Positions 1-64,000 of a DNA stretch of 64,000 nucleotides are shown here, in pieces. Within the stretch, counting starts at the first letter, position 1, and each line of letters starts with the position of its first letter. Source of the stretch: Candidatus Woesearchaeota archaeon (lineage in GTDB: Archaea; Nanobdellota; Nanobdellia; Woesearchaeales; UBA10216); contig JACPTG010000003.1 in NCBI GenBank assembly GCA_016192905.1, forward strand, positions 1 through 64,000, written 5' to 3'. Below the pieces are notes generated by a model. That model made no database searches. It saw nothing but the letters and a program-made list of their open reading frames with translations, and was not told the origin of the DNA. The position numbers were made by a program, and so were the translations under genes.

Positions 1-2
1 AC

Positions 3-125
3 AACCACAAACTAAACAGGGAAAGGAAAACTGTCATCACCATAGACAACGAAAAAGACCTTGCAAAAATAACCAGAACTCTCAAAGAGCTCAACATCAA
101 CTTCTACCTAGCAACTACCCGCTAA
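3..125 (+). CDS. C-terminal end of an unidentified protein (cut by window edge)
   Basis: An open frame enters from the left edge and stops with TAA at 123-125, giving about 40 residues that include VITIDNEKDLAKI and end NINFYLATTR. No family was recognised from this tail. The ATG is outside the window. Confidence 0.5.
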   Translation, partial: NHKLNRERKTVITIDNEKDLAKITRTLKELNINFYLATTR

Positions 126-153
126 TTATGCAACACTGCAGGCAAAACAAAAA

Positions 154-164
154 AGTATATAAAG
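154..164 (+). promoter_or_regulatory. TATA box of the RHH-HEPN-MNT operon
   Basis: The element agtatataaag is followed by a G-rich leader (gtaagggggtggcg). A very similar arrangement (actatataagg followed by a gtaaggggg leader) recurs near 7600-7645, upstream of the 8 kb HEPN-MNT locus, so the two TA loci seem to share a promoter type. Confidence 0.5.
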
Positions 165-239
165 CGGGATTAGTATGGATTAGTAAGGGGGTGGCGTAGG
201 CAATAGCATTAGGAATAGGGCTGCCGGGGGAATTGGAGA

Positions 240-398
240 ATGACAAAAGTCAAGGTTTCAATGACGATAGATGAGCATGTCTATGGCAGGTTTAAGAACT
301 ACTGCCTGGAGAATGGCATGAAGGTAAGCACCAAGGTAGAGCAGATGATGAGGGGGGAGATGAAGGACACCTCGCTGCACAAATATATCGGGAAATGA
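240..398 (+). CDS. Small ribbon-helix-helix-like protein, first gene of a HEPN-MNT operon
   Basis: 52 residues, too short for most ORF callers. The start TKVKVSMTIDE resembles the beta strand of RHH DNA-binding proteins, followed by a helix-rich tail. GGAG lies just before the ATG. Its stop overlaps the start of the HEPN gene (ATGA), so the two are probably co-translated. A decayed copy with the segment NGMMVSTKV lies at 8016-8105, again just before a HEPN gene, which supports a real three-gene module. The role as autoregulator or accessory antitoxin is inferred from position. Confidence 0.6.
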   Translation: MTKVKVSMTIDEHVYGRFKNYCLENGMKVSTKVEQMMRGEMKDTSLHKYIGK

Positions 399-760
399 TG
401 GAAGCGCCGGACGAATGGATGAATAGGGCTGAAAGGGACTTGAAAACAGCGAATGCCAACCTTGGCGTAGGGGAGCATGAGGCGGCGGCCTTTTTTTCGC
501 ATCAGGCTGCCGAAAAGGCCCTGAAAGCCCTCTATATAAAAAGGCACAACAAATTATGGAAAACCCATGACCTGGTTGGGCTTATCAGCAAACTTGGGCA
601 TGGCGGCATTGAAAATGAGTGCGAGCTGCTGAACAGGCACTACATAGATACACGCTATGTTGTTGACCTGGAGTATTCGCGTGAAATTGCCGAGAGTGCC
701 CTAAAGCTTGCAGGCAAGGTGGTAAAATGGTCAAGGCAGAAGCTGAAAGGCGAAGACTGA
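395..760 (+). CDS. HEPN domain protein (toxin-like partner of MNT)
   Basis: 121 residues, normal length for PF05168-type HEPN proteins. The N-terminus EWMNRAERDLKTA and the block FFSHQAAEKALKAL are hallmarks of the HEPN helical bundle, and the Y-x2-TRY segment near residue 88 is typical of this subgroup. HEPN proteins of this kind are usually ribonucleases held in check by a co-encoded minimal nucleotidyltransferase. The gene overlaps its RHH neighbour upstream and the MNT gene at 727 by 34 nt. An alternative ATG lies at 398. Confidence 0.88.
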   Translation: MMEAPDEWMNRAERDLKTANANLGVGEHEAAAFFSHQAAEKALKALYIKRHNKLWKTHDLVGLISKLGHGGIENECELLNRHYIDTRYVVDLEYSREIAESALKLAGKVVKWSRQKLKGED

Positions 761-1056
761 TAGAGCAGATTAAGGAATTCAAGAAAGCCAACAGAGTTGA
801 AAGAATGATAATTTTCGGAAGCCTGGCAACAGGTAGCTTCACCAAGGACAGCGACATTGACATTATAGTTGTGGATAGGAAATTTTCAGGCCAGGACAGA
901 TTGGAGAGAGGCAAGGGCTTCTGGGTAAGCTGGCACAAGAAGCATAAGATACCCCGGCCTGTGGACTTCCTTTTTTACTCTCCTGAGGAGTTCAGGCGGC
1001 AATCAGGAAAGGTGAGCATTGTTTCGGAGGCAATTCGGGAGGGTATCGAAGTATAG
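727..1056 (+). CDS. Minimal nucleotidyltransferase (MNT) antitoxin
   Basis: 109 residues. The nucleotidyltransferase signature GSLATG begins at residue 31 and is followed by SDID, with the metal-binding Asp pair at about 43 and 45. The C-terminal block DFLFYSPEEF is shared with the MNT genes at 8467 and 51760. In characterised HEPN-MNT pairs the MNT protein neutralises HEPN by adding nucleotides to it. The gene overlaps the HEPN gene by 34 nt, indicating coupled expression. Confidence 0.88.
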   Translation: MVKAEAERRRLIEQIKEFKKANRVERMIIFGSLATGSFTKDSDIDIIVVDRKFSGQDRLERGKGFWVSWHKKHKIPRPVDFLFYSPEEFRRQSGKVSIVSEAIREGIEV

Positions 1057-1065
1057 ACTACGAAA

Positions 1066-1452
1066 ATGAAGGCAATCAACAAGTGTCTAAAGCTGGCGGA
1101 GGATACTGCCAAGAGGATAAGGCTGAATAATCATGTCCTTGCCGTGTACCTGTTTGGCTCCTTTGCCACAGGCAGGCAGATGCTGTCCTCTGATATTGAT
1201 ATATGCGTAATCGGCAGGCTGGCTGAGCGTGACAAGACTGAAATAGCTTGCGAAGGCTCTGAAAAGGTGGAGGTGTCCTTCTTTGACGAACTGCCAATCT
1301 ACATAAAGTTTGAGGTGCTTAAGGAAGGGAAATTGCTTTATTGCAGGGATAAGCGGGCAATGCACGAGGTTATATCTGCAACGCTAAGGGAATACCAAGG
1401 CTTTTACTGGTTTATTGAAAAAATTCAAATGTACCATATGGCAAAAACATGA
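1066..1452 (+). CDS. Second minimal nucleotidyltransferase, MNT type
   Basis: 128 residues. GSFATG and SSDIDICVIG form the nucleotidyltransferase core at residues about 31-50. It starts 9 nt after the preceding MNT and has no HEPN of its own. The C-terminal half, including EYQGFYWFIEKIQMY, differs from the first MNT. HEPN-MNT-MNT order is also hinted at in the 8 kb locus, where a second MNT has been truncated. Confidence 0.8.
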   Translation: MKAINKCLKLAEDTAKRIRLNNHVLAVYLFGSFATGRQMLSSDIDICVIGRLAERDKTEIACEGSEKVEVSFFDELPIYIKFEVLKEGKLLYCRDKRAMHEVISATLREYQGFYWFIEKIQMYHMAKT

Positions 1453-1471
1453 AACACGGAGGTGGTTTGAG

Positions 1472-1783
1472 ATGAAGCCGGAAGCAAAGCAGAAGCTGCT
1501 CATGATACTTATGGTAGTGCTTCTGATTGGAGCCATTGGCTACATAGCGGTTGACAAGTACAACGACACTATGCTGCGGGCGCAGCAGCAGTATGCGCTG
1601 GCAGGCTACAACCAGGGAATAACAGGGGCGATAACAGCCCTGTACCAGAACACTGAGAACTGCCAGGTCGCAACCCTTAACCTTGCAAACACCACAAGGC
1701 AGGTGGCTGATGTGGAGTGCTTCAGGAAGGCGCTGCAGTCCCAGCAGGGAGCTCAGCCAGGAGGGGCAGCCGTTGGCGGGTAA
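1472..1783 (+). CDS. Small membrane-anchored protein of unknown function
   Basis: 103 residues from an ATG preceded by a strong GGAGGTG ribosome-binding site. The N-terminus has one membrane segment (LLMILMVVLLIGAIGYIAV). A polar, glutamine-rich, probably helical stretch follows, then a central Cys segment (NTENCQVATL) and a Gly/Pro tail. It looks like a single-pass protein with the C-terminal part outside or in a coiled coil. Its neighbours are TA genes and give no functional hint. Confidence 0.6.
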   Translation: MKPEAKQKLLMILMVVLLIGAIGYIAVDKYNDTMLRAQQQYALAGYNQGITGAITALYQNTENCQVATLNLANTTRQVADVECFRKALQSQQGAQPGGAAVGG

Positions 1784-1786
1784 GAG

Positions 1787-1825
1787 ATGAAGGAATTCAC
1801 TACAAAGGAGGGCGTAGCAATATGA
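1787..1825 (+). pseudogene. Deletion scar joining HEPN start to MNT end
   Basis: A 12-codon frame begins MKEFT, the start of the HEPN gene at 8123, and ends KEGVAI, the end of the MNT gene at 8467. The flanking DNA (gaggagggcg-type sequence, then ATGAGCAGGC) also matches that locus. A HEPN-MNT pair appears to have collapsed here by internal deletion. Confidence 0.6.
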
Positions 1826-1944
1826 GCAGGCAGCTCCAGGCCCTGATGCGGAAAATGAAGCCAATACTCAGGAGAAACGGGGTTGTAAGGGCAGGCATAT
1901 TCGGCTCTTATGCCCGGGGAGAGGCAAAACAAAGGCGATTTTGA
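1822..1944 (+). pseudogene. Truncated MNT gene
   Basis: It begins MSRQLQALMRK and reaches the nucleotidyltransferase signature GSYARGEAK. The frame then runs into unrelated signal-peptide DNA and stops four residues later. The same signature with an intact continuation (SSDLDLLIQF) is present in the gene at 10688. The junction lies at about 1930. Confidence 0.75.
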
Positions 1945-2057
1945 AGTTTTATGCAATCCAAAAAAGGGGTGTGGGAGTGGCATTTGCAATACTCATAGCC
2001 CTGCTTCCGGCAGCCCAGGCCGCAGAGCCGGGGCACTGCGAGGTGAGGCTGCCTTGA
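1941..2057 (+). CDS. Signal-peptide mini-ORF overlapping a PIN gene start
   Basis: A TTG-initiated 38-residue frame encodes a basic N-region, the hydrophobic core VAFAILIALLPAAQA, and AEPGH, closely matching the signal peptide of the fibre gene at 2907 (ALLPAALAADPGH). Instead of leading into a fibre it ends ...EVRLP, and its TGA overlaps the TTG start of the PIN gene (TTGA). The same layout recurs at 34004 and 34447. It could be a coupled leader peptide or merely a recombination relic. Confidence 0.55.
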   Translation: MKFYAIQKRGVGVAFAILIALLPAAQAAEPGHCEVRLP

Positions 2058-2248
2058 GAAGGGTAATCCTGGATACAAACATTTATGGCAGAGTCCTTGA
2101 ATTTCAGGATTACCATTTACTGATGTCAGCCAAGGACAGGTTTAAAGTGTATGGCAGTGTTCTCATAAGAGCAGAACTAAGTGGCCTCCATTTACCTCTG
2201 TTCCGCACTTATAAGCAATTTGTAGAAGACCTTAAGAGGTTAAGATGA
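2054..2248 (+). pseudogene. Truncated PIN-domain toxin
   Basis: A TTG start with GAGGTGAG just upstream gives LRRVILDTNIYGRVLE, the first acidic motif of PIN ribonucleases. Only about 64 residues remain, against about 150-175 in the intact relatives at 9948 and 34527, so the later catalytic Asp residues are missing. It ends 2 nt before the stop of a convergent mini-antitoxin. Confidence 0.75.
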
Positions 2249-2250
2249 CG

Positions 2251-2379
2251 CTAAGTAATCCTTTTAGCAAGCTCCTTAACCGCCCGCCTAAACAAGGGAT
2301 CCTTCATGGCCTCGTCTATTTCAGCCACCAGTTCCTCGCTGGATATTACCCGCCTTATTTCCTTCAATTTCGCAACCAT
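2251..2379 (-). CDS. 42-residue mini-antitoxin, convergent with a PIN gene
   Basis: The frame reads MVAKLKEIRR..., then EEAM/DEAM-type helix residues and DPLFRRAVKELAKR. It is a member of a family seen at 2729, 32797 and 34967, with a related form at 10476: a basic N-terminal helix, an acidic middle and a DP-x-FR-x2-[VI] C-terminal helix. A TATA element (ctatatttaag) lies about 25 nt upstream of its ATG. Antitoxin function is inferred from its constant tail-to-tail pairing with PIN genes. Confidence 0.65.
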   Translation of the reverse strand: MVAKLKEIRRVISSEELVAEIDEAMKDPLFRRAVKELAKRIT

Positions 2380-2464
2380 AAAGAGCAAAAGGTGAGTTCT
2401 ATATTTAAGCTTTTTGCAAGGCAATTCGTCATGTTTATATCCAACCTCAGCAGTAAACTGGCAG
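2321..2464. repeat. 144-bp promoter/antitoxin block, duplicated at 35037-35180
   Basis: The block covers the start of the minus-strand mini-antitoxin, the divergent promoter region and a segment before the plus-strand gene. By eye it differs from 35037-35180 at one base. Downstream of it lies a PIN gene here but a fibre gene at 35198. Confidence 0.9.
2432..2440 (+). promoter_or_regulatory. TATA box before PIN or fibre gene
   Basis: gtttatat, followed by the conserved caacctcagcagtaaa leader. The corresponding elements are at about 33961 (gtttaaat) and 35149 (gtttatat). It lies about 36-40 nt before the GTG start at 2476. Confidence 0.5.
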
Positions 2465-2475
2465 TGGTAAAGCAG

Positions 2476-2748
2476 GTGAAAAGAGTCATGTTTGACACGA
2501 ACATCTATGGGAGGCTGATAGAAAGGGAGGAATTAAAGCTCGTGACCGAAAAAATTGGTGGAAGCATGGCAAATTACGGGAGTGTGATCATCTACTCGGA
2601 GGAGAAGGAAGGCGCCGCAAGGAGCATGCGCTCGCCGGAAGCCTTAAAAGCCTACGAAGTCGTTAATGAGCTAAACCGCTTGGGGCAGGTATCCTTCAGA
2701 AATTACGGACAATTAAGGGTCGATATTGCTAAGAGGTGGTCTTCCTGA
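2476..2748 (+). pseudogene. Truncated PIN-domain toxin
   Basis: GTG (or ATG at 2488) starts KRVMFDTNIYGRLIE, the PIN first motif. About 90 residues remain, and the C-terminal catalytic region seen in the 9948 gene is absent. The 3' end overlaps the convergent mini-antitoxin at 2729 by 20 nt. The leader upstream of the GTG is in frame and matches the fibre-gene leader at 35147-35200. Confidence 0.7.
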
Positions 2749-2851
2749 TGAAATCCCTGACAATAGCCCTGAATTCGGGGTCTCTCATAGCCTCTTCTAT
2801 CTCAGCCTTCAACTCTGCAACACTTCGCCTGCTCCTGACAATCTGGTTCAT
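2729..2851 (-). CDS. 40-residue mini-antitoxin, convergent with a PIN gene
   Basis: It starts MNQIVRSRRSVAELKAEIEE and contains the family signature AMRDPEFRAIVRDF. In-frame ATGs also exist at 2860 and 2869, but the TATA element at 2877-2883 places transcription start near 2851, favouring a leaderless start there. It overlaps the 3' end of the truncated PIN gene. Confidence 0.6.
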   Translation of the reverse strand: MNQIVRSRRSVAELKAEIEEAMRDPEFRAIVRDFIRKTTS

Positions 2852-2876
2852 AAAACGCATAAACGACATGAAGCTC

Positions 2877-2883
2877 TATAAAT
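2877..2883. promoter_or_regulatory. Probable bidirectional TATA element
   Basis: The sequence tataaat reads atttata on the other strand. It lies 27 nt left of the fibre-gene ATG (2907) and about 29 nt right of the mini-antitoxin ATG (2851), which are the archaeal spacings for leaderless transcripts in both directions. Confidence 0.5.
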
Positions 2884-2906
2884 CTTTCGTACCCCGGGGA
2901 TACTGA

Positions 2907-5717
2907 ATGCAATCCAAAAAAGAGGTGCTCAGCAGGACAATCATGGCATTTGCAATAATCCTCGCCCTCCTTCCGGCAGCATTGGCAGCAGACCCGGGTC
3001 ACGCAGCCAGCAGCATAGGCCCAGGCACTTTTGAGCCAGGCAATATCAGCGTCCAGGGCAACTTCAGCGTTGGCGGAGGGGGGACTCTGAGGCTGTTCGT
3101 GGATAACAGCAGCGGGAATGTCGGGATTGGGACAGGGGGGCCAAATGCCACTTTGCAAATAATGGGCGCATCAAACGTCCTTGCCCTCAACGTCAACAAC
3201 ACGCTGTATGTGAACACGACAACGAGCAACGTCGGCATTGGGACGACGAGCCCTACAGCTCAATTGAATTTATTAACCAGTCCAGCTGGTAGCACAGGAA
3301 TAAAGATTTCAAACTCTGCAGGAAGTGATAATTTTGGAACCACCTTTAATGCATTCCAAGCACAACTGTACGGCGGAGGAAACTCAGCTAAACCTTTCAA
3401 ACTATACTCCTCTGGCTATGCTACAGCAAATATGGATGTTGGACCTGCTGGTAGCGGTTTTACTTTTAATCTACTCTCCGATGGTGTTAACATTTTTACT
3501 ATTGCAGGTGACGGAATTGAGCTCACACGATATACCAGTATTAACGGTGGTAGAGATAATGCCTACGCTCTTTCTATGAACGGTGTTATTGGTGGCGGTG
3601 GAGGTATATTGGTCAATCAAGCTAGTAATGCAGGTGCACCCTCTTTGAATATAGTTTCAAATGGAGCAGATGTAGTTCAAGCTTCAATTGCTGCCAACAG
3701 CAACACAGCAACAGGAGTAACAATTACTCAAGCAGGAGCAGGGGCTGCTTTAACAGTAACAGGCGGCAACGTCGGCATCGGCACAACGAGCCCTGTAGCG
3801 AAGCTGCAAGTTGAAGGCAACACTACTATAAACGGCAACTTCAGCGTTGGGGGAAGGGGGACTCTGAGGCTGTTCGTGGATAACAGCAGCGGGAATGTCG
3901 GGATTGGAACTACAACACCAGCATCAAAACTGGTCATTGTAGATACTACCAATTCTGACACGGCACAAACAATATTAAATCTTACGAGGTATCGTAGTCT
4001 CCACGTTGAGGGCGGCAACGCAACGATAAACGGCAACTTCACGGTTGGAAGTCCGAACAATTTCACCTTCTTCGTGAACAACGCGTCCCGCACAGTGGGC
4101 ATAGGGGGATTGTCAAACATAAGCAAGCTGACCATAGCAGGAGGCATGCCCAGTGATGGAGGCTGGACTTCCTCGCTGCGCATCAAACCCATCCACGGGG
4201 AAGACTACCCTTCAATCTACTTCGGAAACCAAAGCAATGCGCAATACTCAGCCATAATATGGACGAACAACACAGGAGACGTACGGTGCGACAACTGCAG
4301 GCTTGCACAAGTAGCCATAAACCCAGCCAACGCCAGCTCATCAGACCTAACCTTCCTCACAAACCCAGACGCAGGAAGGTCAGCGCTTACAGCGAGGATG
4401 ACCATAACAAGCAGCGGCAACGTCGGGATTGGGACGACGGGGCCAACTGCAAAACTGCACGTTGTTAGTGGCGCGTCACCGGGATCTCCCTACACAACAC
4501 CAGTTTCGGTAGCTGGTATTGGTGGTACTGGAACACATGGCGTGCTAGGTCAAACATCAGATGCGAATTATTGGGGGGGTGTTTTCTATAATAACGCCGT
4601 TTCCGGTGCAAGAGAAGTAGATATCGCTGGCGGGACCTATGCTGCAATCTTCTCGGGCGGCAACGTCGGCATCGGGACGACGGGACCACTTGCAGCACTG
4701 CACGTAAACGGGGCAGACGATACAACGCAGATAATGGCAAAAGACGATGATGGAAACCCAACCACAGCAGTTGTTAACATCAGCAGGCCAAACAACGTTG
4801 GTGGCGGTGGCAATGAGAACCAGTCAGCGCTATACATATTGGACAATGGGGGTAATTATCCACTGCATATTGCCTGGCAAAATGGCACACCACTATTTAG
4901 CATAAAAGGCGGGGACATTCTAACCGGCCCAGGTAGAATTGGGATTGATACGACGACGCTTGGTGGCAAGCTGGTGCTCAGTTCCTCTGCAACGGCTACA
5001 TCAGACATAAGAGTCAGTAATTCCGGCGCGTCACAGAGCTTTGGACTCGTAAAGGCGTCCAGAAGCGGTGGTGGCGGTAATTTTGGGATGGTGATTGAAA
5101 ACACGAATGGAGACGCCTCTGGTGATATGCTTGGCTTTGACAAGCAGTCTGCCTCTCCTGCGGCGAACGATATTTTGGGCTACATAAATTTCAGGGGGAA
5201 TGACAGCGGGGGCGCCTGGCAGGAGTATGGCTACATGGTAATGAGGAGTGATGATGTCACCGCTGGAAGCGAGGATGGAGGGTATTACTTTTATACAACC
5301 AAGCAGGGAACAGGTGACTTTCTGACGTTGTCAGCTACGCCTGCAACCCTAGGCGCTGCCGGCAACATAACCGCTTCAGGAGATACAATTACCTTAAACA
5401 CTAATGGAGTGATCCGCTCAAGGTCAGTGACCGTTAACAGGAATCAATGGAATAAAATCGCAAGCAAAATGGGAATAGTTGCTGTGCATGTTGGGACGCA
5501 GAGTTCGGTCTGGGCCGCATACAGCCAGTCCGCCGGAAACATAGACAGCGTATCCAAAATTGCCGGCACCACCTATCACGTTGCCGGCGAAACAGCTGGC
5601 GCTTGGCAAATCGGATTTGCAGCCAACTTTTCAGACGGCTTTATGTATGCAAAACTCGATCCTGGCGGGTGGGGGGCTACAGCAGACCTGGTTGTAACAG
5701 AGTATGGCTCTGATTGA
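2907..5717 (+). CDS. Secreted fibre-like repeat protein (no S74 domain)
   Basis: 936 residues. A Sec signal peptide (residues 1-28, core MAFAIILALLPAALA, cleaved before ADPGHA) leads into a long beta-rich stalk. Its repeats have the form FSVGGGGTLRLFVDNSSGN, then SGNVGIGTT-P-AKL, as in phage and archaeal tail-fibre-like surface proteins. Sequons suggest N-glycosylation. Proteins of this type normally end in an S74 self-cleaving chaperone, but here the C-terminus ends ...ADLVVTEYGSD with no SSRRYKEDI core. S74-like fossils follow at 5744-5774 and 6131-6198. Internal 160-bp blocks are nearly identical to parts of the 35198 gene. It is probably an adhesin or surface fibre. Confidence 0.8.
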   Translation: MQSKKEVLSRTIMAFAIILALLPAALAADPGHAASSIGPGTFEPGNISVQGNFSVGGGGTLRLFVDNSSGNVGIGTGGPNATLQIMGASNVLALNVNNTLYVNTTTSNVGIGTTSPTAQLNLLTSPAGSTGIKISNSAGSDNFGTTFNAFQAQLYGGGNSAKPFKLYSSGYATANMDVGPAGSGFTFNLLSDGVNIFTIAGDGIELTRYTSINGGRDNAYALSMNGVIGGGGGILVNQASNAGAPSLNIVSNGADVVQASIAANSNTATGVTITQAGAGAALTVTGGNVGIGTTSPVAKLQVEGNTTINGNFSVGGRGTLRLFVDNSSGNVGIGTTTPASKLVIVDTTNSDTAQTILNLTRYRSLHVEGGNATINGNFTVGSPNNFTFFVNNASRTVGIGGLSNISKLTIAGGMPSDGGWTSSLRIKPIHGEDYPSIYFGNQSNAQYSAIIWTNNTGDVRCDNCRLAQVAINPANASSSDLTFLTNPDAGRSALTARMTITSSGNVGIGTTGPTAKLHVVSGASPGSPYTTPVSVAGIGGTGTHGVLGQTSDANYWGGVFYNNAVSGAREVDIAGGTYAAIFSGGNVGIGTTGPLAALHVNGADDTTQIMAKDDDGNPTTAVVNISRPNNVGGGGNENQSALYILDNGGNYPLHIAWQNGTPLFSIKGGDILTGPGRIGIDTTTLGGKLVLSSSATATSDIRVSNSGASQSFGLVKASRSGGGGNFGMVIENTNGDASGDMLGFDKQSASPAANDILGYINFRGNDSGGAWQEYGYMVMRSDDVTAGSEDGGYYFYTTKQGTGDFLTLSATPATLGAAGNITASGDTITLNTNGVIRSRSVTVNRNQWNKIASKMGIVAVHVGTQSSVWAAYSQSAGNIDSVSKIAGTTYHVAGETAGAWQIGFAANFSDGFMYAKLDPGGWGATADLVVTEYGSD

Positions 5718-5743
5718 AAAATACGGTTATGGATAGAATATGC

Positions 5744-5774
5744 AGATTGCCATGAAAAACAGGGAAAATGCGGA
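5744..5774 (+). repeat. 31-bp repeat, second copy at 7685-7715
   Basis: The two copies appear identical by eye. They read IAMKNRENAE in one frame, similar to the coiled-coil tail after an S74 domain. Both copies sit just 3' of a decayed minus-strand toxin gene. This is probably a fossil of a fibre-gene end. Confidence 0.6.
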
Positions 5775-5793
5775 GATGTCAGGCGAAAGAAGC

Positions 5794-5895
5794 TTAATCC
5801 AAGTTCCTGAGCAGACTGGATTTGATGCCAACCTTTACTGCAGATTCATGCATCATCCTGTCATCGGTTATGAGTTGGGAATTTGTCAGGTTCAT
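5794..5895 (-). pseudogene. VapC remnant with internal deletion
   Basis: The start codon overlaps the antitoxin stop (ATGA) as in a normal VapBC pair, but the 33-residue product is only a first few residues fused to a PIN-like end, SQLITDDRMMHESAVKVGI. The catalytic middle is missing. Confidence 0.6.
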
Positions 5896-6068
5896 GAATC
5901 GTACTCTCTGTCGCGCATTTTCCGTATAAGCTTTGTAGAATCAGCATCGGAGAGCCGTGCCTTTCCCATGGACTTTGTAAGTTCAGACAGCGGCAATACC
6001 TTCCCCCGCGGTTGCAATTCTGCCATTATTGAATGCAATTCCACATCAACATTCTTCAACCTTTTCAT
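5892..6068 (-). CDS. VapB-like antitoxin
   Basis: 58 residues: MKRLKNVDVELHSIMAELQ... then LSELTKSMGKARLSD and a charged C-terminal helix ending REYDS. A GGAGGAG ribosome-binding site lies 7 nt before the ATG at 6068, and a TATA element (cttatataatt) lies about 40 nt upstream. The downstream toxin is deleted. Family assignment rests on gene order. Confidence 0.6.
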   Translation of the reverse strand: MKRLKNVDVELHSIMAELQPRGKVLPLSELTKSMGKARLSDADSTKLIRKMRDREYDS

Positions 6069-6130
6069 TATGCTTTTCTCCTCCACCAATATCACCAGCC
6101 ATAATTATATAAGCGGATTATATAAATCTT

Positions 6131-6198
6131 ATGCGGGTCAGCAGCAGGAGATTGACGAGCTTAAGAAGGCTGTAAGCAGGCTGAAGGCTTCTGGCTAG
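6131..6198 (+). pseudogene. Fossil C-terminal tail of an S74 fibre protein
   Basis: The frame YAGQQQEIDELKKAVSRLKA ends in TAG and closely resembles the coiled-coil end of the genes at 11106 and 12469 (QQAEIGELRKA). No upstream chaperone core remains. Confidence 0.5.
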
Positions 6199-6303
6199 GC
6201 CTTCTTCGGCTGGTATGGCCTGGTTCTGAAGGTAACACGGTGCGGCAATAGTTTCCCTCTAAAAAGGAAAATTTTATATATTTCTTTCCTTGTAACATAG
6301 GCC

Positions 6304-7599
6304 ATGGATGCCGGGCTTATAAGGGATTACCTTGCTGAATTCTCCAAAAGGCAGCCGGCAGGAAAGCCTGTCCCCAGGCAGCTGGAGGTCGCCTTGAAGG
6401 AAAAATTCATCATTTCCACTGTGGGGCCGCGGAGGGCAGGCAAAACATTTTATTTTCTCCAGCTCATTGACAGGGTAGGCAAAAGGGACTCGCTATACCT
6501 CAATTTTGAGGACACGAGGCTGCTTGACACGGATTTCAGGGAGATAAGGGCGCTCTTAAGGATTTTTGCAGAGTTGTTTGGAAAATACCCCAAATACATA
6601 TTTCTTGACGAGATACAGAACGTGAAAAGGTGGGAGTCTGCTGTCAGGGAACTTTATGACACATTCAAGTACAGGATATTTGTAACCGGCTCTTCCTCAA
6701 AGCTGCTTTCAAAGGAAATCTCAACCCAGCTCAGGGGAAGATCCTTGACATATATGTTCCTGCCTTTTTCCTTTTCTGAATTTCTCGAAAGCAGAAGCTT
6801 CCGGGCCGAAGGGCTTACCAAGGATGAGGAAAGCCTGCTTAAGCACCTTTTGAAGGAATACCTGGAATTCGGGGGCTTTCCCGACGTAGCGTTATCAGAG
6901 GCCAAGGACAAGATTCTGAAGGACTATTTTGATGCCATACTCTTCAAGGATGTTGTTGAAAGGCATAATGTCAGAAACCTTCATCTCGTGAACCTGATAT
7001 TCAAGCAGATGATAGGCAATTTTTCAAAGGAATTCAGCGTCAACGCCATGTATAACAACTTCAAGTCGCAGGGGGTTAAGGCCTCAAAGGACACAATCTA
7101 CAGGTATTTGAACTTCTTTGAGGACTCCGTGTCAGTATTCTTCCTCAAAAGGCATTCTGAGAAAATAAGGGTAAAGGAATCCTGGCCAAGAAAGGTTTAC
7201 CTGTCTGATACAGGGCTGTCAAGGGTTTTGAAATCCTCAGAAGACCTTGGAAAACTTATGGAGAACTGCGTTTTCCTGCAGCTGCTGAGATTGAAGAATG
7301 ACAGGCCTCTTATGGAAATAGCCTATTACAAGGACAGCTCTGGAAAGGAAGTTGACTTTGTCGTAAAGGACGGCGATGAAATTGAACAGCTGATTCAGGT
7401 GACGTACGCTTCTGGTTTTGCGGACGTAAGAAAAGAGGAAATGGCAAATTTGGCCGATGCCTCCAAATACCTGAAATGCGGCAACCTGAAGGTTGTTACA
7501 TGGGATTGCGAGGGCCAGAAAAATGTGGATGGGCATCCTGTGGAATTCATACCCCTTTGGAAGTGGCTTTTGGGCGCTGCAAAGGAGCGGCAAAAATAA
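6304..7599 (+). CDS. DUF4143-family ATPase (AAA_14)
   Basis: 431 residues. Walker A GPRRAGKT at residues 41-48, Walker B YIFLDEIQN near 98-106, and a TGSSS sensor motif near 136 define the AAA_14 P-loop module. The C-terminal half, with YLSDTGLSRVLKS and the nuclease-like KEVDFVVKDGDE segment, is the DUF4143 region. Such ATPases are abundant and mobile in archaea; their cellular role is poorly defined. A TATA element (ttatatat) lies just upstream. A related protein is encoded at 44919. Confidence 0.9.
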   Translation: MDAGLIRDYLAEFSKRQPAGKPVPRQLEVALKEKFIISTVGPRRAGKTFYFLQLIDRVGKRDSLYLNFEDTRLLDTDFREIRALLRIFAELFGKYPKYIFLDEIQNVKRWESAVRELYDTFKYRIFVTGSSSKLLSKEISTQLRGRSLTYMFLPFSFSEFLESRSFRAEGLTKDEESLLKHLLKEYLEFGGFPDVALSEAKDKILKDYFDAILFKDVVERHNVRNLHLVNLIFKQMIGNFSKEFSVNAMYNNFKSQGVKASKDTIYRYLNFFEDSVSVFFLKRHSEKIRVKESWPRKVYLSDTGLSRVLKSSEDLGKLMENCVFLQLLRLKNDRPLMEIAYYKDSSGKEVDFVVKDGDEIEQLIQVTYASGFADVRKEEMANLADASKYLKCGNLKVVTWDCEGQKNVDGHPVEFIPLWKWLLGAAKERQK

Positions 7600-7684
7600 C
7601 AAACTATATAAGGCAATACAAGTATGGACGAGTAAGGGGGGCTGGTGGAATGATATATAGAGGTCTTCAATACTGAACACGATA

Positions 7685-7715
7685 AGATTGCCATGAAAAA
7701 CAGGGAAAATGCGGA
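7685..7715 (+). repeat. 31-bp repeat, second copy of 5744-5774
   Basis: Same sequence as 5744-5774 by eye. It lies immediately 3' of the decayed DUF433/DUF5615 pair. Confidence 0.6.
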
Positions 7716-7724
7716 ATTTGGAAC

Positions 7725-7965
7725 TTACTGCTTCAGTTTCCTTACCCTTATGCGGCCTTCCTCGACCACTATGAACTTGCCTTCGGATTCATTAAGAATA
7801 CCCATGGACAATTGCGGGAAATATTTCTTCGCCTTCCCTGAAAGTCCATCCCTGTGCAACCCTGGCAATAATCTCGTATACAGCCACTCTTGTCCCCTTT
7901 ATTACGGGCTTGCCTACCATAATCTTCGGGTCCACCACAATCCGCTTCATGAAGTCTTTATCCAT
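7725..7965 (-). pseudogene. Collapsed DUF433/DUF5615 TA pair
   Basis: From 7965 the frame reads MDKDFMKRIVVDPKIMVGKP and VIKGTR, almost matching the DUF433 gene at 33617. It jumps from RVAQGWTF to EGEEIFPAIV, losing about 30 residues, and stops at 7792. A further stretch (FIVVEEGRIRV) matches only the very end of the DUF5615 toxin at 33295. Most of the toxin and part of the antitoxin are deleted. Confidence 0.75.
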
Positions 7966-8015
7966 AGTCCCATGTATGGCCTGGGCGTATTTAAAGCTTG
8001 TGACAAAAAGGAGAG

Positions 8016-8105
8016 TTTAATAACTACTGCGGGGAGAACGGCATGATGGTAAGCACTAAGGTTGGGCAGCTAATAAGGCAGGATGGAGTTCAGCTTGGAG
8101 GCTGA
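8016..8105 (+). pseudogene. Remnant of RHH-like gene before HEPN
   Basis: The frame FNNYCGENGMMVSTKVGQLI matches the C-terminal half of the 240-398 protein (FKNYCLENGMKVSTKVEQMM). Its N-terminal half is missing. Confidence 0.6.
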
Positions 8106-8122
8106 GCCGGTGGAGGTTAAGG

Positions 8123-8488
8123 ATGAAGGAATTCACTAAGGGCTGGCTTGAGAAAGCGAGATCGGATCTGGAAGTAGCCAAGGACATGTTCAAGCTTGGA
8201 AAGTACGACTATGCCGCTTTCTGGTGCCAGCAGGCTGCTGAAAAAGCCCTCAAAGCATTGCAAATAGAACGAGAGGGCAAATTTGACAAAATACATGACC
8301 TTTCCCTGCTTTCCACAAAACTTAAGGCCCCACCTGAGATCATTGCAATTTGCAGGGAGTTGACAATGGCCTATACCTATACGAGGTATCCTGACGTTTC
8401 AGAGAAAAACCCTGAGATGAGACAGATATCAAAGGAGTTCATTGCAAAAGCGGAGGATGTGCTGTCGTGGACAAGAAAAAATCTTTAG
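8123..8488 (+). CDS. HEPN domain protein
   Basis: 121 residues. KGWLEKARSDLEVAKDMF and FWCQQAAEKALKAL match the PF05168 HEPN core, with YTYTRYPDVSE near residue 90 and a C-terminal Trp-rich helix (LSWTRKNL). GGAGG lies before the ATG. It overlaps the MNT gene at 8467 by 22 nt. As in the 395 locus it is probably an RNase-type toxin inhibited by its MNT partner. Confidence 0.88.
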   Translation: MKEFTKGWLEKARSDLEVAKDMFKLGKYDYAAFWCQQAAEKALKALQIEREGKFDKIHDLSLLSTKLKAPPEIIAICRELTMAYTYTRYPDVSEKNPEMRQISKEFIAKAEDVLSWTRKNL

Positions 8489-8784
8489 TAAAAAATCTGA
8501 AGGCCTTCAAGCAAAAGGCGTGTCGGAACATACGCATATCAAACCTCATACTCTTTGGCTCATACGCCACCGGAAAAACCCACAGGTGGAGCGATGTGGA
8601 CCTGATAGTTGTCAGCCCTGATTTCAGGGGAATGAACTTCTTCCAGCGGGGAGCAAAGATGTACGGCTACTGGCACCTAAAAAAGCCGGTTGATTTCCTA
8701 TGCTTCACACCGGAGGAATTCCAGAGGAAGAGGGATGGGATAACAATTGTGAACCAGGCATTGAAGGAGGGCGTGGCAATATGA
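8467..8784 (+). CDS. MNT antitoxin of the HEPN pair
   Basis: 105 residues from a GTG start. GSYATG, then WSDVDLIVV form the nucleotidyltransferase core, and VDFLCFTPEEF is the shared C-terminal block. It overlaps the HEPN gene by 22 nt. Its last codons overlap the start of a truncated third gene at 8781. Confidence 0.86.
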   Translation: MDKKKSLVKNLKAFKQKACRNIRISNLILFGSYATGKTHRWSDVDLIVVSPDFRGMNFFQRGAKMYGYWHLKKPVDFLCFTPEEFQRKRDGITIVNQALKEGVAI

Positions 8785-8942
8785 GCAGGCGGCTTCAGGC
8801 ATTGGTACGGAATAGTCAGGTCAATAACTGGAAAACTTCCCTGGTAGTCAGCACCTTTCCCTGCTTTTTCAGCAATTCCTCCCTATCAAGGGAAACTTTA
8901 TATGCCTCATGGCTTCAAATTGGATTGGGTGAAGCAGTATGA
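8781..8942 (+). pseudogene. Truncated second MNT gene
   Basis: It starts MSRRLQALVR, matching the 1822 frame (MSRQLQALMR), then leaves homology after about ten codons and continues as unrelated sequence. It implies a former HEPN-MNT-MNT arrangement. Confidence 0.5.
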
Positions 8943-9061
8943 ACAATCAGAAAAATATGAAGATAGTGACAATTGACGATTCATCATTTGAAAGAAAGAT
9001 AAAAGGGCTGCTGGATAAGGCCGCAGGGGTGGTTGAATGGTCCAAACGAAAACTCTTGTAA
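8939..9061 (+). pseudogene. Short fusion ending in a HEPN C-terminus
   Basis: A 40-residue frame follows a TATA element (actttatatg, about 8895). It begins MNNQKNMKIVTIDD and ends KAAGVVEWSKRKLL, like the last helix of HEPN proteins (VVKWSRQKL at 395, VLSWTRKNL at 8123). The HEPN body is absent. A small antitoxin start fused to a HEPN end is the likeliest reading. Confidence 0.45.
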
Positions 9062-9161
9062 TTGCGGGGAAATTCAGGGACAGGGCCAATTACATGTCGG
9101 CCCTGCTTAGGGAATGGCATAATCAGTTTGCTGATAAAGCGTATTGGGGGCGTAAGCTGAA

Positions 9162-9497
9162 CTACCAGATTTCCCTCAGGCCCTTGGCGCTGAGCTCAAA
9201 TGCGTTGCCCTTTGCGGGCGGATTCTCCAGGGCAGCGGAGGAGCGAATCAGTGGTTCAACGTCCCCCTGCCTGAACCTCAGCAAAAGCACAGACAGCTTG
9301 CCCCTAAACCTTTCGTCAACGAAGTCGGAGTCATTTGTGACAAGCACGCGTCCTTCTGAAAAGCAAGCCTTGGCTATATCCAAGTCCGCAGTGCCCTTCT
9401 TCACCAGTATCACGTCGCTGCCTCTACGCCGCAAAAAAGCGTATAGCTCAGAGTGGACATTCTCATCCAGCAAGAACTTAGTTTGCGACAAGGACAT
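9162..9497 (-). CDS. DUF5615 PIN-like toxin
   Basis: 111 residues. FLLDENVHSELYAFLRRRG carries the first acidic pair, and VLVTNDSDFVDERF the second motif of the PIN-like DUF5615 (Mut7-C-related) nuclease family. It follows and overlaps the DUF433 antitoxin by 20 nt, the standard order. It is predicted to be an RNA-cleaving toxin. Length and motifs look intact. Confidence 0.85.
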   Translation of the reverse strand: MSLSQTKFLLDENVHSELYAFLRRRGSDVILVKKGTADLDIAKACFSEGRVLVTNDSDFVDERFRGKLSVLLLRFRQGDVEPLIRSSAALENPPAKGNAFELSAKGLREIW

Positions 9498-9717
9498 AAT
9501 TTTTGCCTTTAGTTATGTCGGCAGCGTAAGACAGGGCGGCTTTGATATGTTCCATCCTGAGGCTGGGGAAAGCCTTAACTATCTCCCCGCTGGATTTCCC
9601 GTCCTCCAGCATCTCCAGGACCTGCCAGACCATGACACGGGTGCCCTTGAAAGTAAGCTTGCCATGGCAGATGTCAGGGTCGGCAACGATGTATCTGTTA
9701 ATTTGAACTGTTCGCAT
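9478..9717 (-). CDS. DUF433 antitoxin
   Basis: 79 residues from the ATG at 9717. VADPDICHGKLTFKGTRV is the conserved DUF433 opening, followed by a helix-turn-helix-like segment (SSGEIVKAFPSLRMEHIKAAL). A TATA element (ttttataaat) about 25 nt upstream fits a nearly leaderless mRNA, so upstream in-frame ATGs are less likely. It precedes and overlaps the DUF5615 toxin. Confidence 0.85.
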   Translation of the reverse strand: MRTVQINRYIVADPDICHGKLTFKGTRVMVWQVLEMLEDGKSSGEIVKAFPSLRMEHIKAALSYAADITKGKNYVLVAN

Positions 9718-9856
9718 AAAATGTGCGTGTCTAAAGGGATTTATAAAACTTTTGCCAGACCTTACAGCCCACCGCAAATTATGCAGAAGTGGCTGAATGT
9801 GCCAAGGATGCAGGTTAAAAAGCTAAAGGAACAGCTCAAAAAACTAAGACAACAGT

Positions 9857-9912
9857 AGCGCTTAGTAAAAAAGGGTGTAACTGAAATCAGGATAAGCAAA
9901 AAGAGGGGTAAG
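9857..9912 (+). repeat. Orphan copy of the giant-gene leader
   Basis: cgcttagtaaaaaagggtg and the following codons for IRISKKRGK match the leaders at 11124, 12405 and 13958. Here it ends after a few codons and is followed by the PIN gene at 9948 instead of a surface protein. Confidence 0.7.
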
Positions 9913-9947
9913 CTGAAATCAAACTGATAGGAAAAAAGGGGGGAAAA

Positions 9948-10475
9948 ATGAAAAGGGCTTTCTTTGATACTTCGGTTTATGGCGAGCTCATTGATAATGA
10001 CACGCATCTGGGTCTTGTTGCACAAAAGGCAGGGGTACGACTTAGAATATTCGGTTCTACAACAGTCAGAAGAGAACTGGAGGCTGTGCCCGACATAACC
10101 CTGGTTACAAGAGGCAGATTCAGAGGCCTTGGCCTAAGACAGCTCATTGTAATGCTTTATAACCAGCTCATTGCGACTGGCGGGGAGATAAGCGACAATG
10201 ACCTGATAGAAGTGCTAAGCCTTCGCTATAAAATTGAATGCTCCAAACTAAGAACATCCAAAAAAGACATGATGAACGACTTTAGGATAGTTGCTGCAGC
10301 ATGCATGCACAACATGCGCATCTTTGCTTCAGCAGACAAGCAACAGCTTTCCTACGAACCCCTGTTTAGGGAGATAAACGCCAGCTACCAGCTTGACACG
10401 CCAGAATTTGTCCCTTACGCTTCACTTATAACGAATCTGAAAAACGAACAGGAGGGTGGGGACAGTGAAGAGTAA
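9948..10475 (+). CDS. PIN-domain ribonuclease toxin (intact)
   Basis: 175 residues. RAFFDTSVYGELIDN holds the first Asp, IFGSTTVRRELE the conserved Ser/Thr-Glu region, DMMNDFRIVAAACMHNMRIF the third acidic motif and FASADKQQL the last Asp. It is full length, unlike the related genes at 2054, 2476 and 34132. A GGGGGG-type leader (gataggaaaaaagggggg) before the ATG recurs upstream of 10688. Its stop directly abuts the stop of the convergent mini-antitoxin at 10476. Confidence 0.82.
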   Translation: MKRAFFDTSVYGELIDNDTHLGLVAQKAGVRLRIFGSTTVRRELEAVPDITLVTRGRFRGLGLRQLIVMLYNQLIATGGEISDNDLIEVLSLRYKIECSKLRTSKKDMMNDFRIVAAACMHNMRIFASADKQQLSYEPLFREINASYQLDTPEFVPYASLITNLKNEQEGGDSEE

Positions 10476-10619
10476 TTATCCTGAATGCCTCCTCTTGAAT
10501 TCCTCTATCGCCTTCCTGAAAGCTGGCTCTGACTTGGCAGCCCTGAGAGCCTCCATGAACTCCGTCCACTCCGCAGAATCAGCCAAAGGCTTACGTTCCT
10601 TAAGTAGTTTTGAGGTCAT
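10476..10619 (-). CDS. 47-residue mini-antitoxin, convergent with PIN
   Basis: MTSKLLKERKPLADSAEWTE, then EPAFRKAIEEFKRRHSG, has the same helix pattern as the mini-antitoxins at 2251 and 34967. The start at 10619 is chosen because a TATA element (gtttataaag) lies about 24 nt upstream on the minus strand. It is tail-to-tail with the PIN gene with no spacing. Confidence 0.65.
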   Translation of the reverse strand: MTSKLLKERKPLADSAEWTEFMEALRAAKSEPAFRKAIEEFKRRHSG

Positions 10620-10687
10620 ACAGGACCACCATATTCCTGGCTTTATAAACATTTTCCAAAATGATAGGAAAAAAGGGGGGAAGGATA

Positions 10688-11053
10688 ATGGCAGGAGATG
10701 AAGAAAACAAGCCTGCAAGAGCATATCAAAGGAGGTTGAGCAGGTCAATGGACAAGAAAGGAGCAGCTAAGCCTGATTTGGCGCACATGAAGAGAAGGAT
10801 ATTGGCAATCATTTCAAAACATGACGTTATCCGGGCAGGAATATTCGGCTCTTACGCGAGGGGGGAGGCAAAAAAATCCAGCGATTTGGACCTGCTAATC
10901 CAGTTCAGGGGAAGCAAAAGCCTCCTGGACCTTATAGGGCTCAAACAGGAGCTTGAAGATGGACTTGGCGTTAGGGTTGACTGCCTGACTTATAAGTCAA
11001 TACATCCTAAACTAAAGGACAGAATACTCGGAGAAGAGGTTCGCATTAAATGA
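10688..11053 (+). CDS. MNT nucleotidyltransferase
   Basis: 121 residues. FGSYARGEAKKSSDLDLLIQF is the nucleotidyltransferase core, and LLDLIGLKQELEDGLGVRVD and the C-terminal RILGEEV match MNT partners of DUF86-type HEPN proteins. It has an N-terminal extension rich in Lys/Arg. Its stop overlaps the start of a HEPN remnant (ATGA). A truncated relative lies at 1822. Confidence 0.85.
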   Translation: MAGDEENKPARAYQRRLSRSMDKKGAAKPDLAHMKRRILAIISKHDVIRAGIFGSYARGEAKKSSDLDLLIQFRGSKSLLDLIGLKQELEDGLGVRVDCLTYKSIHPKLKDRILGEEVRIK

Positions 11054-11133
11054 AAAAAGATGACTCTGTATTTGTAGGCCACATGCCTGAGGCTATTGAA
11101 AGGCCATGGACTGGCAACAGCAGCGCTTGGTAA
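11050..11133 (+). pseudogene. N-terminal remnant of DUF86-type HEPN
   Basis: MKKDDSVFVGHMPEAIE matches the start of DUF86 HEPN proteins and overlaps the MNT stop as expected. After about 18 residues the frame runs into the giant-gene leader copy and stops. The HEPN toxin is deleted while its MNT partner is intact. Confidence 0.6.
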
Positions 11134-11456
11134 AAAAGGGTGTAACTAAAATCAGATTAAGCAAAAAGAGGGGGAAGGTAGCTGTAAGGGCAATACTATT
11201 GATAGCTGCAGCGTTCCAGCTTTTCCTCGCTGTAAAAACCCTTGCAGTCCCGGCAGGCTGCCAGTTCTCAACCAACTGCCCGAGCGGCAACCATACTGTG
11301 CTGTACGTCAAGAACGAAACATCAGCAGGGCTGATAGCCGAGGAAGTGCAGGAGTACGAGGAGCTTACAGTTTACCAGCTGGACATTGTCAGGAAGCAGC
11401 AGGCTGAAATAGGCGAGCTGAGAAAGGCGGCAAGGGAGATGAAGAATGGGGAATGA
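11106..11456 (+). CDS. Collapsed surface protein: giant-gene N-terminus fused to S74 tail
   Basis: 116 residues. The leader IRLSKKRGKVAVRAILLIAA, the signal peptide and FSTNCPSGNHTVLYVKNETS match the start of the gene at 14022. The frame then passes directly to SAGLIAEEVQEYEELTVYQL, the end of an S74 chaperone, and a coiled-coil tail. The whole stalk is missing. An ATG exists in frame here at 11106, unlike in the other copies. It may be a relic or a small secreted protein. Confidence 0.6.
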   Translation: MDWQQQRLVKKGVTKIRLSKKRGKVAVRAILLIAAAFQLFLAVKTLAVPAGCQFSTNCPSGNHTVLYVKNETSAGLIAEEVQEYEELTVYQLDIVRKQQAEIGELRKAAREMKNGE

Positions 11457-11625
11457 GCTTGGAAGAAAGGGGGTGACCGCCAGTAAGAGCACGGCGTTGA
11501 GGTGTAAGCTCATGATGTTCAAAAACGAAGCTAAAAGGAGCCTGATAACATGGATAAGGGAATTGAAAAGAGCCAACGGGATTGATAGTCAGCTTAGTTT
11601 CAGAGGCGATGGGGGAGGGCGTTGA
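11446..11625 (+). CDS. Small basic protein upstream of PIN-like gene
   Basis: 59 residues: MGNELGRKGVTASKSTALRC, then FKNEAKRSLITWIRELKRA. The first 15 codons are the same as those of the HTH-MNT gene at 12716, as part of a direct repeat. The helical basic-acidic segment could be an antitoxin for the PIN-like gene at 11638. It is unrecognised otherwise. Confidence 0.4.
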   Translation: MGNELGRKGVTASKSTALRCKLMMFKNEAKRSLITWIRELKRANGIDSQLSFRGDGGGR

Positions 11626-11637
11626 AATATAGCTGCT

Positions 11638-12105
11638 ATGATGAAAGTGATGATAGACTTGGATGTTGTGACCGTGGCGGCATGGGGAAAGTCAGGGCAA
11701 GACACTCAATCAGCCAGGAGATTCCTTGGCCGGGTGGCGAATGGCGAATTTGAGGTGTACACCCCGTTCTTCCTGTTTGAGTTATTATCGAAATGGAATT
11801 ATACGGCTCTTGTTGAAGAAATAAAGGACTTTTACATAAAAAATACCGCTACCTTCCTCACAAATGAGGAGATAGATGCACGATTCACTGATAATGGGAT
11901 TGATGACGCCAGAATATTGCTGGAGCTTGAAAAGAACGGCGTAAAGGATGAGGATGCCTTCCTGGTTTTGGTCGCATCAGCATTCAACCTTAGCCTTATC
12001 ACTTTTAACAGGAAGCACCTGAAAAACAAAAAAGAACGAATAAACGAGGTGTTGGTAATAAATGGTCTCAGCACTACTGAAATCATCGGGCCAGAAGAGA
12101 TTTAG
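11638..12105 (+). CDS. PIN-like ribonuclease
   Basis: 155 residues. MIDLDVVTVAAWG holds the first Asp, FFLFELLSKWN the conserved Glu, GVKDEDAFLVLVASAFNLSL the later acidic residues, and LITFNRKHL a position usually occupied by T-x-D. It overlaps tail-to-tail by 23 nt with a small minus-strand gene at 12083, the same arrangement as the other PIN genes here. A second ATG lies at 11641. Confidence 0.65.
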   Translation: MMKVMIDLDVVTVAAWGKSGQDTQSARRFLGRVANGEFEVYTPFFLFELLSKWNYTALVEEIKDFYIKNTATFLTNEEIDARFTDNGIDDARILLELEKNGVKDEDAFLVLVASAFNLSLITFNRKHLKNKKERINEVLVINGLSTTEIIGPEEI

Positions 12106-12235
12106 TGTTGCCTCTGAGCTTGGCTTTCCTTTTAAGCCACTCAGTAGTAAGACCGGCCTTAAGCTTATCAGCAAGTTTGATAGGGTCAACATCGGCAGGT
12201 ATAAGGAGCTTCCACTTTTTAGTTTTAAGGGACAT
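12083..12235 (-). CDS. 50-residue protein convergent with PIN-like gene
   Basis: MSLKTKKWKLLIPADVDPIK, then KLKAGLTTEWLKRKAKLRG. A TATA element (ttttatatat) lies about 20-25 nt upstream on the minus strand. Basic and helical; its sequence differs from the DP-x-FR family, so it may be a separate antitoxin type. Inferred from its position. Confidence 0.5.
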   Translation of the reverse strand: MSLKTKKWKLLIPADVDPIKLADKLKAGLTTEWLKRKAKLRGNTKSLLAR

Positions 12236-12329
12236 GAGCACTGCTATGGAATGCCGATATATAAAAGTATTGGCTGGAAAAGGGCATAATGGAAATCAGA
12301 CTGCAAAAAAGAGGGGAAAAAGGGCAAAA

Positions 12330-12377
12330 CGTGTTTTGCTTGATACAAACGTGTATGAGAATATACTGCTGCTGTAA
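12330..12377 (+). pseudogene. PIN N-terminal remnant after a leader copy
   Basis: The frame RVLLDTNVYENILLL contains the PIN first motif and stops at once. Just upstream, in another frame, are codons for EIRLQKRG, similar to the giant-gene leader. This is another junction of surface-protein leader and PIN gene. Confidence 0.55.
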
Positions 12378-12404
12378 AAGCGCAAACATATTAAACACAT
12401 AAAA

Positions 12405-12762
12405 AAAAGGTGTAACTAAAATCAGATTAAGCAAAAAGAGAGGGAAGATAGCTGTAAGGGCAATACTATTGATAGCTGCAGCGTTCCTGCTGTTCTTCGC
12501 CGGAAAAACATTTGCAGTCACTGTAGGCTGCCAGTTCTCAACCAGTTGCCCCACAGGCAACTACACTGTACTGTACGTTAAGAACGAAACATCAGCAGGG
12601 CTGATAGCCGAGGAAGTGCAGGAGTACGAGGAGCTTACAGTTTACCTGCTGGACGTAGTAAAAAAACAGCAGGCTGAAATAGGCGAGCTGAGAAAGGCGG
12701 TAAGGGAGATGAAGAATGGGGAATGAGCTTGGAAGAAAGGGGGTGACCGCCAGTAAGAGCAC
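12405..12762 (+). repeat. Direct repeat of 11124-11503
   Basis: About 350 bp covering leader, signal peptide, S74 tail and the first codons of the following gene, highly similar to 11124-11503 with scattered substitutions. The first about 170 bp also match 13958-14140 at the start of the giant gene. Confidence 0.85.
12469..12726 (+). CDS. Second collapsed surface protein (signal peptide plus S74 tail)
   Basis: 85 residues from a TTG. It goes from the signal peptide and GCQFSTSCPTGNYTVLYVKN straight to SAGLIAEEVQEYEELTVYLL and QQAEIGELRKAVREM. The upstream frame (KIRLSKKRGKIAVRAI) is open to a stop but has no ATG/GTG/TTG, as in the giant gene. Possibly non-functional. Confidence 0.5.
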   Translation: MIAAAFLLFFAGKTFAVTVGCQFSTSCPTGNYTVLYVKNETSAGLIAEEVQEYEELTVYLLDVVKKQQAEIGELRKAVREMKNGE

Positions 12763-13372
12763 AAATTACCTAAATTTGGGTAATATCACCCAAAAATGGG
12801 TGGATTTGCTGCTTCCCTTTTCAGAGGACTACGCGGTCAGGATGACTGAAAGCGAGCTTGCCAGAAAAGCCCGAATCGCCCAGCAAAGCGCATCCAGGCA
12901 TCTGGCCAAGCTGGTGTCTCTAAACCTTATACGTTATGAAAGGCAGGGCCGCAATAAGGTATTTTACCTGGACCTGGAACTCCACACGGCAAGAATACTC
13001 CTTACCCTTATTGAAGCGCGCAAGTCGCTTAATTTCTGCTTAGCCCATACGGAAATCTCAACCATAATAGGCGAACTTCTGCAGGATTGCGAAGGGCTTA
13101 TACTCTTTGGCTCGTACGCTGCCGGGAACTTTGGCCAGGAATCCGACCTTGACCTCATAATCCTTGGCAAAGCCAAAAGGTTAGCTGTGCAGAAAATAAA
13201 GCAGAGGCGGGCCATAGAGATTAACGAGCATTATTCAGGCTATGATGAATTCGCAAAAAAGCTGCAATCCAGAAACCCCCTTGCATTGGAAGTCATGAAA
13301 AATCGTATATTATTCGGCAACATTTCAAAAATCGTGGACATATTCCTGAGGCTGGCTCATGAACGAAGATAA
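12716..13372 (+). CDS. Winged-helix plus nucleotidyltransferase fusion (HTH-MNT)
   Basis: 218 residues. Residues about 20-90 form a MarR/ArsR-like winged helix (ESELARKARIAQQSASRHLA, then LNLIRYERQGRNKVFYLD). Residues about 120-190 are the nucleotidyltransferase (LILFGSYAAGNFGQESDLDL). The fusion probably binds its own promoter as well as modifying or inhibiting the HEPN partner at 13359, whose start it overlaps by 14 nt. The first codons come from the repeated block. Confidence 0.82.
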   Translation: MGNELGRKGVTASKSTNYLNLGNITQKWVDLLLPFSEDYAVRMTESELARKARIAQQSASRHLAKLVSLNLIRYERQGRNKVFYLDLELHTARILLTLIEARKSLNFCLAHTEISTIIGELLQDCEGLILFGSYAAGNFGQESDLDLIILGKAKRLAVQKIKQRRAIEINEHYSGYDEFAKKLQSRNPLALEVMKNRILFGNISKIVDIFLRLAHERR

Positions 13373-13841
13373 GATAAAGTGGTGCATAAGGCAAAAAAAG
13401 GGAATAAGCCTCACAGAGCCAAAGCAGCATTTGGCCAAAGCCTACATGAGCGAGGCAGACGATACACTGGAAAACGTCTTCCTGGCAAAGGGAAAATGGA
13501 AGGTTATAACCGCGTATTATGCCTGCTATAATGCATTGTACTCCATATTGGCAATGTGCGGGATAAAATGCGAGATACATGACTGCACCATTGAACTTAT
13601 GGGCCTTTTTGATTTTGCCGCTTCGGACATCAAATATATTAAAATGCTCAAGGAGGACAGGATACGGACACAATACCATCTCCAGGACATAGTGCTTAAG
13701 GAAGAAGCAAAGCCAAAAATTTTTGTCTCAAAATGCAAAGGCGTGCTAGCCAGCCTGGACTCAAAGCAGGTGGAAGACGTAAGAAAGAGAATAGAGAGAC
13801 TGAATCTTGGAACGGCCCAGGATGGTGGAAACGATGACTAG
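13359..13841 (+). CDS. HEPN toxin paired with HTH-MNT
   Basis: 160 residues. A helical protein with AYYACYNALYSILA and a clear R-x5-H motif (RIRTQYH, residues 101-107), the RNase signature of HEPN proteins. It overlaps the preceding gene by 14 nt. It looks intact. Confidence 0.78.
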   Translation: MNEDKIKWCIRQKKGISLTEPKQHLAKAYMSEADDTLENVFLAKGKWKVITAYYACYNALYSILAMCGIKCEIHDCTIELMGLFDFAASDIKYIKMLKEDRIRTQYHLQDIVLKEEAKPKIFVSKCKGVLASLDSKQVEDVRKRIERLNLGTAQDGGNDD

Positions 13842-14021
13842 TCACCCTGAATGCTTCCAGAAGGGGGTGGCGCTGAAAGCCTTGCCATTATTTTGCGCCA
13901 GTACACGAAGAGTCAGCATGCTACGATTAATTATTAAGTAAGATATTAAGTAAGCAAAAAGGGTGTAACTAACATCAGGATAAGCAAAAAGAGGGGGAAG
14001 GTAGCTGTAAGGGCAATACTA

Positions 14022-17000
14022 TTGATAGCTGCAGCTTTCCTGCTGTTCTTCGCTGTAAAAACATTTGCAGTCACTGTAGGCTGCCAGTTCTCAACCAACT
14101 GCCCCACAGGAAACTATACCCTGCTATATGTCAAGAATGACACTGCCGGATACCTAAATGCGCATGCGCAGCTTTCCACCAACGGAAGCTACCCATACAG
14201 CCTATGCTGCAACACTACGGTCGGCTTGGTCAACAACTCTGCATGCGCAGGCAACACCACCCTGCTGAACTTTTCTGCTGTGACTAATGCACATGTCCAG
14301 GCCGGGAATACATCAGCGCAGGCATACGGCAACGGCCAGTGCATAAGCACGCAGAATGCAACAGTGCTCGTATACTTCATAGACACAACCTGCCCTGTCA
14401 ACTACACTGCAATCGCCTCTATCAGCAACGACACAAACGCCCACATCGGAGACTCGGCTGAATACACCAGGAAGGTATGCCTCAGGCTGGTTCTGAAGCC
14501 ATCAAACCCATTCACATCCCCGACCTTCTCAGACAACACCTCAGGAAGGCTCAACCAGAACAGCACCTACATCAACCTGACAGTAACCAACGAGACAGAC
14601 ATACACACAATACTTGTGAACTGGAACGGGACTAACGTGACTGTTGACAGCCCTGACCTGCTTCTCAGCTATAGTTTGGATTTAAACGCGACAGACTCAA
14701 GCAGGTATGGCCAGCATGGAAGCCTGGATTCTGGCGCTGCTTGCGGGAATTCGGTTCCTGGAAAAATAGCTAACGCCTGCACATTTGATGGAGTAAATGC
14801 TGCCATAGGCGTTGCAAGCCCTTACCTAAACCTTACAGACCGCGGAACAATCATGCTCTGGTTCAATTCCAGCCGAATAAGACATGAGGAAGCGCTGCTG
14901 ATAAAGGGTCAGCAAGATACGTTTATTGCTTATGGCATCGATTTGGTTAACACCTCAGGAGATACAAGAGTCAGGGCATGGATTGAGACCACAGGATTCT
15001 GGGGTCCAGAAGCATCTGTGCACACAGACAGGGTATCACCAAACGTGTGGTACCATGTCACCGTAACATGGAACTCAACCAACATGACAATCTACATTAA
15101 CGGACTCTTCAAGAATATGAGCAAATCAGCAACACCATATATATCAAAGCAGAACCTGCAAATAGGTTCAGGAGTCACTGGATGGGTCGGCTTACTAGGA
15201 CAAGTAGATGAAGTAAGGATCTGGAACCGCACCCTCAGCTCATCAGAGATAAACGCCTCTTACCTCGCATCAACCGGAAAATCCAGAGACGCCTACGCAT
15301 ACTTCGCCAACTTCACAGACCTTGCAGAGGGCAACTACACCTATTACGTGTGGCTGAATGACAGCGCAACAGGCACCAACCGGACAGTTGACAGGAACTT
15401 CATAGCAGACTTCACAGCACCCACCATAAGCGGCATCTCGGCAACTTCAAACAGCAGCGGCAGGATGTGGATGGCTCCAAACAGCACAACAGCCGCAACA
15501 ATCTGGTTCAACGCCATAGGCACAGAGGGCGACGGCCAGAACGTAACCATACAGGTATCTGCGCAGGACATAATGATAGGCAACCTGTCAGGCAACACAA
15601 CATTCTCGGAAGCGCCAAGAAGCGGGGCAGCAACCCCCCAGATGTACATAAGCTACACGATAGAAGCCAACTCAACAAACAGCTCAACACTCATAACGCT
15701 GAATGACACAGCCCAGAACAGCCCGACGCCGGTCATAACCTGGGCGAACGACTCAGTGGACCCTTTAACCATAGACGACACCAGGGTAAACTACTCAATG
15801 CAATGGTATAATGCCCCTGTAAATATCACGCTAAACGTCTCTGATGTGCATTCAGGAGCGAACAGGAGCCTATGGTGCGTCTACACTGCGGGAACTGCGC
15901 CATGCGCGCCGGGAACCTGGAACTTCAACAAGACAAACTGGGTGCAGCTGAACTGCTCGGCAGACAGCGCATGCTCCCTGATAATCAGGTACTACTCTGT
16001 GGATAATGTCACAAACAACGAGAGCGGAGGCGCCAACGGAGGCGCATACAGGGACAGCAATGTGGTTAACATAGTAATAGGCTCGGACATAAATTATACT
16101 GTTGCAAACAACAGCAACATTTCAAAAGGCTCATTCATAAGGAACAGCATACTCTGGAACACCACAGTAAGCGACTGCACAATACTCGCGTCCAACATAA
16201 CAAAGGGCACTTTCACAAGGAACAGCACCCACAGGTACAACTGCACAATCGAGAGGTCAGTCGTCATAGACTCCAACATAACCTCTGCTGTAATCAGGAA
16301 CTCCTACATAGACCCGAGCGTCATAGTGGATTCTGTGGTGGAAAACTCCAACATAACCAGCGGGACTGTGTTCTACTCAAGGGTTGAGAACACCACCTTC
16401 TGCGCACCAAGCATATTCACATACGAGGCCATAATCAGGAACGAAACCCTCATCAGCGGACTGGTGACCTACAACGCCACCAATTACTACGGCCCATACC
16501 CGATGAGAAACATATGCTCAGGCTCCAAGCCAGAGGCAGCGGCAGGGTTCACAGTCTACCCCACCATAGTAAACAACACCGGAATCCTGATGTTCAAGTA
16601 CGTGGGTTACGCAGTGGGCATGAACATCTCAATAAACAAGAGCGAGCTGAAGACAAGGCTGTTCAACAGCACAATAAACGACCTCATCCTGAAGGACAAT
16701 GGTGATTTGCCTGATGAGGTGCCAAGCGACGGCACATACACTGCCAACCTAACCCTGGATGTAAGCAACAACATGACAGAAGGCGTAAAAACACTGCTGG
16801 CGTACATAGACGACGGCCTTGGCAACAGGTGGAACGTGAACGTAAGCTTAACTCTTGACAACACATCCGGAAACGCCAGCGTGAAGATAAACAGCAATCT
16901 CGGCGTAACCACATCAAGGAACGTGCTCCTTGACGTCGGGTTCAACGACACCTATGGAATAGACCTGTGCAGGTTCAGCAATGAGGAGCGCGACTTCAAC

Positions 17001-20000
17001 CCCTGGGAAGCGTGCACCTCAAGCAAGGCGTGGAGGCTAAGCGGCCAGGACGGGGCAAAGACAGTAATCCTCCAGGTAAGGGACAGGGCTGGCAACATAA
17101 ACGAAACTAATGATACGATAACCCTGTCAACAAGCGAGGCAACCACCATAATAAGGCCTGTCAAGGACTCAAGGCTGAGAGGCCAGGCGGATGCTGACGT
17201 AATAGCGCCATTCGGCACAAGGACAGTCGCGTTCAAGGCATCCAACATAACCCACACCAACATTACCCTGAACGGAGCCTTCGGGGAGAGCAACGACACA
17301 ACCTTCCAGGACGGCTTCAGGATGCAGTGGAACACCTCCCTTCTGGCAGACGGCCTCTATAACCTCACAGCCATAAGCTGGGACAACAATAACATATACA
17401 TAAGCAACTACACTGTGATGAACCTGACGATAGACAACCTGCCCCCGCAACTCTCAGCACCTCTGCCGACCACCCTGCAAAGGGGCAGGTCATTCATAGT
17501 GAACATTACAGTAAATGAGGAAGCCGCCTGCAAGTACGACTTTTCAAACGCAACATATTCAAATATGGCCTATGCCATGACAGAGTATGATGACACCAAC
17601 AACAAGCACAGCGCAATAGCCACAGTCCCGGATGACGCTTACTACACCATTTACTTCTCCTGCACAGACCAGGGAGGCAGCGCAAACACAGCAACCACAG
17701 GCAGCTTCCAGGTCGCCACAGGGGCAATTGTGATGGGGTATGTGCAGCCCACTGATGATGACAAGGTCTTTGTCAATAGGAACTACACGCTAATAAACCT
17801 AAGCGTCATAAACTCCACCAGCGTGCACACAGCATTGATTGAATTCAACGGGACAAACATCACGCTTGACAGCACAAACCTGCTGCTTGCCTATGACTTC
17901 AACAACAACACCATTGACAGGAGCAGGTACGGGAATAATGGAGTAAATGAAAGGGCAAACTGTACTACATCAGATGCAGGCAAATTCGGCTATGCCTGTA
18001 ACTTTGATGGCCTGAGCAGTCAGGTTAGGACGCTTACAACGGGCTTTAGTAACTCCACAGGAGCTGTGGAAGTTCTTATCAATATGAATAACGTTGGAGC
18101 GGGCAACAATTACACCATATTTGCAACGCCAAGTGAAATCTCGCCCAATATGTCAGGCTTGGTTGGGCTTTGGCACTTCGAGCAGAATTCCACTGCCGCG
18201 AATGGCGTAAAGGATTCAAGCATCTATGGTCAGGACGGAAATGCCACATCGGCCACATATGTTACCGGTAGGTTTGGAGGAGGTTGGGATATGAATCAAG
18301 CAGGGAGTGTAGACGTACAGGGTCGTGCTCTTCCCACGGGGAATCAGCCAAGAACGGTAATGTTCTGGGTGTACCTTAAGAGCCATGCAAATGAAAACCA
18401 AGAATTCTTCATATACTATGGGACGGGTAGCAGTAGCGTATTCACGTTATATCAAAATCCATCCGATATTAGATTTGATATCAGTGGCGCAAGTACTCCT
18501 TCAGGAATTATTCTGAATTTGTCGCGTTGGGAACATATAGCTGTGACATATGCTAGTCAAAAACTAAAATTCTACAAAAACGGCCGATTATTTTCAGAAG
18601 CAGACACAGGTAACTTAGCTACAGCGACCAACACAAATCTCCAGATAGGGGGTTCGAGTTTAAATGCAATAATGGATGAGGTAGCGATATTCAACAGAAG
18701 TCTTTCCGAGGCCGAAATAAGAGACCTGTATCTGGGCGGATTATCAATGCACAAATATTCTAATGACTTAAGGTTTGTAGCAGGAAACCAGACGTTAGCC
18801 TATACCACTGCTTGGACCTCCGGATGGAATGCTGTCGCTGGCAGCTACAATGAGACTGCGGCATTCTTGTATGTTGATGGTAATGAGGTAAACAGCACGT
18901 TAACCAGAGAGCCAGTATTCCTCGGCACCAATGCGCATATAGGAGGCATGCATAACGACAGCCAGAACCTCACCTTTAACGGTAGCATTGACGAACTAAG
19001 GGTGTGGAGCAGAAGATTAACTTATTCAGAGCTTAATGTATCACCGATAAGGGAGCTTGGGAAACAGTTCTCTAATCTAACTGGGCAGAAAGACGGCAAC
19101 TACACCTACTATGCTTACGTAAACGACACAGCTGGGAACAAGGCATTCAGCTCCAGCAGAACAGTAATAGTAGACACTGTCATCCCCACAGCTTCAGTCC
19201 TGATTAACAGCGGCCTCTCAAACACCACTGCAAGGCTCATCTCTCTGAGCATCACTGCAAACGACACAAACGGCGGAGTGCAGTGCAGGTTCAGCAATGA
19301 GGACAGGGGATTCACAGCATACGAAACATGCTCAGATTCAAAATCGTGGAGCCTCTCAACCGGAGACGGAACAAAGACAGTAGTCCTCCAAGCCAGAGAC
19401 AAAGCTGGAAACGTGAACGAGACAAACGACAGCATAACCTTAACAGCAGCATCAACCACAGTCATAATCAGGCCAACCAGCAACACCATCTTGAGACAGA
19501 ACAACACCATTGACATCACAACACCAGACGCCACGCTCTGGGTAACCTACAACATCACTAATGCCAGCAACAGGGCGCTGAGCTTCGCCCCCAACGGCTC
19601 ACTCGGGCAAACCCTGAACGACACAAGTCCGGGTGACGGCTTCAGCGCGACGTGGATGACAACCGGATTCGCGGATGGAACGTACAACTTCACAGCCACA
19701 AGCTACGGAGCAGAAGGGCAGCTAAGCTCAGACACAGAGACAAACATCACCATAGACAACACACCGCCCTCCTTAACCAGCCCGCAGCCCACAACCGTGC
19801 AGGGCAGCAGAGTATTCTACGTCAACGTAACAACAAACGAACAATCAACCTGCAAGTACGACTTCAGCAACGTAAGCTACAGCAGCATGGCAAGCAGCAT
19901 GACCGCAAGCTCAACCACAACCTACGGAGCCATAACAACAGTCCCAACCGACGGCTACTACACAATCTACTACGCATGCCAAGACAAAGCAGGAAACACA

Positions 20001-23000
20001 AACACAGCCACCACAGGAAGCTTCCAAACAGTGCAAACAGGCGTAAGCATAACCTACACTACTCCAACCGACGACGACAAAGTCTTCGTGAACAGGAATT
20101 ACGCTTACATCAATCTAAGTATATCAAACAGCACCTCTGTAAGTACCACAACTATAAATTGGAACGGCACCAACTACAGCCTATACGAAACATCAACAGG
20201 ACTGGTAGGTCTGTGGCATCTTGACAACAGTACAGCGGACAGCAGCGTAATGGGTAATAATGGAACAAACAATGGAGCTGACTGCTCAACCAACACAATC
20301 ACCCAAGTAGGCAAAGGTTGTAGCTTTGATGGAACAAACGATTACTTAAACACAACAGTTGCAGGATTTGGTGTTAATCAAGGAACAATAATGCTTTGGA
20401 CTACGCCAAATTTTGCCGGAAATGATAATCAGAGCAGGTACCTATTAGACGCAAGGAACCTTACTATATTCATTCAAGAGGGCACAACAAATTACGTAAC
20501 TAATCCCAGCTTTGAAGTGAGTACGGGAGGATGGACGAGTCAAAATACACCTTATAGGGTAAACAACGTGTCATTTATTGGTAATTACTCTTTAATGACA
20601 AAGGGGCAGGGTTCAGGCAGTGGACATTACATAACATTCACCATTAAGGATTCAGGAACTTACACATTATCCATGTACGCCAAGATGGAAGACGGATCAG
20701 ACCCAACTTCTAGGAACATAGCAGTTGTATTCCAGCCGTCAGGGTACGGATTTTCATGGAGCGGGAAGGAGTATGTAGGTAACGGATGGTACCGGTTATC
20801 CTACACTGCGACCCTTACGGCTGGTAGTGTGGAGGTAGGAATGCTTAACTATTATGGAGGTGCGGATAAGACTGGCCAACAATTATACATTGACGGAGTG
20901 CAATTAGAGCCTGTTGATCATGCAACTGGCTATGCTGATGGGACTTTGGGACCTGGTTATGTTTGGAGCGCAACTGCCCATTCTTCAAATACTACCCGGG
21001 CAGCTAACACGTTAATAGCCAGACTGCAAAACGCTACATACAGACAGGCAAGTGCAAATATTTCAATTTGGCAGCAAGGCCAAACACACCACATAGCAGC
21101 AACTTATGACAACACGACCCTAAGCCTTTACGTTGACGGCGTATTAGCTCATAATGCTTCAGGAAATTGGAGTCCAACTTTCTCAAACGGACTATTCATA
21201 GGTACAAACCAAACCTCAACATTAGGCAGAGAAATTTTCTTCAACGGAACAATTGACGAAGTCGCAATATACAACAAGACCCTAACAACTGAAGAGATAA
21301 ACAGAACATATATGCTTCAAAAAGATCTGCACAGTTCAGTTAAGGATGGACACGGATTATACTATGCCAATATAACAAATTTAACAAATGGCAATTACAC
21401 TTACAGCGTTTATGCCAATGACTCAGCGAACAACAAGGCTCAAACTGCTACACGAACTGTAATAGTAGACACAATCAACCCCACAGCGTCAATACTGATT
21501 AACAGCGGATTGAGTAACACCACAGCCAGGTTAGTATCGCTTAGCATAACTGCGAATGACACCAACGGCGGATTGCTTTGCAGGTTTGCGAATGAGGACA
21601 GGGGATTCACAGCATGGGAAACTTGCAGCGATGCGAAGGCGTGGAGCCTATCAACAGGCGACGGCCTAAAGCAAGTAGTCCTCCAAGCCAGAGACAGAGC
21701 AGGAAACATAAACGAGACCAACGACACGATAACCTTGACAGCAGCATCAACCACTGTCATAATCAGGCCAGTAAGCAACTCTATTTTGAGGCAGAACAAC
21801 ACCATTGACGTTACAACGCCAGACGCCACGCTATGGGTAATGTACAACATAACCAACGCAAGCAACAGGGCGCTGAGCTTCGCCCCCAATGGTTCACTCG
21901 GGCAAACCCTGAATGACACGAGTCCTGGTGACGGCTTCAGCGCGACGTGGATGACAACCGGATTCACAGACGGAACATACAACCTCACAACCACAAGCTA
22001 CGCGGCAGAAGGACAGCTAAGCACAGACACAGAAACAAACATCACCATAGACAACACACCCCCACAACTAAGCAACCCACAACCCACCACAACACAAGGT
22101 AGCAGAGTATTCTACGTCAACATAACAACAAACGAACAATCAACCTGCAAATACGACTTCAGCAACGTAAGCTACAGCAGCATGGCAGGCAGCATGACCG
22201 CAAGCTCAACCACAACCTACGGAGCAATCACAACCGTCCCAACCGACGGCTACTACACAATATACTACGCATGCCAAGACAAAGCAGGAAACACAAACAC
22301 AGCAACCACAGGAAGCATCCAAGCCGTCCAGACAGGCGTAAGCATAGCCTACACTTCCCCCACTGATGACGACAGGGTGTTTGTGAATAGGAATTACAGC
22401 TACGTGAACCTAAGCATAGCCAACAGCACAAGCATAGATACAATCTCAGTCAGCTGGAATGGGACTAACGTGACTATAGACGACCCTTCACTTGTTCTCG
22501 CGCTGGATTTCAACAACAACACCAATGACAGGAGCAGGTATGGGAATAATGGAAATGACGTTAATGGCGCTAACTGTTTGAATACAATCCGGGGAAGATT
22601 TGGAACGGCTTGCAGTTATAATGGGCTTACAACTTATGTGAATATTAGTAATCCAAGAATGTTTGATTTCAATGGAAAATTCACAGTACAAGCTTGGGTA
22701 AATTTAACAAGTTATTCAACTGGAATATTATCCGCAATTGTTGGGCACGAAGCGACTCAAACATGCGGCGGTAGCAATAATGGTTGGGCACTCGTAATTG
22801 GCACTGGTGGCAAAGCCGGACTTTCAATTAATAATGGGTCAACCTATTCCGGTGCAACAGGAACAACCTCTCTTAACAATAATACGTGGTATCAAATCAC
22901 AGGTGTATTCGACGGAGTAGATGCACTTATCTATGTAAATGGGGTTTTAGAAACTAATGCCAGCATTGGCGGAGTCGGAATACCTGGTTCATGTACCCCC

Positions 23001-26000
23001 TTATGGGTAGGAGCAGAAAAGGTGGGAACTCAGGACAGATACTTTAATGGAACTATAGACGAAGTCCGAATTTGGAACAGGAGCCTGAGCTATTCTGAAA
23101 TCAACGCATCTTACACCGCAGAATTGGGCAGATTCTTTGCAAATCAAACCTTCCAAAAAGACGGCAACTACTCATACTATGCGTACGCTAATGACACCGC
23201 AGGCAATAAAGTATTCAGCAGCACACGAACAGTAATAGTAGACACAGTCATTCCCACAGCTTCCATACTGATTAACAGCGGGTTGAGTAACACCACTGCA
23301 AGGCTCATCTCGCTTAGCATAACTGCGAATGACACCAACGGCGGATTGCTTTGCAGGTTTGCGAATGAGGACAGGGGATTCACAGCGTGGGAAACGTGCA
23401 GCGATGCGAAGGCGTGGAGCTTAAGCACAGGGGATGGAACCAAGACAGTGGTGCTTCAGGCAAGGGACAGGGCAGGCAACGTGAACGAGACCAACGACAG
23501 CATAACTTACTCGGCAACCGGGCCGACAACGATACTGAGGCCGCTTAGCAGCAGCGCAATCCGGCTAAACCAGACGCTGGATGTGGCTGTGCCTGACGCA
23601 GCGTTATGGGTAACGTACAACATCACCAACGCAAGCAACAGGGCGTTGAGCTATTCGGTTAATGGCACTCCAAACCAGCTCACGAACGACACATCTCCAG
23701 GGGACGGCTGGAGCCAGACCATAGTAACAACCACCATTGGAGATGGAGTGTTCAACCTCACTGCAAGCAGCTACAGCATAGAAGGGCTGATAAGCAGCGA
23801 TACAGAGACGAACATCACCATTGATAATACTGTGCCGCAGCTAAGCAGCCCGCTGCCGACAACAACCCAGTTCAGCAGGACGTTCAGCGTAAACGTGACA
23901 ACCACTGAAAAGGCAGCCTGCCATTTTGACTTTATAAACGCAACTTATGATTCAATGCTTGGGAGGATGTCAGCTGCGAACACGACAAGCTTCAGGGGTG
24001 TTGCATCAGTGGCAACCGATGGAACATACGCCATATACTTCGCGTGTCAGGATGCGGCAGGGAACACGAACACGGCAACTACAGGGGCGTTCTTCGTCAA
24101 CTCAACAGCGCCTGTGGTTACCGCGTCCAGCCCGTCAGGCTTTGTGAACGCCCCTGCAAACCTCTCTGTAACCACAACAGGGGTTGCAACCTGCCACTAC
24201 TCGCAGTCTGATGTCAATTTCACCCAGGAGACAGTAATGCCTGTAACGAATGGCACAAGCCACCAGGCCAACGCGTCAGCCCTGTATGTTGAGGGAAGGA
24301 ACACCTTCTTCATAAGGTGCGCAGAGACAGCTACAGGCGGAAATGCAATGCTGAGCTCAATAACAGTCGCATTTACGTATGACACCCGGCCGCCGGTGAT
24401 AACAGGCCTCAGCCCTGCAAACAACAGCTTCACCAACTCAAGGGGAATAAGCTTCAGCCTGAGGGACACAACATCATTTGTCAACAGGAGCAGCATAATG
24501 GTCTGGTTCAACAACTCGGCAACGGGCAGCTTCAGCCAGGCAAGCAACTGCACTGAGAACGGACTTGGAGGGTATGACTGCAGCTTTGTTGAAGTTAACC
24601 TTACAGCAGGCTTGGCCAACAACTTCACCGTGCTTGCCAACGATTCTGCCCTGAACCTCCTCCAGGCAGTCATTAACTTCACTTACGACACCGCAGGCCC
24701 GGGCATAGTTATCAGCAGCCCGCTCAGCGGCGCAGTGCACAACACAAAAAGCCTTTACCTGAATGTAACGCTGGGAGAGCCTGGAAGCTGCCGCTTCGCC
24801 AGGACAAACACAAGCTATGAGAGCATGCCCAGCGGCTTTGCCAACTCATCCAGCACAGCATTCAGCGGGAACATCCTCGCAGACGAGGGCAGCAACACCT
24901 ACTACGTATCGTGCAGGGACAGGGCAGGAAACGAGGGCAGCAACAGCACAACCTTCCAGGTTAACACAACCGCCCCTGTAATCCTGAACATCGGGCCAAA
25001 CGGCACTATCAACAACCCAGGGATAAACCTGAGCCTGACTACCGATGACACAGCTTACTGCTCTTACAGCCAGAGCGACATCAACTACAGCAGCATGACT
25101 GCATTCACAGTAACCGGGGCAGCGCAGCACCAGGTCAACGTAAGCAGCCTGTACAGGCAGGGAGTAAACGTCTTCTTCGTAAGGTGCGCTGACACTTCAG
25201 GAGGAGTCAATGCAATGTCAGGGTCGGCTGTTGCCATATTCACATATGACACTTCACCCCCTGCCATCGCTTCTGTTGTGCCTTCCAATGGCAGCAGGGT
25301 AAACACCAAGATTGTCAGCTTCAGCCTTCGCGACTCTACTACTGGCGTGAACCAGAGTACGGTGTTCACAAGGTACAACAGCTCGGTCAGCGCAGCATTC
25401 AGCTCAGCGAACAACTGCACTGCAAACGGTCTGGGCGGCTTTGACTGCAGCTTCACAGAAGTCAACATCACAGCCGGGCTGAACAACATAACGCTCCTTG
25501 CCAACGACTCAGCAGGAAACAGCCTGATACAGAACATTACCTTCACATACGACACAACCGGGCCGGCAATCACGATAAACAGCCCGGTCTCAGGCTCAGT
25601 CTTCACAAGCCGGAGCCTCTTCTTCAACGTGAGCCTTGACGAGGCAGGCTTCTGCAGGTATGCGCAGACCAATGTAAGCTTTGACAGCATGCCAGCCAGC
25701 TTTGCCAATGTATCAACTACCGCGTTCACCGCAAGGATATACGCAGAGGACGGAAGCAACACCTATTACATACGCTGCAAGGACATTGCAGGCAATGAAA
25801 ACAACGCATATACCACCTTCCAGGTTAATACAACTCCGCCTGTAATCCTGAACATCGGGCCAAACGGCACTATCAAGGACCCGCTGAACCTGAGCGTAAC
25901 AACAGATGAAGTTGAATACTGCGCATACTCGCAGAGCGACGTGAACTTCAGCAGCATGACAGCATTCACAAACACAGGAGCAGGCACACACCAAACCAAC

Positions 26001-29000
26001 GTGAGCAGCCTCTACAGGCAGGGAGTAAACGTCTTCTTCGTAAGGTGTGCTGACACTTCAGGAGGAGTTAATGCTATGGCCAGCTCTGCCATAGCCGTGT
26101 TCACTTATGACACTTCACCTCCTGTCATCGCTTCTGTAGTGCCTTCCAACGGCAGCAGGACCAACTCAAAGTCTGTCAGCTTCAGCCTGAGGGATTCAAC
26201 AACAGGAGTTAACCAGAGCACGGTGTTCACAAGGTACAACAGCTCGGTCAGCGCAGCATTCAGCTCAGCGAACAACTGCACAGCAAACGGCCTTGGAGGG
26301 TATGACTGCAGCTTCACAGAAGTAAACATCACCGCAGGCCTGAACAACATAACAATCCTTGCCAACGACTCAGCAGGGAACAGCCTGGTACAGAACATTA
26401 CCTTCACTTATGACACCACCGGGCCGGCAATCACGATAGACAGCCCTGTCTCAGGAGCAGTGTTCAACACAAGGAACACATACCTGAACATAAGCCTTGG
26501 CGAAGCGGGCCTATGCAGGTTTGCGCAGACGAACACAAGCTATGACAACATGCCCGCGACCCTCTCAAACACTTCCGGAACAGCGTTCACCACAAACCTG
26601 CTGCTTGCTGAAGGCAGCAACACCTATTATGTACATTGCAAGGACATTGCAGGCAACGAGAACAACGGCTACACTACTGTAACGGCAAACACAACAGCCC
26701 CGGTAATCCTCAACCTTGCTCCAAACGGGACACTAAGCAACCCGGGAATAAACGTGTCAGTCACCACAGATGACGTTGCCTACTGCTCTTACAGCCAGAG
26801 CGACATCAACTACAGCAGCATGACAGCGTTCACCGTGACAGGCGCGGTTGTGCACCAGGCAAACCTTAGCGGACTGTACAGGCAGGGAGTAAATACCATC
26901 TTTATACGCTGCGCTGACACTTCAGGAGGAGTCAACGCAATGAGCAGCTCGGCAATAGTCCAGTTCACCTATGACACTTCTGCCCCGGTAATAGCAAATG
27001 TTGCCCCGGTGAACAACAGCAGAGTAAACGCCAAGACTGTCAGCTTCAGCCTGCGCGACTCAACAACAGGCGTAAACCTCAGTACTGTCTGGATGAGGTT
27101 CAACAACAGCCTTACCGGAAGCTTCAGCCAAGCTGCAAACTGCACAGCAAACGGCCTTGGAGGGTATGATTGCAGCTTTGTGGAAGTCAACATCACCGCA
27201 GGCCTGAACAACATAACAGTCCTTGCCAACGACTCTGCAGGGAACAGCATGGTGCATAATGTAAACTTCACATACGACATAACCGGGCCAGCAATTACAA
27301 TAGACAGCCCTGTCTCAGGAAGCGTATTTACAACAAGAAACTTGTTCCTCAACGTAAGCCTTGGCGAGGCAGGGTTCTGCAGGTATGCCAATACCAATGT
27401 CAGCTACGATAGCATGGCAGCCACGTTCCCCAATGTTTCAGCAGCCGCATTCACAGCTAATGTCCAGGCAGTTGAGGGAGGAAATGCATTCTACGTGCAC
27501 TGCAAGGATGCAGCAGGAAACGAGAACAACGGATTCACAACATTCCAGGTCAACACTTCCTTCCCGGTAATCCTCAACCTTGCGCCTAACGGAAGCATCA
27601 GCAACCCGGGAATAAATGTATCAGTTACCACAGATGATGTCGCATACTGCGCATACTCGCAGAGCGACGTGAACTTCAGCAGCATGACAGCGTTCACCAA
27701 TACGGGAGCTGGAACGCACCAGGTCAACGTCAGCAGCCTCTACAGGCAGGGAACCAACATCTTCTTCATACGCTGCGCTGACACTTCAGGAGGGGTAAAC
27801 CCGATGCAGTCATCAGCGGTCATAAGCTTCTACTACGACTCAGTCCCGCCAGTGGGCGCATTCACTGTGAATGACAGCGTGGTAAAGGACGGGGACTACA
27901 TAACCTTCAGGTTTGAGGGGACAGAGACAGGGATAAACGTCACTCTTCCTGCCTCAGAGCTAAGCAGGCTGGACTTCAACGGGACAAGGTTCGTGCTTAA
28001 CGACTCAGGAACATCAACAGACAGCCTGCCGAACGACGGAATATACGCAGGCGTCTACAGGATAGCGCCGGACAACAACGTAAGCGACGGGGTAAAGACA
28101 CTCACGCTGACTGTAAACGACAGCCTGAACAACACAAAATACTTCACTGCAAACGTGACGCTGGACAACACCAAGCCAAACGCAAGCATACAGGTCAACT
28201 TCGGAGCGACCACAACCAGCAGCAGGTCAGCGGGCCTGAACCTGGTGCTCAACGACAGCAATGGAATAGACGCCTGCCGCTTCTCAAATGAGGACAGGAG
28301 CTTTGACGACTGGGAAACCTGCACAGGCACAAAGGGATGGGTAGTGACCTCAGGCTTCGGCGTAAAGACAGTTGTAGTGCAGGTGAGGGACCAGGCAGGC
28401 AACGTAAATGAAACCAACGACACAATAAACCTCGTAAGCGGCGCAGGGCTGTTCGGAGTGCTCACAGCCAACGACAGTGTGGTGGCTGACGGGAATGTGA
28501 TTAAATTCATCTTTGAAGGCAGCAACACAGGGCTGAATGCAAGCTTCAACTCATCTGAAATTGGAAAGCTGGACTTCAACAGCACAGAACTTGGATTAGA
28601 TGACTCTGGGCAGAATGGCGACTTCCTTGTGGGAGACGGCCTCTACACAGGCGTTTACACCATAGCCGCGAACAACAACGTGAGCGACGGGGTAAAGACA
28701 TTAACGCTGACTGTAAACGACACTGCCGCGAATTACTTCTACCCGACGATAAACATAACGCTGGACAACACGCCTCCGAACGGCAGCGTCAGCGTAAACG
28801 GGGGCGCAACAACAAGCATCACAAGGTCAGTGGCGCTGGAACTGCTGTTCAACGACTCGGTCGGGATAGAGGCGTGCCGCTTCGCCAACGAAAACCGGGA
28901 GTTCAATGACTGGGAGGCGTGCACAGGGACAAAGGGATGGCTTGTAAGCGCAGGATTCGGGACTAAAACTGTTGTTTTCCAGACAAGGGACAAGGCAGGC

Positions 29001-32000
29001 AACGTGAACGAGTCAAATGACACGATAATCCTGACAGCCGCAGGCGGCCTCTTCGGAACGCTGAAGGCGAATGACACAATAGTGGCTAATGGTGCGGTGA
29101 TAACCTTCACGTTTGACGGAAGCAACACAGGGCTGAACGCAAGCTTAAACTCCAGCGAGCTGGCAAAGCTGGACTCAGGCAGCACAGCCCTCATCCTCAA
29201 CGACTCAGGGCTGAATGGCGACGTGAAAGTGGACGATGCGCTATACACAGGAACCTATACAATATCTGCAGACAACAGCGTGGCTGATGGCACAAAGACA
29301 ATAGTCGCGACAGTCAACGACACAGCAGGCAACAGGTTCCACCCGGGTGTGAACATAACACTTGACAACACCAAGCCAAACGCCAGCGTCACGATAAGAA
29401 GCCTTGGGACAGTCGGCATAGGCAACGCTACCTCTGAATACACTGGCACAAGGGCTGTTATGCTCCTGCTGGGCTTCAACGACTCAGTAGGAATCCATGA
29501 CTGCCGCTATGCGAACGAGGACCTCGTATTCACGCCATTTGAGCCATGCTCAGGCCAAAAAGGCTGGATGCTCACAGAGGATGACGGCAACAAGACAGTC
29601 ATCTACGAGGTCAGGGATTATGCAGACAACATAAACCGGACGAATGACACAATACTCCTGAACAAGACAGGCGCAGGAATAGACGCAACACCGCCGCTCG
29701 CACCCACAATAACAGATGACGGAAAGTACACCAACACACAGCACATGCTCCACGCCCGCTGGAACAGCACAGACCCTGAAAACGAAATGCTCCACATACC
29801 CCTCCTCTTTGAATACAGGATTAGCTACAACAGCTCAAGCAGCTTCGTGAACGGCTCAGGCTTCCTCAGCATAGGCCCTGCCACTGAGATAAGCGTGTTC
29901 GGGCTAAGCCTGGACAACAACACCAACTACACATTTGAAATAAGGGCAATCAACTCAGCAGGCTCCAGGAGCGACACAGGCAAGTCAGACGGCATAATAG
30001 TTGACATAACGCCGCCATCAGCTCCGAACATACTCAGCAATAACAGCAACAACTGGACGTCCTCGGCAACACAGGTGTTCAACTGGAGCTCAAACGACAC
30101 GATATCCGGGGTAAAGGCCTACTCATACATACTGGACTCAAACCGCTCAACACTCCCCGACAGCGTAGAGGAGTCAGAGACAGAACACACGCTAATGCAG
30201 AGCGCTGCAAACACAGGCCAACAGCAGGCCCTGAAATACAATTCCACAGGAAACGCGTCCACAGTCTACATCAGCCTGAGCCAGAACATATCCGCGTTGG
30301 ACGTGCTAAGGGTTACCGTGTATGCAGTGGAAAGCCACGTTGATAGCCCAGACCTGATGAAGATGCAAGTATACGCTGTAAATTCCGTTCCAACCAGCTA
30401 CAACATGACAAACAGCAACATAACAACCATATCAAACGGCAGCCAGGACGTCAGCTTCAAGCCCTCCATTTCAGAAGCAACCGGAATCACCTTCACGATA
30501 ACCGCAAGCGCCGCAGCCACGGCAGGGCAATACTACGTCGCAGTGCAGGGCGTCTTTGACGATGACGACAACAGCTACAACCTCCTCATAGCCGGAAGCA
30601 ACAGCACAATAGACAACACAACCCAGGCATACGTCTGCCTTGAAAGAGCAAGCTGCACAAACCAGACAGCAAGCTTTGAGTACGCAATACAGATTGAGCA
30701 GAACGACGTGCGGGCAGACAATGTCTGGGACAGGACGTATGGCGTTGGAGACGGCACATTCTACTTCCACGTCAAGGCATTGGACAACGCAGGAACCTGG
30801 AGTGAAACAACAACGTACAACATAAGCGTGGACAGCAGCGCTCCAAGCACTCCGCAGATGGCGCAGCCAATAAAAGTGAGCAGCAACAGCACAGTGTACT
30901 TTGAATGGACGCAGAGCACAGACCCCCAGTCAGGAGTGGACAACTACTTCCTTGCGGTTGACAACGACTCAGACTTCAGCTCAACAGATTATTCTGCCTG
31001 GGTGGGCAACAGGACAAACAGGACAGTAACGGTAACAAACACCAGCACCACCTACTACGCAAGAGTCCACTCAAAGAACCAGGCAGGAGTCAACAGTTCC
31101 AGGTCAGACCAGGTCAGCACAATACTGGACATAACAGCGCCTGCGGTAACCTACATACGGCCAAGGGGGACCGTAGTCATGGGCTCAATAACAATAGCGG
31201 TGGAGACAAACGAGAGAGCCACATGCAAGTATGCAATAGGAAGCGGAGCTGCAAGCAACTTCACCTTCACAAACACGACATACCACGAGACAGAGGCATC
31301 CATATCAAACTCAGACACAATAACCGTAACGTGCAGCGACTCGGTCAACAACCAGGGAACAGCCAGCTCAGGCACAATAACAGTCTCAGCATTAACCCCT
31401 GACTCCATAACAATGACCCCCTCAACAAAGACAGTATTCACAGACGAGCCGACAAGGATAGACGCAACAGTGAAAAGCGGAAGCACTAACCTCGGCGGGC
31501 TTGCCACCAACAGCTTCAACCTGCTGCTTGACGGAATCAACCAGGACATATCTGTAACAGACAACGGCCAAGGCAACTACTCAATAATCTTCAGGTCGCC
31601 GAAGACCAACGGAAGCAGGAGCATGGTCGCCAGGATAAACAGCATCTCAAGCAGCGCGGGCACGTTAAGCGTGGAGCCGCTGTTCTTCACAGTCCAGTTC
31701 GTAAACAGCAGCCTATCGCCAATAACAACAAGCAGGATAACCTACTCGCTCATAAGCAACTTCAGCATAGGCATAGCGACCCAGAGCAGGACAGCTGGAG
31801 CCGCAAGCAGCAGCTCATACGGGCTTAACATGACAGGCAACGCAAGGGACAGCGACGTGATGATATTCGTCACAGCGCCAACAAGCGGCGTGGAGAAGAC
31901 AGAGGACCTGCTGAAGCAGCAGAAGTTCCTTGACACGACACAGCCAGCCTTCGCCAGGTCAAACAAGAAGGACACCTTTGTAGTGTTCACAGAACTCGGC

Positions 32001-32123
32001 TATGACAACGTGGCAATAGTGGGCAACAAGACCATAACCGCAGGCAGGCACAACATAATCATAGAGAACAAGGGCTTTGACACGACAATCAACAAGACAA
32101 AGCTTGAGGTGAGGGTAAGCTGA
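14022..32123 (+). CDS. Giant secreted LamG/Ig-like adhesin (about 6,030 aa)
   Basis: One uninterrupted 18-kb frame. A signal peptide core (LLIAAAFLLFFAVKTFA) leads into a LamG domain (about 14660-15290). Long Ig-like segments follow, then three more LamG regions (17880-19060, 20200-21320, 22490-23120), two with another domain inserted inside. The segments between LamG regions repeat a roughly 980-bp unit (VDTxxPTAS, then NITIDNTPP). Five roughly 860-bp units (PVILN, CADTSGGVN; 24105-27850), three roughly 600-bp units (ANDSVVADG; 27856-29680) and fibronectin-like domains follow. Sequons are very dense and Cys-containing Ig-like loops recur. No C-terminal anchor is visible. The TTG start is uncertain because the frame is open back to 13950. 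Surface binding or cell-cell contact is likely. Confidence 0.9.
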   Translation: MIAAAFLLFFAVKTFAVTVGCQFSTNCPTGNYTLLYVKNDTAGYLNAHAQLSTNGSYPYSLCCNTTVGLVNNSACAGNTTLLNFSAVTNAHVQAGNTSAQAYGNGQCISTQNATVLVYFIDTTCPVNYTAIASISNDTNAHIGDSAEYTRKVCLRLVLKPSNPFTSPTFSDNTSGRLNQNSTYINLTVTNETDIHTILVNWNGTNVTVDSPDLLLSYSLDLNATDSSRYGQHGSLDSGAACGNSVPGKIANACTFDGVNAAIGVASPYLNLTDRGTIMLWFNSSRIRHEEALLIKGQQDTFIAYGIDLVNTSGDTRVRAWIETTGFWGPEASVHTDRVSPNVWYHVTVTWNSTNMTIYINGLFKNMSKSATPYISKQNLQIGSGVTGWVGLLGQVDEVRIWNRTLSSSEINASYLASTGKSRDAYAYFANFTDLAEGNYTYYVWLNDSATGTNRTVDRNFIADFTAPTISGISATSNSSGRMWMAPNSTTAATIWFNAIGTEGDGQNVTIQVSAQDIMIGNLSGNTTFSEAPRSGAATPQMYISYTIEANSTNSSTLITLNDTAQNSPTPVITWANDSVDPLTIDDTRVNYSMQWYNAPVNITLNVSDVHSGANRSLWCVYTAGTAPCAPGTWNFNKTNWVQLNCSADSACSLIIRYYSVDNVTNNESGGANGGAYRDSNVVNIVIGSDINYTVANNSNISKGSFIRNSILWNTTVSDCTILASNITKGTFTRNSTHRYNCTIERSVVIDSNITSAVIRNSYIDPSVIVDSVVENSNITSGTVFYSRVENTTFCAPSIFTYEAIIRNETLISGLVTYNATNYYGPYPMRNICSGSKPEAAAGFTVYPTIVNNTGILMFKYVGYAVGMNISINKSELKTRLFNSTINDLILKDNGDLPDEVPSDGTYTANLTLDVSNNMTEGVKTLLAYIDDGLGNRWNVNVSLTLDNTSGNASVKINSNLGVTTSRNVLLDVGFNDTYGIDLCRFSNEERDFNPWEACTSSKAWRLSGQDGAKTVILQVRDRAGNINETNDTITLSTSEATTIIRPVKDSRLRGQADADVIAPFGTRTVAFKASNITHTNITLNGAFGESNDTTFQDGFRMQWNTSLLADGLYNLTAISWDNNNIYISNYTVMNLTIDNLPPQLSAPLPTTLQRGRSFIVNITVNEEAACKYDFSNATYSNMAYAMTEYDDTNNKHSAIATVPDDAYYTIYFSCTDQGGSANTATTGSFQVATGAIVMGYVQPTDDDKVFVNRNYTLINLSVINSTSVHTALIEFNGTNITLDSTNLLLAYDFNNNTIDRSRYGNNGVNERANCTTSDAGKFGYACNFDGLSSQVRTLTTGFSNSTGAVEVLINMNNVGAGNNYTIFATPSEISPNMSGLVGLWHFEQNSTAANGVKDSSIYGQDGNATSATYVTGRFGGGWDMNQAGSVDVQGRALPTGNQPRTVMFWVYLKSHANENQEFFIYYGTGSSSVFTLYQNPSDIRFDISGASTPSGIILNLSRWEHIAVTYASQKLKFYKNGRLFSEADTGNLATATNTNLQIGGSSLNAIMDEVAIFNRSLSEAEIRDLYLGGLSMHKYSNDLRFVAGNQTLAYTTAWTSGWNAVAGSYNETAAFLYVDGNEVNSTLTREPVFLGTNAHIGGMHNDSQNLTFNGSIDELRVWSRRLTYSELNVSPIRELGKQFSNLTGQKDGNYTYYAYVNDTAGNKAFSSSRTVIVDTVIPTASVLINSGLSNTTARLISLSITANDTNGGVQCRFSNEDRGFTAYETCSDSKSWSLSTGDGTKTVVLQARDKAGNVNETNDSITLTAASTTVIIRPTSNTILRQNNTIDITTPDATLWVTYNITNASNRALSFAPNGSLGQTLNDTSPGDGFSATWMTTGFADGTYNFTATSYGAEGQLSSDTETNITIDNTPPSLTSPQPTTVQGSRVFYVNVTTNEQSTCKYDFSNVSYSSMASSMTASSTTTYGAITTVPTDGYYTIYYACQDKAGNTNTATTGSFQTVQTGVSITYTTPTDDDKVFVNRNYAYINLSISNSTSVSTTTINWNGTNYSLYETSTGLVGLWHLDNSTADSSVMGNNGTNNGADCSTNTITQVGKGCSFDGTNDYLNTTVAGFGVNQGTIMLWTTPNFAGNDNQSRYLLDARNLTIFIQEGTTNYVTNPSFEVSTGGWTSQNTPYRVNNVSFIGNYSLMTKGQGSGSGHYITFTIKDSGTYTLSMYAKMEDGSDPTSRNIAVVFQPSGYGFSWSGKEYVGNGWYRLSYTATLTAGSVEVGMLNYYGGADKTGQQLYIDGVQLEPVDHATGYADGTLGPGYVWSATAHSSNTTRAANTLIARLQNATYRQASANISIWQQGQTHHIAATYDNTTLSLYVDGVLAHNASGNWSPTFSNGLFIGTNQTSTLGREIFFNGTIDEVAIYNKTLTTEEINRTYMLQKDLHSSVKDGHGLYYANITNLTNGNYTYSVYANDSANNKAQTATRTVIVDTINPTASILINSGLSNTTARLVSLSITANDTNGGLLCRFANEDRGFTAWETCSDAKAWSLSTGDGLKQVVLQARDRAGNINETNDTITLTAASTTVIIRPVSNSILRQNNTIDVTTPDATLWVMYNITNASNRALSFAPNGSLGQTLNDTSPGDGFSATWMTTGFTDGTYNLTTTSYAAEGQLSTDTETNITIDNTPPQLSNPQPTTTQGSRVFYVNITTNEQSTCKYDFSNVSYSSMAGSMTASSTTTYGAITTVPTDGYYTIYYACQDKAGNTNTATTGSIQAVQTGVSIAYTSPTDDDRVFVNRNYSYVNLSIANSTSIDTISVSWNGTNVTIDDPSLVLALDFNNNTNDRSRYGNNGNDVNGANCLNTIRGRFGTACSYNGLTTYVNISNPRMFDFNGKFTVQAWVNLTSYSTGILSAIVGHEATQTCGGSNNGWALVIGTGGKAGLSINNGSTYSGATGTTSLNNNTWYQITGVFDGVDALIYVNGVLETNASIGGVGIPGSCTPLWVGAEKVGTQDRYFNGTIDEVRIWNRSLSYSEINASYTAELGRFFANQTFQKDGNYSYYAYANDTAGNKVFSSTRTVIVDTVIPTASILINSGLSNTTARLISLSITANDTNGGLLCRFANEDRGFTAWETCSDAKAWSLSTGDGTKTVVLQARDRAGNVNETNDSITYSATGPTTILRPLSSSAIRLNQTLDVAVPDAALWVTYNITNASNRALSYSVNGTPNQLTNDTSPGDGWSQTIVTTTIGDGVFNLTASSYSIEGLISSDTETNITIDNTVPQLSSPLPTTTQFSRTFSVNVTTTEKAACHFDFINATYDSMLGRMSAANTTSFRGVASVATDGTYAIYFACQDAAGNTNTATTGAFFVNSTAPVVTASSPSGFVNAPANLSVTTTGVATCHYSQSDVNFTQETVMPVTNGTSHQANASALYVEGRNTFFIRCAETATGGNAMLSSITVAFTYDTRPPVITGLSPANNSFTNSRGISFSLRDTTSFVNRSSIMVWFNNSATGSFSQASNCTENGLGGYDCSFVEVNLTAGLANNFTVLANDSALNLLQAVINFTYDTAGPGIVISSPLSGAVHNTKSLYLNVTLGEPGSCRFARTNTSYESMPSGFANSSSTAFSGNILADEGSNTYYVSCRDRAGNEGSNSTTFQVNTTAPVILNIGPNGTINNPGINLSLTTDDTAYCSYSQSDINYSSMTAFTVTGAAQHQVNVSSLYRQGVNVFFVRCADTSGGVNAMSGSAVAIFTYDTSPPAIASVVPSNGSRVNTKIVSFSLRDSTTGVNQSTVFTRYNSSVSAAFSSANNCTANGLGGFDCSFTEVNITAGLNNITLLANDSAGNSLIQNITFTYDTTGPAITINSPVSGSVFTSRSLFFNVSLDEAGFCRYAQTNVSFDSMPASFANVSTTAFTARIYAEDGSNTYYIRCKDIAGNENNAYTTFQVNTTPPVILNIGPNGTIKDPLNLSVTTDEVEYCAYSQSDVNFSSMTAFTNTGAGTHQTNVSSLYRQGVNVFFVRCADTSGGVNAMASSAIAVFTYDTSPPVIASVVPSNGSRTNSKSVSFSLRDSTTGVNQSTVFTRYNSSVSAAFSSANNCTANGLGGYDCSFTEVNITAGLNNITILANDSAGNSLVQNITFTYDTTGPAITIDSPVSGAVFNTRNTYLNISLGEAGLCRFAQTNTSYDNMPATLSNTSGTAFTTNLLLAEGSNTYYVHCKDIAGNENNGYTTVTANTTAPVILNLAPNGTLSNPGINVSVTTDDVAYCSYSQSDINYSSMTAFTVTGAVVHQANLSGLYRQGVNTIFIRCADTSGGVNAMSSSAIVQFTYDTSAPVIANVAPVNNSRVNAKTVSFSLRDSTTGVNLSTVWMRFNNSLTGSFSQAANCTANGLGGYDCSFVEVNITAGLNNITVLANDSAGNSMVHNVNFTYDITGPAITIDSPVSGSVFTTRNLFLNVSLGEAGFCRYANTNVSYDSMAATFPNVSAAAFTANVQAVEGGNAFYVHCKDAAGNENNGFTTFQVNTSFPVILNLAPNGSISNPGINVSVTTDDVAYCAYSQSDVNFSSMTAFTNTGAGTHQVNVSSLYRQGTNIFFIRCADTSGGVNPMQSSAVISFYYDSVPPVGAFTVNDSVVKDGDYITFRFEGTETGINVTLPASELSRLDFNGTRFVLNDSGTSTDSLPNDGIYAGVYRIAPDNNVSDGVKTLTLTVNDSLNNTKYFTANVTLDNTKPNASIQVNFGATTTSSRSAGLNLVLNDSNGIDACRFSNEDRSFDDWETCTGTKGWVVTSGFGVKTVVVQVRDQAGNVNETNDTINLVSGAGLFGVLTANDSVVADGNVIKFIFEGSNTGLNASFNSSEIGKLDFNSTELGLDDSGQNGDFLVGDGLYTGVYTIAANNNVSDGVKTLTLTVNDTAANYFYPTINITLDNTPPNGSVSVNGGATTSITRSVALELLFNDSVGIEACRFANENREFNDWEACTGTKGWLVSAGFGTKTVVFQTRDKAGNVNESNDTIILTAAGGLFGTLKANDTIVANGAVITFTFDGSNTGLNASLNSSELAKLDSGSTALILNDSGLNGDVKVDDALYTGTYTISADNSVADGTKTIVATVNDTAGNRFHPGVNITLDNTKPNASVTIRSLGTVGIGNATSEYTGTRAVMLLLGFNDSVGIHDCRYANEDLVFTPFEPCSGQKGWMLTEDDGNKTVIYEVRDYADNINRTNDTILLNKTGAGIDATPPLAPTITDDGKYTNTQHMLHARWNSTDPENEMLHIPLLFEYRISYNSSSSFVNGSGFLSIGPATEISVFGLSLDNNTNYTFEIRAINSAGSRSDTGKSDGIIVDITPPSAPNILSNNSNNWTSSATQVFNWSSNDTISGVKAYSYILDSNRSTLPDSVEESETEHTLMQSAANTGQQQALKYNSTGNASTVYISLSQNISALDVLRVTVYAVESHVDSPDLMKMQVYAVNSVPTSYNMTNSNITTISNGSQDVSFKPSISEATGITFTITASAAATAGQYYVAVQGVFDDDDNSYNLLIAGSNSTIDNTTQAYVCLERASCTNQTASFEYAIQIEQNDVRADNVWDRTYGVGDGTFYFHVKALDNAGTWSETTTYNISVDSSAPSTPQMAQPIKVSSNSTVYFEWTQSTDPQSGVDNYFLAVDNDSDFSSTDYSAWVGNRTNRTVTVTNTSTTYYARVHSKNQAGVNSSRSDQVSTILDITAPAVTYIRPRGTVVMGSITIAVETNERATCKYAIGSGAASNFTFTNTTYHETEASISNSDTITVTCSDSVNNQGTASSGTITVSALTPDSITMTPSTKTVFTDEPTRIDATVKSGSTNLGGLATNSFNLLLDGINQDISVTDNGQGNYSIIFRSPKTNGSRSMVARINSISSSAGTLSVEPLFFTVQFVNSSLSPITTSRITYSLISNFSIGIATQSRTAGAASSSSYGLNMTGNARDSDVMIFVTAPTSGVEKTEDLLKQQKFLDTTQPAFARSNKKDTFVVFTELGYDNVAIVGNKTITAGRHNIIIENKGFDTTINKTKLEVRVS
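18130..18747 (+). other. LamG domain nested inside another LamG domain
   Basis: A complete LamG (LVGLWHFEQ to MDEVAIFNRSLSEAEIRDLY) interrupts an outer LamG after NYTIFATPSEIS. The outer fold resumes at LRFVAGNQTLAYTT and ends with IDELRVWSRRL. By eye the insert is more AT-rich than its flanks. Confidence 0.65.
19155..20135 (+). repeat. Interdomain repeat of the giant gene (copy 2)
   Basis: About 980 bp from TVIVDTVIPTASV to the PTDDDKVFVNRNY block. It is highly similar at DNA level to 21457-22435 and less so to about 16850-17800 and 23230-24090. The repeats flank the variable LamG segments. Confidence 0.75.
20488..21002 (+). other. Carbohydrate-binding-like module inserted in a LamG domain
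   Basis: VTNPSFEVSTGGWTS to YIDGVQLEPVDHATGYADGT has the look of the jelly-roll modules found in phage and bacterial surface proteins. It splits the LamG of 20200-21320 after NLTIFIQEGTTN, a position equivalent to the nested insertion at 18130. Confidence 0.55.
21457..22435 (+). repeat. Interdomain repeat of the giant gene (copy 3)
   Basis: Near-copy of 19155-20135, including TLWVxYNITNASNRALSF and QSTCKYDFSNVSYSSM. Long identical runs make it a good substrate for homologous recombination. Confidence 0.75.
24105..27850 (+). repeat. Five tandem roughly 860-bp units in the giant gene
   Basis: Units begin near 24108, 24973, 25837, 26697 and 27562, the last partial. Each encodes two Ig-like modules with conserved Cys, the segments SLYRQGVNVFFVRCADTSGG and NCTANGLGGYDCSF, and variable loops. 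Confidence 0.8.
27856..29680 (+). repeat. Three tandem roughly 600-bp units in the giant gene
   Basis: Units begin near 27856, 28456 and 29059, with FEG/FDG motifs, DNNVSDGVKTLTLTVNDS and a CRFANE module. Confidence 0.75.
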
Positions 32124-32632
32124 TGGAATCAAGCAGCCATGTTAAAGTGCGTGCCCGGCTCATAGATTACTATATATACATTGATTACTCCGAGTGGCTT
32201 ATAGGTTACGCAATAATAGCAAATGAACAAGTATCTGAGCTTATCCCTAAAATCGGCAAACTCAGGCACTTTAAGGATGTTAAATATAAGAAGGGTTATC
32301 TAAGTGCTGCGAAAAGGACGTTTGAGAGCCTCCTAATTGACAACTATCTGCTGAAGTGCAGGATAATGCCTCTGAAGGATAACCTGGCCGCCTTCGTTGA
32401 GGTGCTGGATTTTGTCCAGAAACATGACAACTGCAAGATTTTTGCTTCTGTTGACAACAAACAGTTCTGGTCATTCGTAAAGCTGCTCAGCATGATTCAG
32501 CATAAGGATAACATAACTGTTGTAAAGGAGAGTGAGCTGAAAAAAGGCTCGGTTGAGTACCAAATGAGCCTGATAATTGACACAAAATTAAACATAGAAA
32601 GGTTGAGTAAGAAGACCCGTCAATCCTACTAA
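32123..32632 (+). CDS. Unknown protein coupled to the giant adhesin gene
   Basis: 169 residues, no recognised domain. The start ATG shares one base with the adhesin stop (TGATG), implying translational coupling. It contains LIDYYIYIDYSEWLIGYAII, KRTFESLLIDNYLL and CKIFASVDNKQFWSFVKLL. The last segment faintly resembles IFASADKQQL of the 9948 PIN protein, but the first PIN Asp motif is not evident. Its last 51 bp are repeated at 33230. It could be a divergent nuclease-type toxin or an adhesin accessory. Confidence 0.6.
   Translation: MESSSHVKVRARLIDYYIYIDYSEWLIGYAIIANEQVSELIPKIGKLRHFKDVKYKKGYLSAAKRTFESLLIDNYLLKCRIMPLKDNLAAFVEVLDFVQKHDNCKIFASVDNKQFWSFVKLLSMIQHKDNITVVKESELKKGSVEYQMSLIIDTKLNIERLSKKTRQSY
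32576..32626 (+). repeat. 51-bp repeat, second copy at 33230-33280
   Basis: Identical by eye to 33230-33280 and encodes the end of the 32123 gene (DTKLNIERLSKKTRQS). The copy at 33230 has no gene body before it, so it is probably a deletion or duplication scar. Confidence 0.85.
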
Positions 32633-32796
32633 CCGCATCAGAGTGCGGGATTCGTCAGGGTCTGTTCCTCAACAGAAGTCATGTAAGGAAAGGAGTATAT
32701 AAAGGTTTCGGAGATGCACACAAAAAAAAACAGGAGGGGGCGAGCAGGATAATAACTAAACTTCACAGATGGGGTAAAGAGAAGATGGTTACAGAT

Positions 32797-32925
32797 CTAA
32801 GTATGTCTTCTCACAAAGTCGCGCACTACCTTCCTGAACAAAGGGTCTTTCATAGCCTCATCTATCTCAGCTATCAGTTCCTCACCCGAGATTTTGCGCC
32901 TGATTTCCTTCAATCTTGCAGCCAT
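32797..32925 (-). CDS. 42-residue mini-antitoxin
   Basis: MAARLKEIRRKISGEELIAE, then DEAMKDPLFRKVVRDFVRRH, nearly the same as the proteins at 2251 and 34967. A TATA element (ctttaagtat) lies about 25 nt upstream. The plus-strand gene facing its 3' end is the unknown 32123 protein, 165 nt away, in the slot where other copies face a PIN gene. Confidence 0.65.
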   Translation of the reverse strand: MAARLKEIRRKISGEELIAEIDEAMKDPLFRKVVRDFVRRHT

Positions 32926-33048
32926 AAACTCACCTATACCAGCGGCATACTTAAAGCTTACGCAAGCAGGTCTCGTAAGCCAAGCATGATTCCGCACACA
33001 GACATCATTAGGATGCTAGAATTTAAGAAGGCCATCAGCAGAGGTGAC

Positions 33049-33189
33049 TCACTTGGATCTGCCTAACAAGTACCTCGTAACCTCATCCAGGGCCTTTACA
33101 TACCCGGGATCCTGCTTGTGCTGCTCGACTGCCCTAACAAAGGGTTCAACCCATTTTACTTCATCCTTTTTAACCAAAGCCTTCATCAT
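33049..33189 (-). CDS. 46-residue antitoxin-like protein
   Basis: MMKALVKKDEVKWVEPFVRA, then DPGYVKALDEVTRYLLGRSK. A TATA element (gatttaaatag) lies about 25 nt upstream. Same size, position and DP-helix layout as the other mini-antitoxins but divergent. A plus-strand frame facing it (LEFKKAISRGDS) may be the last bit of a lost toxin. Confidence 0.5.
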   Translation of the reverse strand: MMKALVKKDEVKWVEPFVRAVEQHKQDPGYVKALDEVTRYLLGRSK

Positions 33190-33229
33190 GGCAAGAAGCA
33201 GGCCAACACACTATTTAAATCTTTTCAAA

Positions 33230-33280
33230 ATTGACACAAAATTAAACATAGAAAGGTTGAGTAAGAAGACCCGTCAATCC
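33230..33280 (+). repeat. 51-bp repeat, second copy of 32576-32626
   Basis: Orphan copy of the 3' end of the 32123 gene, between a mini-antitoxin promoter and the DUF5615 gene. Confidence 0.85.
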
Positions 33281-33294
33281 ATAATTACTGAGAG

Positions 33295-33633
33295 CTATAG
33301 CGGCCGTATCCTCACCCTGCCCTCTTCCACAACAATGAACCTGCCTTGGGCCCTTGCCAGCATGTTTTTAGACAACCTAAACAGTTCCTCAGGGTCTGTG
33401 GTCAGTGTCCTGAACAGTATAACGCCTTTTGAAGGTTTCTCAAGCCTGAAAATCAGCTCGCCAAAGTCCTTATCACCGGTTAATATTATGTGGTTTTCTT
33501 TTTCTGCGAACGCTAGAATTTTATCGTCAGGAGCGCTGCGCATAACGTCACCTGCAAACAAAGATTCATATCCATGGCTGTTAAGGACATCTGAGAACCT
33601 TTTGCCCAAATCCTCATCAACTAGAAACGCCAT
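33295..33633 (-). CDS. DUF5615 PIN-like toxin
   Basis: 112 residues. FLVDEDLGKRFSDVLNSHG and IILTGDKDFGELIF carry the acidic motifs of the family, and the end VVEEGRVRIRPL is the segment that survives in the collapsed pair at 7725. It overlaps the DUF433 gene by 17 nt. Predicted RNA-cleaving toxin. Confidence 0.85.
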   Translation of the reverse strand: MAFLVDEDLGKRFSDVLNSHGYESLFAGDVMRSAPDDKILAFAEKENHIILTGDKDFGELIFRLEKPSKGVILFRTLTTDPEELFRLSKNMLARAQGRFIVVEEGRVRIRPL

Positions 33634-33868
33634 CGACTATCGCAGGAAATATCTCCTCTCCAGCTACAAGGCTTTGCGCGTAAAAGAGGGCGGCTCTAAT
33701 ATCCTCCTTGGTGATGTAAGGATAATCCTCAAGTATCTCATCAAAGGTCATGCCCTGGGCTACGCGGTGGACGATAGCCTCCACAGTGATACGGGTACCC
33801 TTAATCACAGGCTTTCCCACCATAACCTTTGGGTCAACCACTATCCGCTTCATGAAGTCCTTTTCCAT
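33617..33868 (-). CDS. DUF433 antitoxin
   Basis: 83 residues. VVDPKVMVGKPVIKGTRITV is the DUF433 core and EDYPYITKEDIRAALFYAQ the HTH-like helices. A TATA element (ctttaaatat) lies about 25-30 nt upstream of the ATG at 33868. It precedes and overlaps its toxin. Confidence 0.85.
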   Translation of the reverse strand: MEKDFMKRIVVDPKVMVGKPVIKGTRITVEAIVHRVAQGMTFDEILEDYPYITKEDIRAALFYAQSLVAGEEIFPAIVDGVSS

Positions 33869-34003
33869 AATTCCATGGATGGCAGGGGCATATTTAAAGC
33901 TTATGGCTCAGATGCCTGGTCAACAAGCCGCATTCACACCATCCGCAAATACTTCAGAAAGTTTAAATCCAACCTCAGCAGTAAAATGGCAGGGGCAAAA
34001 CAG

Positions 34004-34135
34004 GTGAAAGGAAAGGCATCAGCCGCATTACCGGCAGTATTAGTCCTGATGGCAGCCCAGGCAGCAGACCCCGGCCACGCAGCCAGCTGCAGCAAGGCTC
34101 CAGTCGGTCACCCACTCGTCAGGAGGCTCAAATGA
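34004..34135 (+). CDS. Signal-peptide mini-ORF overlapping a PIN gene start
   Basis: GTG start, 43 residues: KGKASAALPAVLVLMAAQA, then ADPGHAAS and a tail ending HPLVRRLK. Signal peptide and ADPGHAAS match the fibre genes at 2907 and 35198. The TGA overlaps the ATG of the PIN gene (ATGA). The upstream leader also matches the fibre-gene leader at 35150-35200. Confidence 0.55.
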   Translation: MKGKASAALPAVLVLMAAQAADPGHAASCSKAPVGHPLVRRLK

Positions 34136-34263
34136 GGCTCCTTCTGGACACCAACATATATACCGCCCTCCTGAAAGACGCCGGGGCGAAGCAGCTATTA
34201 CTAAATGCGACATCTGCTGCCAATGTGACAAGCAAAAACTTAAATGAAGAACTAAAAGCTCAC
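34132..34263 (+). pseudogene. Truncated PIN-domain toxin
   Basis: MRLLLDTNIYTALLKDAGAK is the PIN first motif. Homology ends after about 44 residues at the stop of the convergent mini-antitoxin (34260). The frame stays open but continues as antisense of that gene. Confidence 0.7.
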
Positions 34264-34397
34264 CTGCGGGACAGCAGCCTGTCAAGCGCTTCCAACTCTT
34301 CCAGGTATTCTGCACTCCTCTTATGCCTTTCCACAGCCCTAAACACAGCCTCAAGCCTGCTCACAAACAGACCTTTTCCAATTGACACTGCCTTCAT
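34260..34397 (-). CDS. 45-residue antitoxin-like protein convergent with PIN
   Basis: MKAVSIGKGLFVSRLEAVFR, then a charged helix (RHKRSAEYLEELEALDRLL). It is a different sequence from the DP-x-FR family but has the same size and tail-to-tail position. A ggtttaaaag element about 35 nt upstream could be its TATA box. Confidence 0.5.
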   Translation of the reverse strand: MKAVSIGKGLFVSRLEAVFRAVERHKRSAEYLEELEALDRLLSRR

Positions 34398-34446
34398 CAG
34401 GCAAAGACATAACCTCCACACTTTTAAACCTTTCCACCAAGGGGGC

Positions 34447-34530
34447 ATACTGGTCATTGCAATACTGGCCCTCCTTCCAGCAGCAACGTCAGCAGACCCG
34501 GGGCGTCCTTGGGAGGTGAGGCTACATTGA
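34447..34530 (+). pseudogene. Signal-peptide fragment before a PIN gene
   Basis: ILVIAILALLPAATSADPGR, then PWEVRLH, ends in a TGA overlapping the TTG of the PIN gene (TTGA). It lacks an obvious start codon. The end VRL plus overlapping TTG is the same as at 2040-2057. Confidence 0.55.
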
Positions 34531-34970
34531 CAAAGGCAATCCTTGATACAAATATTTACGGAAAAATGGTGGAGCTCGGGCATTCAGGCCTTGTCTTATC
34601 TAAACAGGATACTATTAGGGTCTATGGCAGCGAGTTGATAAGGCAGGAGCTTCGGCGAATCAGCAGCGAACAAACCATTCAGTACGAGGATAAGATAAGA
34701 AAAATCAGGATAGTTCTTCTGTCCATTTATGATTCCCTGGTAGGAGACAGGAATCTCAGCTTAACCCCTGCGATTGGCGCCCTGGCCGAGCAATATTATG
34801 AGCTTTACAAAAGACTTGAAGGAAAGGAAAAACATGAACAAATCATAAACGACTTCATAATAGTGGCCACAGCTACGATTCACACTCTGGAGGTTGTTTA
34901 TTCGGATGACGAAAAAACCATGTGCTCAAAGCGAGCCTTATTTATCAGCCTCCTAAGGAGGGGAGTTTAA
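34527..34970 (+). CDS. PIN-domain ribonuclease toxin (intact)
   Basis: 147 residues from a TTG with GGGAGGTGAG upstream. TKAILDTNIYGKMVE holds the first Asp, VYGSELIRQELRR the Glu region, IINDFIIVATATIH the third motif and VVYSDDEKTM the last acidic residues. It appears full length. Its 3' end overlaps the convergent mini-antitoxin by 4 nt. Confidence 0.8.
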   Translation: MTKAILDTNIYGKMVELGHSGLVLSKQDTIRVYGSELIRQELRRISSEQTIQYEDKIRKIRIVLLSIYDSLVGDRNLSLTPAIGALAEQYYELYKRLEGKEKHEQIINDFIIVATATIHTLEVVYSDDEKTMCSKRALFISLLRRGV

Positions 34971-35095
34971 GTATGTCTCCTTACAAAGTCCCGGATGATT
35001 TTCCGGCATATAGGATCCTTCATTACCTCAGTGGCCTCAGCCACCAGTTCCTCGCTGGATATTACCCGCCTTATTTCCTTCAATTTCGCAACCAT
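34967..35095 (-). CDS. 42-residue mini-antitoxin, convergent with intact PIN
   Basis: MVAKLKEIRRVISSEELVAE is identical to the start of the 2251 protein, while the second half (EVMKDPICRKIIRDFVRRH) differs. The toxin-facing half therefore varies while the promoter-proximal half is constant. The start lies in the 144-bp repeat. Confidence 0.7.
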   Translation of the reverse strand: MVAKLKEIRRVISSEELVAEATEVMKDPICRKIIRDFVRRHT

Positions 35096-35180
35096 AAAGA
35101 GCAAAAGGTGAGTTCTATATTTAAGCTTTTTGCAAGGCAATTCGTCATGTTTATATTCAACCTCAGCAGTAAACTGGCAG
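35037..35180. repeat. 144-bp promoter/antitoxin block, second copy
   Basis: Matches 2321-2464 with one difference seen by eye. Here the plus-strand gene behind it is a fibre gene rather than a PIN gene. Confidence 0.9.
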
Positions 35181-35197
35181 GAAAAGGGGTAAAACAG

Positions 35198-36879
35198 GTG
35201 AAAGGAAACGCATCAGCCGCAATACTGGCATTCGCAATACTCATAGCCCTCCTTCCGACAGCATTGGCAGCAGACCCGGGCCACCCTGCCAGCAGCATAG
35301 GACAGGCGACGTTCGAGACAGGCAACTTCAGCTTCACCGGGAACGTGAGCATAGGCGGAGGCGGCAAGCTCCTGCTCTTCTTTGACAACTCAACAGGCAG
35401 CCTTGGACTCGGCACAGTCATACCGCCAAGCAGCCCAACAGGCTACACCCCAGTCATAGTGCTGAGGGGAGACGCCACCGCAATCCTGTTCAACGACACA
35501 GACGCAGCCTCAGACACTTGGGCAGTGGCAGGCAATGACGGCTTTTCAATAAGGGACGAGAACGACCAAGCGACAAGGCTCTTCATAACAGACAGCGGCG
35601 ATGTCGGCATCGGCACAGTCAGCCCAATAGCGAAGTTCCACGTTGAGGGTGGCAATGCAACCATAAACGGCAACTTCAGCGTTGGCGGTGGCGGGACTCT
35701 GAGGCTGTTCGTGGATAACAGCAGCGGGAATGTCGGGATTGGAACTACAACACCAGCATCAAAACTGGTCATTGTAGATACTACCAATTCTGACACGGCA
35801 CAAACAATATTAAATCTTACGAGGTATCGTAGTATAATGCTGCTGGGCCTTTCATCTATTCAAGGATTGCAGGAGTTCAAACCGATGGCGTTCAAGATGA
35901 TGATGCAGATTTAAGAATTAGCACTATGAAGAATGGAGTTTTAAGTGAAGATATCCGGATAAGTGCTGGCAACGTCGGCATCGGGACGACGAGCCCGGCA
36001 AGGTTATTGGATATAAAAGGTGCTGGTGCGGGGGGTAATCAACAAGTACTAATTAACGCAAGCGACAACGGTGATGCTGGTCTGAGGTTTGAAACTCTTG
36101 GAGATGCTTGGCATATCGGTAAATCAACTTCTGGTAATTTCTTCTTTTATGATACAGATGGAACGGCTGACACGAGGATGGTTATTCAGAATAGCACCGG
36201 CAACGTCGGCATCGGGAGTGGGGAAACTAACCCTGCGACAACTCTGGAAGTGAACGGGACAATAAGGGCTATACGCACTATCAGCATACTTAACACCATT
36301 GATGTTGGCAGCGGTGCAACCATAACAAGCGGCGGGACTTACGGCGGCATGAACATCACTACAGACAGCGGGTTAACCTCAGGCCCGGCATTCTCAGTCA
36401 TAACATACCTCAACCCAGGAGGCATCTATAATGCTGCGCTGACAGTGACGGCACCGGGAAAGGTCGCTGTTTATTCCCTTGCTGCTGCGACTGCAAACAC
36501 CCTCTGTTATGACACGACAACTGTAAATGGGATGAACACACTTAGCACCTGCTCATCCAGCAGGAGATACAAGGAGGATATTAAGCCTTTAATCGTGGAT
36601 AAGAGTAAGGTGTTCCAGCTTCAGCCAGTCTCTTTCAAGTGGAAGGGTAGGAATGAGTCCGGCGTTGGTTTGATTGCTGAGGATGTTGAACCTGTAATCC
36701 CTGAAATCGTCGGATATTATGACGGCAGGATTGAAAGCGTGGAGTACAAGCTACTGACAGTCTACCTTCTTGACATTGTGAAGAAGCAGGATAAGACAAT
36801 ACAGGAACTTGAGCAGAAAAACAGGCAGGTAGAGAGTCGGCTCGCCAGGCTGGAAGGCCAATGCGCAAAGCTCTGCTAA
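35198..36879 (+). pseudogene. Fibre gene with S74 chaperone, split by a frameshift
   Basis: A GTG (in-frame ATG at 35147) starts a signal peptide (ILAFAILIALLPTALA, ADPGH) and a stalk with FSVGGGGTLRLFVDNSSGN and NVGIGTT repeats. The frame shifts at about 35834 and stops at 35914. The remaining frame is open from about 35836 to 36879 and encodes more repeats plus the S74 intramolecular chaperone (SSRRYKEDIKP, GVGLIAEDVEPVIPE) and a coiled-coil tail ending LARLEGQCAKLC. The shift sits exactly at the end of a roughly 165-bp block shared with 3835-3995 of the first fibre gene. Either a recombination error or programmed; a base-call error is possible. Confidence 0.75.
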
Positions 36880-37024
36880 GGGTCTGCAGCCGGACAGAGC
36901 CAAAGCATGCCAGGCTAAGCTGCGCCAGCTGCGCACAGTCTTGCCCTGCATTTTTCAGGCATAAAGTGAACTTGCAATAAGTATTTAAACCCTGTCTGCT
37001 TCTGCCGTGAACTGGTGAAGTGAA
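36880..37024 (+). repeat. Intergenic island element, copy 1, with shared promoter
   Basis: It follows the S74 stop and contains the ggtctgcagccg... segment, then cttgcaataagtatttaaac and tgccgtgaactggtgaagtg just before the RelB ATG. The agtatttaaa part is a TATA box. Related copies lie between most TA modules up to 50.7 kb. Confidence 0.75.
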
Positions 37025-37201
37025 ATGCCACAGGTAACGTTGGAGACAATCCATAAGGACTTGGAACTTATCAAAAATGAAATAAAACATATTAGAGGGA
37101 AGATAGCAGATGTTGATGCTGTCTTAACTGACGATGATATGGAATCGTTAAATGAAGCTGAAGACGATTTAAGGAAAGGCAGGACAAAGAAATTGGCCTA
37201 A
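37025..37201 (+). CDS. RelB-like antitoxin
   Basis: 58 residues: MPQVTLETIHKDLELIKNEI, then ADVDAVLTDDDMESLNEAE and a basic end. A helical protein one nt before a RelE gene. A near-identical copy lies at 49354, and the first 10 residues are also used by the antitoxin at 50719. Driven by the island promoter. Confidence 0.78.
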   Translation: MPQVTLETIHKDLELIKNEIKHIRGKIADVDAVLTDDDMESLNEAEDDLRKGRTKKLA

Positions 37202-37202
37202 A

Positions 37203-37460
37203 ATGTATTCTGTAGACCTGTCTCAAAAGTCCCAGAAGTTTTTGGATAAGCTTGATAAGCGCATGAGGGAGAGAATTGAAGAGAGGCTCAGGAATCTCTC
37301 GGAAAACCAGGTCCCATCGGATGCCAGGTTTATCTGCAGGGACAATAATGACAAAGTCTTCAGGTACAGAATAGGCGACTTTAGGGCGTTATATAAAATA
37401 AAGTTGCAGGATAAGATTGTTTTGATTACAAAAATAGATAAAAGACCAAGAGTGTATTAA
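37203..37460 (+). CDS. RelE-family toxin
   Basis: 85 residues. MYSVDLSQKSQKFLDKLDKR, then DKVFRYRIGDFRALYKIK and KIDKRPRVY are the beta-sheet core and C-terminal Arg/Tyr residues typical of RelE/ParE mRNA interferases. Intact. Near-identical to the gene at 49532. Confidence 0.88.
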   Translation: MYSVDLSQKSQKFLDKLDKRMRERIEERLRNLSENQVPSDARFICRDNNDKVFRYRIGDFRALYKIKLQDKIVLITKIDKRPRVY

Positions 37461-37463
37461 AAA

Positions 37464-37721
37464 CCTGCAATTGCTTTCTGCTGCAACCCCTGCAATTGGG
37501 CCATGCGGCTCGCAGGCTGATGCGCAAAGCCCTGCTAAGGGTCTGCAGCCGAACAGAGCCAAAGCATGTCCGGTTAAGCTGCGCAAAGTGGCGCGTAGCC
37601 ATGCCCGCATTTTTCCAGCCACAGCCTGTTTCTGAAGTATCCAGGGCTTTTTGGCGGCGGAATGTGGGGCAATTACAGAGAGCAGATAATTATTTAAATC
37701 TAGGCATGTTGCGATGGCAAA
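37464..37721 (+). repeat. Intergenic island element, copy 2
   Basis: It contains ctgctgcaacccctgcaa, a fossil of the S74 tail (ggctcgcaggctgatgcgcaaag), tctgcagccgaacagagcc, a T-rich gggctttttgg segment and a TATA box (ttatttaaatc) before 37722. Confidence 0.7.
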
Positions 37722-37925
37722 ATGGAAACTTTACAGATAAAAAAATCCGATTTCAGCAAAATTCTGGAAACTGCCGAGCTGCTGATTAGTGAAGTGGAGC
37801 AGGCGCTTTCTCAGGATGATATAGTTAAGGCAAGGATGGGAGATATAAAGGCCGGGAGGGTAAATGGCAAGAGTGAACAGGAACTTGATGAATACTTAAA
37901 AAGGAGAGGAGTCAAAATTGTCTGA
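37722..37925 (+). CDS. Antitoxin-like protein upstream of broken RelE
   Basis: 67 residues: METLQIKKSDFSKILETAEL, then KARMGDIKAGRVNGKSEQEL and a C-terminal EYLKRRGVKIV. The helical layout and the overlap with a RelE frame suggest a RelB-type antitoxin. Intact while its toxin is not. Confidence 0.6.
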   Translation: METLQIKKSDFSKILETAELLISEVEQALSQDDIVKARMGDIKAGRVNGKSEQELDEYLKRRGVKIV

Positions 37926-38214
37926 ATGGGTAATAAGAGCATCCGGATTTCTTTAAGGATTTACACAATCTCGGCAACAAGGACCTGGAGATTTTTTACA
38001 AGAAAAAGAACAAAATAAAGGAGAAGCCCATCAGGCAGAAACATCTTAGCGGCGGCCAGAATTGCTATAGGGAGCCAATAACCGGTAATATTAGGCTCGT
38101 GTATTTTGTGGAGGGGAAAACTTTTGGCTGCTTACAGTAGGCCGCCATGACAAGTCCTATGAGGAATTCAAAAAAAGATTATATACATTGCGAATAAGGT
38201 ACGGATTGAAATAA
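37918..38214 (+). pseudogene. RelE toxin broken by two frameshifts
   Basis: A TTG at 37918 starts LSEWVIR. A shift is then needed to reach EHPDFFKDLHNLGNKDLEIF and PIRQKHLSGGQNCYREPITG, and another near 38130 to reach LLTVGRHDKSYEEFKKRLY. Together they form a complete RelE-like fold. Two lesions in one gene argue for decay. Confidence 0.7.
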
Positions 38215-38461
38215 AACCTGCAATACAGGCAATTTCTCTCTGCTGCAACCCCGGCAGGGGGACAGATGGCTGAGGGGGCAATTGCGGGGAATATCGGGCC
38301 ACGCTTCGCAAAGTGCGCATAGGCATGTCCCGAATGTTTGGGATAAATGCGGAATCTGAAGCATCCGGGGCTTTTTTCCGGTGCGGAATCTGGGGCTCCT
38401 AAATGAGCTCGCAATAAGTATTTAAACCCCGCCTGCTTATGCCGTGAATTGGTGAAGCATT
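38215..38461 (+). repeat. Intergenic island element, copy 3, with shared promoter
   Basis: Contains ctctgctgcaaccccggcag, fossil gaatatcgggccacg, gaagcatccggggctttttt, and ctcgcaataagtatttaaac plus tgccgtgaattggtgaag before the HicB ATG. The same promoter thus drives HicBA here and RelBE at 37025. Confidence 0.75.
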
Positions 38462-38740
38462 ATGACTAAACAAATATTGATAAACGTTATTGTTAAGGAA
38501 GAGGACAAGGGATATTCAGTCATATGCCCCGAACTTAATGTGGCGAGCCAGGGCGAGACCTTTGAGGAAGGCATCTCCAACATTAAAGAAGCTGTGGAAT
38601 TGTATATTGAAAGCGCAGAGCAGCTTGGAATTTTTGATGAAGTTCTGGAGCAGCTGGGCATCTCAAAAGAAGACTTTGGGAAAGGGAGAATAATTCCGAG
38701 ATTGGTCACTGCAAATGTTCCAATAGAGATTGCAGTTTAG
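38462..38740 (+). CDS. hicB: HicB-family antitoxin
   Basis: 92 residues. INVIVKEEDKGYSVICPELN and SQGETFEEGISNIKEAVELY are the degraded RNase-H-like HicB fold. It precedes HicA by 3 nt. Confidence 0.88.
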   Translation: MTKQILINVIVKEEDKGYSVICPELNVASQGETFEEGISNIKEAVELYIESAEQLGIFDEVLEQLGISKEDFGKGRIIPRLVTANVPIEIAV

Positions 38741-38743
38741 AAA

Positions 38744-38923
38744 ATGAAACTGCCTGTTGTTTCCGGCGCGCAAGTTTTAAAATTGCTTCAGAAGGAAGGG
38801 TTCTCCGTTACAAGGCAGAGAGGCTCGCATGTTTCGCTTCACAAAAAATTCCCTGATGGGACTATGGCTTTGGTTGTTGTGCCGTTAAAAAGCGAGATAA
38901 AAGAGTTTATTGGTAAAATCTGA
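38744..38923 (+). CDS. hicA: HicA-family toxin, shortened
   Basis: 59 residues. MKLPVVSGAQVLKLLQKEGF and RQRGSHVSL carry the HicA dsRBD-like fold with the catalytic His. The C-terminus ends VPLKSEIKEFIGKI and lacks the KGTLLEIIRQSGL helix present in the gene at 50224, so activity is doubtful. Confidence 0.8.
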   Translation: MKLPVVSGAQVLKLLQKEGFSVTRQRGSHVSLHKKFPDGTMALVVVPLKSEIKEFIGKI

Positions 38924-38929
38924 AGAGTC

Positions 38930-39010
38930 ATGACGGCAATTTCTTTCTGCTGCAACCCCCGGCAGGGGGACTGGATGACAGACGGTTAAGCGTGCAAGGG
39001 AAGTGAAATA
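38930..39010 (+). repeat. Intergenic island element, copy 4 (5' part)
   Basis: ggcaatttctttctgctgca, a short hairpin cccccggcaggggg, and gaagtgaaatatcgggcaac, which here runs into a real fibre fragment. Confidence 0.65.
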
Positions 39011-39409
39011 TCGGGCAACCTAGGCATCGGGACGACGAGTCCAACGCACCTTTTGAACGTAAAAGGAAATGCTAATGTGTCAGGAAGTCTCCAAGTGGGA
39101 AGTGCTACAGGTGGCATATCAGGGATAGATTATACTTTAGCAAATAACGGAGATCAGAATCTGTGTTGTGATACTGGTAAGCGGGGATTAGTTATTCTAT
39201 ATGACAGGACAAACGACCAGACGTGTGTATTTGCCCTAGGCAGTTCTGGATACATAACAGAGATTGCTGATCCCAATGGCGTTTGCTCAACAACATCCGG
39301 AACAGCAAGCAACTCAAATTATTACCATTATTCCGCGGGGGATTTCCACTTGGAAAACAAGAGGGGAGTTACAGTCACTTATTCAATTTTTCAAATAGGA
39401 GGGCCTTGA
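39011..39409 (+). pseudogene. Fibre-protein C-terminal fragment without a start
   Basis: The frame begins SGNLGIGTTSPTHLLNVKGN and ends with a compact head (NGDQNLCCDTGKRGLVILYD, VTYSIFQIGG). No signal peptide or promoter precedes it. It shows what the shorter SGNVGIG fossils in the other intergenic elements derive from. An internal ATG at 39053 could start a small protein. Confidence 0.65.
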
Positions 39410-39410
39410 G

Positions 39411-39700
39411 CTACTGATAGTTAACAGCCTAATGGATTATAAGCCAGGCTAACTCAGGAAGGCCAATGCCACATCCTGCCAGATTTGTTGATGATAGCTA
39501 ACCTGTTAGCGGATAACCGAGCCCAAGCCTGCCACGCTTCGCAAAGTGCACATGGCCCCGTCCCGCATTTTTCAGCCACACCCTTTTTCTGAAGTATCAG
39601 GGGCATGAAACCCGGGCAAAATGTGTGCAAAAATGGAATTTAAAATAATGAAGAAATAAAGCAAGTTATAAATAGTTGAAGGTAATTCTAGAAGTAGGTG
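39411..39700 (+). repeat. Intergenic island element, copy 5
   Basis: Holds cacgcttcgcaaagtgca and gcatttttcagccacaccct, tctgaagtatcaggggca, then an AT-rich promoter stretch (aagttataaatag) before the VapBC pair. Confidence 0.6.
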
Positions 39701-39709
39701 GTGGGAAGA

Positions 39710-39904
39710 ATGGAAGTTTTGGAAGAGTTGGAAAGTAAGATAAGATTGGCAGGGATTACTCCTATAAAACAAATAGCAAGTATTAGATTAGGAACTAAGA
39801 CGCCGGCTGCATGGGATAGTTTGGCAAAGATAGGGAAAAAAATAAGCGATGGTTGGAAATTAAAGGAATCTAGCTGGCAGATTGTTTCAGAAAGCAGGAG
39901 ATAA
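39710..39904 (+). CDS. VapB-like antitoxin
   Basis: 64 residues from ATG 39710, after a GGTGGTGGG ribosome-binding site. EVLEELESKIRLAGITPIKQ, then GWKLKESSWQIVSESR. It ends 1 nt before the PIN gene. TATA box at about 39665. Confidence 0.65.
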   Translation: MEVLEELESKIRLAGITPIKQIASIRLGTKTPAAWDSLAKIGKKISDGWKLKESSWQIVSESRR

Positions 39905-39905
39905 G

Positions 39906-40328
39906 ATGTATTGCTTGGATGCAAGTGTAATTACAAACTCAGTTATTGAAAGGGAAGAGTATCACAAAGACAGCAAGGCTTTGTTGTTAAAAATCAGGAA
40001 TGAGAATATTCCGGTGGTGCTGCCTGAAATAATAGTGCCTGAGGTCGCGTCCGCTCTTTCTAGAGGAACAGGAAATGCCAAACTTTCTCTGCAATTTGCA
40101 GCCGAAATAAGAAAAATCCCCAACTTTGTTTTTATTCCGATTGATGCTGAAATTTCTAATCTCGCAGCAAAAATTGCGGCAGAAAATCAAATGAGAGGTG
40201 CAGATTCAATTTATACTGCAATTGCCTTGGTATTTAATGTTAGGTTGGTCACACTCGATACTGAACAGCTTAAAAAGTCCAAAAGCAGTGTTAATTCGGC
40301 AACGCCTTTTGAGGAGTTAAGAGAGTAG
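39906..40328 (+). CDS. vapC: VapC PIN-domain toxin
   Basis: 140 residues. MYCLDASVITNSVI (first Asp), LPEIIVPEVASAL (Glu), GADSIYTAIALVFNVRLVTL and the following D complete the PIN active site. Normal length. Confidence 0.9.
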   Translation: MYCLDASVITNSVIEREEYHKDSKALLLKIRNENIPVVLPEIIVPEVASALSRGTGNAKLSLQFAAEIRKIPNFVFIPIDAEISNLAAKIAAENQMRGADSIYTAIALVFNVRLVTLDTEQLKKSKSSVNSATPFEELRE

Positions 40329-40329
40329 G

Positions 40330-40640
40330 AGAGGCTATCATCCTGCAACCCCCGGCAGGGGGACTGGGGGCAAAGGGGCTAAAGGGACAGGGGAAGTGAA
40401 ATATCGGGCGACCCCGGCATTGGCGCCATGCGGCCCGCCAGGCTGGAAGGCTGATACGCCAGCCAATGCTAAGGGTCGGCTGCGGAACAGGGCCAACGCC
40501 AGCCACTCCGTGCTACGCCAGCTGCTCATAGCCATTCCCGGCTTTTTTCAGCCACAGCCTGATTTCTGAAGAATCCGGGGCTTTTTCGGTGCGGAATGCG
40601 GGGCATGGAAATAACCGAAAAATATAAATAGTATACTCCG
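40330..40640 (+). repeat. Intergenic island element, copy 6
   Basis: Complete-looking copy: cctgcaacccccggcagggg, fossil gaaatatcgggcgaccccgg, fossil S74 tail ggcccgccaggctggaaggc, ggtcggctgcggaacaggg, gaagaatccggggctttttc and tgcggaatgcggggca. Confidence 0.75.
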
Positions 40641-40666
40641 TAGTAGACTACTTACAGGTAGACTAT

Positions 40667-42040
40667 ATGTTCCTAAATAGAAAAGCTGAGTTGCAGGAGC
40701 TTGAGAAACTCTACGGGGAAAGCAAGCCAAAGCTGGTGATCCTCTATGGCAGGAGAAGGGTTGGCAAAACCGCCCTTCTTTGGGAATTCGCCAAAAAGAA
40801 CAAGGGGCTGTATCTTCTGGGAAGGCAGGAGTCTGAGGCAGAGCAATTGAGAAGATTCAGCGAGGAAATAGCGGAGTTTTTCAATGACTCCTTTTTGAAG
40901 GTGAACCCGCTTTCAGGCTGGGACGCTTTCTTCACCTATCTGGGAGAGAAGCTGTCAAAAAGCAAGGTTCCGCTGTTTTTTGACGAGTTTCCATATATGG
41001 TGGAATCCAACAAATCCCTGCCTTCAATCCTGCAGGACTACTGGGACAATACGTTTTCAAAAACAAGCGCTTTCATAATTCTGTGCGGCTCTTCGATATC
41101 AATGATGGAGGGCCTTGCAGGATACAAAAGCCCTCTTTACGGAAGAAGGACAGAACAGATAATTCTTGAGCCGCTTACCTTTTTCCAGGCAGCTGAATTT
41201 TTCAAGGGCATGAGCAGGGAGGATGCCGTGACGTTCTATTCTGTGCTGGGCGGAAGTCCGGCCTATCTGCTGGAATTCAACCTGGGAAAGAATCTGCTGG
41301 ACAACATAAAAGATAACATGCTCCAGCGGGCAAAGTTCCTCTACAATGACGTCATGTTTGTTCTGAGGGAAGAATTACATGAGCCAAGGAATTATTTCTC
41401 AATCCTTCATTCTGTTTCTAAAGGCAATGCAAAAATAGGCGAGATAGTCAATGACACAGGCCTTCCAAAGGGCACAGTGTCAAAATACCTGTCTGTGCTG
41501 TCTGACCTGCGTATCGTGGAAAGAAGAGTTCCAATCACAGAAAAAAGGATGCAAAACTCCAGAAAAGGGCTGTATTTCATTAAGGACAACTACTTCAATT
41601 TCTGGTTCAGGTTCGTATTCCAGAATATATCGTACATAGAGCAGGGCAGGATAGACAAGCTTGTGGATGAGCGCATCAAGCCTGAATTAAACGCCTATAT
41701 CGGAAGGCAGTTTGAAAATATGGCTTTTCAGTGGCTGCAAAAAAAATTCCAGTCGTATCTATGGGGAAGGTGGTGGCATGGGGATAAGGAGTTGGATTGT
41801 GTGGGGATAGACGAAAAAAACAGGAAAATAGCCTTCGTGGAAGTCAAATGGTCTTCTTTAACAGATGCGGACATCAATTCTGTGTTTGCCGAATTAAAAG
41901 GCAAATCACAATTTGTCAGTTGGGAAAGTGAAGGGCGGGCGGAGGAATTCATGATTATAGCAAAAGAAGCCAAGGAAAAATCAAATTTCAGGAATGTTTT
42001 TGATTTGGGCGACTTTAACCTCGGCAATGATTCTGGATGA
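40667..42040 (+). CDS. Archaeal ATPase (ATPase_2 plus DUF234)
   Basis: 457 residues. Walker A GRRRVGKT at residues 28-35, Walker B PLFFDEFPYMV, sensor CGSSISMME, then a winged helix (LPKGTVSKYLSVLSDLRIV) and the DUF234 region with a nuclease-like end (WWHGDKELDCVGID, AFVEVKW). A family expanded in archaea with unclear function. A TATA box (aaaatataaatag) lies upstream. A paralogue is at 46234. Confidence 0.9.
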   Translation: MFLNRKAELQELEKLYGESKPKLVILYGRRRVGKTALLWEFAKKNKGLYLLGRQESEAEQLRRFSEEIAEFFNDSFLKVNPLSGWDAFFTYLGEKLSKSKVPLFFDEFPYMVESNKSLPSILQDYWDNTFSKTSAFIILCGSSISMMEGLAGYKSPLYGRRTEQIILEPLTFFQAAEFFKGMSREDAVTFYSVLGGSPAYLLEFNLGKNLLDNIKDNMLQRAKFLYNDVMFVLREELHEPRNYFSILHSVSKGNAKIGEIVNDTGLPKGTVSKYLSVLSDLRIVERRVPITEKRMQNSRKGLYFIKDNYFNFWFRFVFQNISYIEQGRIDKLVDERIKPELNAYIGRQFENMAFQWLQKKFQSYLWGRWWHGDKELDCVGIDEKNRKIAFVEVKWSSLTDADINSVFAELKGKSQFVSWESEGRAEEFMIIAKEAKEKSNFRNVFDLGDFNLGNDSG

Positions 42041-42255
42041 GGGGCAATACCTGACAGGGCATATAGACCTTATACAGATAAGGAATGGGGCGATTTAAAT
42101 AATGGACTACAAGCCCTCTGCAGCCAAGGAGCGGCCTGTTGACCAGCTTGTCATTTGTGCTCTATTACTATGAGTTTTTCCCGCTGCGTGCCGTTTACCA
42201 GAAGCGGTAGCAAGTTTTATATAATAGTGAGCATCAATAACCTATAGGGATGTAA
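42041..42255 (+). other. Intergenic region with promoter and a degraded repeat
   Basis: About 70 bp (cctgttgaccagcttg... to ccgtttaccagaag) resemble 43330-43405 and may be gene remnants. A TATA box (gttttatataat) at about 42213-42224 serves the DUF433 gene. Confidence 0.45.
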
Positions 42256-42540
42256 ATGGCAAAAGTACTACAATCAAAAATCGTAAAAGACAAAATTATG
42301 TCTGGAAGCCCAAGAATAGCTGGCACTAGAATAAGGGTAAGGGATGTTGTGGAAAAGCATATTGTATTAGGCTACTCACCAGAAGATATAGCTGAAGCTT
42401 TCAATCTCTCCTTAGCAGCAGTGTATGATGCTCTTTCTTACTATTATGAATGCACAGGGGAGATTCAGGAAGAGATAAAGAAAGATAAAGAATTTGTGGA
42501 GAAATTCAGGAAAGATTTTAAACATGAAATTCTTAGCTGA
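42256..42540 (+). CDS. DUF433 antitoxin
   Basis: 94 residues. KDKIMSGSPRIAGTRIRVRD is the DUF433 core, and GYSPEDIAEAFNLSLAAVYD the HTH. It overlaps the toxin by 17 nt. Confidence 0.88.
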   Translation: MAKVLQSKIVKDKIMSGSPRIAGTRIRVRDVVEKHIVLGYSPEDIAEAFNLSLAAVYDALSYYYECTGEIQEEIKKDKEFVEKFRKDFKHEILS

Positions 42541-42847
42541 TGAAAATGTAGATTTACCCGCTGTAAGGGCATTAAAAAGATTAGGGGTAGATATAATTTC
42601 CGTCCATGATGTTGGTATGAAAGGATACGTGGACGAGGGAATATTAAATTATGCCAAAGAAAATAAAAGAGCAGTGATTACCCGAGATTCAGATTTCTTA
42701 AGGCTTGATAGGAAGGGTGCAGAACATGCAGGAATCATGTTTTTAACAGAACCGCTTGATGCAAGCAGACTTATCAAGGAATCCCAAAAAATTATCATGT
42801 TATTCGATAATTTGGAGAATACAGTTGTTTACATACCACTAAAATGA
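42524..42847 (+). CDS. DUF5615 PIN-like toxin
   Basis: 107 residues from ATG 42524. MKFLADENVDLPAVRALKRL and AVITRDSDFLRLDRKG are the acidic motifs. Overlapping start with DUF433, intact. Confidence 0.88.
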   Translation: MKFLADENVDLPAVRALKRLGVDIISVHDVGMKGYVDEGILNYAKENKRAVITRDSDFLRLDRKGAEHAGIMFLTEPLDASRLIKESQKIIMLFDNLENTVVYIPLK

Positions 42848-43450
42848 TTATCGGGCAACGTCGGCATTGGGGCGACCGGGCCGATAGCGCAGGATTTGCT
42901 GAAAAACGAACCCAGAACTTGTCCAGTCAGGCCTGAGGCTACTGTCAGGTTTCCGAGCTGTCCCAGTTGGTACTCGTGAAGGCAGTACAGGAGCTGAAGG
43001 CAGAAGTCCAAAAGCTGAAAATTCAGGCTGATAGAGGGCAATAGGGGCGGAATTCCGCAGGAAGCGGGCGGGCGTCTTTGCCCCGAATATTTCGGACAGG
43101 CCTGCTTTCTGAAGCATCCCGGGCTTTTTCTGTGCGGGATGCGGGGCATGCTGCTTTTCAGTTTTGCAGCTTTTTCCCGGAAGACTTTTACAAAAGCCGG
43201 AAATCCTGTGGCTTGGGCGGGATTTTTGCGGCTTATGGATGCGAGCTTTTATCAATTGGCAGGCATGGTATAACTCATCGCATATAGGGCCTTTTTTGCA
43301 TGGGAGCAGGCAATTACCAAGTTATGCAGAAAGGCCTGCTGACCAATTAACCATATATGCGCTTATTACCATGAGTTCTTTACGCTGCCTGGTGTTTATG
43401 AAAAACAACATTTAAATACTTGGGCAGTTTATTAGACTAAGTGGGAGAAA
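42848..43450 (+). repeat. Intergenic island element, copy 7, with fibre and S74 fossils
   Basis: Starts tatcgggcaacgtcggcatt (SGNVGIG), then IAQD, and in another frame VKAVQELKAEVQKLKIQA, the S74 coiled-coil tail. gcggaattccgcaggaagcg and gaagcatcccgggctttttc follow. A 70-bp stretch resembles 42110-42200. TATA box acatttaaata lies before 43451. Confidence 0.7.
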
Positions 43451-43702
43451 ATGGCCAATATCGAACTTAAGCTGCATGGTCTTCAGGATAAGCTGCTAGA
43501 CAGATTTGTAGATAAGGGGTTTGCAGAATCCAGGGAAGAAGCTCTAAGATTTGCTTTACTAAAGTCTGCGCTAGATTTAGGGCTAATTGACCAAAAATTG
43601 TTGGTTAAGGAAATAAGAGGGGATTTAGGCAAAGATAAAAAGCTTGTTCATGATATCCTGAAAGATATTAAGGAAATAAAAAATGAGAGCATTTTTGGAT
43701 AG
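43451..43702 (+). CDS. VapB-like antitoxin
   Basis: 83 residues. NIELKLHGLQDKLLDRFVDK, then SREEALRFALLKSAL is an RHH-like N-terminus followed by a charged toxin-binding tail. Overlaps the PIN gene by 20 nt. Confidence 0.75.
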   Translation: MANIELKLHGLQDKLLDRFVDKGFAESREEALRFALLKSALDLGLIDQKLLVKEIRGDLGKDKKLVHDILKDIKEIKNESIFG

Positions 43703-44102
43703 CAGCGCTATTATAATAGGTCTTGCCATAGAAAAATCGAATTCTGCAAAAATTCTAGATTTGTTATTCAACAATAAAATAGATGCTGCTATCAGTGAAA
43801 AGGTTTTGAAAGAAGTAAAGAAATATTTCAGAGAAAAAAGAAGCAGAAATTATGCTTATATGATAGAACTTCTTTTAAGAAAGAATTGCAAAATTGTTTA
43901 TAATTATGAAGTCAAGGAAAAAATGGCAGAGCTAAAAGGGAAAATCAAGGATAAAGATTTGGAACAGTTAGCTGTTGTCAAGAAACATAATTTGAAAAAC
44001 TTAGTGGGTTTTGATAGGGACTTTGAAAACTTTACAGAGTATATCCCTCCAAAGCAATTTATTCGAAAATTGAATCTTGAAGCATACGAAACAGAGTATT
44101 GA
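43683..44102 (+). CDS. VapC-like PIN toxin
   Basis: 139 residues. MRAFLDSSAIIIGL (first Asp), AISEKVLKEVKKYF (Glu), KDKDLEQLAVVKKHNLKNLV and GFDRDFENF (acidic motifs). Complete. Confidence 0.85.
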   Translation: MRAFLDSSAIIIGLAIEKSNSAKILDLLFNNKIDAAISEKVLKEVKKYFREKRSRNYAYMIELLLRKNCKIVYNYEVKEKMAELKGKIKDKDLEQLAVVKKHNLKNLVGFDRDFENFTEYIPPKQFIRKLNLEAYETEY

Positions 44103-44427
44103 TCAATCTCGGCTCTGCTTTGTTTACAATAAGTCAAACGATTAAATCAGGCAACCCCTGCATTGGCACAGGGACAGATGACTAAGGGGCAAGGGCGGGA
44201 AATATCGGGCAACCCCGGCATTTTGGGACAGGCGCCCCGCAAGTTGGAAGGCCGATGCGCAAAGCCCTGCTATGAGCCAGGGGCCGAACAAGGGGAAAGC
44301 CTGCCATGCCACGCTGCTCAAAGTGCTCATAGCCATGCCCGGCTTTTTTCAGCCGCAGCCAGTTTCTGAAACATCCGGGGCTCTTAAGTAGACTTGCAAT
44401 AAGTATTTAAGCTCCAATAATTTATGA
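44103..44427 (+). repeat. Intergenic island element, copy 8
   Basis: Fossil ggaaatatcgggcaaccccg, fossil S74 tail (cgcaagttggaaggccgatg), tgcccggcttttttcagccg, gaaacatccggggctctt, and the shared promoter cttgcaataagtatttaagc. Confidence 0.72.
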
Positions 44428-44646
44428 GTGAACAGGTGGCGCGAAGTGGAAACTGAAATATTGGTCAAGATACAGGAGGATTTGGAATTCCTTAAAAAGG
44501 AAGTTGTTGAGATAAAGGAACATATGTTGGATATAGACCGGATAATGACAGAGGACGATTATAGGGCTTTAGTGGATTACGAAAAGGAAAAGTCGCAGGG
44601 AAGGCTAAAATCGCATGAAGAACTGAAGAAAGAATTAGGATTATGA
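44428..44646 (+). CDS. RelB-like antitoxin
   Basis: 72 residues from GTG 44428 (GTG 44446 also possible). EILVKIQEDLEFLKKEVVEI, then MTEDDYRALVDYEKEKSQG. Same helical style as the 50719 protein. Overlaps the broken RelE gene (ATGA). Confidence 0.68.
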   Translation: MNRWREVETEILVKIQEDLEFLKKEVVEIKEHMLDIDRIMTEDDYRALVDYEKEKSQGRLKSHEELKKELGL

Positions 44647-44823
44647 TGATGTTTGAAGTATCATATTCTAATCAGGCTGACAAATTTCTGAGGAAAGCTG
44701 AAAAAATCATTGCGGATTATTCAGAAAATAGAGGAACTTTCGCGAGAGCCTGTAATCCATGAAGCGACCTGCCAAGGGACTGGCTGCAGAACCCGGGAGT
44801 GCTTCTTTTGTCCGGGTAGTTGA
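44643..44823 (+). pseudogene. RelE-like toxin, frameshifted and truncated
   Basis: MMFEVSYSNQADKFLRKAEK starts a RelE fold. After IIADYS a shift is needed to read IQKIEELSREPVIHEA, after which homology is lost. The antitoxin upstream is intact. Confidence 0.65.
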
Positions 44824-44918
44824 CTAAAAGGCAACTCTACTTTAACTTTAGCAGGGTTAAAATTGAACTGGATGTTAATATTAGTAAAGTTTAAATATAT
44901 GGCATCTATTGATGGTGC

Positions 44919-46085
44919 ATGCCCTATGTTGAGCGTGAGATAGCTGACAAGTTCAGGAAGCTGCGGGAAATATATGGCCTTATAGCAGTGGTTGGGGCTC
45001 GTCAGGCAGGTAAAACAACCTTCCTGAAGGAGCAGATGAAACAGGCTCAGGCTTCCTATGTGCTTTTTGACGATCCTGACGCGCAGGCCCTTTTTGAGGA
45101 CATAAAGAAGTTTCAGAGGCAGTATTGCGAGGGATTCGAGGTTACCTTGCTGGATGAGGTTCAGTACTGCCAGGATGCAGGAAGAAAGCTCAAATACCTT
45201 GCAGATACCGGCAAAAAGATATGGATGACATCATCATCAGAAATCCTGTTGGGCAAGGATATACTCTCCTACCTTGTTGGAAGGGTCTCAATCCTCAGGA
45301 TATACCCTTTTTCCATCACTGAATTTCTGGCTGCAATGGGGCAGAAGGAAACTGCCCCTGACCTGCTGAGGCGGGCCGTATGGGAGCACATAAACTACGG
45401 AGGCTATCCCAAGGTCGTGATGACAGAAGACGCTGAAGCAAAGAAGACCATCCTGAGAGACCTGTATGAAACAATGATATTCAAGGATGTGGCGAGGACC
45501 TTCTCAATCGAGGACATAAGGTCTCTTGAGGAGTTTTCAAAATACCTGTCACTGAACATCGGGGGCGCAATCTCCCATGAAACAATCTCCCGCAACATAA
45601 AAATCTCCTTCCAGACAACCAAAAAGTACCTTGATGCCCTGGAAAAAAGCTACATAATCGTGCGGGTGCAGCCATTCCACACCAACAAGGCAAAGGAAAT
45701 TGCAAAGCAGCCAAAGCTGTATTTCCTTGATACTGGCCTGAGAAACAGCGTGGCAAAAACATTCGGCGCAGAGCCTGATGGGAAGCTGTTTGAGAATTAC
45801 GTCCTTTCAGAGCTGTTGAAAGCCGGAGCGGCCCCGAAGTACTGGCGGACCAAATCAAAGGCAGAGGTGGATTTTATACTTGAAAAGGAAGGCGAAGTTG
45901 TCCCCATAGAGGTCAATCTCAATGCAGAGCCCGGCCGCATAGAAAGAAGCCTTCACTCATTCATAGCAGCCTACAATCCAAGGAAAGCGCTGGTGATAAG
46001 CTACAAGGGGGAAAAGGGCTGGACACAGGTGGATGGCTGCAGGGTAATCTTCACCGACGCCCTTGAAATGAGGAAGCATATTTAA
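44919..46085 (+). CDS. DUF4143-family ATPase (AAA_14)
   Basis: 388 residues. Walker A GARQAGKT at residues 26-33, Walker B TLLDEVQYCQ, MTSSSEILL sensor, HTH-like SHETISRNIKISFQTTKKYL and C-terminal YFLDTGLRNSVAKTF and AEVDFILEKEGEV. A TATA box (gtttaaatatat) lies about 25-30 nt upstream, so leaderless. Related to the 6304 protein. Confidence 0.9.
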   Translation: MPYVEREIADKFRKLREIYGLIAVVGARQAGKTTFLKEQMKQAQASYVLFDDPDAQALFEDIKKFQRQYCEGFEVTLLDEVQYCQDAGRKLKYLADTGKKIWMTSSSEILLGKDILSYLVGRVSILRIYPFSITEFLAAMGQKETAPDLLRRAVWEHINYGGYPKVVMTEDAEAKKTILRDLYETMIFKDVARTFSIEDIRSLEEFSKYLSLNIGGAISHETISRNIKISFQTTKKYLDALEKSYIIVRVQPFHTNKAKEIAKQPKLYFLDTGLRNSVAKTFGAEPDGKLFENYVLSELLKAGAAPKYWRTKSKAEVDFILEKEGEVVPIEVNLNAEPGRIERSLHSFIAAYNPRKALVISYKGEKGWTQVDGCRVIFTDALEMRKHI

Positions 46086-46233
46086 GTGAATTTAATGTGG
46101 ATTGAGGTGAAGAATTATAATTCCGTACCCAAATCAGCGCAATTTACGATATCCGAGGCTTTTTCGCTGCTGCAAGCGGGGTGTGGAAGCGTCAACCAAA
46201 AGCTTTATATAGTATGTATACAATACATAATGT

Positions 46234-47637
46234 ATGGGAAACATACAGTTCATCGACAGAAAAAGGGAGCTTGAATTACTGGAAAGCCTGGGAAGCAAGG
46301 ACTTCTTCATGGTCATAAGGGGCAGGAGAAGAATAGGAAAAACAACCCTTGTAAGAAAAGCATTCCCTGACGCCGCCTATATGTTTGTGTGGCCCAACAA
46401 ATCATATGCGTGGGTTGTAGATGAAATCTGCACAGAGCACAGCCTTCCCAAGTTCTCAAACATTGTTGATGTGATGCGCTACCTGCTGGACAGGGGCGAC
46501 ATAGTAATCATTGATGAATTCCAGAATTTCCTGAGCATTGATAAGTCGGTTTTCGGGGAGATGCAAAAGCTGATAGACGAGAGGAAAATGAAAAAGCAGG
46601 CAGTCAGAATTATAGCAAGCGGCTCAAGTTATTCCCTGATAAACAGGTTGTTCAATACGGAAGCGTCGCCGCTCTACGGAAGAAGAACGCATGAAATGGT
46701 GCTTCAGGAACTTCCTGCGGAGGATTTGCTTCTTTCTCTCAATACAGGAATGGAGGAATTCGTGAAGGTGTGGTCTGTCTTTGGAGGCGTGCCATATTAT
46801 TATGCCATAACAGAGCTTCATGCCCCAATTGAGAAAATAATAGCTGGAATGATTGAAAAAAGGGATTCTATGCTTCTGGACGAAGGCAAAGTAATTTTGT
46901 CAGTGGAGTTCGGGAGGGAGTCGAAAACATACAGCACTATCCTGACAGCGATAGCGGAGGGCAAAACAAGGCTGGGAGAAATATCCTCATTATTCTCGGG
47001 CAAGAAGGGAGAAACCATGAAATACATGGACATCCTTAGAAAGGAATTCGGCCTTATAAGGAGGGTAACGCCGATACTGTCTGACCCTGGGAAGTCCAGG
47101 GAAGGGGTTTATGAAATAAATGATAACTTTCTTTCATTTTGGTTCTATTTTATAGACAAGCAGAGGGCTTACATCGAGCAGGAAAGGTTTGGCGAGGTAA
47201 TATCATTTTTTAAGGAGAATTTCCCCGCTTATGTCGGAAGAAAGTTTGAAAAGTTTGTGGCTTATCTCATAAGGAATAAAATAGTGTTTTCTGATTTCGG
47301 ATTTGAAAAGGCAGGAAGGCAGTGGGGAAGGCTACCCGATAGCTTCAAGCCGGAATCGGGAAGCGACCAGTACGAAATAGACCTGCTGGCCCTGAACGAA
47401 AAGACCAAGGAAATCCTTTTCTGCGAGTGCAAATGGCAGGATAAGGTGAATGCCAAAAAAGTCGCGATGGAGCTGGAAGTAAAATCAAAATTCGTGAACT
47501 GGAATGTCGGCAGCAGGAAGGAAATGTTTGCGATTTTTGCAAAGTCATTCGGAACAAAAATCTCTGAATTCGAAGGCAAGCATGTCAGATGCTTTGACTT
47601 GAAAGATTTGGAAGGAATTGTGCAGAATTCAAAATAA
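46234..47637 (+). CDS. Archaeal ATPase (ATPase_2 plus DUF234)
   Basis: 467 residues. Walker A GRRRIGKT at residues 30-37, Walker B IVIIDEFQNFL, ASGSSYSLI sensor, a winged helix near residues 245-280 and a nuclease-like end (YEIDLLALNE, LFCECKWQDK). Paralogue of 40667. A TATA box (ctttatatag) lies at about 46203. Confidence 0.9.
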   Translation: MGNIQFIDRKRELELLESLGSKDFFMVIRGRRRIGKTTLVRKAFPDAAYMFVWPNKSYAWVVDEICTEHSLPKFSNIVDVMRYLLDRGDIVIIDEFQNFLSIDKSVFGEMQKLIDERKMKKQAVRIIASGSSYSLINRLFNTEASPLYGRRTHEMVLQELPAEDLLLSLNTGMEEFVKVWSVFGGVPYYYAITELHAPIEKIIAGMIEKRDSMLLDEGKVILSVEFGRESKTYSTILTAIAEGKTRLGEISSLFSGKKGETMKYMDILRKEFGLIRRVTPILSDPGKSREGVYEINDNFLSFWFYFIDKQRAYIEQERFGEVISFFKENFPAYVGRKFEKFVAYLIRNKIVFSDFGFEKAGRQWGRLPDSFKPESGSDQYEIDLLALNEKTKEILFCECKWQDKVNAKKVAMELEVKSKFVNWNVGSRKEMFAIFAKSFGTKISEFEGKHVRCFDLKDLEGIVQNSK

Positions 47638-47639
47638 TA

Positions 47640-47993
47640 ATCCTGGCAAAGGAATGAATGCAGATATTATTTTGCTGAAGGCAGAAGTGCAAAAGCTGAA
47701 AATCCAGGCATAAAGGGGCAAGTAGGGGCGGAATTCCGCAAGAAGCGGGCGGGAGTCCCTGTCCCGGATATTTCGGATATATGCGGAATCTGGGGAATCC
47801 AGGGCTTTTTCCGCGCAGAACCTGAGGCATGCTGCTTTTCGGTTTTGCAGCTTTTCTCCGGAAGATTTTCACAAGAACTGCAAATCCTGCGGCCTATTCT
47901 ATGTGACTCAGCACCATAATTATCGTATACTCAGTTACATATGCTATTCAGTAACATAAAATTTATATACTTAGTCGCTGAAGGACTCAGGGC
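47640..47993 (+). repeat. Intergenic island element, copy 9
   Basis: Fossil S74 tail ILLKAEVQKLKIQA, gcggaattccgcaagaagcg, gggaatccagggctttttcc, close to copy 7 (tgctgcttttcggttttgca). TATA box aaatttatatac at about 47957 serves the HEPN gene. Confidence 0.7.
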
Positions 47994-48386
47994 GTGAAGG
48001 CGGAGGAGCATGTCAGGGCATTTCAGGAGCACAGGGCTGTTATAGACTGGGCAATAGACCGCGGCATGGACAAGTCGCAGAGGATTGTCGGCACGCACGC
48101 CTCCCGGGCAATAACAGAACTGCTGTCCGCCTATCTCCACATAAATGGAAAAATTGATGCAGGCTTTCAGATAAACCACAGATGGTTCAAGACAGGCAAA
48201 GTTGGCGAGAAATTTCCGGATTTTCAGAAGAAGACGGCCATACTCGCCAGGATGGTTGAGCTTGAAAATTTGTCAGAAAACCTCACTTATGGTTCGCAAA
48301 GGGCTGAAGGGGAGGTCAAACGGGCTATTGAGCTTGTAAACGAGCTGGAGTTGCTGCTCAAAGGGATGATGAACGATGAAAAATAA
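47994..48386 (+). CDS. HEPN-like protein paired with MNT
   Basis: 130 residues, GTG start about 25 nt after the TATA box. Helical: EHVRAFQEHRAVIDWAIDRG, SRAITELLSAYLHINGKID and NHRWFKTGKVGEKFPDF. Overlaps the nucleotidyltransferase gene by 11 nt. HEPN assignment rests on this pairing and helical pattern. Confidence 0.7.
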   Translation: MKAEEHVRAFQEHRAVIDWAIDRGMDKSQRIVGTHASRAITELLSAYLHINGKIDAGFQINHRWFKTGKVGEKFPDFQKKTAILARMVELENLSENLTYGSQRAEGEVKRAIELVNELELLLKGMMNDEK

Positions 48387-48987
48387 GGTGGTTGCGTATG
48401 CTCTTCATTTCACCTCCTTCCTGCTGGAGAGCGGAATACAGCCGCATAGGGTCATTCTCTTTGGTTCTGTCGCTACAGGAGAATCAGATAAGGAAAGTGA
48501 CGTGGACGTCTTCATTGATACGGATAAATCCGATGAAACGGGGATTAGAAATGCGTTGAAAATCTTTGAAAAAACATTCGGCGAGAAGTGGGCTTTGAAA
48601 GGCGTCTCAAATCCCCTGTCTTTAAGGATTGGGGAGCTGGATAAATGGCCTGGCTTGAAAAGGAGCATGCAGAGCTATGGCATCCTCCTTTATGGAAAAT
48701 ATGCGGATTTCCCCGGGAACATGCAGACTTACCTGCTCTTCAGGCTGAATTTTGGCAAAATGCCAAGGGCCAGGAAGATAAGTATGTGGAGGAAAATTTA
48801 TGGGTATGCCCAAAAGCCTGGCAGGAAAAAGTATGAGATGAAAGGCCTCATTCATGACCTTGGTGGGAAAAAACTGGAAAAAGGCGTTGTTATTATTCCC
48901 TTGGAAGCCTCTCATGAATTCAGGGAATTTCTTAACAAAAACCGGATTGGATTCACTGTAAACGAAATTTGGAGCGATAGCCTCTGA
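48376..48987 (+). CDS. Nucleotidyltransferase (MNT-like) with C-terminal extension
   Basis: 203 residues. VILFGSVATGESDKESDVDV is the catalytic core (residues about 26-45). The extension to 203 residues (GKMPRARKISMWRKIYGYAQ, EFREFLNKNRIGF) is not seen in the short MNT genes here and could hold a DNA-binding or regulatory part. Confidence 0.8.
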   Translation: MKNKVVAYALHFTSFLLESGIQPHRVILFGSVATGESDKESDVDVFIDTDKSDETGIRNALKIFEKTFGEKWALKGVSNPLSLRIGELDKWPGLKRSMQSYGILLYGKYADFPGNMQTYLLFRLNFGKMPRARKISMWRKIYGYAQKPGRKKYEMKGLIHDLGGKKLEKGVVIIPLEASHEFREFLNKNRIGFTVNEIWSDSL

Positions 48988-49353
48988 TACGCCAGGGCTT
49001 CCAGGTATGTCCCTGGAATACAGGTTGGACTGATAGCGCAGGATGTCGAGAAAGTGCTGCTACACCATTAGTGAATGAAAAGAACAGGCAGCTGGAAATG
49101 AGGATTGATGAGATGGATTCAAGGCTGAATGATGCTGAGGCTGGAAAGCCTGCAAAATGAAAATTCAGTCAAATAGTGGCGGAATTCCACAGGAAGCAGG
49201 GTGGGAGCCCATGCCCCGAATATTTCGGACAGGCCTGGAATCTGAACTATCCGGGGCTTTTTCTGTGCGGAATGCGGGGGCGTGCTGCTATTAGCCGAAC
49301 TTGCAATAAGTATTTAAACCCGGCCTGCTTGTGCCGTGAACTGGTGAAGTGAA
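48988..49353 (+). repeat. Intergenic island element, copy 10, with S74 fossil
   Basis: VGLIAQDVEKVLLHH (S74 core end) stops, then NEKNRQLEMRIDEMDSRLND (coiled-coil tail), then ggaattccacaggaagcagg, actatccggggctttttctg, and the shared cttgcaataagtatttaaac promoter. Confidence 0.75.
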
Positions 49354-49530
49354 ATGCCGCAGGTAACGTTGGAGACAATCCATAAGGATTTGGAACTTAT
49401 CAAAAATGAAATAAAACATATTAGAGGGCAGATAGCAGATGTTGATGCTGTCTTAACTGACGATGATATGGAATCGTTAAATGAAGCTGAAGACGATTTA
49501 AGGAAAGGCAGGACAAAGAAATTGGCCTAA
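49354..49530 (+). CDS. RelB-like antitoxin (near-copy of 37025)
   Basis: 58 residues, differing from the 37025 protein at about one residue (RGQIAD for RGKIAD). Same promoter and leader. Confidence 0.78.
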   Translation: MPQVTLETIHKDLELIKNEIKHIRGQIADVDAVLTDDDMESLNEAEDDLRKGRTKKLA

Positions 49531-49531
49531 A

Positions 49532-49789
49532 ATGTATTCTGTAGAACTGTCTCAAAAGTCCCAGAAGTTTTTGGATAAGCTTGATAAGCGCCTGAGGGAG
49601 AGAATTGAAGAGAGGCTCAGGAATCTCTCGGAAAACCAAGTCCCATCGGATGCCAAGTTTATCTGCAGGGACAATAATGACAAAGTCTTCAGGTACAGAA
49701 TAGGCGACTTTAGGGCGTTATACAAAATAAAGGACCAGGCTAAGATTGTTTTGATTACAAAAATAGATAAAAGACCAAGAGTGTATTAA
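49532..49789 (+). CDS. RelE-family toxin (near-copy of 37203)
   Basis: 85 residues, a few substitutions relative to 37203 (for example YKIKDQAKIV for YKIKLQDKIV). Intact RelE core and C-terminal KRPRVY. Confidence 0.88.
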   Translation: MYSVELSQKSQKFLDKLDKRLRERIEERLRNLSENQVPSDAKFICRDNNDKVFRYRIGDFRALYKIKDQAKIVLITKIDKRPRVY

Positions 49790-50018
49790 AAAGCTGCAAA
49801 CCAGGCCAGGGGACAAATAGCTGAGGGGGCAACTGCAGGGAATATCGGGCAACGTCGGCATTTGGGCCAAGCGGCCCGCCATGTTCATGCGCATAGTCTT
49901 GGCCCCCATTTCAGCCACAGCCTGTTTCTGAACTATCCGGGGCTTTTTCTGTGCGGGATGCGGGGCATGAAAAAAGTTTTTAAATACCGGTCGGTATTAA
50001 TAATGAGTCTGAATCAAA
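49790..50018 (+). repeat. Intergenic island element, copy 11
   Basis: Contains gggaatatcgggcaacgtcg (fibre fossil), catttcagccacagcctg, actatccggggctttttctg and a TATA box (gtttttaaatacc) before HicB. Confidence 0.7.
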
Positions 50019-50252
50019 ATGGACCTGACCGCAGTTATAAAGAGAGGGGAAAAGCAGTTTGTGGCGTTATGCCCCCAACTGGATGTTGTCAGTCAAGGCC
50101 CTACAATAGAAGAGGCCATTAAGAACCTTAAAGAGGCATGCGAGCTCTATGTGGAAGAAATTGGCCTTCCAGAAGGGCTTAGTTCAGAAGACATTATTGT
50201 TACCACCATTGAGGTCAAAGGGCATGAAACTGCCCAGGCTGTCAGGGCCTGA
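50019..50252 (+). CDS. hicB: HicB-family antitoxin (short form)
   Basis: 77 residues. DLTAVIKRGEKQFVALCPQL and SQGPTIEEAIKNLKEACELY are the HicB core. Overlaps HicA by 29 nt. Confidence 0.88.
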   Translation: MDLTAVIKRGEKQFVALCPQLDVVSQGPTIEEAIKNLKEACELYVEEIGLPEGLSSEDIIVTTIEVKGHETAQAVRA

Positions 50253-50448
50253 AGTAATCAAAGCTCTCTCCAAGGCGGGTTTCAAGGCGGCCAGGCAAAG
50301 AGGCAGCCATATTATTCTTGTAAAAGAAATTGAAGGCGGCAGAAAGGCTGTTGTTGTCCCAAATCATAAGGAGATAGATAAGGGAACACTGCTTGAAATC
50401 ATAAGGCAGTCTGGATTGACAAGAACCGAATTCCTTGGACTGTTATGA
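50224..50448 (+). CDS. hicA: HicA-family toxin (full length)
   Basis: 74 residues. MKLPRLSGPEVIKALSKAGF, RQRGSHIIL with the catalytic His, and KGTLLEIIRQSGLTRTEFL. Complete, unlike the 38744 copy. Confidence 0.9.
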   Translation: MKLPRLSGPEVIKALSKAGFKAARQRGSHIILVKEIEGGRKAVVVPNHKEIDKGTLLEIIRQSGLTRTEFLGLL

Positions 50449-50718
50449 TAATCTGGAATGTTGGCTGTGGAAAAAATTGGGCAATTGGTAGGAGCAGGAG
50501 CCTAAGAAACAATATCTTGCAAAGTCGGAATTGGCGCCAGGCGCCCCGCAGTTGGAAGGCTGATGCGCAAAGCCCTGCTAGGCGCCAGGGGCCGAACAAG
50601 GGGAAAGCCCGCCATGCCCGGCTTTTTTCATGCGGAATGCGGGGGCGTGCTGCTATTAGCCGAACTTGCAATAAGTATTTAAACCCTGTCTGCTTGTGCC
50701 GTGAACTGGTGAAGTGAA
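50449..50718 (+). repeat. Intergenic island element, copy 12
   Basis: Degraded fibre fossil caatatcttgcaaagtcgga, S74-tail fossil (ccccgcagttggaaggctga), then the shared promoter cttgcaataagtatttaaac and tgccgtgaactggtgaagtg. Confidence 0.72.
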
Positions 50719-50916
50719 ATGCCACAGGTAACGTTGGAGACAATCCACAGGGAACTGGTTAATATTCGGGGAGATATAGAATTCCTTAAGCATGTGATGG
50801 GGGAAGAGTATAAGTTAAGCGGCTGGGCAAAAAAAGAACTGGCAGAAGCCAGAAAAATTCCGGAATCCGGGCTGTCAGACCATGAAGAAGTCAGAAGGCG
50901 CATTCTTCAAAGATGA
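50719..50916 (+). CDS. RelB-like antitoxin with shared N-terminus
   Basis: 65 residues. MPQVTLETIH is the same as the 37025/49354 antitoxins, but the rest (RGDIEFLKHVMGEEYKLSGW) is different and matches a different toxin. Overlaps the toxin start (ATGA). Confidence 0.72.
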   Translation: MPQVTLETIHRELVNIRGDIEFLKHVMGEEYKLSGWAKKELAEARKIPESGLSDHEEVRRRILQR

Positions 50917-51159
50917 ATTTTGGGATAAAATGGAACGAGAAGCCTCAAAAATATCTTGAGAAACTGCCAAAGGAGATTTCCTTAAGAATTAATGGGGAAG
51001 TTGGATAAGGTGGCTGTAAATCCATTCAGGTATCTTGAGCATTATGAAGGGGCAGATGTTTACAAACTGAGAATAGGGGAGCATAGGATGCTAATTGATG
51101 TGGATTTCAAAAACAAAGTACTGAAAATCAGGGTCCTTGACCACGCACGTGCACTTTGA
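50913..51159 (+). pseudogene. RelE-type toxin with a frameshift
   Basis: MNFGIKWNEKPQKYLEKLPK, then a stop. Shifting by one base at the GGGG run near 50993 restores GKLDKVAVNPFRYLEHYEGA and MLIDVDFKNKVLKIRVLDH, a full RelE/StbE-like protein. One lesion only, so a base-call error is possible. Confidence 0.7.
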
Positions 51160-51216
51160 GGGGAAACTCCTAATTGCATCGTATCATTTAAATAGCCGGG
51201 ATTAAAAGAACAGGGT

Positions 51217-51720
51217 ATGAACCGAAAAGGCCAATACTACATACTTTTAGCCCTGCTGCTGATAGTCTATCTTGTTGCCTCCAGGATTTCCGAGGCAAAG
51301 ACGCCTACGCCGCCAAACTCCTTCAGGCAGCTCTACGAGAACTACATGACTGAAAGCGTTAAGGTTATGAACTCAGGCATATATGACGGCAACCTCACAG
51401 CAAGGTTTAGCAATTTCACAACCGCCTTCCTGGAGTACAGCCGGTCAAGGAGCCCTGAGTTCACCCTTGTGTACCTGCTTGCTGACCAGGAGCTTGTGAC
51501 AGTGGATAACAGGCTGAAGGAAACAGTGAACGTGACAAGCTCAACCCAGAGCTTCCTGGTTGTGCCAGGGAACTCCACCACTATCAGAAACCCGCAGAAC
51601 TTGACAATTTACCTTGCAGGGGCGCCATACCAGTTCAGCTTCAACGGGACAACAGAGCTCAGGGTGATTTTCAAGAAGCAGGAGAAGAAAGAAGTTCTGG
51701 TGCACGTTGAGAGCAGCTGA
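51217..51720 (+). CDS. Membrane-anchored extracellular protein near pilus genes
   Basis: 167 residues. MNRKGQYYILLALLLIVYLV gives a short basic start with a single hydrophobic helix, resembling class III pilin-like anchors (KG-Q). The rest is beta-rich with several sequons. Promoter TATA at about 51185 (catttaaatag). Probably a minor pilin or accessory, separated from the main pilus operon by a HEPN-MNT pair. Confidence 0.6.
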   Translation: MNRKGQYYILLALLLIVYLVASRISEAKTPTPPNSFRQLYENYMTESVKVMNSGIYDGNLTARFSNFTTAFLEYSRSRSPEFTLVYLLADQELVTVDNRLKETVNVTSSTQSFLVVPGNSTTIRNPQNLTIYLAGAPYQFSFNGTTELRVIFKKQEKKEVLVHVESS

Positions 51721-51759
51721 CCTGTCTGGGAAGGGCCATATCCGTGTTACAACAAAGGA

Positions 51760-52071
51760 CTAAAGCTCCACACACGCCCCAACGGCATTTCTGACAGTGC
51801 CGTATTGCCTGGATTTTCTTTCAAATTCCTCAGGGGTAAAGCATACGGCGTCAATATCAACAGCCTCGTCCCAATACTCGTAGATGCCTGCCGGCCGCTC
51901 TACAAAGCGAACGCCTGAAAACTTCCTGCTCACAATAATAAAGTCAAAGTCGCTCTTCTTGAAATTATTGCCCCTTGCCCTGCTGCCAAAGAGAAGCACT
52001 CTTGCAGGGGCATACGCCTTCTTAATCCTCATTGCAAACCTGCCTGCTATTCTAGATGTTTCGCTATCCAT
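51760..52071 (-). CDS. MNT antitoxin
   Basis: 103 residues. LLFGSRARGNNFKKSDFDFI is the nucleotidyltransferase core (SDFD) and AVCFTPEEF the shared C-terminal block. The start overlaps the end of the HEPN gene. Confidence 0.85.
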   Translation of the reverse strand: MDSETSRIAGRFAMRIKKAYAPARVLLFGSRARGNNFKKSDFDFIIVSRKFSGVRFVERPAGIYEYWDEAVDIDAVCFTPEEFERKSRQYGTVRNAVGACVEL

Positions 52072-52431
52072 TTGATAACCTCCTCGGCAATCTTCAGGAA
52101 ATCAGAGGCCAGGCTCTCATCATAGAGCTCATAAGGTACGTCCTCTGACACATCAGGGTATCTGGAAATAAAATACTGCGGGCTCAGTTTCCTCAGTCCA
52201 GGGAAAAATGAACACGTTAGCCTCCTTTCCCAGATAAACCAAAGAATGGCTTTCGATTTTCTTCTCCTTCGTTTTTACAATAACAAGGGCTTTCAGAGAC
52301 TTCTCAGCTGCCTGCTGGCAAAAAAATGCTGTACCGTCAAAATTCCCGCTTTTGAAAAGAACCTTAGCCTTCTCCAAATCGCTGTTTGCCTGCCTCCACC
52401 AGTTCTCGACTTCCTTCCTCATGAGAAACAT
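52047..52431 (-). pseudogene. HEPN gene with a frameshift
   Basis: Start MRKEVENWWRQANSDLEKAK, FFCQQAAEKSLKAL (HEPN core), then a shift in the ttttt run at about 52205-52210. The other frame continues LRKLSPQYFISRYPDVSEDV and ends EEVIKWIAKHLE. Both frames together give a normal HEPN. TATA box ctatttaaataag lies just upstream. Homopolymer location makes sequencing error or slippage possible. Confidence 0.75.
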
Positions 52432-52630
52432 GCGGAGAGCCTTATTTAAATAGTTTTGCGCGCATATGTGATTTGCTGCCAAACCAGCAAGCATAGAGAA
52501 CTGCGCAGGATATGTGACTTATGTGCGCAGTTCTTCAGGGTTCCCTGGCATCGAGGCAGTGAATCCCTTAGCAGGGCAATAAGAAGCTTTATATCCAACC
52601 ATTCCAAAAGCATTCATTAAAGAGGCTAAA

Positions 52631-53083
52631 GTGGGAAAAAAGGGAGTGGCAGTCTGGCTGTCTTGGGTATTGGCTGTAGGGCTGGCTGTTGTCCTTGGTA
52701 TGTTTGTCCTTAACTGGAGCAGGGGGCTGGTTACAACCCAGAAGGAGGACCTTGTTGAAAGGGCAGACCTTGCAGAGCTTTGCAGGGACATTGCGTTCAG
52801 GATTGATGACAGCTGCCAGAATACGCAAACTTTAAATATGAACATCACGAATAACAACAATCTGAAAATAGACAGCTTCATAGTTCGCATAATAGACATA
52901 TATGGGTTGCCGCAGCTCAGGGATGCCAACGTCACCCTGAAGCCAGGTGACGCCAAGCAGATAAAGGTGGTCAAGCAGGGCATCATAAAGCACGTTGAGA
53001 TAATACCTGCCGTGTTCAGCGGCGACAAGCGGCTGGCGTGCCAGTCCAGGAAGGTAACAAGCGAGACAGTAAGAATATGCTAA
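52631..53083 (+). CDS. Type IV pilin-like protein
   Basis: 150 residues from a GTG. KKGVAVWLSWVLAVGLAVVL is a class III signal (basic residues and G before a hydrophobic helix), as cleaved by archaeal prepilin peptidases. The extracellular part has NMNITNNNN sequons and paired Cys. TATA box ctttatatcc at about 52591. Confidence 0.75.
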   Translation: MGKKGVAVWLSWVLAVGLAVVLGMFVLNWSRGLVTTQKEDLVERADLAELCRDIAFRIDDSCQNTQTLNMNITNNNNLKIDSFIVRIIDIYGLPQLRDANVTLKPGDAKQIKVVKQGIIKHVEIIPAVFSGDKRLACQSRKVTSETVRIC

Positions 53084-53095
53084 AAGAGGTGAAAA

Positions 53096-53407
53096 ATGGC
53101 TAAAGCAAGCCAGAAGAAGGACATCCTTATCAGCCTGGAGATTGAGCGGTCAAAGATAAACCGCGAGAAGAGCGTGCTGGTCCTTGACAAGGCGCTGCTG
53201 CTTTATTTCTCATTCCTGTTTGTGGGCGTGATAGGCTTCATAAACGGCTATGTAAAAGTGCAGACCCTTAATCTCCTGATATTCATGAGCTTTGGAGTGC
53301 TGGTTGTTGGCATCGCGCCTTATTGGATAACCATGAGAAGGGAGGAAAGGAAGATAGATGAGCTCATAAAGGGCATGACGAAGGGCAGAGGTGTCAGAAA
53401 TGCGTAG
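53096..53407 (+). CDS. Two-helix membrane protein of the pilus operon
   Basis: 103 residues: charged N-terminal helix, two membrane helices (LLLYFSFLFVGVIGFIN, LNLLIFMSFGVLVVGIAPYW) and a basic cytoplasmic end. Lies between two pilin genes and overlaps the next. No family recognised; likely an assembly or anchoring part. Confidence 0.65.
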   Translation: MAKASQKKDILISLEIERSKINREKSVLVLDKALLLYFSFLFVGVIGFINGYVKVQTLNLLIFMSFGVLVVGIAPYWITMRREERKIDELIKGMTKGRGVRNA

Positions 53408-53930
53408 ACTTTCAAAAAGGGGCGTATCGCCGCTCATCGCAACAGTCCTGCTCATAGCCTTCGCAGTCGCGTTGGGCGCAGTGGTCATGAACTGGGGAAG
53501 GACATATACTGAGCAGACAGCGGACAATGTGAAGAAGAAGTCAGACGTGGACGTGAAATGCAGCCTTGACGTAAAATTAAAGCTTCTTGAGCTGCAAAGC
53601 AAGCCCCAGCTCTGCTACGGGGAATGGGGCGCTGACAGCTACATCAACGTGACGCTGCTGAACGACGGGACTAAAAAAATAGACGGCGTCAGAGTGACTG
53701 TCTTCGGAGACAAGGGAATAGCAGGGAATGAAAGCATATCAAACTCGTCAATATCAGTCGCTGGAGGGGTCAAGCTGAGCGTAGGGTACGGCTATGCAGG
53801 CACTGGTCCGGTTAAGAAGGTCAGGATAGTGCCTGTCGTTGAAATCAGCGGGGTAAGCACTGCATGCTCTGGCTCGGGCTCAGTCCTTGAGAAGGATGTT
53901 GCCGACATAGTGGCGTGCAACTCCAGCTGA
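53400..53930 (+). CDS. Archaeal type IV pilin
   Basis: 176 residues from ATG 53400. RRLSKRGVSPLIATVLLIAF is a textbook archaeal pilin N-terminus, cleavage expected after Arg-Gly. Extracellular beta domain with sequons (YINVTLLND, SNSSIS) and Cys. Overlaps the previous gene by 8 nt. Confidence 0.9.
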   Translation: MRRLSKRGVSPLIATVLLIAFAVALGAVVMNWGRTYTEQTADNVKKKSDVDVKCSLDVKLKLLELQSKPQLCYGEWGADSYINVTLLNDGTKKIDGVRVTVFGDKGIAGNESISNSSISVAGGVKLSVGYGYAGTGPVKKVRIVPVVEISGVSTACSGSGSVLEKDVADIVACNSS

Positions 53931-53932
53931 AA

Positions 53933-54361
53933 ATGCACAAGGCAATCACCATTTTTTTGTTTTTAGTCACCTTCATGATTGCCGGATACATATTCACCCA
54001 GGGAGTCAAGATATACAAGGGGGGCAGGCTTGCTGCCGAAAGCCAGACTCAGCCTGCAATAGACTGCATCGGCTATGTGTATGGCGTGTCAGGGATTAAG
54101 CAGCAGGATGGGCTGGCATTCAGGTTTGAGAACAGGCAATACAGCGACAAGGACGTTTCAAAGGTTACTGTAAGGACAGACATCAACCAGACAGCGGCTT
54201 TCGAGCGGCCAGTCCCGCGGGGAAGCTCCGCAGATATAACCACAGAGCTCAAGGCGCAGATAAACTTCACAGTGTACCCCGATGCCTGTGCAGTCTACGC
54301 CAAGACCTGCTTCCTGGATGGAAGGGAGTGCATAGGATATGAGCCGCCATCGCTCGACTAA
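53933..54361 (+). CDS. Membrane-anchored pilus accessory protein
   Basis: 142 residues from ATG 53933. MHKAITIFLFLVTFMIAGYI anchor, then extracellular domain with four Cys. Two nt after the pilin stop and overlapping the next gene by 23 nt. Confidence 0.65.
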   Translation: MHKAITIFLFLVTFMIAGYIFTQGVKIYKGGRLAAESQTQPAIDCIGYVYGVSGIKQQDGLAFRFENRQYSDKDVSKVTVRTDINQTAAFERPVPRGSSADITTELKAQINFTVYPDACAVYAKTCFLDGRECIGYEPPSLD

Positions 54362-55061
54362 AAAAGGGCAAATATGGATATCGGTCGTACTGTATGTCCT
54401 TCTTGTGATAACCCTCATCTTATTAGTCCTGGAGGCAGGGCTCCCCCTCCTGAACCGGGCAAGGGACAGGAGCACTTTTACCCGGGTAAAGGATACCATG
54501 GCCTCACTGGACCAGCATGTGTCAGAAATATCATCAGAAGGCCAGGGCTCGCAGCGGGTTATACCGCTGGACGTGCCTGACGGGGAAGTTGAGGTTGCGG
54601 ACAACAAGCTCAGGTGGAAACTGGAAACTGACTCCAAGCTGCTTGAGCCCCAGTCGCGGATAGACCAGGGCAATATCGTCGTAAGCGCAGATGTTGACGT
54701 TACAGCAAGGGAATACCCCTCCTCGTACATCATAGAAAACTCGATAATCCTTATGAACATCACAAGATACGGCTCAGAGGACAACTGGACAAGCGTGAAC
54801 ACCAGCACGCTGATAAACTATGTAAAAAACAAGGAGAAGGGCTCAACAGCCGGGGGGACATTCAAATTCCTCCTCCAGAACAATGAAAGCTCAACAAACG
54901 GAACAGGATATACGAAACTCCAGGAGAAGGGAAGCAGCCTGACCTCTGCAAAGATAACAACGCATGTGAACTCAACCGCCTACGAGTATGACCTAAAGAT
55001 AACCCTTGACAGCAAGGCAGACTTCTTCAGGGCAAGCATAGAGAACTTCAGGGTGAAGTGA
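54339..55061 (+). CDS. Pilin-like anchored protein
   Basis: 240 residues. STKKGQIWISVVLYVLLVIT is a class III-like anchor (KKGQ), then a beta-rich domain with sequons. Stop overlaps the ATPase start (TGATG). Resembles minor pilins encoded beside archaeal pilus ATPases. Confidence 0.7.
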   Translation: MSRHRSTKKGQIWISVVLYVLLVITLILLVLEAGLPLLNRARDRSTFTRVKDTMASLDQHVSEISSEGQGSQRVIPLDVPDGEVEVADNKLRWKLETDSKLLEPQSRIDQGNIVVSADVDVTAREYPSSYIIENSIILMNITRYGSEDNWTSVNTSTLINYVKNKEKGSTAGGTFKFLLQNNESSTNGTGYTKLQEKGSSLTSAKITTHVNSTAYEYDLKITLDSKADFFRASIENFRVK

Positions 55062-58000
55062 TGGCAAAGCGCGCAGTCCAACGGCTGAGGAAACAGCGGC
55101 TCAGGGCTCCTGTAAAGCCTGAAGCAGCTGTTCAGCAGGGGCAGGCTGATGTGAAGGAAGAATTCCAACAGGTCCAGGCAGCGCCTGAGCAGCCTGGAGA
55201 GGTGGCAGCGCAGCCTGAAAAAGGGGAAGAGATGCCGCCCTTCGCCATAGACCTCAGGCCAAGGCTGTTCACACTGCCTGACATCAAGTACAAGACGCAG
55301 ATAGACATCCGGTACCCGCTTATGCCGCCGTACGCCTTTGCCCACATTTACTGGGATGATGAAAAGAAGGAGCTGATGTACGATGTTGAGGAATACCAGC
55401 TGACAGATGAGGAGCTGGAGCTGCTTAAGCTCATCCAGCTTGGCCTGGAGGAAATGATAAACATAAGCTTTGCCCATGCGACCAAGTCAAACGTCCTGAT
55501 AAAATACCTGGAGAAAAACGTGCAGTCAATCCTGCTGGAACTCGGGGCAAAGGTGTCAAGGAAATCGTACCTGAAAATAATGTACTACCTATACCGCGAC
55601 TTTGTCGGCCTGAATGAAATTGAGCCGATGCTCAACGACTACTACATAGAGGACATAGAATGCAACGGCGTGGGAAGCCCTGTATACATAGTCCACAGGC
55701 GCTACCAGAACCTGCGGACCAACATCAGCTTCCAGGAGCCAGGAAAGCTGGTTGACTTCGTGGAAAAGCTGGCACAGAAGACAGGAAGGTATGTAAGCTT
55801 CGCAAAGCCGCTGCTGGATGGCACTCTTCCGGACGGAAGTCGCGTCAACGCCACTTACACAAGCGACGTGACAACGCATGGCCCAACCTTCACGATAAGG
55901 AAGTTCACCAGGGAGCCGCTGACGCCAATACACCTGATGGGATATGAGACTGCCAATGCGGAGCTGTTCGCATACTTCTGGCTGGCAGTTGAGCACAAGT
56001 TCAACATAATGATAATAGGCGAGACCGCATCAGGAAAGACGACGATGCTCAACGCAGTGCTGCAGTTCATACCCTCTGAAGCGAGGATAGTGTCGATTGA
56101 GGATACAAGGGAGCTGAGCATAGCCCACGAAAACTGGATACCGTCAGTCTCAAGGACAGGCTTCGGAATCCCCAACCTCCTTGGCAGGCAGTATGGGGAA
56201 GTCACGCTGTTCGACTTGCTGAAGGAGACGTTCAGGCAGAACCCCGACTATGTGGTTGTTGGGGAAGTCAGGGGGAAGGAAACCTACGTGCTTTTTCAGG
56301 GCATGGCGTCTATACCTGGCTATGAAAAGGTCATGGTGATAAAGGATGGAAAGCCTAAGATGATCGAAATAGAAAAAATCAAGGATGTGGAAAACTGCTT
56401 TACTGTAGCCTTTGACAAAAAGGCCTGCAAGCCAGTGATAATGCCCATAGCTGCGCATATAAGGCATCCTGCAAGAAAAGAGCTGATGAAGATAAAGACA
56501 AGGACAGGCAGGGAAATAACCTGCACGCCCGACCATTCCCTTTTCACCGTTGAAGAAGGCATAATGAAAGAGGTCGCTGCATCAAAAATTACCCCGGGAA
56601 GCAGGCTGGCGGTGGCTGCAAGAATTCCCTGCGGGTATGCTGACATAAAGACGATTAACCTGCTTGATGTTTTGCCTGAATTAAGAGTCTACGAGCCGGA
56701 ACTTGTAAAAGAGTCGGCACACTCATTGGGGTACTATGACGCGGGAACTGTTTGCCAGGTATCCTCAATAACAGACTACTATTCAAACATTAAAAATTTG
56801 CGTGTTAAGATGCTTAGAAAGAGCAGACCAGTTCGGGCCGAAATAGCAGTATCGGATGACTTCCTGAGGCTTCTTGGCTATTACATTTCAGAAGGCTCCA
56901 TAAACTCTTCGGGAAAGAACAGTTCGTTCTCGCTTTACAACAAGAATCCTGCTGTGCTTCAGGACATGGAAAACTGCATTGCCCAAGTAACCTCTATAAC
57001 GCCCAGGAAAAGGGAAACTCACGGATTCGGAACTGCAACAGAACTTTCCGTAGGGAACAAAATTTACGCTGACCTGCTGCAAACGCTTTGCGGAAGATCC
57101 AAAGAAAAGAATATCCCTGACTTCATCTTCGGGCTTTCCAAGGAAAGAATAGGGCAATTCCTTTCAGGGATGTTCACCGGAGACGGGTACGCGGTGAGGA
57201 AGTGCATTGGCTATACTACATCAAACAAAGAGATGGCCATCAAACTGCAGCAGTTGCTTCTTGTCTACGGCGTGGTTGGCAGGCTGAAGAAGGGAACCAC
57301 AAGGCAGGGGAGGCCAATTTATGAGGTGGTGGTTTACAGGGAACAGGATAAGCAGGAGCTTCTGAAGTATGTCAGGCTGATAGGACGCAAGCCCTTTGCA
57401 GGAAAAAAAGGGCTGAAGGAGAAGAACAGGCATCGTGACGTTTACATTGATGAGGTTAAACAGGTCGAAAAGGTTCAACTGGAAAATGCTATGCCTGTTT
57501 ACGACCTGTCAGTTCCAGGCCCGGAAAACTTCCTAAGCGCTTCGGGAATAATCCTGCATAATTCAGGTCATCCTTCGCTTTCAACCTTCCACGCAGCATC
57601 GGTTGAAACCGTCCTCAGAAGGCTGGAAACCCCGCCGATAAACCTTCCTGCATCACTCGTTGATTCCCTGGACATCATTTGCAGCGTAATCCACATCAAG
57701 GACCAGAAGAGGAACACAAGAAAGGTAAAGGACCTCAAGGAGATAATTCAGGTCAAGCAGGCGCTTGGCATCGCCGACACCCGCACCATGTTTGAATGGA
57801 ACCCTATAACAGATGAGCTGAGTTACAACGGAAACTCGTACGTACTCGGCCTGGTATGCAGAAAAACAGGAATTCCCATGGCCGAGCTTGAGCGGGAGCT
57901 TAAGATAAGGGCCGAGCTGCTCAGGAAGATGAAGGAAAAAGGAATATTGAACCATGAGGACTTCACAAGGATAGTCAACCAGTACTACAAGGACCCTGAG

Positions 58001-58117
58001 GGGGTAATGAAGGAATACGGAATATCCCAGAAGGTCACCATCAGGCCTGAGGAAGTTAAGGAGAAGGTGAAGGCGTTGCTTCCAAAGGAGGGCATTGCAG
58101 CCAGGAGGAAAAAATGA
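55061..58117 (+). CDS. Type IV pilus assembly ATPase (VirB11/GspE/FlaI-like) carrying an intein
   Basis: 1018 residues as translated, about 600 after splicing. A Gln/Ala/Pro-rich N-terminus, an all-alpha region, then the RecA-like core: Walker A GETASGKT (320-327), Asp box VSIEDTREL and Walker B VVVGEVRGKE. The His box GHPSLSTFHAAS is separated from the rest by an inserted intein (residues 417-834). Drives pilus assembly with the T2SSF membrane proteins at 58316 and 62754. GTG at 55058 is an alternative start. Confidence 0.92.
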   Translation: MAKRAVQRLRKQRLRAPVKPEAAVQQGQADVKEEFQQVQAAPEQPGEVAAQPEKGEEMPPFAIDLRPRLFTLPDIKYKTQIDIRYPLMPPYAFAHIYWDDEKKELMYDVEEYQLTDEELELLKLIQLGLEEMINISFAHATKSNVLIKYLEKNVQSILLELGAKVSRKSYLKIMYYLYRDFVGLNEIEPMLNDYYIEDIECNGVGSPVYIVHRRYQNLRTNISFQEPGKLVDFVEKLAQKTGRYVSFAKPLLDGTLPDGSRVNATYTSDVTTHGPTFTIRKFTREPLTPIHLMGYETANAELFAYFWLAVEHKFNIMIIGETASGKTTMLNAVLQFIPSEARIVSIEDTRELSIAHENWIPSVSRTGFGIPNLLGRQYGEVTLFDLLKETFRQNPDYVVVGEVRGKETYVLFQGMASIPGYEKVMVIKDGKPKMIEIEKIKDVENCFTVAFDKKACKPVIMPIAAHIRHPARKELMKIKTRTGREITCTPDHSLFTVEEGIMKEVAASKITPGSRLAVAARIPCGYADIKTINLLDVLPELRVYEPELVKESAHSLGYYDAGTVCQVSSITDYYSNIKNLRVKMLRKSRPVRAEIAVSDDFLRLLGYYISEGSINSSGKNSSFSLYNKNPAVLQDMENCIAQVTSITPRKRETHGFGTATELSVGNKIYADLLQTLCGRSKEKNIPDFIFGLSKERIGQFLSGMFTGDGYAVRKCIGYTTSNKEMAIKLQQLLLVYGVVGRLKKGTTRQGRPIYEVVVYREQDKQELLKYVRLIGRKPFAGKKGLKEKNRHRDVYIDEVKQVEKVQLENAMPVYDLSVPGPENFLSASGIILHNSGHPSLSTFHAASVETVLRRLETPPINLPASLVDSLDIICSVIHIKDQKRNTRKVKDLKEIIQVKQALGIADTRTMFEWNPITDELSYNGNSYVLGLVCRKTGIPMAELERELKIRAELLRKMKEKGILNHEDFTRIVNQYYKDPEGVMKEYGISQKVTIRPEEVKEKVKALLPKEGIAARRKK
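56309..57562 (+). other. Intein with LAGLIDADG homing endonuclease
   Basis: 418 residues, beginning SIPGYEKVMV (Ser1) and ending SGIILHN followed by Ser (SGHPS). Block B is TCTPDHSLFT (T73, H76 of the intein), block F is VYDLSVPGPENF. LLGYYISEGSIN and FLSGMFTGDGYAV are the two endonuclease motifs, so homing may be active. It sits between QGMA and SGHPSLSTFHA in the most conserved part of the ATPase. Confidence 0.9.
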
Positions 58118-58314
58118 CGGTTTTGCACGACAGGCTAAGGCAGCTCAGCGGAATGGTGGAAGCCTATGAAGGCATCGCAAACAGGAAGCCGACAGGCCAG
58201 CAGGAGCTTGACACTGCAATCCTGGAAATGAAGGCAATGCGGGAAGCAATACTGTCAGCTCTGATGGAAGCCAAGCGCGAATTGAATGAGCTGCAATTAA
58301 ACAACAGGGTGTAG
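58114..58314 (+). CDS. Small coiled-coil protein between pilus genes
   Basis: 66 residues, all-helical (LHDRLRQLSGMVEAYEGIAN, LMEAKRELNELQLNN). Overlaps the ATPase stop and ends one nt before the next ATG. Unknown; possibly an assembly factor. Confidence 0.6.
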   Translation: MTVLHDRLRQLSGMVEAYEGIANRKPTGQQELDTAILEMKAMREAILSALMEAKRELNELQLNNRV

Positions 58315-58315
58315 G

Positions 58316-60481
58316 ATGCCTGATGCAAAAGAGCTTCTCAGGGAGGCAGCAGAGCTCGCCCGGGAGCTTGAAGTGTACAAGGGCTACAAGGAAAACCTGC
58401 TGAGCCACAAGAAAAAGCTTTACAGGCAGTACCAGGCCAAAAAGTTCGGATACCTTGAGTACCAGCGAAGGCTCAAGGAGCTCCTGAAAGACAGGGATGA
58501 GGGGCAGTGGACTAATTACTACAATTCATACATTTACTGGCTCCTCAAAAGGATTGAATTCCTCCTCTCGGAGACATTTTATCTTGTCCAGAAGGATGAC
58601 TCCTACAAAGGGTTAAGGATTGCCAGCCCTGCCGCAAAGGCAAAGCCGACCTTCCAGCTAAGGATTCCAAACCCTGCCAGGCTGCTACAGCCAAAGGTAA
58701 AAGTGTTTGACCTTGACTCTGAGCTGGAAATCATCCAGGCCACGGCCATACCTGCAAAGCCAGCGCCTTCAAAGCAGGCAACGCAAAAAATAGGGCTTGA
58801 GCCCAAGGTTGCAGAGCTTAAGAAAAGGATTGCCAGCTATGAGCAGAAGCCAAGGCAGGCAGCAACACCCGCCGTGCCCCAGGATAAAAGCTTCCTTGAA
58901 AAATTCCTGGAAGCCGCAAACCAGCCGCTCCAGCTGCCACGGATACGGCTGCCTTTTGGAAAGCCGAGAATTGCGCCTGAGCCATCTGCAACCGCTGTGA
59001 AACCTGTTTCCAAGCATGCGGCTCAACCAACCGAACAGCCAGGTCAACCAGAGGCGGCTAAACCTGCAGCTCTCACAATAGCAAAGCCCCGCCAGGCAAG
59101 GTATCTTCCGGCCAAGGGCCAGGCCAGGCCATCACCGGGCCTTTTCACCAGAGTTCTTCAACGCCTTACGCCAATGCGCCAAGCCAAGCCTGAAGGCCCG
59201 CACAGCCATACTGTCTCCTTCATGGAAAGAATTAGAAGGGCAATACAGCCCAGGGGAGGCGACATATTCACAGAGGAAATAGTTGGAATGGAAAAGGGAA
59301 AAGGGCAGGAAGCCGAGGCAAAGGCAGAGGGAAAGGGAGCTGTGGTGGGCTGGTTTTCAGGAGCGAGGGTCATCAGGGAGGCGTTCAGGAAGGAGCTTCT
59401 GGGAAGGCTCCAGAGAAAGCGCGGCGGCGTAATAGGAGAAAAGACATCTGTTCCTGCGCAGATGCGAAGGCTGATGGAAATGAGGGAAAGGCTCGCTGCT
59501 GAAGAGAAGATAGGCCCTGCGGAGGCGACGCTGCTTGTGAAGGAGGCAAAGCGCATCAAAAAGATACTGGAGGCGCAGAAGAAAGAGGCCTACAGGGGCT
59601 CCACAATAGGCATAATAGCTAACATAACGGCAAAAAGGCTCAGCCTCTACCTTGTCGACCGCTTTCCAGAGTTCTTCGGATACCTGTACAACGCCCTCAG
59701 GGCTGCAAACATAAGGATACTGAGCAACACCTACGTGAACATAATGCTGCTGTCAACAATAACAGTTGCGCTTGCCTCCACAATAGTCCTCATGCCCGTA
59801 TTCTTCATACTCAACTACGCCATATATGAGATAGTGTTCCGCGCGCTGCTCTTCGGGGCGCTCGCAGGCGTGATGTGCGCGGCAATGTTCTACGCATACC
59901 CTTTCATGCGGATAAAGGAGCGGAGAAGGAGCATAACAACCAACATGCCCTTCGCGATAAACCACATGGCAGCAGTTGCCACATCCGGAGTGCCGCCCTC
60001 GGTAATGTTCGAGCTGATATCATCATCTGAAGAATACGGTGAGGTGGCTGTTGAGATAAAAAAGATTGTTGACTTCATAAACATATTCGGATACGACCTC
60101 CTGACCGCCATGAGGTCAGTTGCAACCACAACCCCAAGCCCTGCGATGAAAGACTTCATGGACGGAATGGTAAGCACCATAGAGACAGGAGGCAACCTTG
60201 AAAGCTTCCTCAGGCAGAAGGCTGACGAGGCAACGCTCGTCTACCAGCTTGAAAGGCAGCGGTACAACCAGAGCATCGCAACCTACTCAGACATCTACAC
60301 AGGACTTCTCATAGCAGCCCCATTATTCTTCGTGGCAGCCCTGGCGCTCGTGAATATCCTCGGCGGCAAAATAGGCGGGCTGGGTGTGGACGTGATAATG
60401 GCGCTTGGCGCATACGTGCTCATACCAGTGCTGAACGCGGCATTCCTCCTCTTCCTCCAGGTCAGCCAGCCTGAGGCGTGA
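58316..60481 (+). CDS. Pilus membrane platform protein (T2SSF/TadC/FlaJ-like) with long N-terminal extension
   Basis: 721 residues. The first about 400 residues are helical and Ala/Pro/Lys-rich (QPTEQPGQPEAAKPAA), an unusual cytoplasmic extension. Then membrane helices (LLSTITVALASTIVLMPVFF, LLFGALAGVMCAAMFYAYPF), a T2SSF helical domain (MAAVATSGVPPSVMFELI, STIETGGNLESFL) and two C-terminal membrane helices. Acts with the ATPase encoded upstream. Confidence 0.85.
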   Translation: MPDAKELLREAAELARELEVYKGYKENLLSHKKKLYRQYQAKKFGYLEYQRRLKELLKDRDEGQWTNYYNSYIYWLLKRIEFLLSETFYLVQKDDSYKGLRIASPAAKAKPTFQLRIPNPARLLQPKVKVFDLDSELEIIQATAIPAKPAPSKQATQKIGLEPKVAELKKRIASYEQKPRQAATPAVPQDKSFLEKFLEAANQPLQLPRIRLPFGKPRIAPEPSATAVKPVSKHAAQPTEQPGQPEAAKPAALTIAKPRQARYLPAKGQARPSPGLFTRVLQRLTPMRQAKPEGPHSHTVSFMERIRRAIQPRGGDIFTEEIVGMEKGKGQEAEAKAEGKGAVVGWFSGARVIREAFRKELLGRLQRKRGGVIGEKTSVPAQMRRLMEMRERLAAEEKIGPAEATLLVKEAKRIKKILEAQKKEAYRGSTIGIIANITAKRLSLYLVDRFPEFFGYLYNALRAANIRILSNTYVNIMLLSTITVALASTIVLMPVFFILNYAIYEIVFRALLFGALAGVMCAAMFYAYPFMRIKERRRSITTNMPFAINHMAAVATSGVPPSVMFELISSSEEYGEVAVEIKKIVDFINIFGYDLLTAMRSVATTTPSPAMKDFMDGMVSTIETGGNLESFLRQKADEATLVYQLERQRYNQSIATYSDIYTGLLIAAPLFFVAALALVNILGGKIGGLGVDVIMALGAYVLIPVLNAAFLLFLQVSQPEA

Positions 60482-60503
60482 GGGGTATCGTCCATAAAAG
60501 GAA

Positions 60504-60734
60504 TTAGTAATTTTGTATCTTATCGGTTATATCTATGTCCCCTTTTGGTCTGCATTTAACACTTGATTTTGCGTGAGCTTCAGGGCAATGATGGGCATCA
60601 TAATCCTGAACATTTTGTTTTAGATCGATTTCGTGCGCCCTTATAATAACTCTCTTTCCTAACATATCAGATAAAATCAACCAGTTACTTCCATCTGGAA
60701 AAGTTTTAACCGGGATTGGAATTATTTTAGCCAT
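60504..60734 (-). CDS. Unknown 76-residue protein, third gene of a minus-strand operon
   Basis: IPVKTFPDGSNWLILSDMLG, then DYDAHHCPEAHAKSSVKCRP. A Cys/His pattern hints at metal binding. Overlaps the gene upstream by 8 nt. Confidence 0.55.
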   Translation of the reverse strand: MAKIIPIPVKTFPDGSNWLILSDMLGKRVIIRAHEIDLKQNVQDYDAHHCPEAHAKSSVKCRPKGDIDITDKIQNY

Positions 60735-61119
60735 TGATTTTGACGACTCCCTCTTTATCTAAGATTTCCAGAATTCTTTCCACTTGGTCGGCAGGCAAAC
60801 TTAGATTTGCAGTTATATCCAGAATATCAGTTTTTTGGTTACCTTTGAGTTTTTTAGTTTTCAAAAAACGAATCACATCACTCTGAGCTTCCTCATCAGA
60901 AATTTCTCTCGGCAGGTATGATTCTAACAACCGTTCCCTTTTTTTTAAGTCTTCTATCTCCTGCTTTAATTTCCTGAACATTTCAAAGAACATTTTATCT
61001 TTGGATTCCTTTAAGTTGAAGGGTATCCTAATTGACCGCGCTTCAAATCTGACTACGATTCGCCCATCCCCTCCCATCTCTTCAAAATCCAAACTGTGTG
61101 CAGTGTGTTCAGCTTCCAT
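60727..61119 (-). CDS. Unknown protein, possible winged helix at C-terminus
   Basis: 130 residues from ATG 61119. Beta-rich start (GDGRIVVRFEARSIRIPF), coiled coil (FEMFRKLKQEIEDLKKRERL) and a helical end (LPADQVERILEILDKEGVV) that could be a winged helix. Overlaps both neighbours. Confidence 0.6.
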   Translation of the reverse strand: MEAEHTAHSLDFEEMGGDGRIVVRFEARSIRIPFNLKESKDKMFFEMFRKLKQEIEDLKKRERLLESYLPREISDEEAQSDVIRFLKTKKLKGNQKTDILDITANLSLPADQVERILEILDKEGVVKING

Positions 61120-61417
61120 CTTCTTTGAACCGCTCAATAATTCCAATTAATTTCTCTAAAAACTCTGTATCATCAGACTTTACAGAAACTCTGTTATTTT
61201 TAACATCCAAACTGTTTTCGTGCCCCAATGTTGCAAAATCTGAGTGTTTATGCTTTCCTTCTTTTCCTTCTATTTGGTGTTCAAATGCAAATACAATTGA
61301 AACGGGCATTAACTCGCCATTTTGAACTTTAAGGGAATCAAGAAATTTTGGCCTAATAAACTCCTTCACATTAACGCCTTCCAATACATAACTGCCTGGA
61401 ATCTTCTTAAGAGCCAT
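61109..61417 (-). CDS. Unknown 102-residue protein, first gene of the minus-strand operon
   Basis: MALKKIPGSYVLEGVNVKEF, then PVSIVFAFEHQIEGKEGKHK and a helical end. Upstream on the minus strand is an AT-rich TATA-like stretch (gctt-poly element near 61430). No family recognised. Confidence 0.55.
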   Translation of the reverse strand: MALKKIPGSYVLEGVNVKEFIRPKFLDSLKVQNGELMPVSIVFAFEHQIEGKEGKHKHSDFATLGHENSLDVKNNRVSVKSDDTEFLEKLIGIIERFKEDGS

Positions 61418-61463
61418 CCTTTATAAAAAAGTAAGCCTGATATTTAAAGTCTTTGAAACTTGC

Positions 61464-61724
61464 TTACGATAAGCGGGACAATTCCCTCCTTATCAGCCCC
61501 TCCACAAAAGGGCTCATCTTTAGCCCTCTCTCCCCGCAATGCCTCCTGAGGCTGCGCAGCGTATCCACGCTGAGGGTGAAATTAGCCCTTGTTTTAGTGC
61601 CCCACTTCCTCAGCCTTCCAGTCCTGTCATACTCCTCCAGTGCCAGGAAGGGCTCAGGCATAAGCTCAGGCAGCCTTTTAGCCAGCTCAAACACCTCTTT
61701 GTTCAACACGCTAGCGTATGGCAT
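61464..61724 (-). CDS. RHH-like antitoxin downstream of Fic/Doc
   Basis: 86 residues. The end ANFTLSVDTLRSLRRHCGER and MSPFVEGLIRRELSRL fits a ribbon-helix-helix. Overlaps the Fic gene by 14 nt, but comes after the toxin, not before as in phd-doc. Confidence 0.6.
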   Translation of the reverse strand: MPYASVLNKEVFELAKRLPELMPEPFLALEEYDRTGRLRKWGTKTRANFTLSVDTLRSLRRHCGERGLKMSPFVEGLIRRELSRLS

Positions 61725-62043
61725 TTTGCATCATCCTCCTTATGATATATGTATTTGCAATTCTCCTCCTTGCAATTGAAACCACCGCCCTGTCAACCTT
61801 GTAGCTGTCATAAGCAAGCTTACGGCTTTCAAAAACTGACATGATGAAAGCCGCAGCGGTTCGCTTGTTGCCATCGGCGAAGACATGGTCGTTCACAATT
61901 GCCCTGACAATCAGCGCAAGCTGCTCCTGCCAGTTCTTGGACCCTTCTGCAGCTGAAACCGCGAACTCAAGGCTTCCTTTATTCATGAGCGTTCCCTTGT
62001 CAAATTGCCTGTTGATTTCTATGAACGGCGCCAAATCAGCCAT
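61711..62043 (-). CDS. Fic/Doc-family toxin
   Basis: 110 residues from ATG 62043. The active-site loop HVFADGNKRT (residues 53-62) is the Doc/Fic signature with the catalytic His. Compact length fits Doc kinases or AMP-transferring Fic proteins. TATA-like tatatttaaataa at about 62070. Confidence 0.85.
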   Translation of the reverse strand: MADLAPFIEINRQFDKGTLMNKGSLEFAVSAAEGSKNWQEQLALIVRAIVNDHVFADGNKRTAAAFIMSVFESRKLAYDSYKVDRAVVSIARRRIANTYIIRRMMQNAIR

Positions 62044-62146
62044 TTTAATACACATTAATACACACTATTATTTAAATATATCTGTTTTGCCGCCAGAGGT
62101 ACGGGAAAAGCCAAAATTCGTATACGAGTTATAACATGTAATTATA

Positions 62147-62344
62147 ATGAACCTTGCTTTGGCCCTCCATGCCCAGGAGCGGATGGTCGAAAAGGGCATA
62201 ACCCGGCAGCAGGTCATTGGCACGATAAAAAGGGGCTCAAAAGTTGTCCAAACAGATGGTTTTTTGGCCTCTTTTGGGTACGTTAAGGTGGCGTATGCTG
62301 TAAAAGGGGATAATTACATTGTCAAGACGGTGATGCTAAGATGA
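62147..62344 (+). CDS. DUF4258-type toxin
   Basis: 65 residues. ALHAQERMVEKGITRQQVIG and VKVAYAVKGDNYIVKTVML are the DUF4258 core (RelE-like fold). Overlaps the zinc-finger antitoxin by 4 nt (ATGA). Confidence 0.75.
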   Translation: MNLALALHAQERMVEKGITRQQVIGTIKRGSKVVQTDGFLASFGYVKVAYAVKGDNYIVKTVMLR

Positions 62345-62673
62345 ACAAAAAATGCTACATTTGCGGAAAAGGTGAGCTTGTAACGAGAAAGGTGGATGTC
62401 AAGCCTTACGGGGTTCCGATAGGCAAATTTGATGCAGAGGTCTGTTCGGACTGCAATGAAACCTTCTTTAGTGAGCAGATTTCAGATAAAATTGATGAAG
62501 CTGCAAAAAGCAAGGGGCTCTGGGGGCTTGAAGCAAGGACAAAAATAGGGCAGGCTGGAAATTCCATTGACGTCAGGATAAGCAAAAGGATAGCTGAATT
62601 CGCAGGATTGAGGAAGGGGGCAGAGGTCAGGGTGTACCCTGAGGGCAGAAACAGGATAATCATTGAGCATTAA
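62341..62673 (+). CDS. YgiT-type zinc-finger antitoxin with AbrB-like tail
   Basis: 110 residues. Two CxxC pairs (CYICGKGE, CSDCNETF) form the YgiT/MqsA N-terminal zinc finger. NSIDVRISKRIAEFAGLRKG and AEVRVYPEGRNRIIIE look like an AbrB/MazE DNA-binding domain. Standard toxin-antitoxin order with DUF4258. Confidence 0.8.
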   Translation: MNKKCYICGKGELVTRKVDVKPYGVPIGKFDAEVCSDCNETFFSEQISDKIDEAAKSKGLWGLEARTKIGQAGNSIDVRISKRIAEFAGLRKGAEVRVYPEGRNRIIIEH

Positions 62674-62753
62674 GGTAAAGGCATGCGAAAAGTATTGATA
62701 TATCCGCTGAGCCAAAACCTATATATACAGCCCATGGCAGGAATGGGAAGGGG

Positions 62754-63653
62754 ATGAATATCCGCTTTGAAAAGAGGCACAGGTACGCCATAGGGTTAGC
62801 CATTGTGCTGTTCATACTTGACTTCTACCTCTTCCTTGGAAGGGTGCTGTTCGTTCCCCTGATGGGGATAGTGGTTACCGTAGCATGGCTTCCGTACTGG
62901 ATGGATGTCTTCAGGGAAAACAGGAAGCAGAAGGAGCTGGAGGCGAGGTTCCCTGAATTCGTAAGGAACCTTACCGGAGCAATAAAGTCAGGAATGCCTG
63001 CATCCACGGCAGTTGTGCACGTGTCAGGCACAGACTATGGAGCCCTTTCTCCCCATGTAAGAAAGCTCGCCAACCAGATTGAGTGGGCAATACCCTTCAA
63101 GAAGGCCTTCGTGAACTTTGGAAGGGAAACTAAAAACGGGATTATAAAAAGGGCGATAGCAACTGTAATCCAGGCAGAGCAGGCAGGCGGGAACATTGAG
63201 GACGTGCTGAACTCGATAACAGAAAGCCTCATACAGATAAAGAGGATAAAGGAGGAAAGGAAGGCGAGCCTTCATTCCCAGATAATGCAGAGCTACGTGA
63301 TTTTTTTCGTTTTCCTCGGGGTGATGATAATCATCCAGAACCTGCTGATACCTTACATGAGCAGGATAAGCTCCGCGGGCTCAGGGCTTGAGGGAATAAC
63401 AGAGCAGCAGCAGATACTGCAAAAGGTGACCATAGAGCTGGCGACGCCATCCGCATTCATCTCAAGCTTCGGCCAGTGGCTGATAAGCCTTTACGGCATA
63501 TTCCTGATGATGAGCCTGATACAGGCGTTCTTCGCAGGGGTTGTCCTGGGCAAGCTCGCTGAAGGAGACCTGACCTCAGGCCTGAAGCACTCGTTAATCA
63601 TGATGACCTTTGCATTCGTGGCAATAACCTTTGCGCAGGGATTTGTGAAGTAA
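62754..63653 (+). CDS. Pilus membrane platform protein (second T2SSF)
   Basis: 299 residues. Membrane helices at 12-50, a T2SSF helical domain (FPEFVRNLTGAIKSGMPAST, AEQAGGNIEDVLNSI) and three C-terminal membrane helices. TATA box (cctatatatac) at about 62717. It would complete the two-subunit platform with the 58316 protein but is separated from it by TA genes. Confidence 0.88.
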   Translation: MNIRFEKRHRYAIGLAIVLFILDFYLFLGRVLFVPLMGIVVTVAWLPYWMDVFRENRKQKELEARFPEFVRNLTGAIKSGMPASTAVVHVSGTDYGALSPHVRKLANQIEWAIPFKKAFVNFGRETKNGIIKRAIATVIQAEQAGGNIEDVLNSITESLIQIKRIKEERKASLHSQIMQSYVIFFVFLGVMIIIQNLLIPYMSRISSAGSGLEGITEQQQILQKVTIELATPSAFISSFGQWLISLYGIFLMMSLIQAFFAGVVLGKLAEGDLTSGLKHSLIMMTFAFVAITFAQGFVK

Positions 63654-63665
63654 AAAACTCGTCCT

Positions 63666-64000
63666 ATGAGAATCTCCCTTGACGTAAGAAAGACGCCTGA
63701 GCAGAACGCCGCAGAATACTATGAGAAGGCAAAGAAGGCGAAGAAAAAGCTTGAAGGCGCGCGCAAGGCGCTGGATGCAAGCAGGAGAAAGCTTGAAGCC
63801 CTGCAAAAAGCCCAGGCGGCAGAGCAGCAAAAGAAGAAGGAAGCGCCCAAGCAGGAGAAAAAGTGGTACGAGAAGCTAAGATGGTTCACAAGCAGCGAAG
63901 GGTTCCTGGTGATAGGCGGAAAAGACGCCACCTCCAATGAGATAGTCATCAAGAAGCACACAGATGCAAACGACATAGTGTTCCACACTGACATGGCAGG
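63666..64000 (+). CDS. NFACT-R (DUF814) protein, continues past window end
   Basis: Starts [20 protein letters not shown], matching the middle of NEMF/RqcH proteins just before the coiled coil. Coiled coil ([20 protein letters not shown]) and the start of the NFACT-R domain ([28 protein letters not shown]) follow. No NFACT-N domain precedes it, so it is either a separate C-terminal-half gene or a split one. Confidence 0.85.

Follow-up and report, generated by a model that had tools for sequence, protein, structure and literature searches.

A near-identical connector block and stacked surface-protein leaders among putative PIN toxin modules in a Woesearchaeota archaeon

The stretch of DNA analysed here (the window: 64,000 nucleotides of contig JACPTG010000003.1) comes from a DPANN archaeon (Candidatus Woesearchaeota) in which duplicate leaders stand at the head of four surface-protein loci, with toxin-antitoxin (TA) modules between the leaders. 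A duplicate leader consists of a promoter and a signal peptide; the surface-protein body is absent. One fibre gene lies near the start of the window, behind a series of short genes encoding PIN-domain proteins and small proteins that we call mini-antitoxins.

1941-2057, plus strand: orphan fibre leader, a signal peptide followed by a stop that overlaps the PIN start (TTGA)
2054-2248, plus strand: PIN gene, 3'-truncated, 64 aa
2251-2379, minus strand: mini-antitoxin gene, tail to tail with the PIN at 2054
2321-2464, no single strand: connector block copy A (N-terminal half of the mini-antitoxin on the minus strand, divergent promoter, fibre 5' end), leading to a truncated PIN; 143/144 identical to copy B
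2476-2748, plus strand: PIN remnant with an internal in-frame deletion, profile positions 2-44 joined to 122-165
2729-2851, minus strand: mini-antitoxin gene convergent with the PIN at 2476
2907-5717, plus strand: fibre gene A, intact, 936 aa

The second fibre gene is approached through a comparable series.

33961-34135, plus strand: fibre promoter and orphan leader; the stop overlaps the PIN start (ATGA) at 34132
34132-34275, plus strand: N-terminal fragment of a PIN gene
34457-34530, plus strand: orphan fibre leader; the stop overlaps the PIN start at 34527
34527-34970, plus strand: PIN gene, 147 aa, VapC-like fold; the four acidic positions are all present and the C-terminus is short
34967-35095, minus strand: mini-antitoxin gene convergent with the PIN at 34527; its N-terminal half lies inside block copy B
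35037-35180, no single strand: connector block copy B, leading to fibre gene B; 143/144 identical to copy A
35198-36879, plus strand: fibre gene B with an S74 chaperone end; frame broken near 35834

A preliminary description of this DNA had reported one 144-bp block at 2321-2464 and again at 35037-35180, containing the start of a mini-antitoxin gene, and both points hold. The copies differ only at position 2441, an identity far above chance, and the minus-strand reading frame in the block (MVAKLKEIRRVISSEEL...) is that of a mini-antitoxin of about 42 aa, of which the block encodes the N-terminal half. The middle of the block is a divergent promoter with TATA-like stretches. Its right part is the fibre gene's own upstream region and 5' end, and the same upstream region recurs in this genome ahead of the fibre signal peptides at 33961 and at position 12252 of contig C1. 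The two copies are direct and the window holds no inverted repeats of at least 40 nt, and programmed inversion was set aside on these grounds. A weak DNA match on contig C2, which by eye falls within an apparent DNA gyrase gene, was treated as a chance hit.

Beside the block copies, identity falls to about 65% on the left, in the antitoxin C-terminus (42/65), and to about 69% on the right, gene side (18/26); beyond both flanks there is no similarity. A block this similar amid diverged flanks marks a short homogenised tract within older homology; it is no recent copy of an entire unit. The mini-antitoxin at 32797-32925 is just 72-73% identical to either block antitoxin. Paralogous antitoxins here are therefore normally far more diverged; the block was homogenised recently, as by gene conversion.

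Copy B does open a real fibre gene start at 35198, as had been proposed. The PIN reading frame said to follow copy A at 2476 is also present, as a remnant that lacks profile positions 45-121. The in-frame deletion takes away the catalytic middle, including conserved E41 and D109, and the gene therefore does not encode a working toxin. This PIN may plausibly have lost its leader through recombination between the similar GTGAAAAGA-like starts of leader and PIN. In all, three of the five PIN genes in the window are broken. The frame change in fibre gene B (window 35651-35880) falls exactly where a 183-bp stretch ends that shares 96% identity with fibre gene A at 3816-3998; the change could reflect either a gene-damaging conversion tract or an assembly slip.

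One to three orphan leaders precede each fibre gene (those at 2907 and 35198 in the window and that on contig C1). The orphan fibre leaders depart from the fibre sequence less than about 40 nt past the cleavage site and then reach a stop, which is followed by a TA module. The modules in this position are PIN plus mini-antitoxin, DUF5615/DUF433, or another PIN with a VapB-like partner. On contig C1 (L012 7656-8117, 8400-8909), a VapB-like gene with a PIN_2 gene lies between fibre leaders in the orientation opposite to the leader.

A giant surface gene between the two fibre loci is headed in a similar way.

9850-9912, plus strand: copy of the giant-gene leader start, leading to the PIN at 9948
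9948-10475, plus strand: PIN gene, intact, 175 aa
10476-10619, minus strand: mini-antitoxin gene convergent with the PIN at 9948
11106-11456, plus strand: mini-gene, the giant-gene leader fused in frame to the coiled C-terminus, body absent
12303-12377, plus strand: leader-start sequence fused to a truncated PIN start (KRVLLDTNVYE)
12403-12726, plus strand: second mini-gene, leader and C-terminus, body absent in frame
13938-14254, plus strand: leader region of the giant surface gene (ORF 14022-32123, 6033 aa)
32797-32925, minus strand: mini-antitoxin gene without a recognisable PIN partner

The leader of the giant gene is thus stacked before PINs and mini-genes, which extends the leader-before-toxin pattern to a second leader family in the same window. 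At the other end of the giant gene, its stop overlaps the start of a 169-aa ORF (32123-32632) without a Pfam match. This ORF occupies the coupling position held elsewhere by PINs after surface genes, and the lone mini-antitoxin at 32797 comes next.

PIN homologues were found in 47 of 288 genomes of the order, and a phylum search recovered them in 45 of 371 genomes, all of the same order or class. They include sequences from Candidatus Woesearchaeota (JACPBT010000082, NZCN01000006, JACPMW010000047, and JACPTD010000022), from Aenigmatarchaeota, and from the complete genome GW2011_AR10. In the profile search of contigs, matches came from a five-row PIN alignment; a query of two PINs gave none, and an alignment of 43 rows was too diverse. 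Among 51 distinct PIN units, 49 have a mini-ORF with a common C-terminal motif placed tail to tail with the PIN, and the two exceptions are one contig end and one split PIN. When 100 genomes were searched with the mini-protein profile only, 23 of 24 good matches were convergent to a PIN that had been found separately. Distances among PINs and among their partners covary (Mantel r 0.44, p 0.0002), and the convergent pair is intact and conserved across many genera.

Within the PIN family, D7, E41, and D109 are invariant and D128 is nearly so. An AlphaFold model of the PIN (pLDDT 87.7) has VapC and FitB toxins as its best structural matches in the PDB, with TM of about 0.6, and Pfam PIN matches were obtained for 20 of 43 family members. 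The partner is about 40 aa long, with no DNA-binding domain recognised. There is no named NCBIfam family for either protein, no convincing Pfam family among 45 mini-protein partners, and no convincing match in PADLOC or PDB sequence searches. Nothing relevant to convergent (tail-to-tail) protein TA pairs, links between TA modules and surface proteins in DPANN, or leader coupling was found in the open-licence literature searched. The PIN modules constitute a family that is unnamed in the curated libraries and open-licence papers covered by these searches.

The relatives compared are draft and metagenome-assembled genomes, the nearest of which belong to other genera. In 22 of 47 units, the PIN start coincides with the end of a signal-peptide ORF (control genes, 24 of 194), and the PIN start and the ORF stop often overlap by 4 nt. 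In 18 of 46, a signal-peptide gene begins no more than 450 nt past the antitoxin (controls, 78 of 392). The p-values for such comparisons are optimistic, as array units and related genera are non-independent and signal-peptide calling relied on a simple heuristic. A recognisable signal-peptide ORF is absent before about half of the PIN units in relatives. The possibility that the 4-nt overlap between the PIN start and the stop of an ORF of at least 35 codons arises by chance was checked against control genes and rejected (18/47 units versus 43/346). The sequence before the PIN resembles that after the antitoxin in 17 of 45 units, compared with 81 of 1,948 cross pairs.

Individual genomes display the same architecture. 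In one (G015), a leader-PIN unit is followed by a protein of more than 3,500 aa with a related leader, and in another (G142), the leader before a PIN and the leader before a 768-aa protein are identical at 155 of 160 positions. A tandem array in G002 comprises four leader-PIN units and a fifth leader at the contig end; in three units, leader and PIN start are 91-94% identical, whereas the PIN bodies are only about 64-66% identical. The arrangement of the block, with one connector before a PIN and before a surface protein, repeats in G123, from another family of the order. There, copies of a connector of about 190 nt, about 99% identical, lead once to a leader-PIN unit and once to a 628-aa surface protein; the part from antitoxin start to promoter is identical at 147 of 149 positions, and the tract extends into the leader. 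PINs also lie directly behind complete surface genes (G123, G213, and G084). Across G002 and G123, connectors are 91-99% identical and PIN bodies about 62-66%. Homogenised connectors between diverged bodies are the trace expected from repeated recombination at connectors, and recombination at common connectors is well supported by these comparisons.

Part of the earlier picture of a common promoter therefore stands: the same promoter and leader precede toxin and surface-protein genes at several loci and in other genera, with homogenised connectors and differing bodies. The stronger statement, that the two block copies are direct evidence of exchange between toxin and surface-protein genes, is not supported as worded. 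The pattern is one of past recombination (conversion-like tracts, body deletions, and stacked orphan leaders) rather than continuing exchange, and the PIN that follows copy A is inactivated. The locus is better described as a stack of leader-toxin units that lies upstream of an intact surface gene.

The layout of these units is conserved across genera, homogenised connectors lie between divergent bodies, and bodies have been lost in a way that leaves orphan leaders. We consider it probable, with real room for doubt, that the block is a connector between units of an array of toxin and surface-protein genes, in which the units recombine, the PIN is coupled to a leader, and the partner neutralises it. 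Each unit consists of a promoter, a surface-protein leader (signal peptide), and then either a surface-protein body or directly a gene for a PIN RNase. The PIN gene ends tail to tail with the putative antitoxin gene, which would be read from the divergent promoter heading the next unit. At connectors and leaders, recombination or gene conversion would delete or swap what comes behind, such that surface-protein bodies are lost or replaced and leaders remain. The PIN would be a VapC-type toxin, translated by coupling to the preceding leader or surface-protein ORF, and neutralised by the convergent small protein. As the antitoxin promoter would be shared with the next surface gene, loss of the promoter region would release the toxin; the modules would then tend to stabilise the surface locus, and the array would be hard to lose. 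We infer coupling, toxicity, neutralisation, and stabilisation from gene order and sequence.

The arrangement could also be an ordinary decaying island: its repeated surface genes and TA modules would undergo duplication, conversion, and erosion, its orphan leaders would be neutral leftovers, and the block would be a single tract of gene conversion. This is a fairly unlikely but substantial alternative. The broken PINs and fibre gene B fit with decay, as do further repeats in the window that resemble conversion tracts (97% over 503 bp, 96% over 183 bp) and the TA modules of other families that likewise follow orphan leaders on contig C1. Against it, the convergent pair is kept intact across many genera, orphan leaders stay open and overlap the PIN start by 4 nt more commonly than control genes, and all orphan fibre leaders end within about 40 nt past the signal peptide. 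We regard as improbable that PIN and antitoxin form a selfish cassette whose insertion sites lie immediately after surface-protein leaders and which duplicates the leader on arrival. The module is indeed flanked by a leader on either side in G142, G123, G015, G279, and others, and PINs directly after complete surface genes (L087, L097, and L103) would suit such insertion, but the extent of the duplicated segments varies from case to case, and a non-systematic look noticed no transposase, integrase, terminal repeats, or constant junction.

The presence of one connector before a PIN and before a surface protein, here and in G123, might alternatively suggest an active switch akin to antigenic variation, with one promoter alternating between toxin and fibre genes. 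This is very unlikely given the inactive PIN at 2476 and the lack of inverted repeats of at least 40 nt in the window; moreover, each block copy has its own promoter, so toxin and fibre could be expressed simultaneously. Least credible of all is that the convergent ORF is antisense overlap of the PIN 3' end and not a protein. Many units do show an overlap of about 20 nt between this ORF and the PIN end, but most of the conserved motif (DPEF.KA...FI) falls beyond the overlap, and the motif is common to different phyla.

Returning to the array of recombining, leader-coupled units, its modules resemble VapBC in having a PIN-fold RNase with conserved acidic residues (closest structures, VapC and FitB chains) and a small partner. 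They differ in that the partner is convergent on the opposite strand, whereas VapBC forms a single operon, and in that the roughly 40-aa partner is without a recognised DNA-binding domain. As in integron cassette arrays, repeated connectors separate variable genes and TA modules could stabilise the array, but the connectors are promoter and leader instead of attC sites, and no integrase was noticed in a non-systematic look. Polymorphic toxin systems likewise combine a leader related to secretion with neighbouring toxin and immunity-like genes; here, in contrast, the leader and the toxin occupy separate ORFs, which differ in frame and overlap by 4 nt, instead of one exported fusion, and the partner is convergent. 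Short conversion tracts and partial copies without bodies recall antigenic variation by gene conversion from silent surface cassettes, whereas in this case toxins are interleaved, with no expression site identified.

These comparisons raise the possibility, which we hold tentatively, of a new class of TA system in DPANN archaea: a leader-coupled PIN RNase with a convergent mini-antitoxin that uses the promoter of the next surface gene, where chains of modules would make survival depend on the presence of surface genes, and recombination between connectors would renew the surface proteins. Most DPANN archaea are believed to live attached to other cells. The conserved link between surface leaders and TA modules offers a testable way in which DPANN surface loci could be protected and reshuffled, and adds a putative TA family with convergent gene order, so far without a name in the libraries and papers searched.

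Further repeats lie downstream of fibre gene B. A ParE-type toxin gene with its small upstream partner is duplicated over 503 bp at 97% identity (36968-37470 and 49297-49799). Between TA modules across 36840-50760 of the window, pieces of the fibre 3' end with trailing sequence recur (at 37507, 40431, and 44245), and shorter 3'-end pieces occur near 49297 and 50662. It is possible that these recurring 3'-end pieces mirror the stacking of leaders at the 5' end.

Follow-up and report, generated by a model that had tools for sequence, protein, structure and literature searches.

Why does the reading frame of a putative fibre gene break where a block that it shares with a second fibre gene ends? 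The window, that is, the whole stretch of DNA analysed (bases 1-64000 of contig C6, in a genome of 1.43 Mb and six contigs), carries both genes on the forward strand, to which all features of the two genes given below also belong. Gene 1 (2907-5717) is an intact, paralogous fibre gene of 936 aa without a Peptidase_S74 (S74) domain, as defined by its open reading frame and a Pfam search. Gene 2 (35147-36879, start codon inferred) is a modular gene, apparently for a secreted fibre, with a single frameshift; it comprises an N-terminal leader (~35147-35290), repeat units separated by NVGIGT linkers and a C-terminal S74 chaperone domain. The genome encodes TFIIB, confined to archaea in the control set, and a 16S rRNA that fits the archaeal model, whose control also responds to bacteria; its small size and the number of families in its order suggest a DPANN lineage. 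A preliminary description had placed a recombination junction at the break and raised the possibility of a switchable fibre in its OFF state.

Position of the frame break and extent of the shared block

Frame A of gene 2 extends from 34922 to 35914 and closes with a stop codon at 35912-35914. The frame that continues the gene stays open over 35833-36879 (348 aa) and has a TAG codon directly before it, at 35830-35832; homology in this downstream frame begins at ~35836. An undamaged ancestor could not have carried the TAG in frame, and the indel must therefore lie at or after 35830, which confines the break to the interval 35830-35838. In the sequence as given, the frame thus does change at the block end, as first described. 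The downstream open reading frame (35926-36879) contains the S74 domain (Pfam score 45.7 bits against a cut-off of 22; recovered from the DNA at the same place with 49.2 bits) and begins without a leader; export of the S74 part as a separate protein would thus not be expected.

Self-comparison of the window aligned 3816-3998 in gene 1 with 35651-35833 in gene 2 (96% over 183 nt). Within this alignment, 141 bp (3858-3998 and 35693-35833) are free of any difference, and identity is lost from the base right after CGTAGT. The close match and its end point are as initially reported, the start proposed there (35667) being approximate. The two copies lie 32 kb apart in direct-repeat orientation. About 54 bp of the identical block (35693-35746) are linker, GNFSVGGGGTLRLFVDNSSGNVGIGT, which recurs at 3057-3133 and at C1:11357-11436. 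The specific shared module is thus the 87 bp at 35747-35833, identical to 3912-3998.

A single repeat unit spans the break

The repeat unit that contains the break runs from one NVGIGT linker to the next (35733-35975). The distance between the two motifs is 242 nt, which corresponds to ~81 codons, is not divisible by 3 and falls inside the spread of unit lengths in other archaeal genomes (median 85.5). Base composition is nearly the same on the two sides of the break: the first half of the unit (35747-35833) has a GC content of 38% and the second half (35834-35965), which is read in the other frame, 39%, compared with 56-67% in the flanking gene and linker sequence. Intact open frames of three relatives (G078, G019 and G306) align over the junction, the best of them, G078, being 46% identical across positions 11-92 of 92.

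We compared the unit with a profile derived from 59 repeat units found in other archaeal genomes. With the two halves joined by an X over the break, gene 2 scored 57.7 bits over profile positions 1-91; the halves alone scored 25.3 and 32.0 bits, and the gene 1 version 25.8 bits. The 59 units had been selected for similarity to the right half of the gene 2 unit. Conservation is low in the middle of the unit, which leaves the homology over the junction weak there; for both reasons, the profile result supports continuity and does not prove it. Together, GC content, unit length, the frames of the relatives and the profile score support the reading of 35733-35965 as a single repeat unit whose two sides belong together. 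The sequence that follows the block had been called unrelated; it is instead the other half of this unit.

A version of the unit that is in frame at the DNA level was absent from 59 relatives, which gave linker matches only, and a scan of genome contigs for a close in-frame relative returned one linker-level match, in a Bacteroidetes MAG.

The mosaic joint lies in gene 1

The other copy of the block has a different context. In gene 1, the truncated unit copy (3858-3998) is fused in frame, at 3996-4001, to a module that starts there and has a counterpart in a third paralogue, on contig C1: the sequence rightward of 3996 matches C1:11073-10627 with 84.6% identity. In the C1 paralogue, the corresponding LQVEGGN piece is preceded by an ordinary linker, NVGIGTTNPVSR. 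In gene 1, the matching LHVEGGN is preceded by RYRS, which is the middle of the AT-rich unit, and neither the unit's second half nor the linker after it is present. The joint (3998/3999) keeps the reading frame and has microhomology of at most two or three bases. Since the context of the joint is abnormal in gene 1 and normal in the C1 paralogue, gene 1 appears to be the derived recombinant, and gene 2 would hold the natural continuation of the unit plus a small indel. The direction of transfer is read from context, as the 59 relatives contain no in-frame counterpart at the DNA level. A recombination joint at the end of the block is therefore real, as had been proposed; its place, however, is gene 1, where the frame is kept, and not gene 2.

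This bears directly on an out-of-frame crossover or gene conversion, in which gene 2 would have received 3858-3998 from gene 1 and non-homologous repair would have sealed the tract end with loss of the frame. That the frame breaks just where the shared block ends speaks for such an exchange, and the 141 bp without a difference would make it recent. However, homologous conversion stops where homology stops and would leave the frame of a normally continuing unit unchanged; in addition, the gene 2 halves resemble one unit and it is gene 1 that has the abnormal context. We regard an exchange of this kind as improbable. As the halves of gene 2 form one normal unit, no out-of-frame crossover is needed and a small indel suffices.

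Origin of the frame break

We consider it probable that gene 2 is a recently frameshifted member of the fibre family and that gene 1 separately obtained a truncated copy of the unit. The gene 2 unit would be complete apart from a small indel at ~35830-35838, with a net loss of one base or a net gain of two. Translation would stop at 35914, which would leave the fibre without its C-terminal S74 chaperone. In a separate event, the truncated unit copy would have entered gene 1 and, at 3998/3999, been fused to an older module without loss of frame. The 348 open codons and the above-cut-off S74 domain downstream of the break argue for one lesion, and a young one; the lesion thus seems recent, and the product of gene 2 is presumably non-functional. 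Leader fragments of the fibre family occur at 1977-2051, 33962-34087, C1:12159-12302 and C1:12958-13086, and repeat or tail fragments at 39011-39097, 47654-47710 and 49003-49065; they are accompanied by repeats of 3' ends and intergenic sequence. Such leader-only and tail-only pieces, scattered nearby and on C1, indicate that the loss of members is ordinary here, and the family may change through birth, death and module shuffling.

Assembly or polishing error is a less likely source of the break, though one that keeps some weight. Reads from gene 1 would have piled onto gene 2 over the identical 141 bp, and clipping of their ends would have created a false indel at the block edge. The break does coincide with the edge of an exact 141-bp repeat, a length near that of typical short reads, and both frames of gene 2 are otherwise intact to 36879; mis-mapped reads can give false indels at the end of an exact repeat, which is why we retain this explanation as a minor one. 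It is weakened by the frameshift-free 18.1-kb open reading frame at 14022-32123, which bounds the rate of indel errors at less than about 1 per 6 kb, by a site without a homopolymer and by the sequence of gene 1 past the block, which does not account for the letters found in gene 2.

The one oddity is that the gene 2 lesion and the gene 1 breakpoint lie within ~5 bp of each other. By a rough estimate, independent events would coincide so closely within the 220-bp unit in ~5% of cases. The two may therefore share a cause, or may reflect how the assembly behaves where an exact repeat ends. One such cause would be a hot spot at which the archaeon cuts and rejoins its fibre units, with the break in gene 2 as a by-product of the event in gene 1 and the scattered fragments as donors for fibre variation; we give this only a slight chance. 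The frameshift itself carries little weight: either gene 2 has recently become a pseudogene or the assembly has slipped, in a family with high turnover.

No signature of a switch

Phase variation or programmed frameshifting would make gene 2 an OFF state, or would have the ribosome change frame at the site. In favour of this, each of the two frames is open and the S74 domain past the break is preserved intact. Around the break (35820-35845), however, we found neither a simple-sequence tract nor a homopolymer, and no heptamer of the form X XXY YYZ. The RNA 3' of the site folds less stably than shuffled sequences (z = +1.9), which further argues against programmed frameshifting. An inversion switch was rejected in turn: neither copy of the block has notable inverted repeats around it, and the whole genome contains no match to a serine resolvase or invertase. 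Tyrosine recombinase matches number three and are confined to C1 and C2. The proposal of a switchable fibre in its OFF state thus finds no support, and we judge a switch of any of these kinds highly improbable.

Invertible and shufflon-type fibre switches (Gin/Cin and Rci) act on variable fibre parts with identical blocks. The fibre genes described here likewise combine variable parts with identical blocks, but have neither an invertase nor inverted sites, and the copies are direct repeats 32 kb apart.

Relationship of the fibre proteins to MAT and phage fibres

Among solved structures, MAT fibres of Bdellovibrio were the sole matches: Bd2133 (8OND) and the 8OJN group. For 8OND, the E-values were 5.7e-9 for the first part of gene 2, 1.6e-6 for gene 1 and 1.1e-6 for the C1 paralogue, individual stretches being weak; the alignments to 8OND and 8OJN pass through the NVGIGT motif, and the matches fall mostly in the repeat linkers. 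The MAT fibres of Bdellovibrio bacteriovorus comprise subgroups with and without S74 and have a capping-loop consensus (PMC10769870). They are trimeric β-prism/β-helix surface fibres with a conserved, β-rich domain of ~130 aa after the signal peptide, and MAT-like fibres have been described for prey recognition in a predatory bacterium.

The archaeal proteins share several of these traits. They appear to be secreted repeat proteins with a motif like the capping loop V-G-x-x-x-x-P-x-x-x-L, here NVGIGTTSPxxKL, as in the MAT fibres 8OND and 8OJN/8ONB/8ONC. There are six NVGIGTxxPxxx motifs in gene 1 and five in the C1 paralogue; the residue after VG is I and not G or N, so that the fit to the published V-G-G/N-x-x-x-P-x-x-x-L consensus is approximate. 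Fibres with and without a C-terminal S74 chaperone are also both present here: the domain is found in gene 2 and is absent from gene 1 and the C1 paralogue in both Pfam and DNA-level searches. The catalytic motif S-D-x-x-x-K reads SSRRYK in gene 2, with Ser and Lys kept and Asp changed to Ser. Near-identical fibre parts and swapped modules are a further point in common. Unlike the MAT fibres of the predatory bacterium, the putative fibres described here are those of an archaeon. Membership in the MAT superfamily is plausible. The word archaea does not occur in the main text of PMC10769870, and a literature search found no paper on S74 fibres in DPANN archaea.

The S74 domain, an intramolecular chaperone of the endosialidase type, also invites comparison with phage fibres and spikes that carry it. 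Gene 2 resembles these in its above-cut-off S74 domain and in a shaft built from repeats, and the family, like phage fibres (PMC10684548), exhibits module shuffling. Unlike phage fibres, it has a signal-peptide-like leader, with ...ADPGHPASSIG common to family members within the genome, and a chromosomal location among toxin-antitoxin genes, and no phage structural genes were noticed near gene 2. A phage origin was considered and rejected: the unit had no match in 50,697 phage records, viral contigs gave a linker match only, and a search for exact copies of the junction word found none.

In the phylum, S74 domains occur in 43 of 371 sampled genomes. Together with the fibres, this suggests candidate attachment fibres in archaea that possibly depend on contact with a partner. 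That an archaeon with a small genome has MAT-like repeat fibres, some with S74 and some lacking it, is, although a weak lead, of more interest than the frameshift. The fibre genes at 2907-5717, 35147-36879 and L025 9184-11634 are possible contact fibres of this DPANN-type archaeon.

Genomic neighbourhood

Gene 2 lies in an island (32700-51000) of toxin-antitoxin-type genes (PIN, ParE, HicA/HicB-like and DUF433/DUF5615) and of ATPase_2/DUF234 and DUF4143 genes, interspersed with fibre-gene fragments. Rfam gave no match in the window. Between the two fibre genes, 14022-32123 is a single open reading frame of 6033 aa (TTG start listed) that seems to encode a giant surface protein; long direct repeats recur inside it at spacings of 864 nt and 2.3 kb. 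Copies with 88-92% identity lie upstream of it at 11132-11492, 12402-12762 and 13956-14143 and have a common start, GGTGTAACT...AAGCAAAAAGAG. Downstream of gene 2, 36968-37470 and 49297-49799 are direct repeats (97% over 503 bp) that carry a ParE-type toxin gene and a small gene before it, and 50662-51143 matches C1:3334-2853 (95% over 482 bp). Both of these long repeat pairs share a promoter-like leader, TATTTAAA, and we read them as recent duplications.

Follow-up and report, generated by a model that had tools for sequence, protein, structure and literature searches.

Spacers of an archaeal toxin-antitoxin island share descent with the ends of neighbouring secreted fibre genes, possibly through repeated end displacement

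We propose that a toxin-antitoxin (TA) island within the window (the whole 64-kb stretch of archaeal DNA analysed here) may have been built by repeated displacement of the ends of a secreted fibre gene, with TA modules alongside; we put the probability of this reading at about 0.5. What we observe is a common descent of the island's spacers and fibre-gene ends, a polarity in where the two kinds of end lie, a recurring anatomy of orphan tips, fibre genes that are mosaics on sequence comparison, and relatives that are free of any insert at the island's spot.

Fibre genes here open with a signal peptide, continue in modules that meet at a near-identical NVGIGTTSP repeat, and close with a C-terminal tip, either S74 or some other, and a 3′ flank. 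Those in the window, together with fossils of their 5′ ends, are:

1976..2484 (+): two 5′ fibre fossils (1976-2035 and 2433-2484), upstream of a 936-aa fibre gene (2907-5717)
33961..34091 (+): 5′ fibre fossil (leader and signal peptide), then a decayed PIN-like frame (start judged by eye; no Pfam match)
34456..34509 (+): 5′ fibre fossil directly ahead of a PIN gene (34509-34970)
35147..36879 (+): secreted fibre gene with NVGIG repeats and a C-terminal S74 domain

The S74-tipped gene has a single break in its frame (ORFs 35147-35914 and 35833-36879 overlap but are out of frame with each other), and S74 domain scores are 58.8 and 49.2 bits against a Pfam family cut-off of 22; the conserved SD..K region, which we take to hold the catalytic residues, aligns with PDB 6f45. 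The locus also holds prepilin peptidase, pilin-like and secretion-ATPase genes and, since the fibre starts resemble signal peptides by eye, the fibres look like parts of the cell surface rather than of a virion.

Downstream, 14 gene-to-gene stretches (spacers) were delimited across 36,880-50,718. An nhmmer model trained solely on six copies from contig C1 matched 11 of them (37,523-50,655; 14.4 to 155.2 bits, where the best score in 20 shuffled 64-kb sequences was 13.0) and found no further copy in the rest of the window. Counting the stretch at 36,880-37,024, just 3′ of the S74 gene and the source of the type-A flank, the element is present in 12/14 spacers, with those at 42,041-42,255 and 44,891-44,918 lacking it. 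The spacers that carry it, and TA modules of the island, are:

36880..37024 (+): spacer 1, type-A 3′ flank after the S74 gene, then TA promoter piece
37025..37460 (+): TA module, small antitoxin-like gene (no Pfam match) and ParE toxin (Pfam)
37461..37721 (+): spacer 2, type-A element, compact (nhmmer, DNA match)
38211..38461 (+): spacer 3, element copy, hairpin form (nhmmer, DNA match)
38462..38923 (+): HicB/HicA TA module (Pfam)
38924..39712 (+): spacer 4, headless orphan fibre tip, then type-A flank relic
39710..40328 (+): TA module, PIN toxin and small antitoxin-like gene (Pfam)
40329..40666 (+): spacer 5, type-A element, compact, hairpin form (nhmmer, DNA match)
42256..42847 (+): DUF433/DUF5615 TA module (Pfam)
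42848..43450 (+): spacer 7, NVGIG relic, type-B tail and flank
43451..44102 (+): TA module, PIN_3 and small gene (Pfam)
44103..44448 (+): spacer 8, NVGIG relic and type-A element, compact
46086..46233 (+): spacer 10, short element relic with an ATPase gene on either side (nhmmer, 16.2 bits)
47638..47993 (+): spacer 11, type-B tail and flank (nhmmer, protein and DNA match)
47994..48987 (+): HEPN-like gene (no family match) and MNT gene (Pfam for MNT)
48988..49353 (+): spacer 12, S74 core relic (49003-49065), type-B flank, TA promoter piece
49354..49789 (+): TA module with ParE, within a 503-nt duplicated unit (Pfam)
49790..50018 (+): spacer 13, NVGIG relic and shortened element
50019..50448 (+): TA module, HicB-like (below Pfam cut-off) and HicA-like (by eye)
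50449..50718 (+): spacer 14, NVGIG relic, type-A element (compact), TA promoter piece
50719..51153 (+): TA-like unit, ParE-like frame with one stop inside

An earlier note on this DNA had counted about 12 intergenic copies, each built of six pieces in a fixed order; the count agrees with ours, but the six pieces are not all present in every copy, the cttgcaataagtatttaa piece (family D10) occurring in five spacers, the gccgtgaactggtgaag piece (family D8) in four, and the hairpin form ctgcaaccccCggcaggggg being clear in three of the 14 (at about 38,243, 38,950 and 40,343). The fossil NVGIG and S74 segments that it described are borne out. Five NVGIG relics exceed the 95% null maximum of 15.1 from 100 runs (39,014, scoring 30.5; 42,854, 34.1; 44,150, 18.7; 49,848, 20.4; and 50,518, which at 16.5 lies below the single highest null score of 17.5), whilst S74 relics give in-frame protein matches at 49,003-49,065 (86% identity, E 2e-6), 47,615-47,722 (E 7e-5) and 42,994-43,041 (E 0.004), and flank DNA matches reach E 9e-44 within the window and 3e-50 against C1. 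On these matches the S74 relics are not chance similarity, and the copies as a whole beat shuffles. Nor does the element occur genome-wide away from fibre genes: one copy, used as a BLAST query against the 1.43-Mb source genome, matched the island and C1:235-7,399 only, in each case next to fibre genes. The comparisons confirm, at the level of sequence, a real, fibre-derived element: the 3′ end, together with its flank, of S74-tipped fibre genes.

The hairpin itself resembles a decayed NVGIG repeat (compare 44,150, ggcaacccctgcattggcac). A consensus fold of eight copies shows change on both sides in 1 of 12 pairs, at -4.7 kcal/mol; given this scant covariation, the likeness to NVGIG and the small number of clear cases, we set it aside as a special signal. 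Rfam returned nothing at gathering scores across 32-52 kb.

The predicted genes between the spacers fit type II TA modules, a toxin of known family standing beside a small antitoxin-like gene, and the element does separate unrelated families, as the first reading of the sequence had it (Pfam: ParE twice, HicB with HicA, PIN, DUF433 with DUF5615, PIN_3 and MNT); six small antitoxin-like proteins, and the HEPN-like partner of MNT, drew no Pfam match. Some units are duplicates of high identity: the 503-nt unit holding 49354..49789 is 97% identical to 36968-37470, and the 50719..51153 unit is 95% identical over 482 nt to C1:3334-2853. Toxins of this kind are frequent elsewhere in the genome, with 24 PIN and 8 ParE matches. 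A derivation of the TA promoter from the fibre promoter was considered and rejected, the TA promoter piece giving P 0.18-0.26 against the fibre leader in four of five comparisons and 0.002 in one.

The ends are strictly sorted. Between 36,880 and 51,200 there are 11 copies of the 3′ end and none of the 5′ end at E ≤ 1, whereas 33,961-35,148 has copies of the 5′ end but none of the 3′ end; the fossils near the 936-aa gene likewise lie ahead of it. Copies of leader and signal peptide stand ahead of PIN genes in the relative G017 too. A further candidate, ahead of an MNT/HEPN-like pair in G001, was dropped: the model match was weak (E 0.0019), the fibre start of G001 itself gave no match there, and no signal peptide was seen in translation.

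Three orphan tips still have an open frame, of 139, 240 and 176 codons, that starts shortly ahead of the NVGIG repeat and runs to a stop; the one in spacer 4 lies at 38990-39409. Two of the three have the NVGIG repeat alone in common with full fibres (matches of at least 30 nt). By Pfam, the tips are S74 or of no family, with one coiled-coil-like match below cut-off. The S74 orphan of C1 has its counterpart at the C-terminus of a long fibre ORF in G036, from another archaeal family (83% identity over 134 aa, the match beginning at the repeat), and has kin in candidate-phyla bacteria (four records titled as bacteria, 65-76% identity); it also matches 184 phage records, all below 60% identity, and PDB 6f45, a long tail fibre subunit (E 7e-5). 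The 240-codon tip has a match in one relative over part of its length, and the window tip has weak matches to relatives. Among viral relatives, one contig was found for the S74 tip and none for the other two. Four, perhaps five, compact copies have one common internal join, running from the NVGIG relic to the last tail codons, and so look to have been copied as one compact unit rather than to have decayed singly.

Synthesising these observations, we suggest that in each event DNA carrying a TA module and a fresh tip or 5′ end would join the fibre gene at the repeat or end sequence, such that the old end is pushed outward, 3′ ends downstream and 5′ ends upstream, with the TA module between. Displaced tips would then persist as headless orphans, a few still open and most shrunk to NVGIG, tail and flank, one compact form of which may itself have been copied. 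Homologous recombination at the repeats is the route we infer, and TA modules may persist because their loss is punished, which would also hold orphan tips in place. Several results count against this: no recombination event was seen in the one genome, no tip is tied to any particular TA module, no 3′ model match lies behind the 936-aa gene, TA toxins abound elsewhere in the genome, the element did not turn up in the nine stretches of relatives searched, the TA promoter piece was mostly not linked to the fibre leader, and the common join and the 95-97% unit duplicates indicate that duplication of finished units also built the island.

The last of these points also suits a neutral history, possible though less likely in our view, in which selfish TA modules land in a dispensable, repeat-rich locus and segmental duplication spreads them along with fibre scraps that have no role; the abundance of TA toxins elsewhere and the decay of most tips fit it as well. 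Less easily accommodated are the three tips still open over 139-240 codons, the strict 5′/3′ polarity, and the fact that open and compact copies alike start at the NVGIG repeat, the TA modules ahead of them being different.

The earlier note had pictured the footprint of a fibre-gene array in which a TA module had taken over from each fibre. Its spacers are indeed fibre-derived, and three intact tandem fibres, without TA modules, occupy the syntenic locus of G003; yet the 5′ fossil before and 3′ fossil after each TA module that this predicts were not found, the 3′ island having no 5′ copy and the 5′ fossils no 3′ copy, and the compact copies have their one common join. In 5/5 relatives (those with the giant gene and pilin gene matched on one stretch) there is no insert between these two genes, where the island lies, and hence nothing to suggest that a fibre array once stood at this spot. 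In-place replacement is, on this evidence, unlikely. As for the element itself, nine stretches of relatives searched gave no 3′ match at E ≤ 0.05.

A repeated boundary between unrelated TA families is reminiscent of cassette arrays, and the element might be an attachment site through which a recombinase stacked the modules, as in integrons or stacked integrated elements; with no integrase or recombinase family among the Pfam matches of 60 proteins (a subset of frames), and a fold with little covariation, we regard this as very improbable. That the element is kept purely as a transcription stop and start insulating TA units is hardly credible, for although its best-kept part surrounds ..ccggggctttttc and a tatttaaa box precedes several TA modules, bacterial-type patterns, the kind that the scan covered, are as frequent as in shuffles (terminator-like, 16 vs 16.2; promoter-like, 19 vs 20.8) and the coding relics are left unexplained.

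Returning to end displacement, we speculate, rather doubtfully, that the locus of this DPANN archaeon is a TA-locked silent store of adhesin tips: orphans lying beside an expressed fibre gene, some shared with candidate-phyla bacteria, would be kept from deletion by addictive TA modules and fused to that gene by recombination at NVGIG, so switching what the cell attaches to. Where the choice and change of partners by small symbiotic archaea and candidate-phyla bacteria are concerned, the locus points to surface fibres with tips that seem common to both domains and are stored in the form of displaced cassettes. A second matter it touches is why TA modules pile up in chromosomes: most displaced fibre ends here have a TA module beside them, so comparing strains could show whether such modules help to hold a repeat-rich array.

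Among the titles and abstract openings listed, in a search that lay outside subscription journals and preprints, there is no published description of this arrangement. The fibre carries an S74 chaperone domain (Pfam PF13884) at its C-terminus, as certain phage tail fibres do, but it has a signal-peptide-like start (by eye) and lies among pilin and secretion genes. Vibrio superintegrons, as portrayed in the excerpt of PMC11023631, hold TA cassettes with a proposed stabilising role, and similarly comprise many TA modules with their own promoters in a repeat-separated array; here, however, no folded attC-like site was found, the 60 proteins scanned include no integrase, and the repeat itself comes from within a protein-coding gene. 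Finally, polymorphic toxin loci have orphan rhs-CT and cdiA-CT modules, headless C-terminal pieces that follow a complete gene (excerpts of PMC3967940 and PMC3482391). As far as those excerpts go, the likeness extends to the position of such pieces 3′ of the full gene, each carrying at its 5′ end part of the region it shares with that gene, to an orphan tip whose counterpart in another organism ends a full-length gene (here, the S74 orphan only), and to a further gene travelling between pieces. The tips here are S74 or unknown fibre tips and not recognised toxins, so that no tip pairs a toxin domain with a dedicated immunity gene; in place of cognate immunity genes, the linked genes form ordinary TA modules drawn from several families; the 5′ end is displaced too; and the host is an archaeon. 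With these differences, the locus seems to be an archaeal equivalent of displaced tip cassettes in bacterial Rhs and CDI loci.

The repeat found in the spacers between the toxin-antitoxin (TA) modules is real. Within the genome (1.43 Mb, six contigs) it occurs on contig C6, whose first 64 kb form the window, and in a second island, which occupies the minus strand of contig C1 from position 1 to about 16,000. A model built only from six C1 copies recovered 11 copies in the window, all on the plus strand and within 37,523-50,655, along with three weak minus-strand ‘echoes’ (<10 bits, E <= 0.05), each falling on these same plus-strand copies; the reverse model, of window copies, run on 20 kb of C1, found copies at C1:9,140, 9,055, 7,523, 5,759, 3,474, 1,457 and 375. 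The recurrent spacer element described in the earlier note is thereby confirmed, and it is not scattered away from fibre genes: with one copy as BLAST query against the whole genome, all 16 matches (E <= 0.001) lay at C6:36,838-50,614 or C1:235-7,399. The fibre N-terminal region has 12 genome matches, only near these same two contig ends, and each island has one copy of the C-terminal Peptidase_S74 domain (S74) at its head, the only two found.

There is good support for descent of the spacer repeat from the ends of fibre genes. Spacers at 37,507, 40,431, 44,245 and 50,553 match the 3' flank of the S74 gene that ends at 36,879. The 3' flank of a headless S74 fibre tip on C1 has matches in window spacers, at 38,325, 40,565, 42,994, 47,675, 49,172 and 49,927, and at five further C1 positions. 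A portion of the S74 core survives as a frame-level relic at 49,003-49,065. The tatcgggcaacgtcggcat piece is the NVGIG repeat that joins fibre modules; five spacer relics score 16.5-34.1 against a weight matrix trained only on long fibre genes (95% null maximum 15.1; top of 100 null runs 17.5). Fossil NVGIG and S74 segments, as first proposed from the sequence, therefore stand; the ‘hairpin’ proposed alongside them is present as sequence, but appears to be a further, decayed NVGIG relic (cf. 44,150) rather than a separate piece. The cttgcaataagtatttaaac piece (5 copies) and the gccgtgaactggtgaag piece (4 copies) both precede TA units and were copied along with them; no tie of either to the fibre promoter was established. 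Related relics of another protein's C-terminus, of the form YYEFFPLxAVY (by eye), sit directly before TA genes at 42130-42200 and 43320-43400 in the window and at about 7160 on the C1 stretch (L011).

The two kinds of fossil, 5' and 3', have a clear polarity. Four fossils of the 5' end, comprising leader and signal peptide, are located in the window, at 1,976, 2,433, 33,961 and 34,456; C1 has two more, at 13,089 and 12,304, and a weak third at 13,590 (E 7e-4). The 5' models also match three gene starts (2,928, 35,148 and C1:11,554). No 5' match at E <= 1 was found in 36,880-51,200 or, on C1, downstream of the fibre gene that ends at 9,184, and the sole other one in the window is at 53,406 (E 0.91). 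Matches to the 3' end are confined to 37,523-50,655 and C1:9,140-226, apart from marginal ones at C1:12,276 (E 0.63) and two more (E 0.3 to 0.7, located either on the minus strand of known copies or at C1:2,749), all of which we take as noise or echoes. The 936-aa fibre gene (2,907-5,717) has 5' fossils only. From this distribution, the layout at the gene near 35 kb and at the C1 gene is 5'-TA-5'-TA-5' FIBRE 3'-TA-3'-TA-3'. Replacement of each fibre in place by a TA module, as formerly suggested, would leave 5' and 3' ends around each TA, and this is not seen. At 34456-34970, and at 5073-6739 of a stretch (L154) from the relative G017, a mini-frame with a signal peptide leads directly into a PIN gene; no separate antitoxin gene was seen for these units.

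Three ‘orphan’ tips keep an open frame, from just ahead of an NVGIG repeat as far as the stop:

window 38,990-39,409, orphan tip of 139 codons
C1:6,429-5,707, minus strand, orphan tip of 240 codons
C1:7,993-7,463, minus strand, orphan tip with S74, 176 codons

The first two have only the repeat in common with full fibres (matches >=30 nt, E <= 1e-4), and the last 51 nt of the S74 tip are shared with the 240-codon tip at 92%. The S74 tip has 83% identity, over 134 aa, with the C-terminal region of a fibre ORF (509 codons) in G036, a genome of another family in the same order, the DNA match beginning at the NVGIG repeat. It is matched in 13 of 287 genomes of the order at E <= 1e-8, our own included. 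Against six kin its pN is 0.10-0.24 and its pS 0.80-0.98, which speaks for constraint across its whole history and not for selection whilst an orphan. A scan of named genomes gave five loci, one of them in G036's own record; the other four, at 65-76%, come from metagenome-derived records with the titles Yanofskybacteria, Parcubacteria, Sungiibacteriota and ‘bacterium’, and there the tip sits inside longer frames. Overall, the S74 tip (L011 7463-7993; L063-L067) shows 65-85% identity across Woesearchaeota, records whose titles name candidate-phyla bacteria, and one virus-collection contig (70%), such that traffic of fibre tips between domains is possible.

Gene order at the locus in the relative G003 is prepilin peptidase, HIT, HIT, a small protein, a tandem of three fibre frames (824, 853 and 821 codons, the only genes there that fibre ends match), giant gene, pilin and secretion ATPase, with no TA genes seen within it. 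In our genome the prepilin peptidase and both HIT genes are on C1, and the giant gene, pilin and ATPase on C6; because the G003 order is split between them, the ends of the two contigs most probably belong to a single locus. Giant gene and pilin are 19 kb apart in the window; they overlap or lie <100 nt apart in G003, G006, G010, G014 and G017, and in a sixth relative, G015, the pilin is unmatched and the giant gene is 1.1 kb from the next matched gene. By eye, G001 has an MNT/HEPN-like pair next to one fibre gene and an MNT-like gene behind a second. Upstream of its giant gene, G017 carries two further copies of that gene's promoter, leader and signal peptide, one at 88% over 102 nt and the other recognised by eye; each copy runs into a PIN-like gene, and a comparable unit is present in G013. 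The presence of TA genes at repeated gene ends is therefore not peculiar to our genome, whereas the 3' array is so far unique to it. S74 occurs in nine of 58 relatives, at 11 places; of the 10 surroundings read, one (G036) has a ParE-like pair close behind a second fibre start.

Several neighbouring genes deserve mention. The giant gene (14022-32123, 6033 aa) looks secreted and has homologues of varied length at the same place in relatives. Two short-frame copies (11132-11492 and 12402-12762, 92% identical) join its leader and start to an S74 tail; they are a collapsed fibre-like gene between TA-like genes. The S74 fibre gene next to the island (35147-36879) has one frame break near 35.8 kb, either biological or an assembly error. 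The secretion ATPase (55058-58117), at 1019 aa, is longer than the 648-codon frame of G003 and contains an intein-like insert, recognised by eye from its motifs. Five further ATPase genes, of the ATPase_2/AAA_14 with DUF234/DUF4143 kind, are interspersed in the islands:

window 40667-42040, ATPase gene
window 44919-46085, ATPase gene
window 46234-47637, ATPase gene
window 6304-7599, ATPase gene
C1 stretch (L011) 3502-4779, ATPase gene

Full fibre genes are mosaics; for example, 80 nt at unlike positions of the 936-aa and 816-aa genes are 96% identical. We propose that a unit of NVGIG, tip, tail, flank and TA may enter at a repeat and push the old fibre end outward, and the structure of the island fits such entry. 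That said, four or five compact copies have one join in common and complete TA units recur as duplicates with 95-97% identity, so duplication of finished units also built the island; both points, and the TA toxins common elsewhere in the genome, speak against a simple story.

We infer both the role of the TA modules in our island and the function of the arrangement; for integrons, PMC11023631 gives array stabilisation by TA modules as a proposal. The logic of unit entry resembles that set out in PMC3482391 for toxin cassettes, which bring their immunity gene along by one recombination at the 3' tip. In PMC3967940, orphans are likened to displaced fragments, which recombination can fuse to the main gene, and the arrangement described here is a new variant of such displaced-tip arrays.
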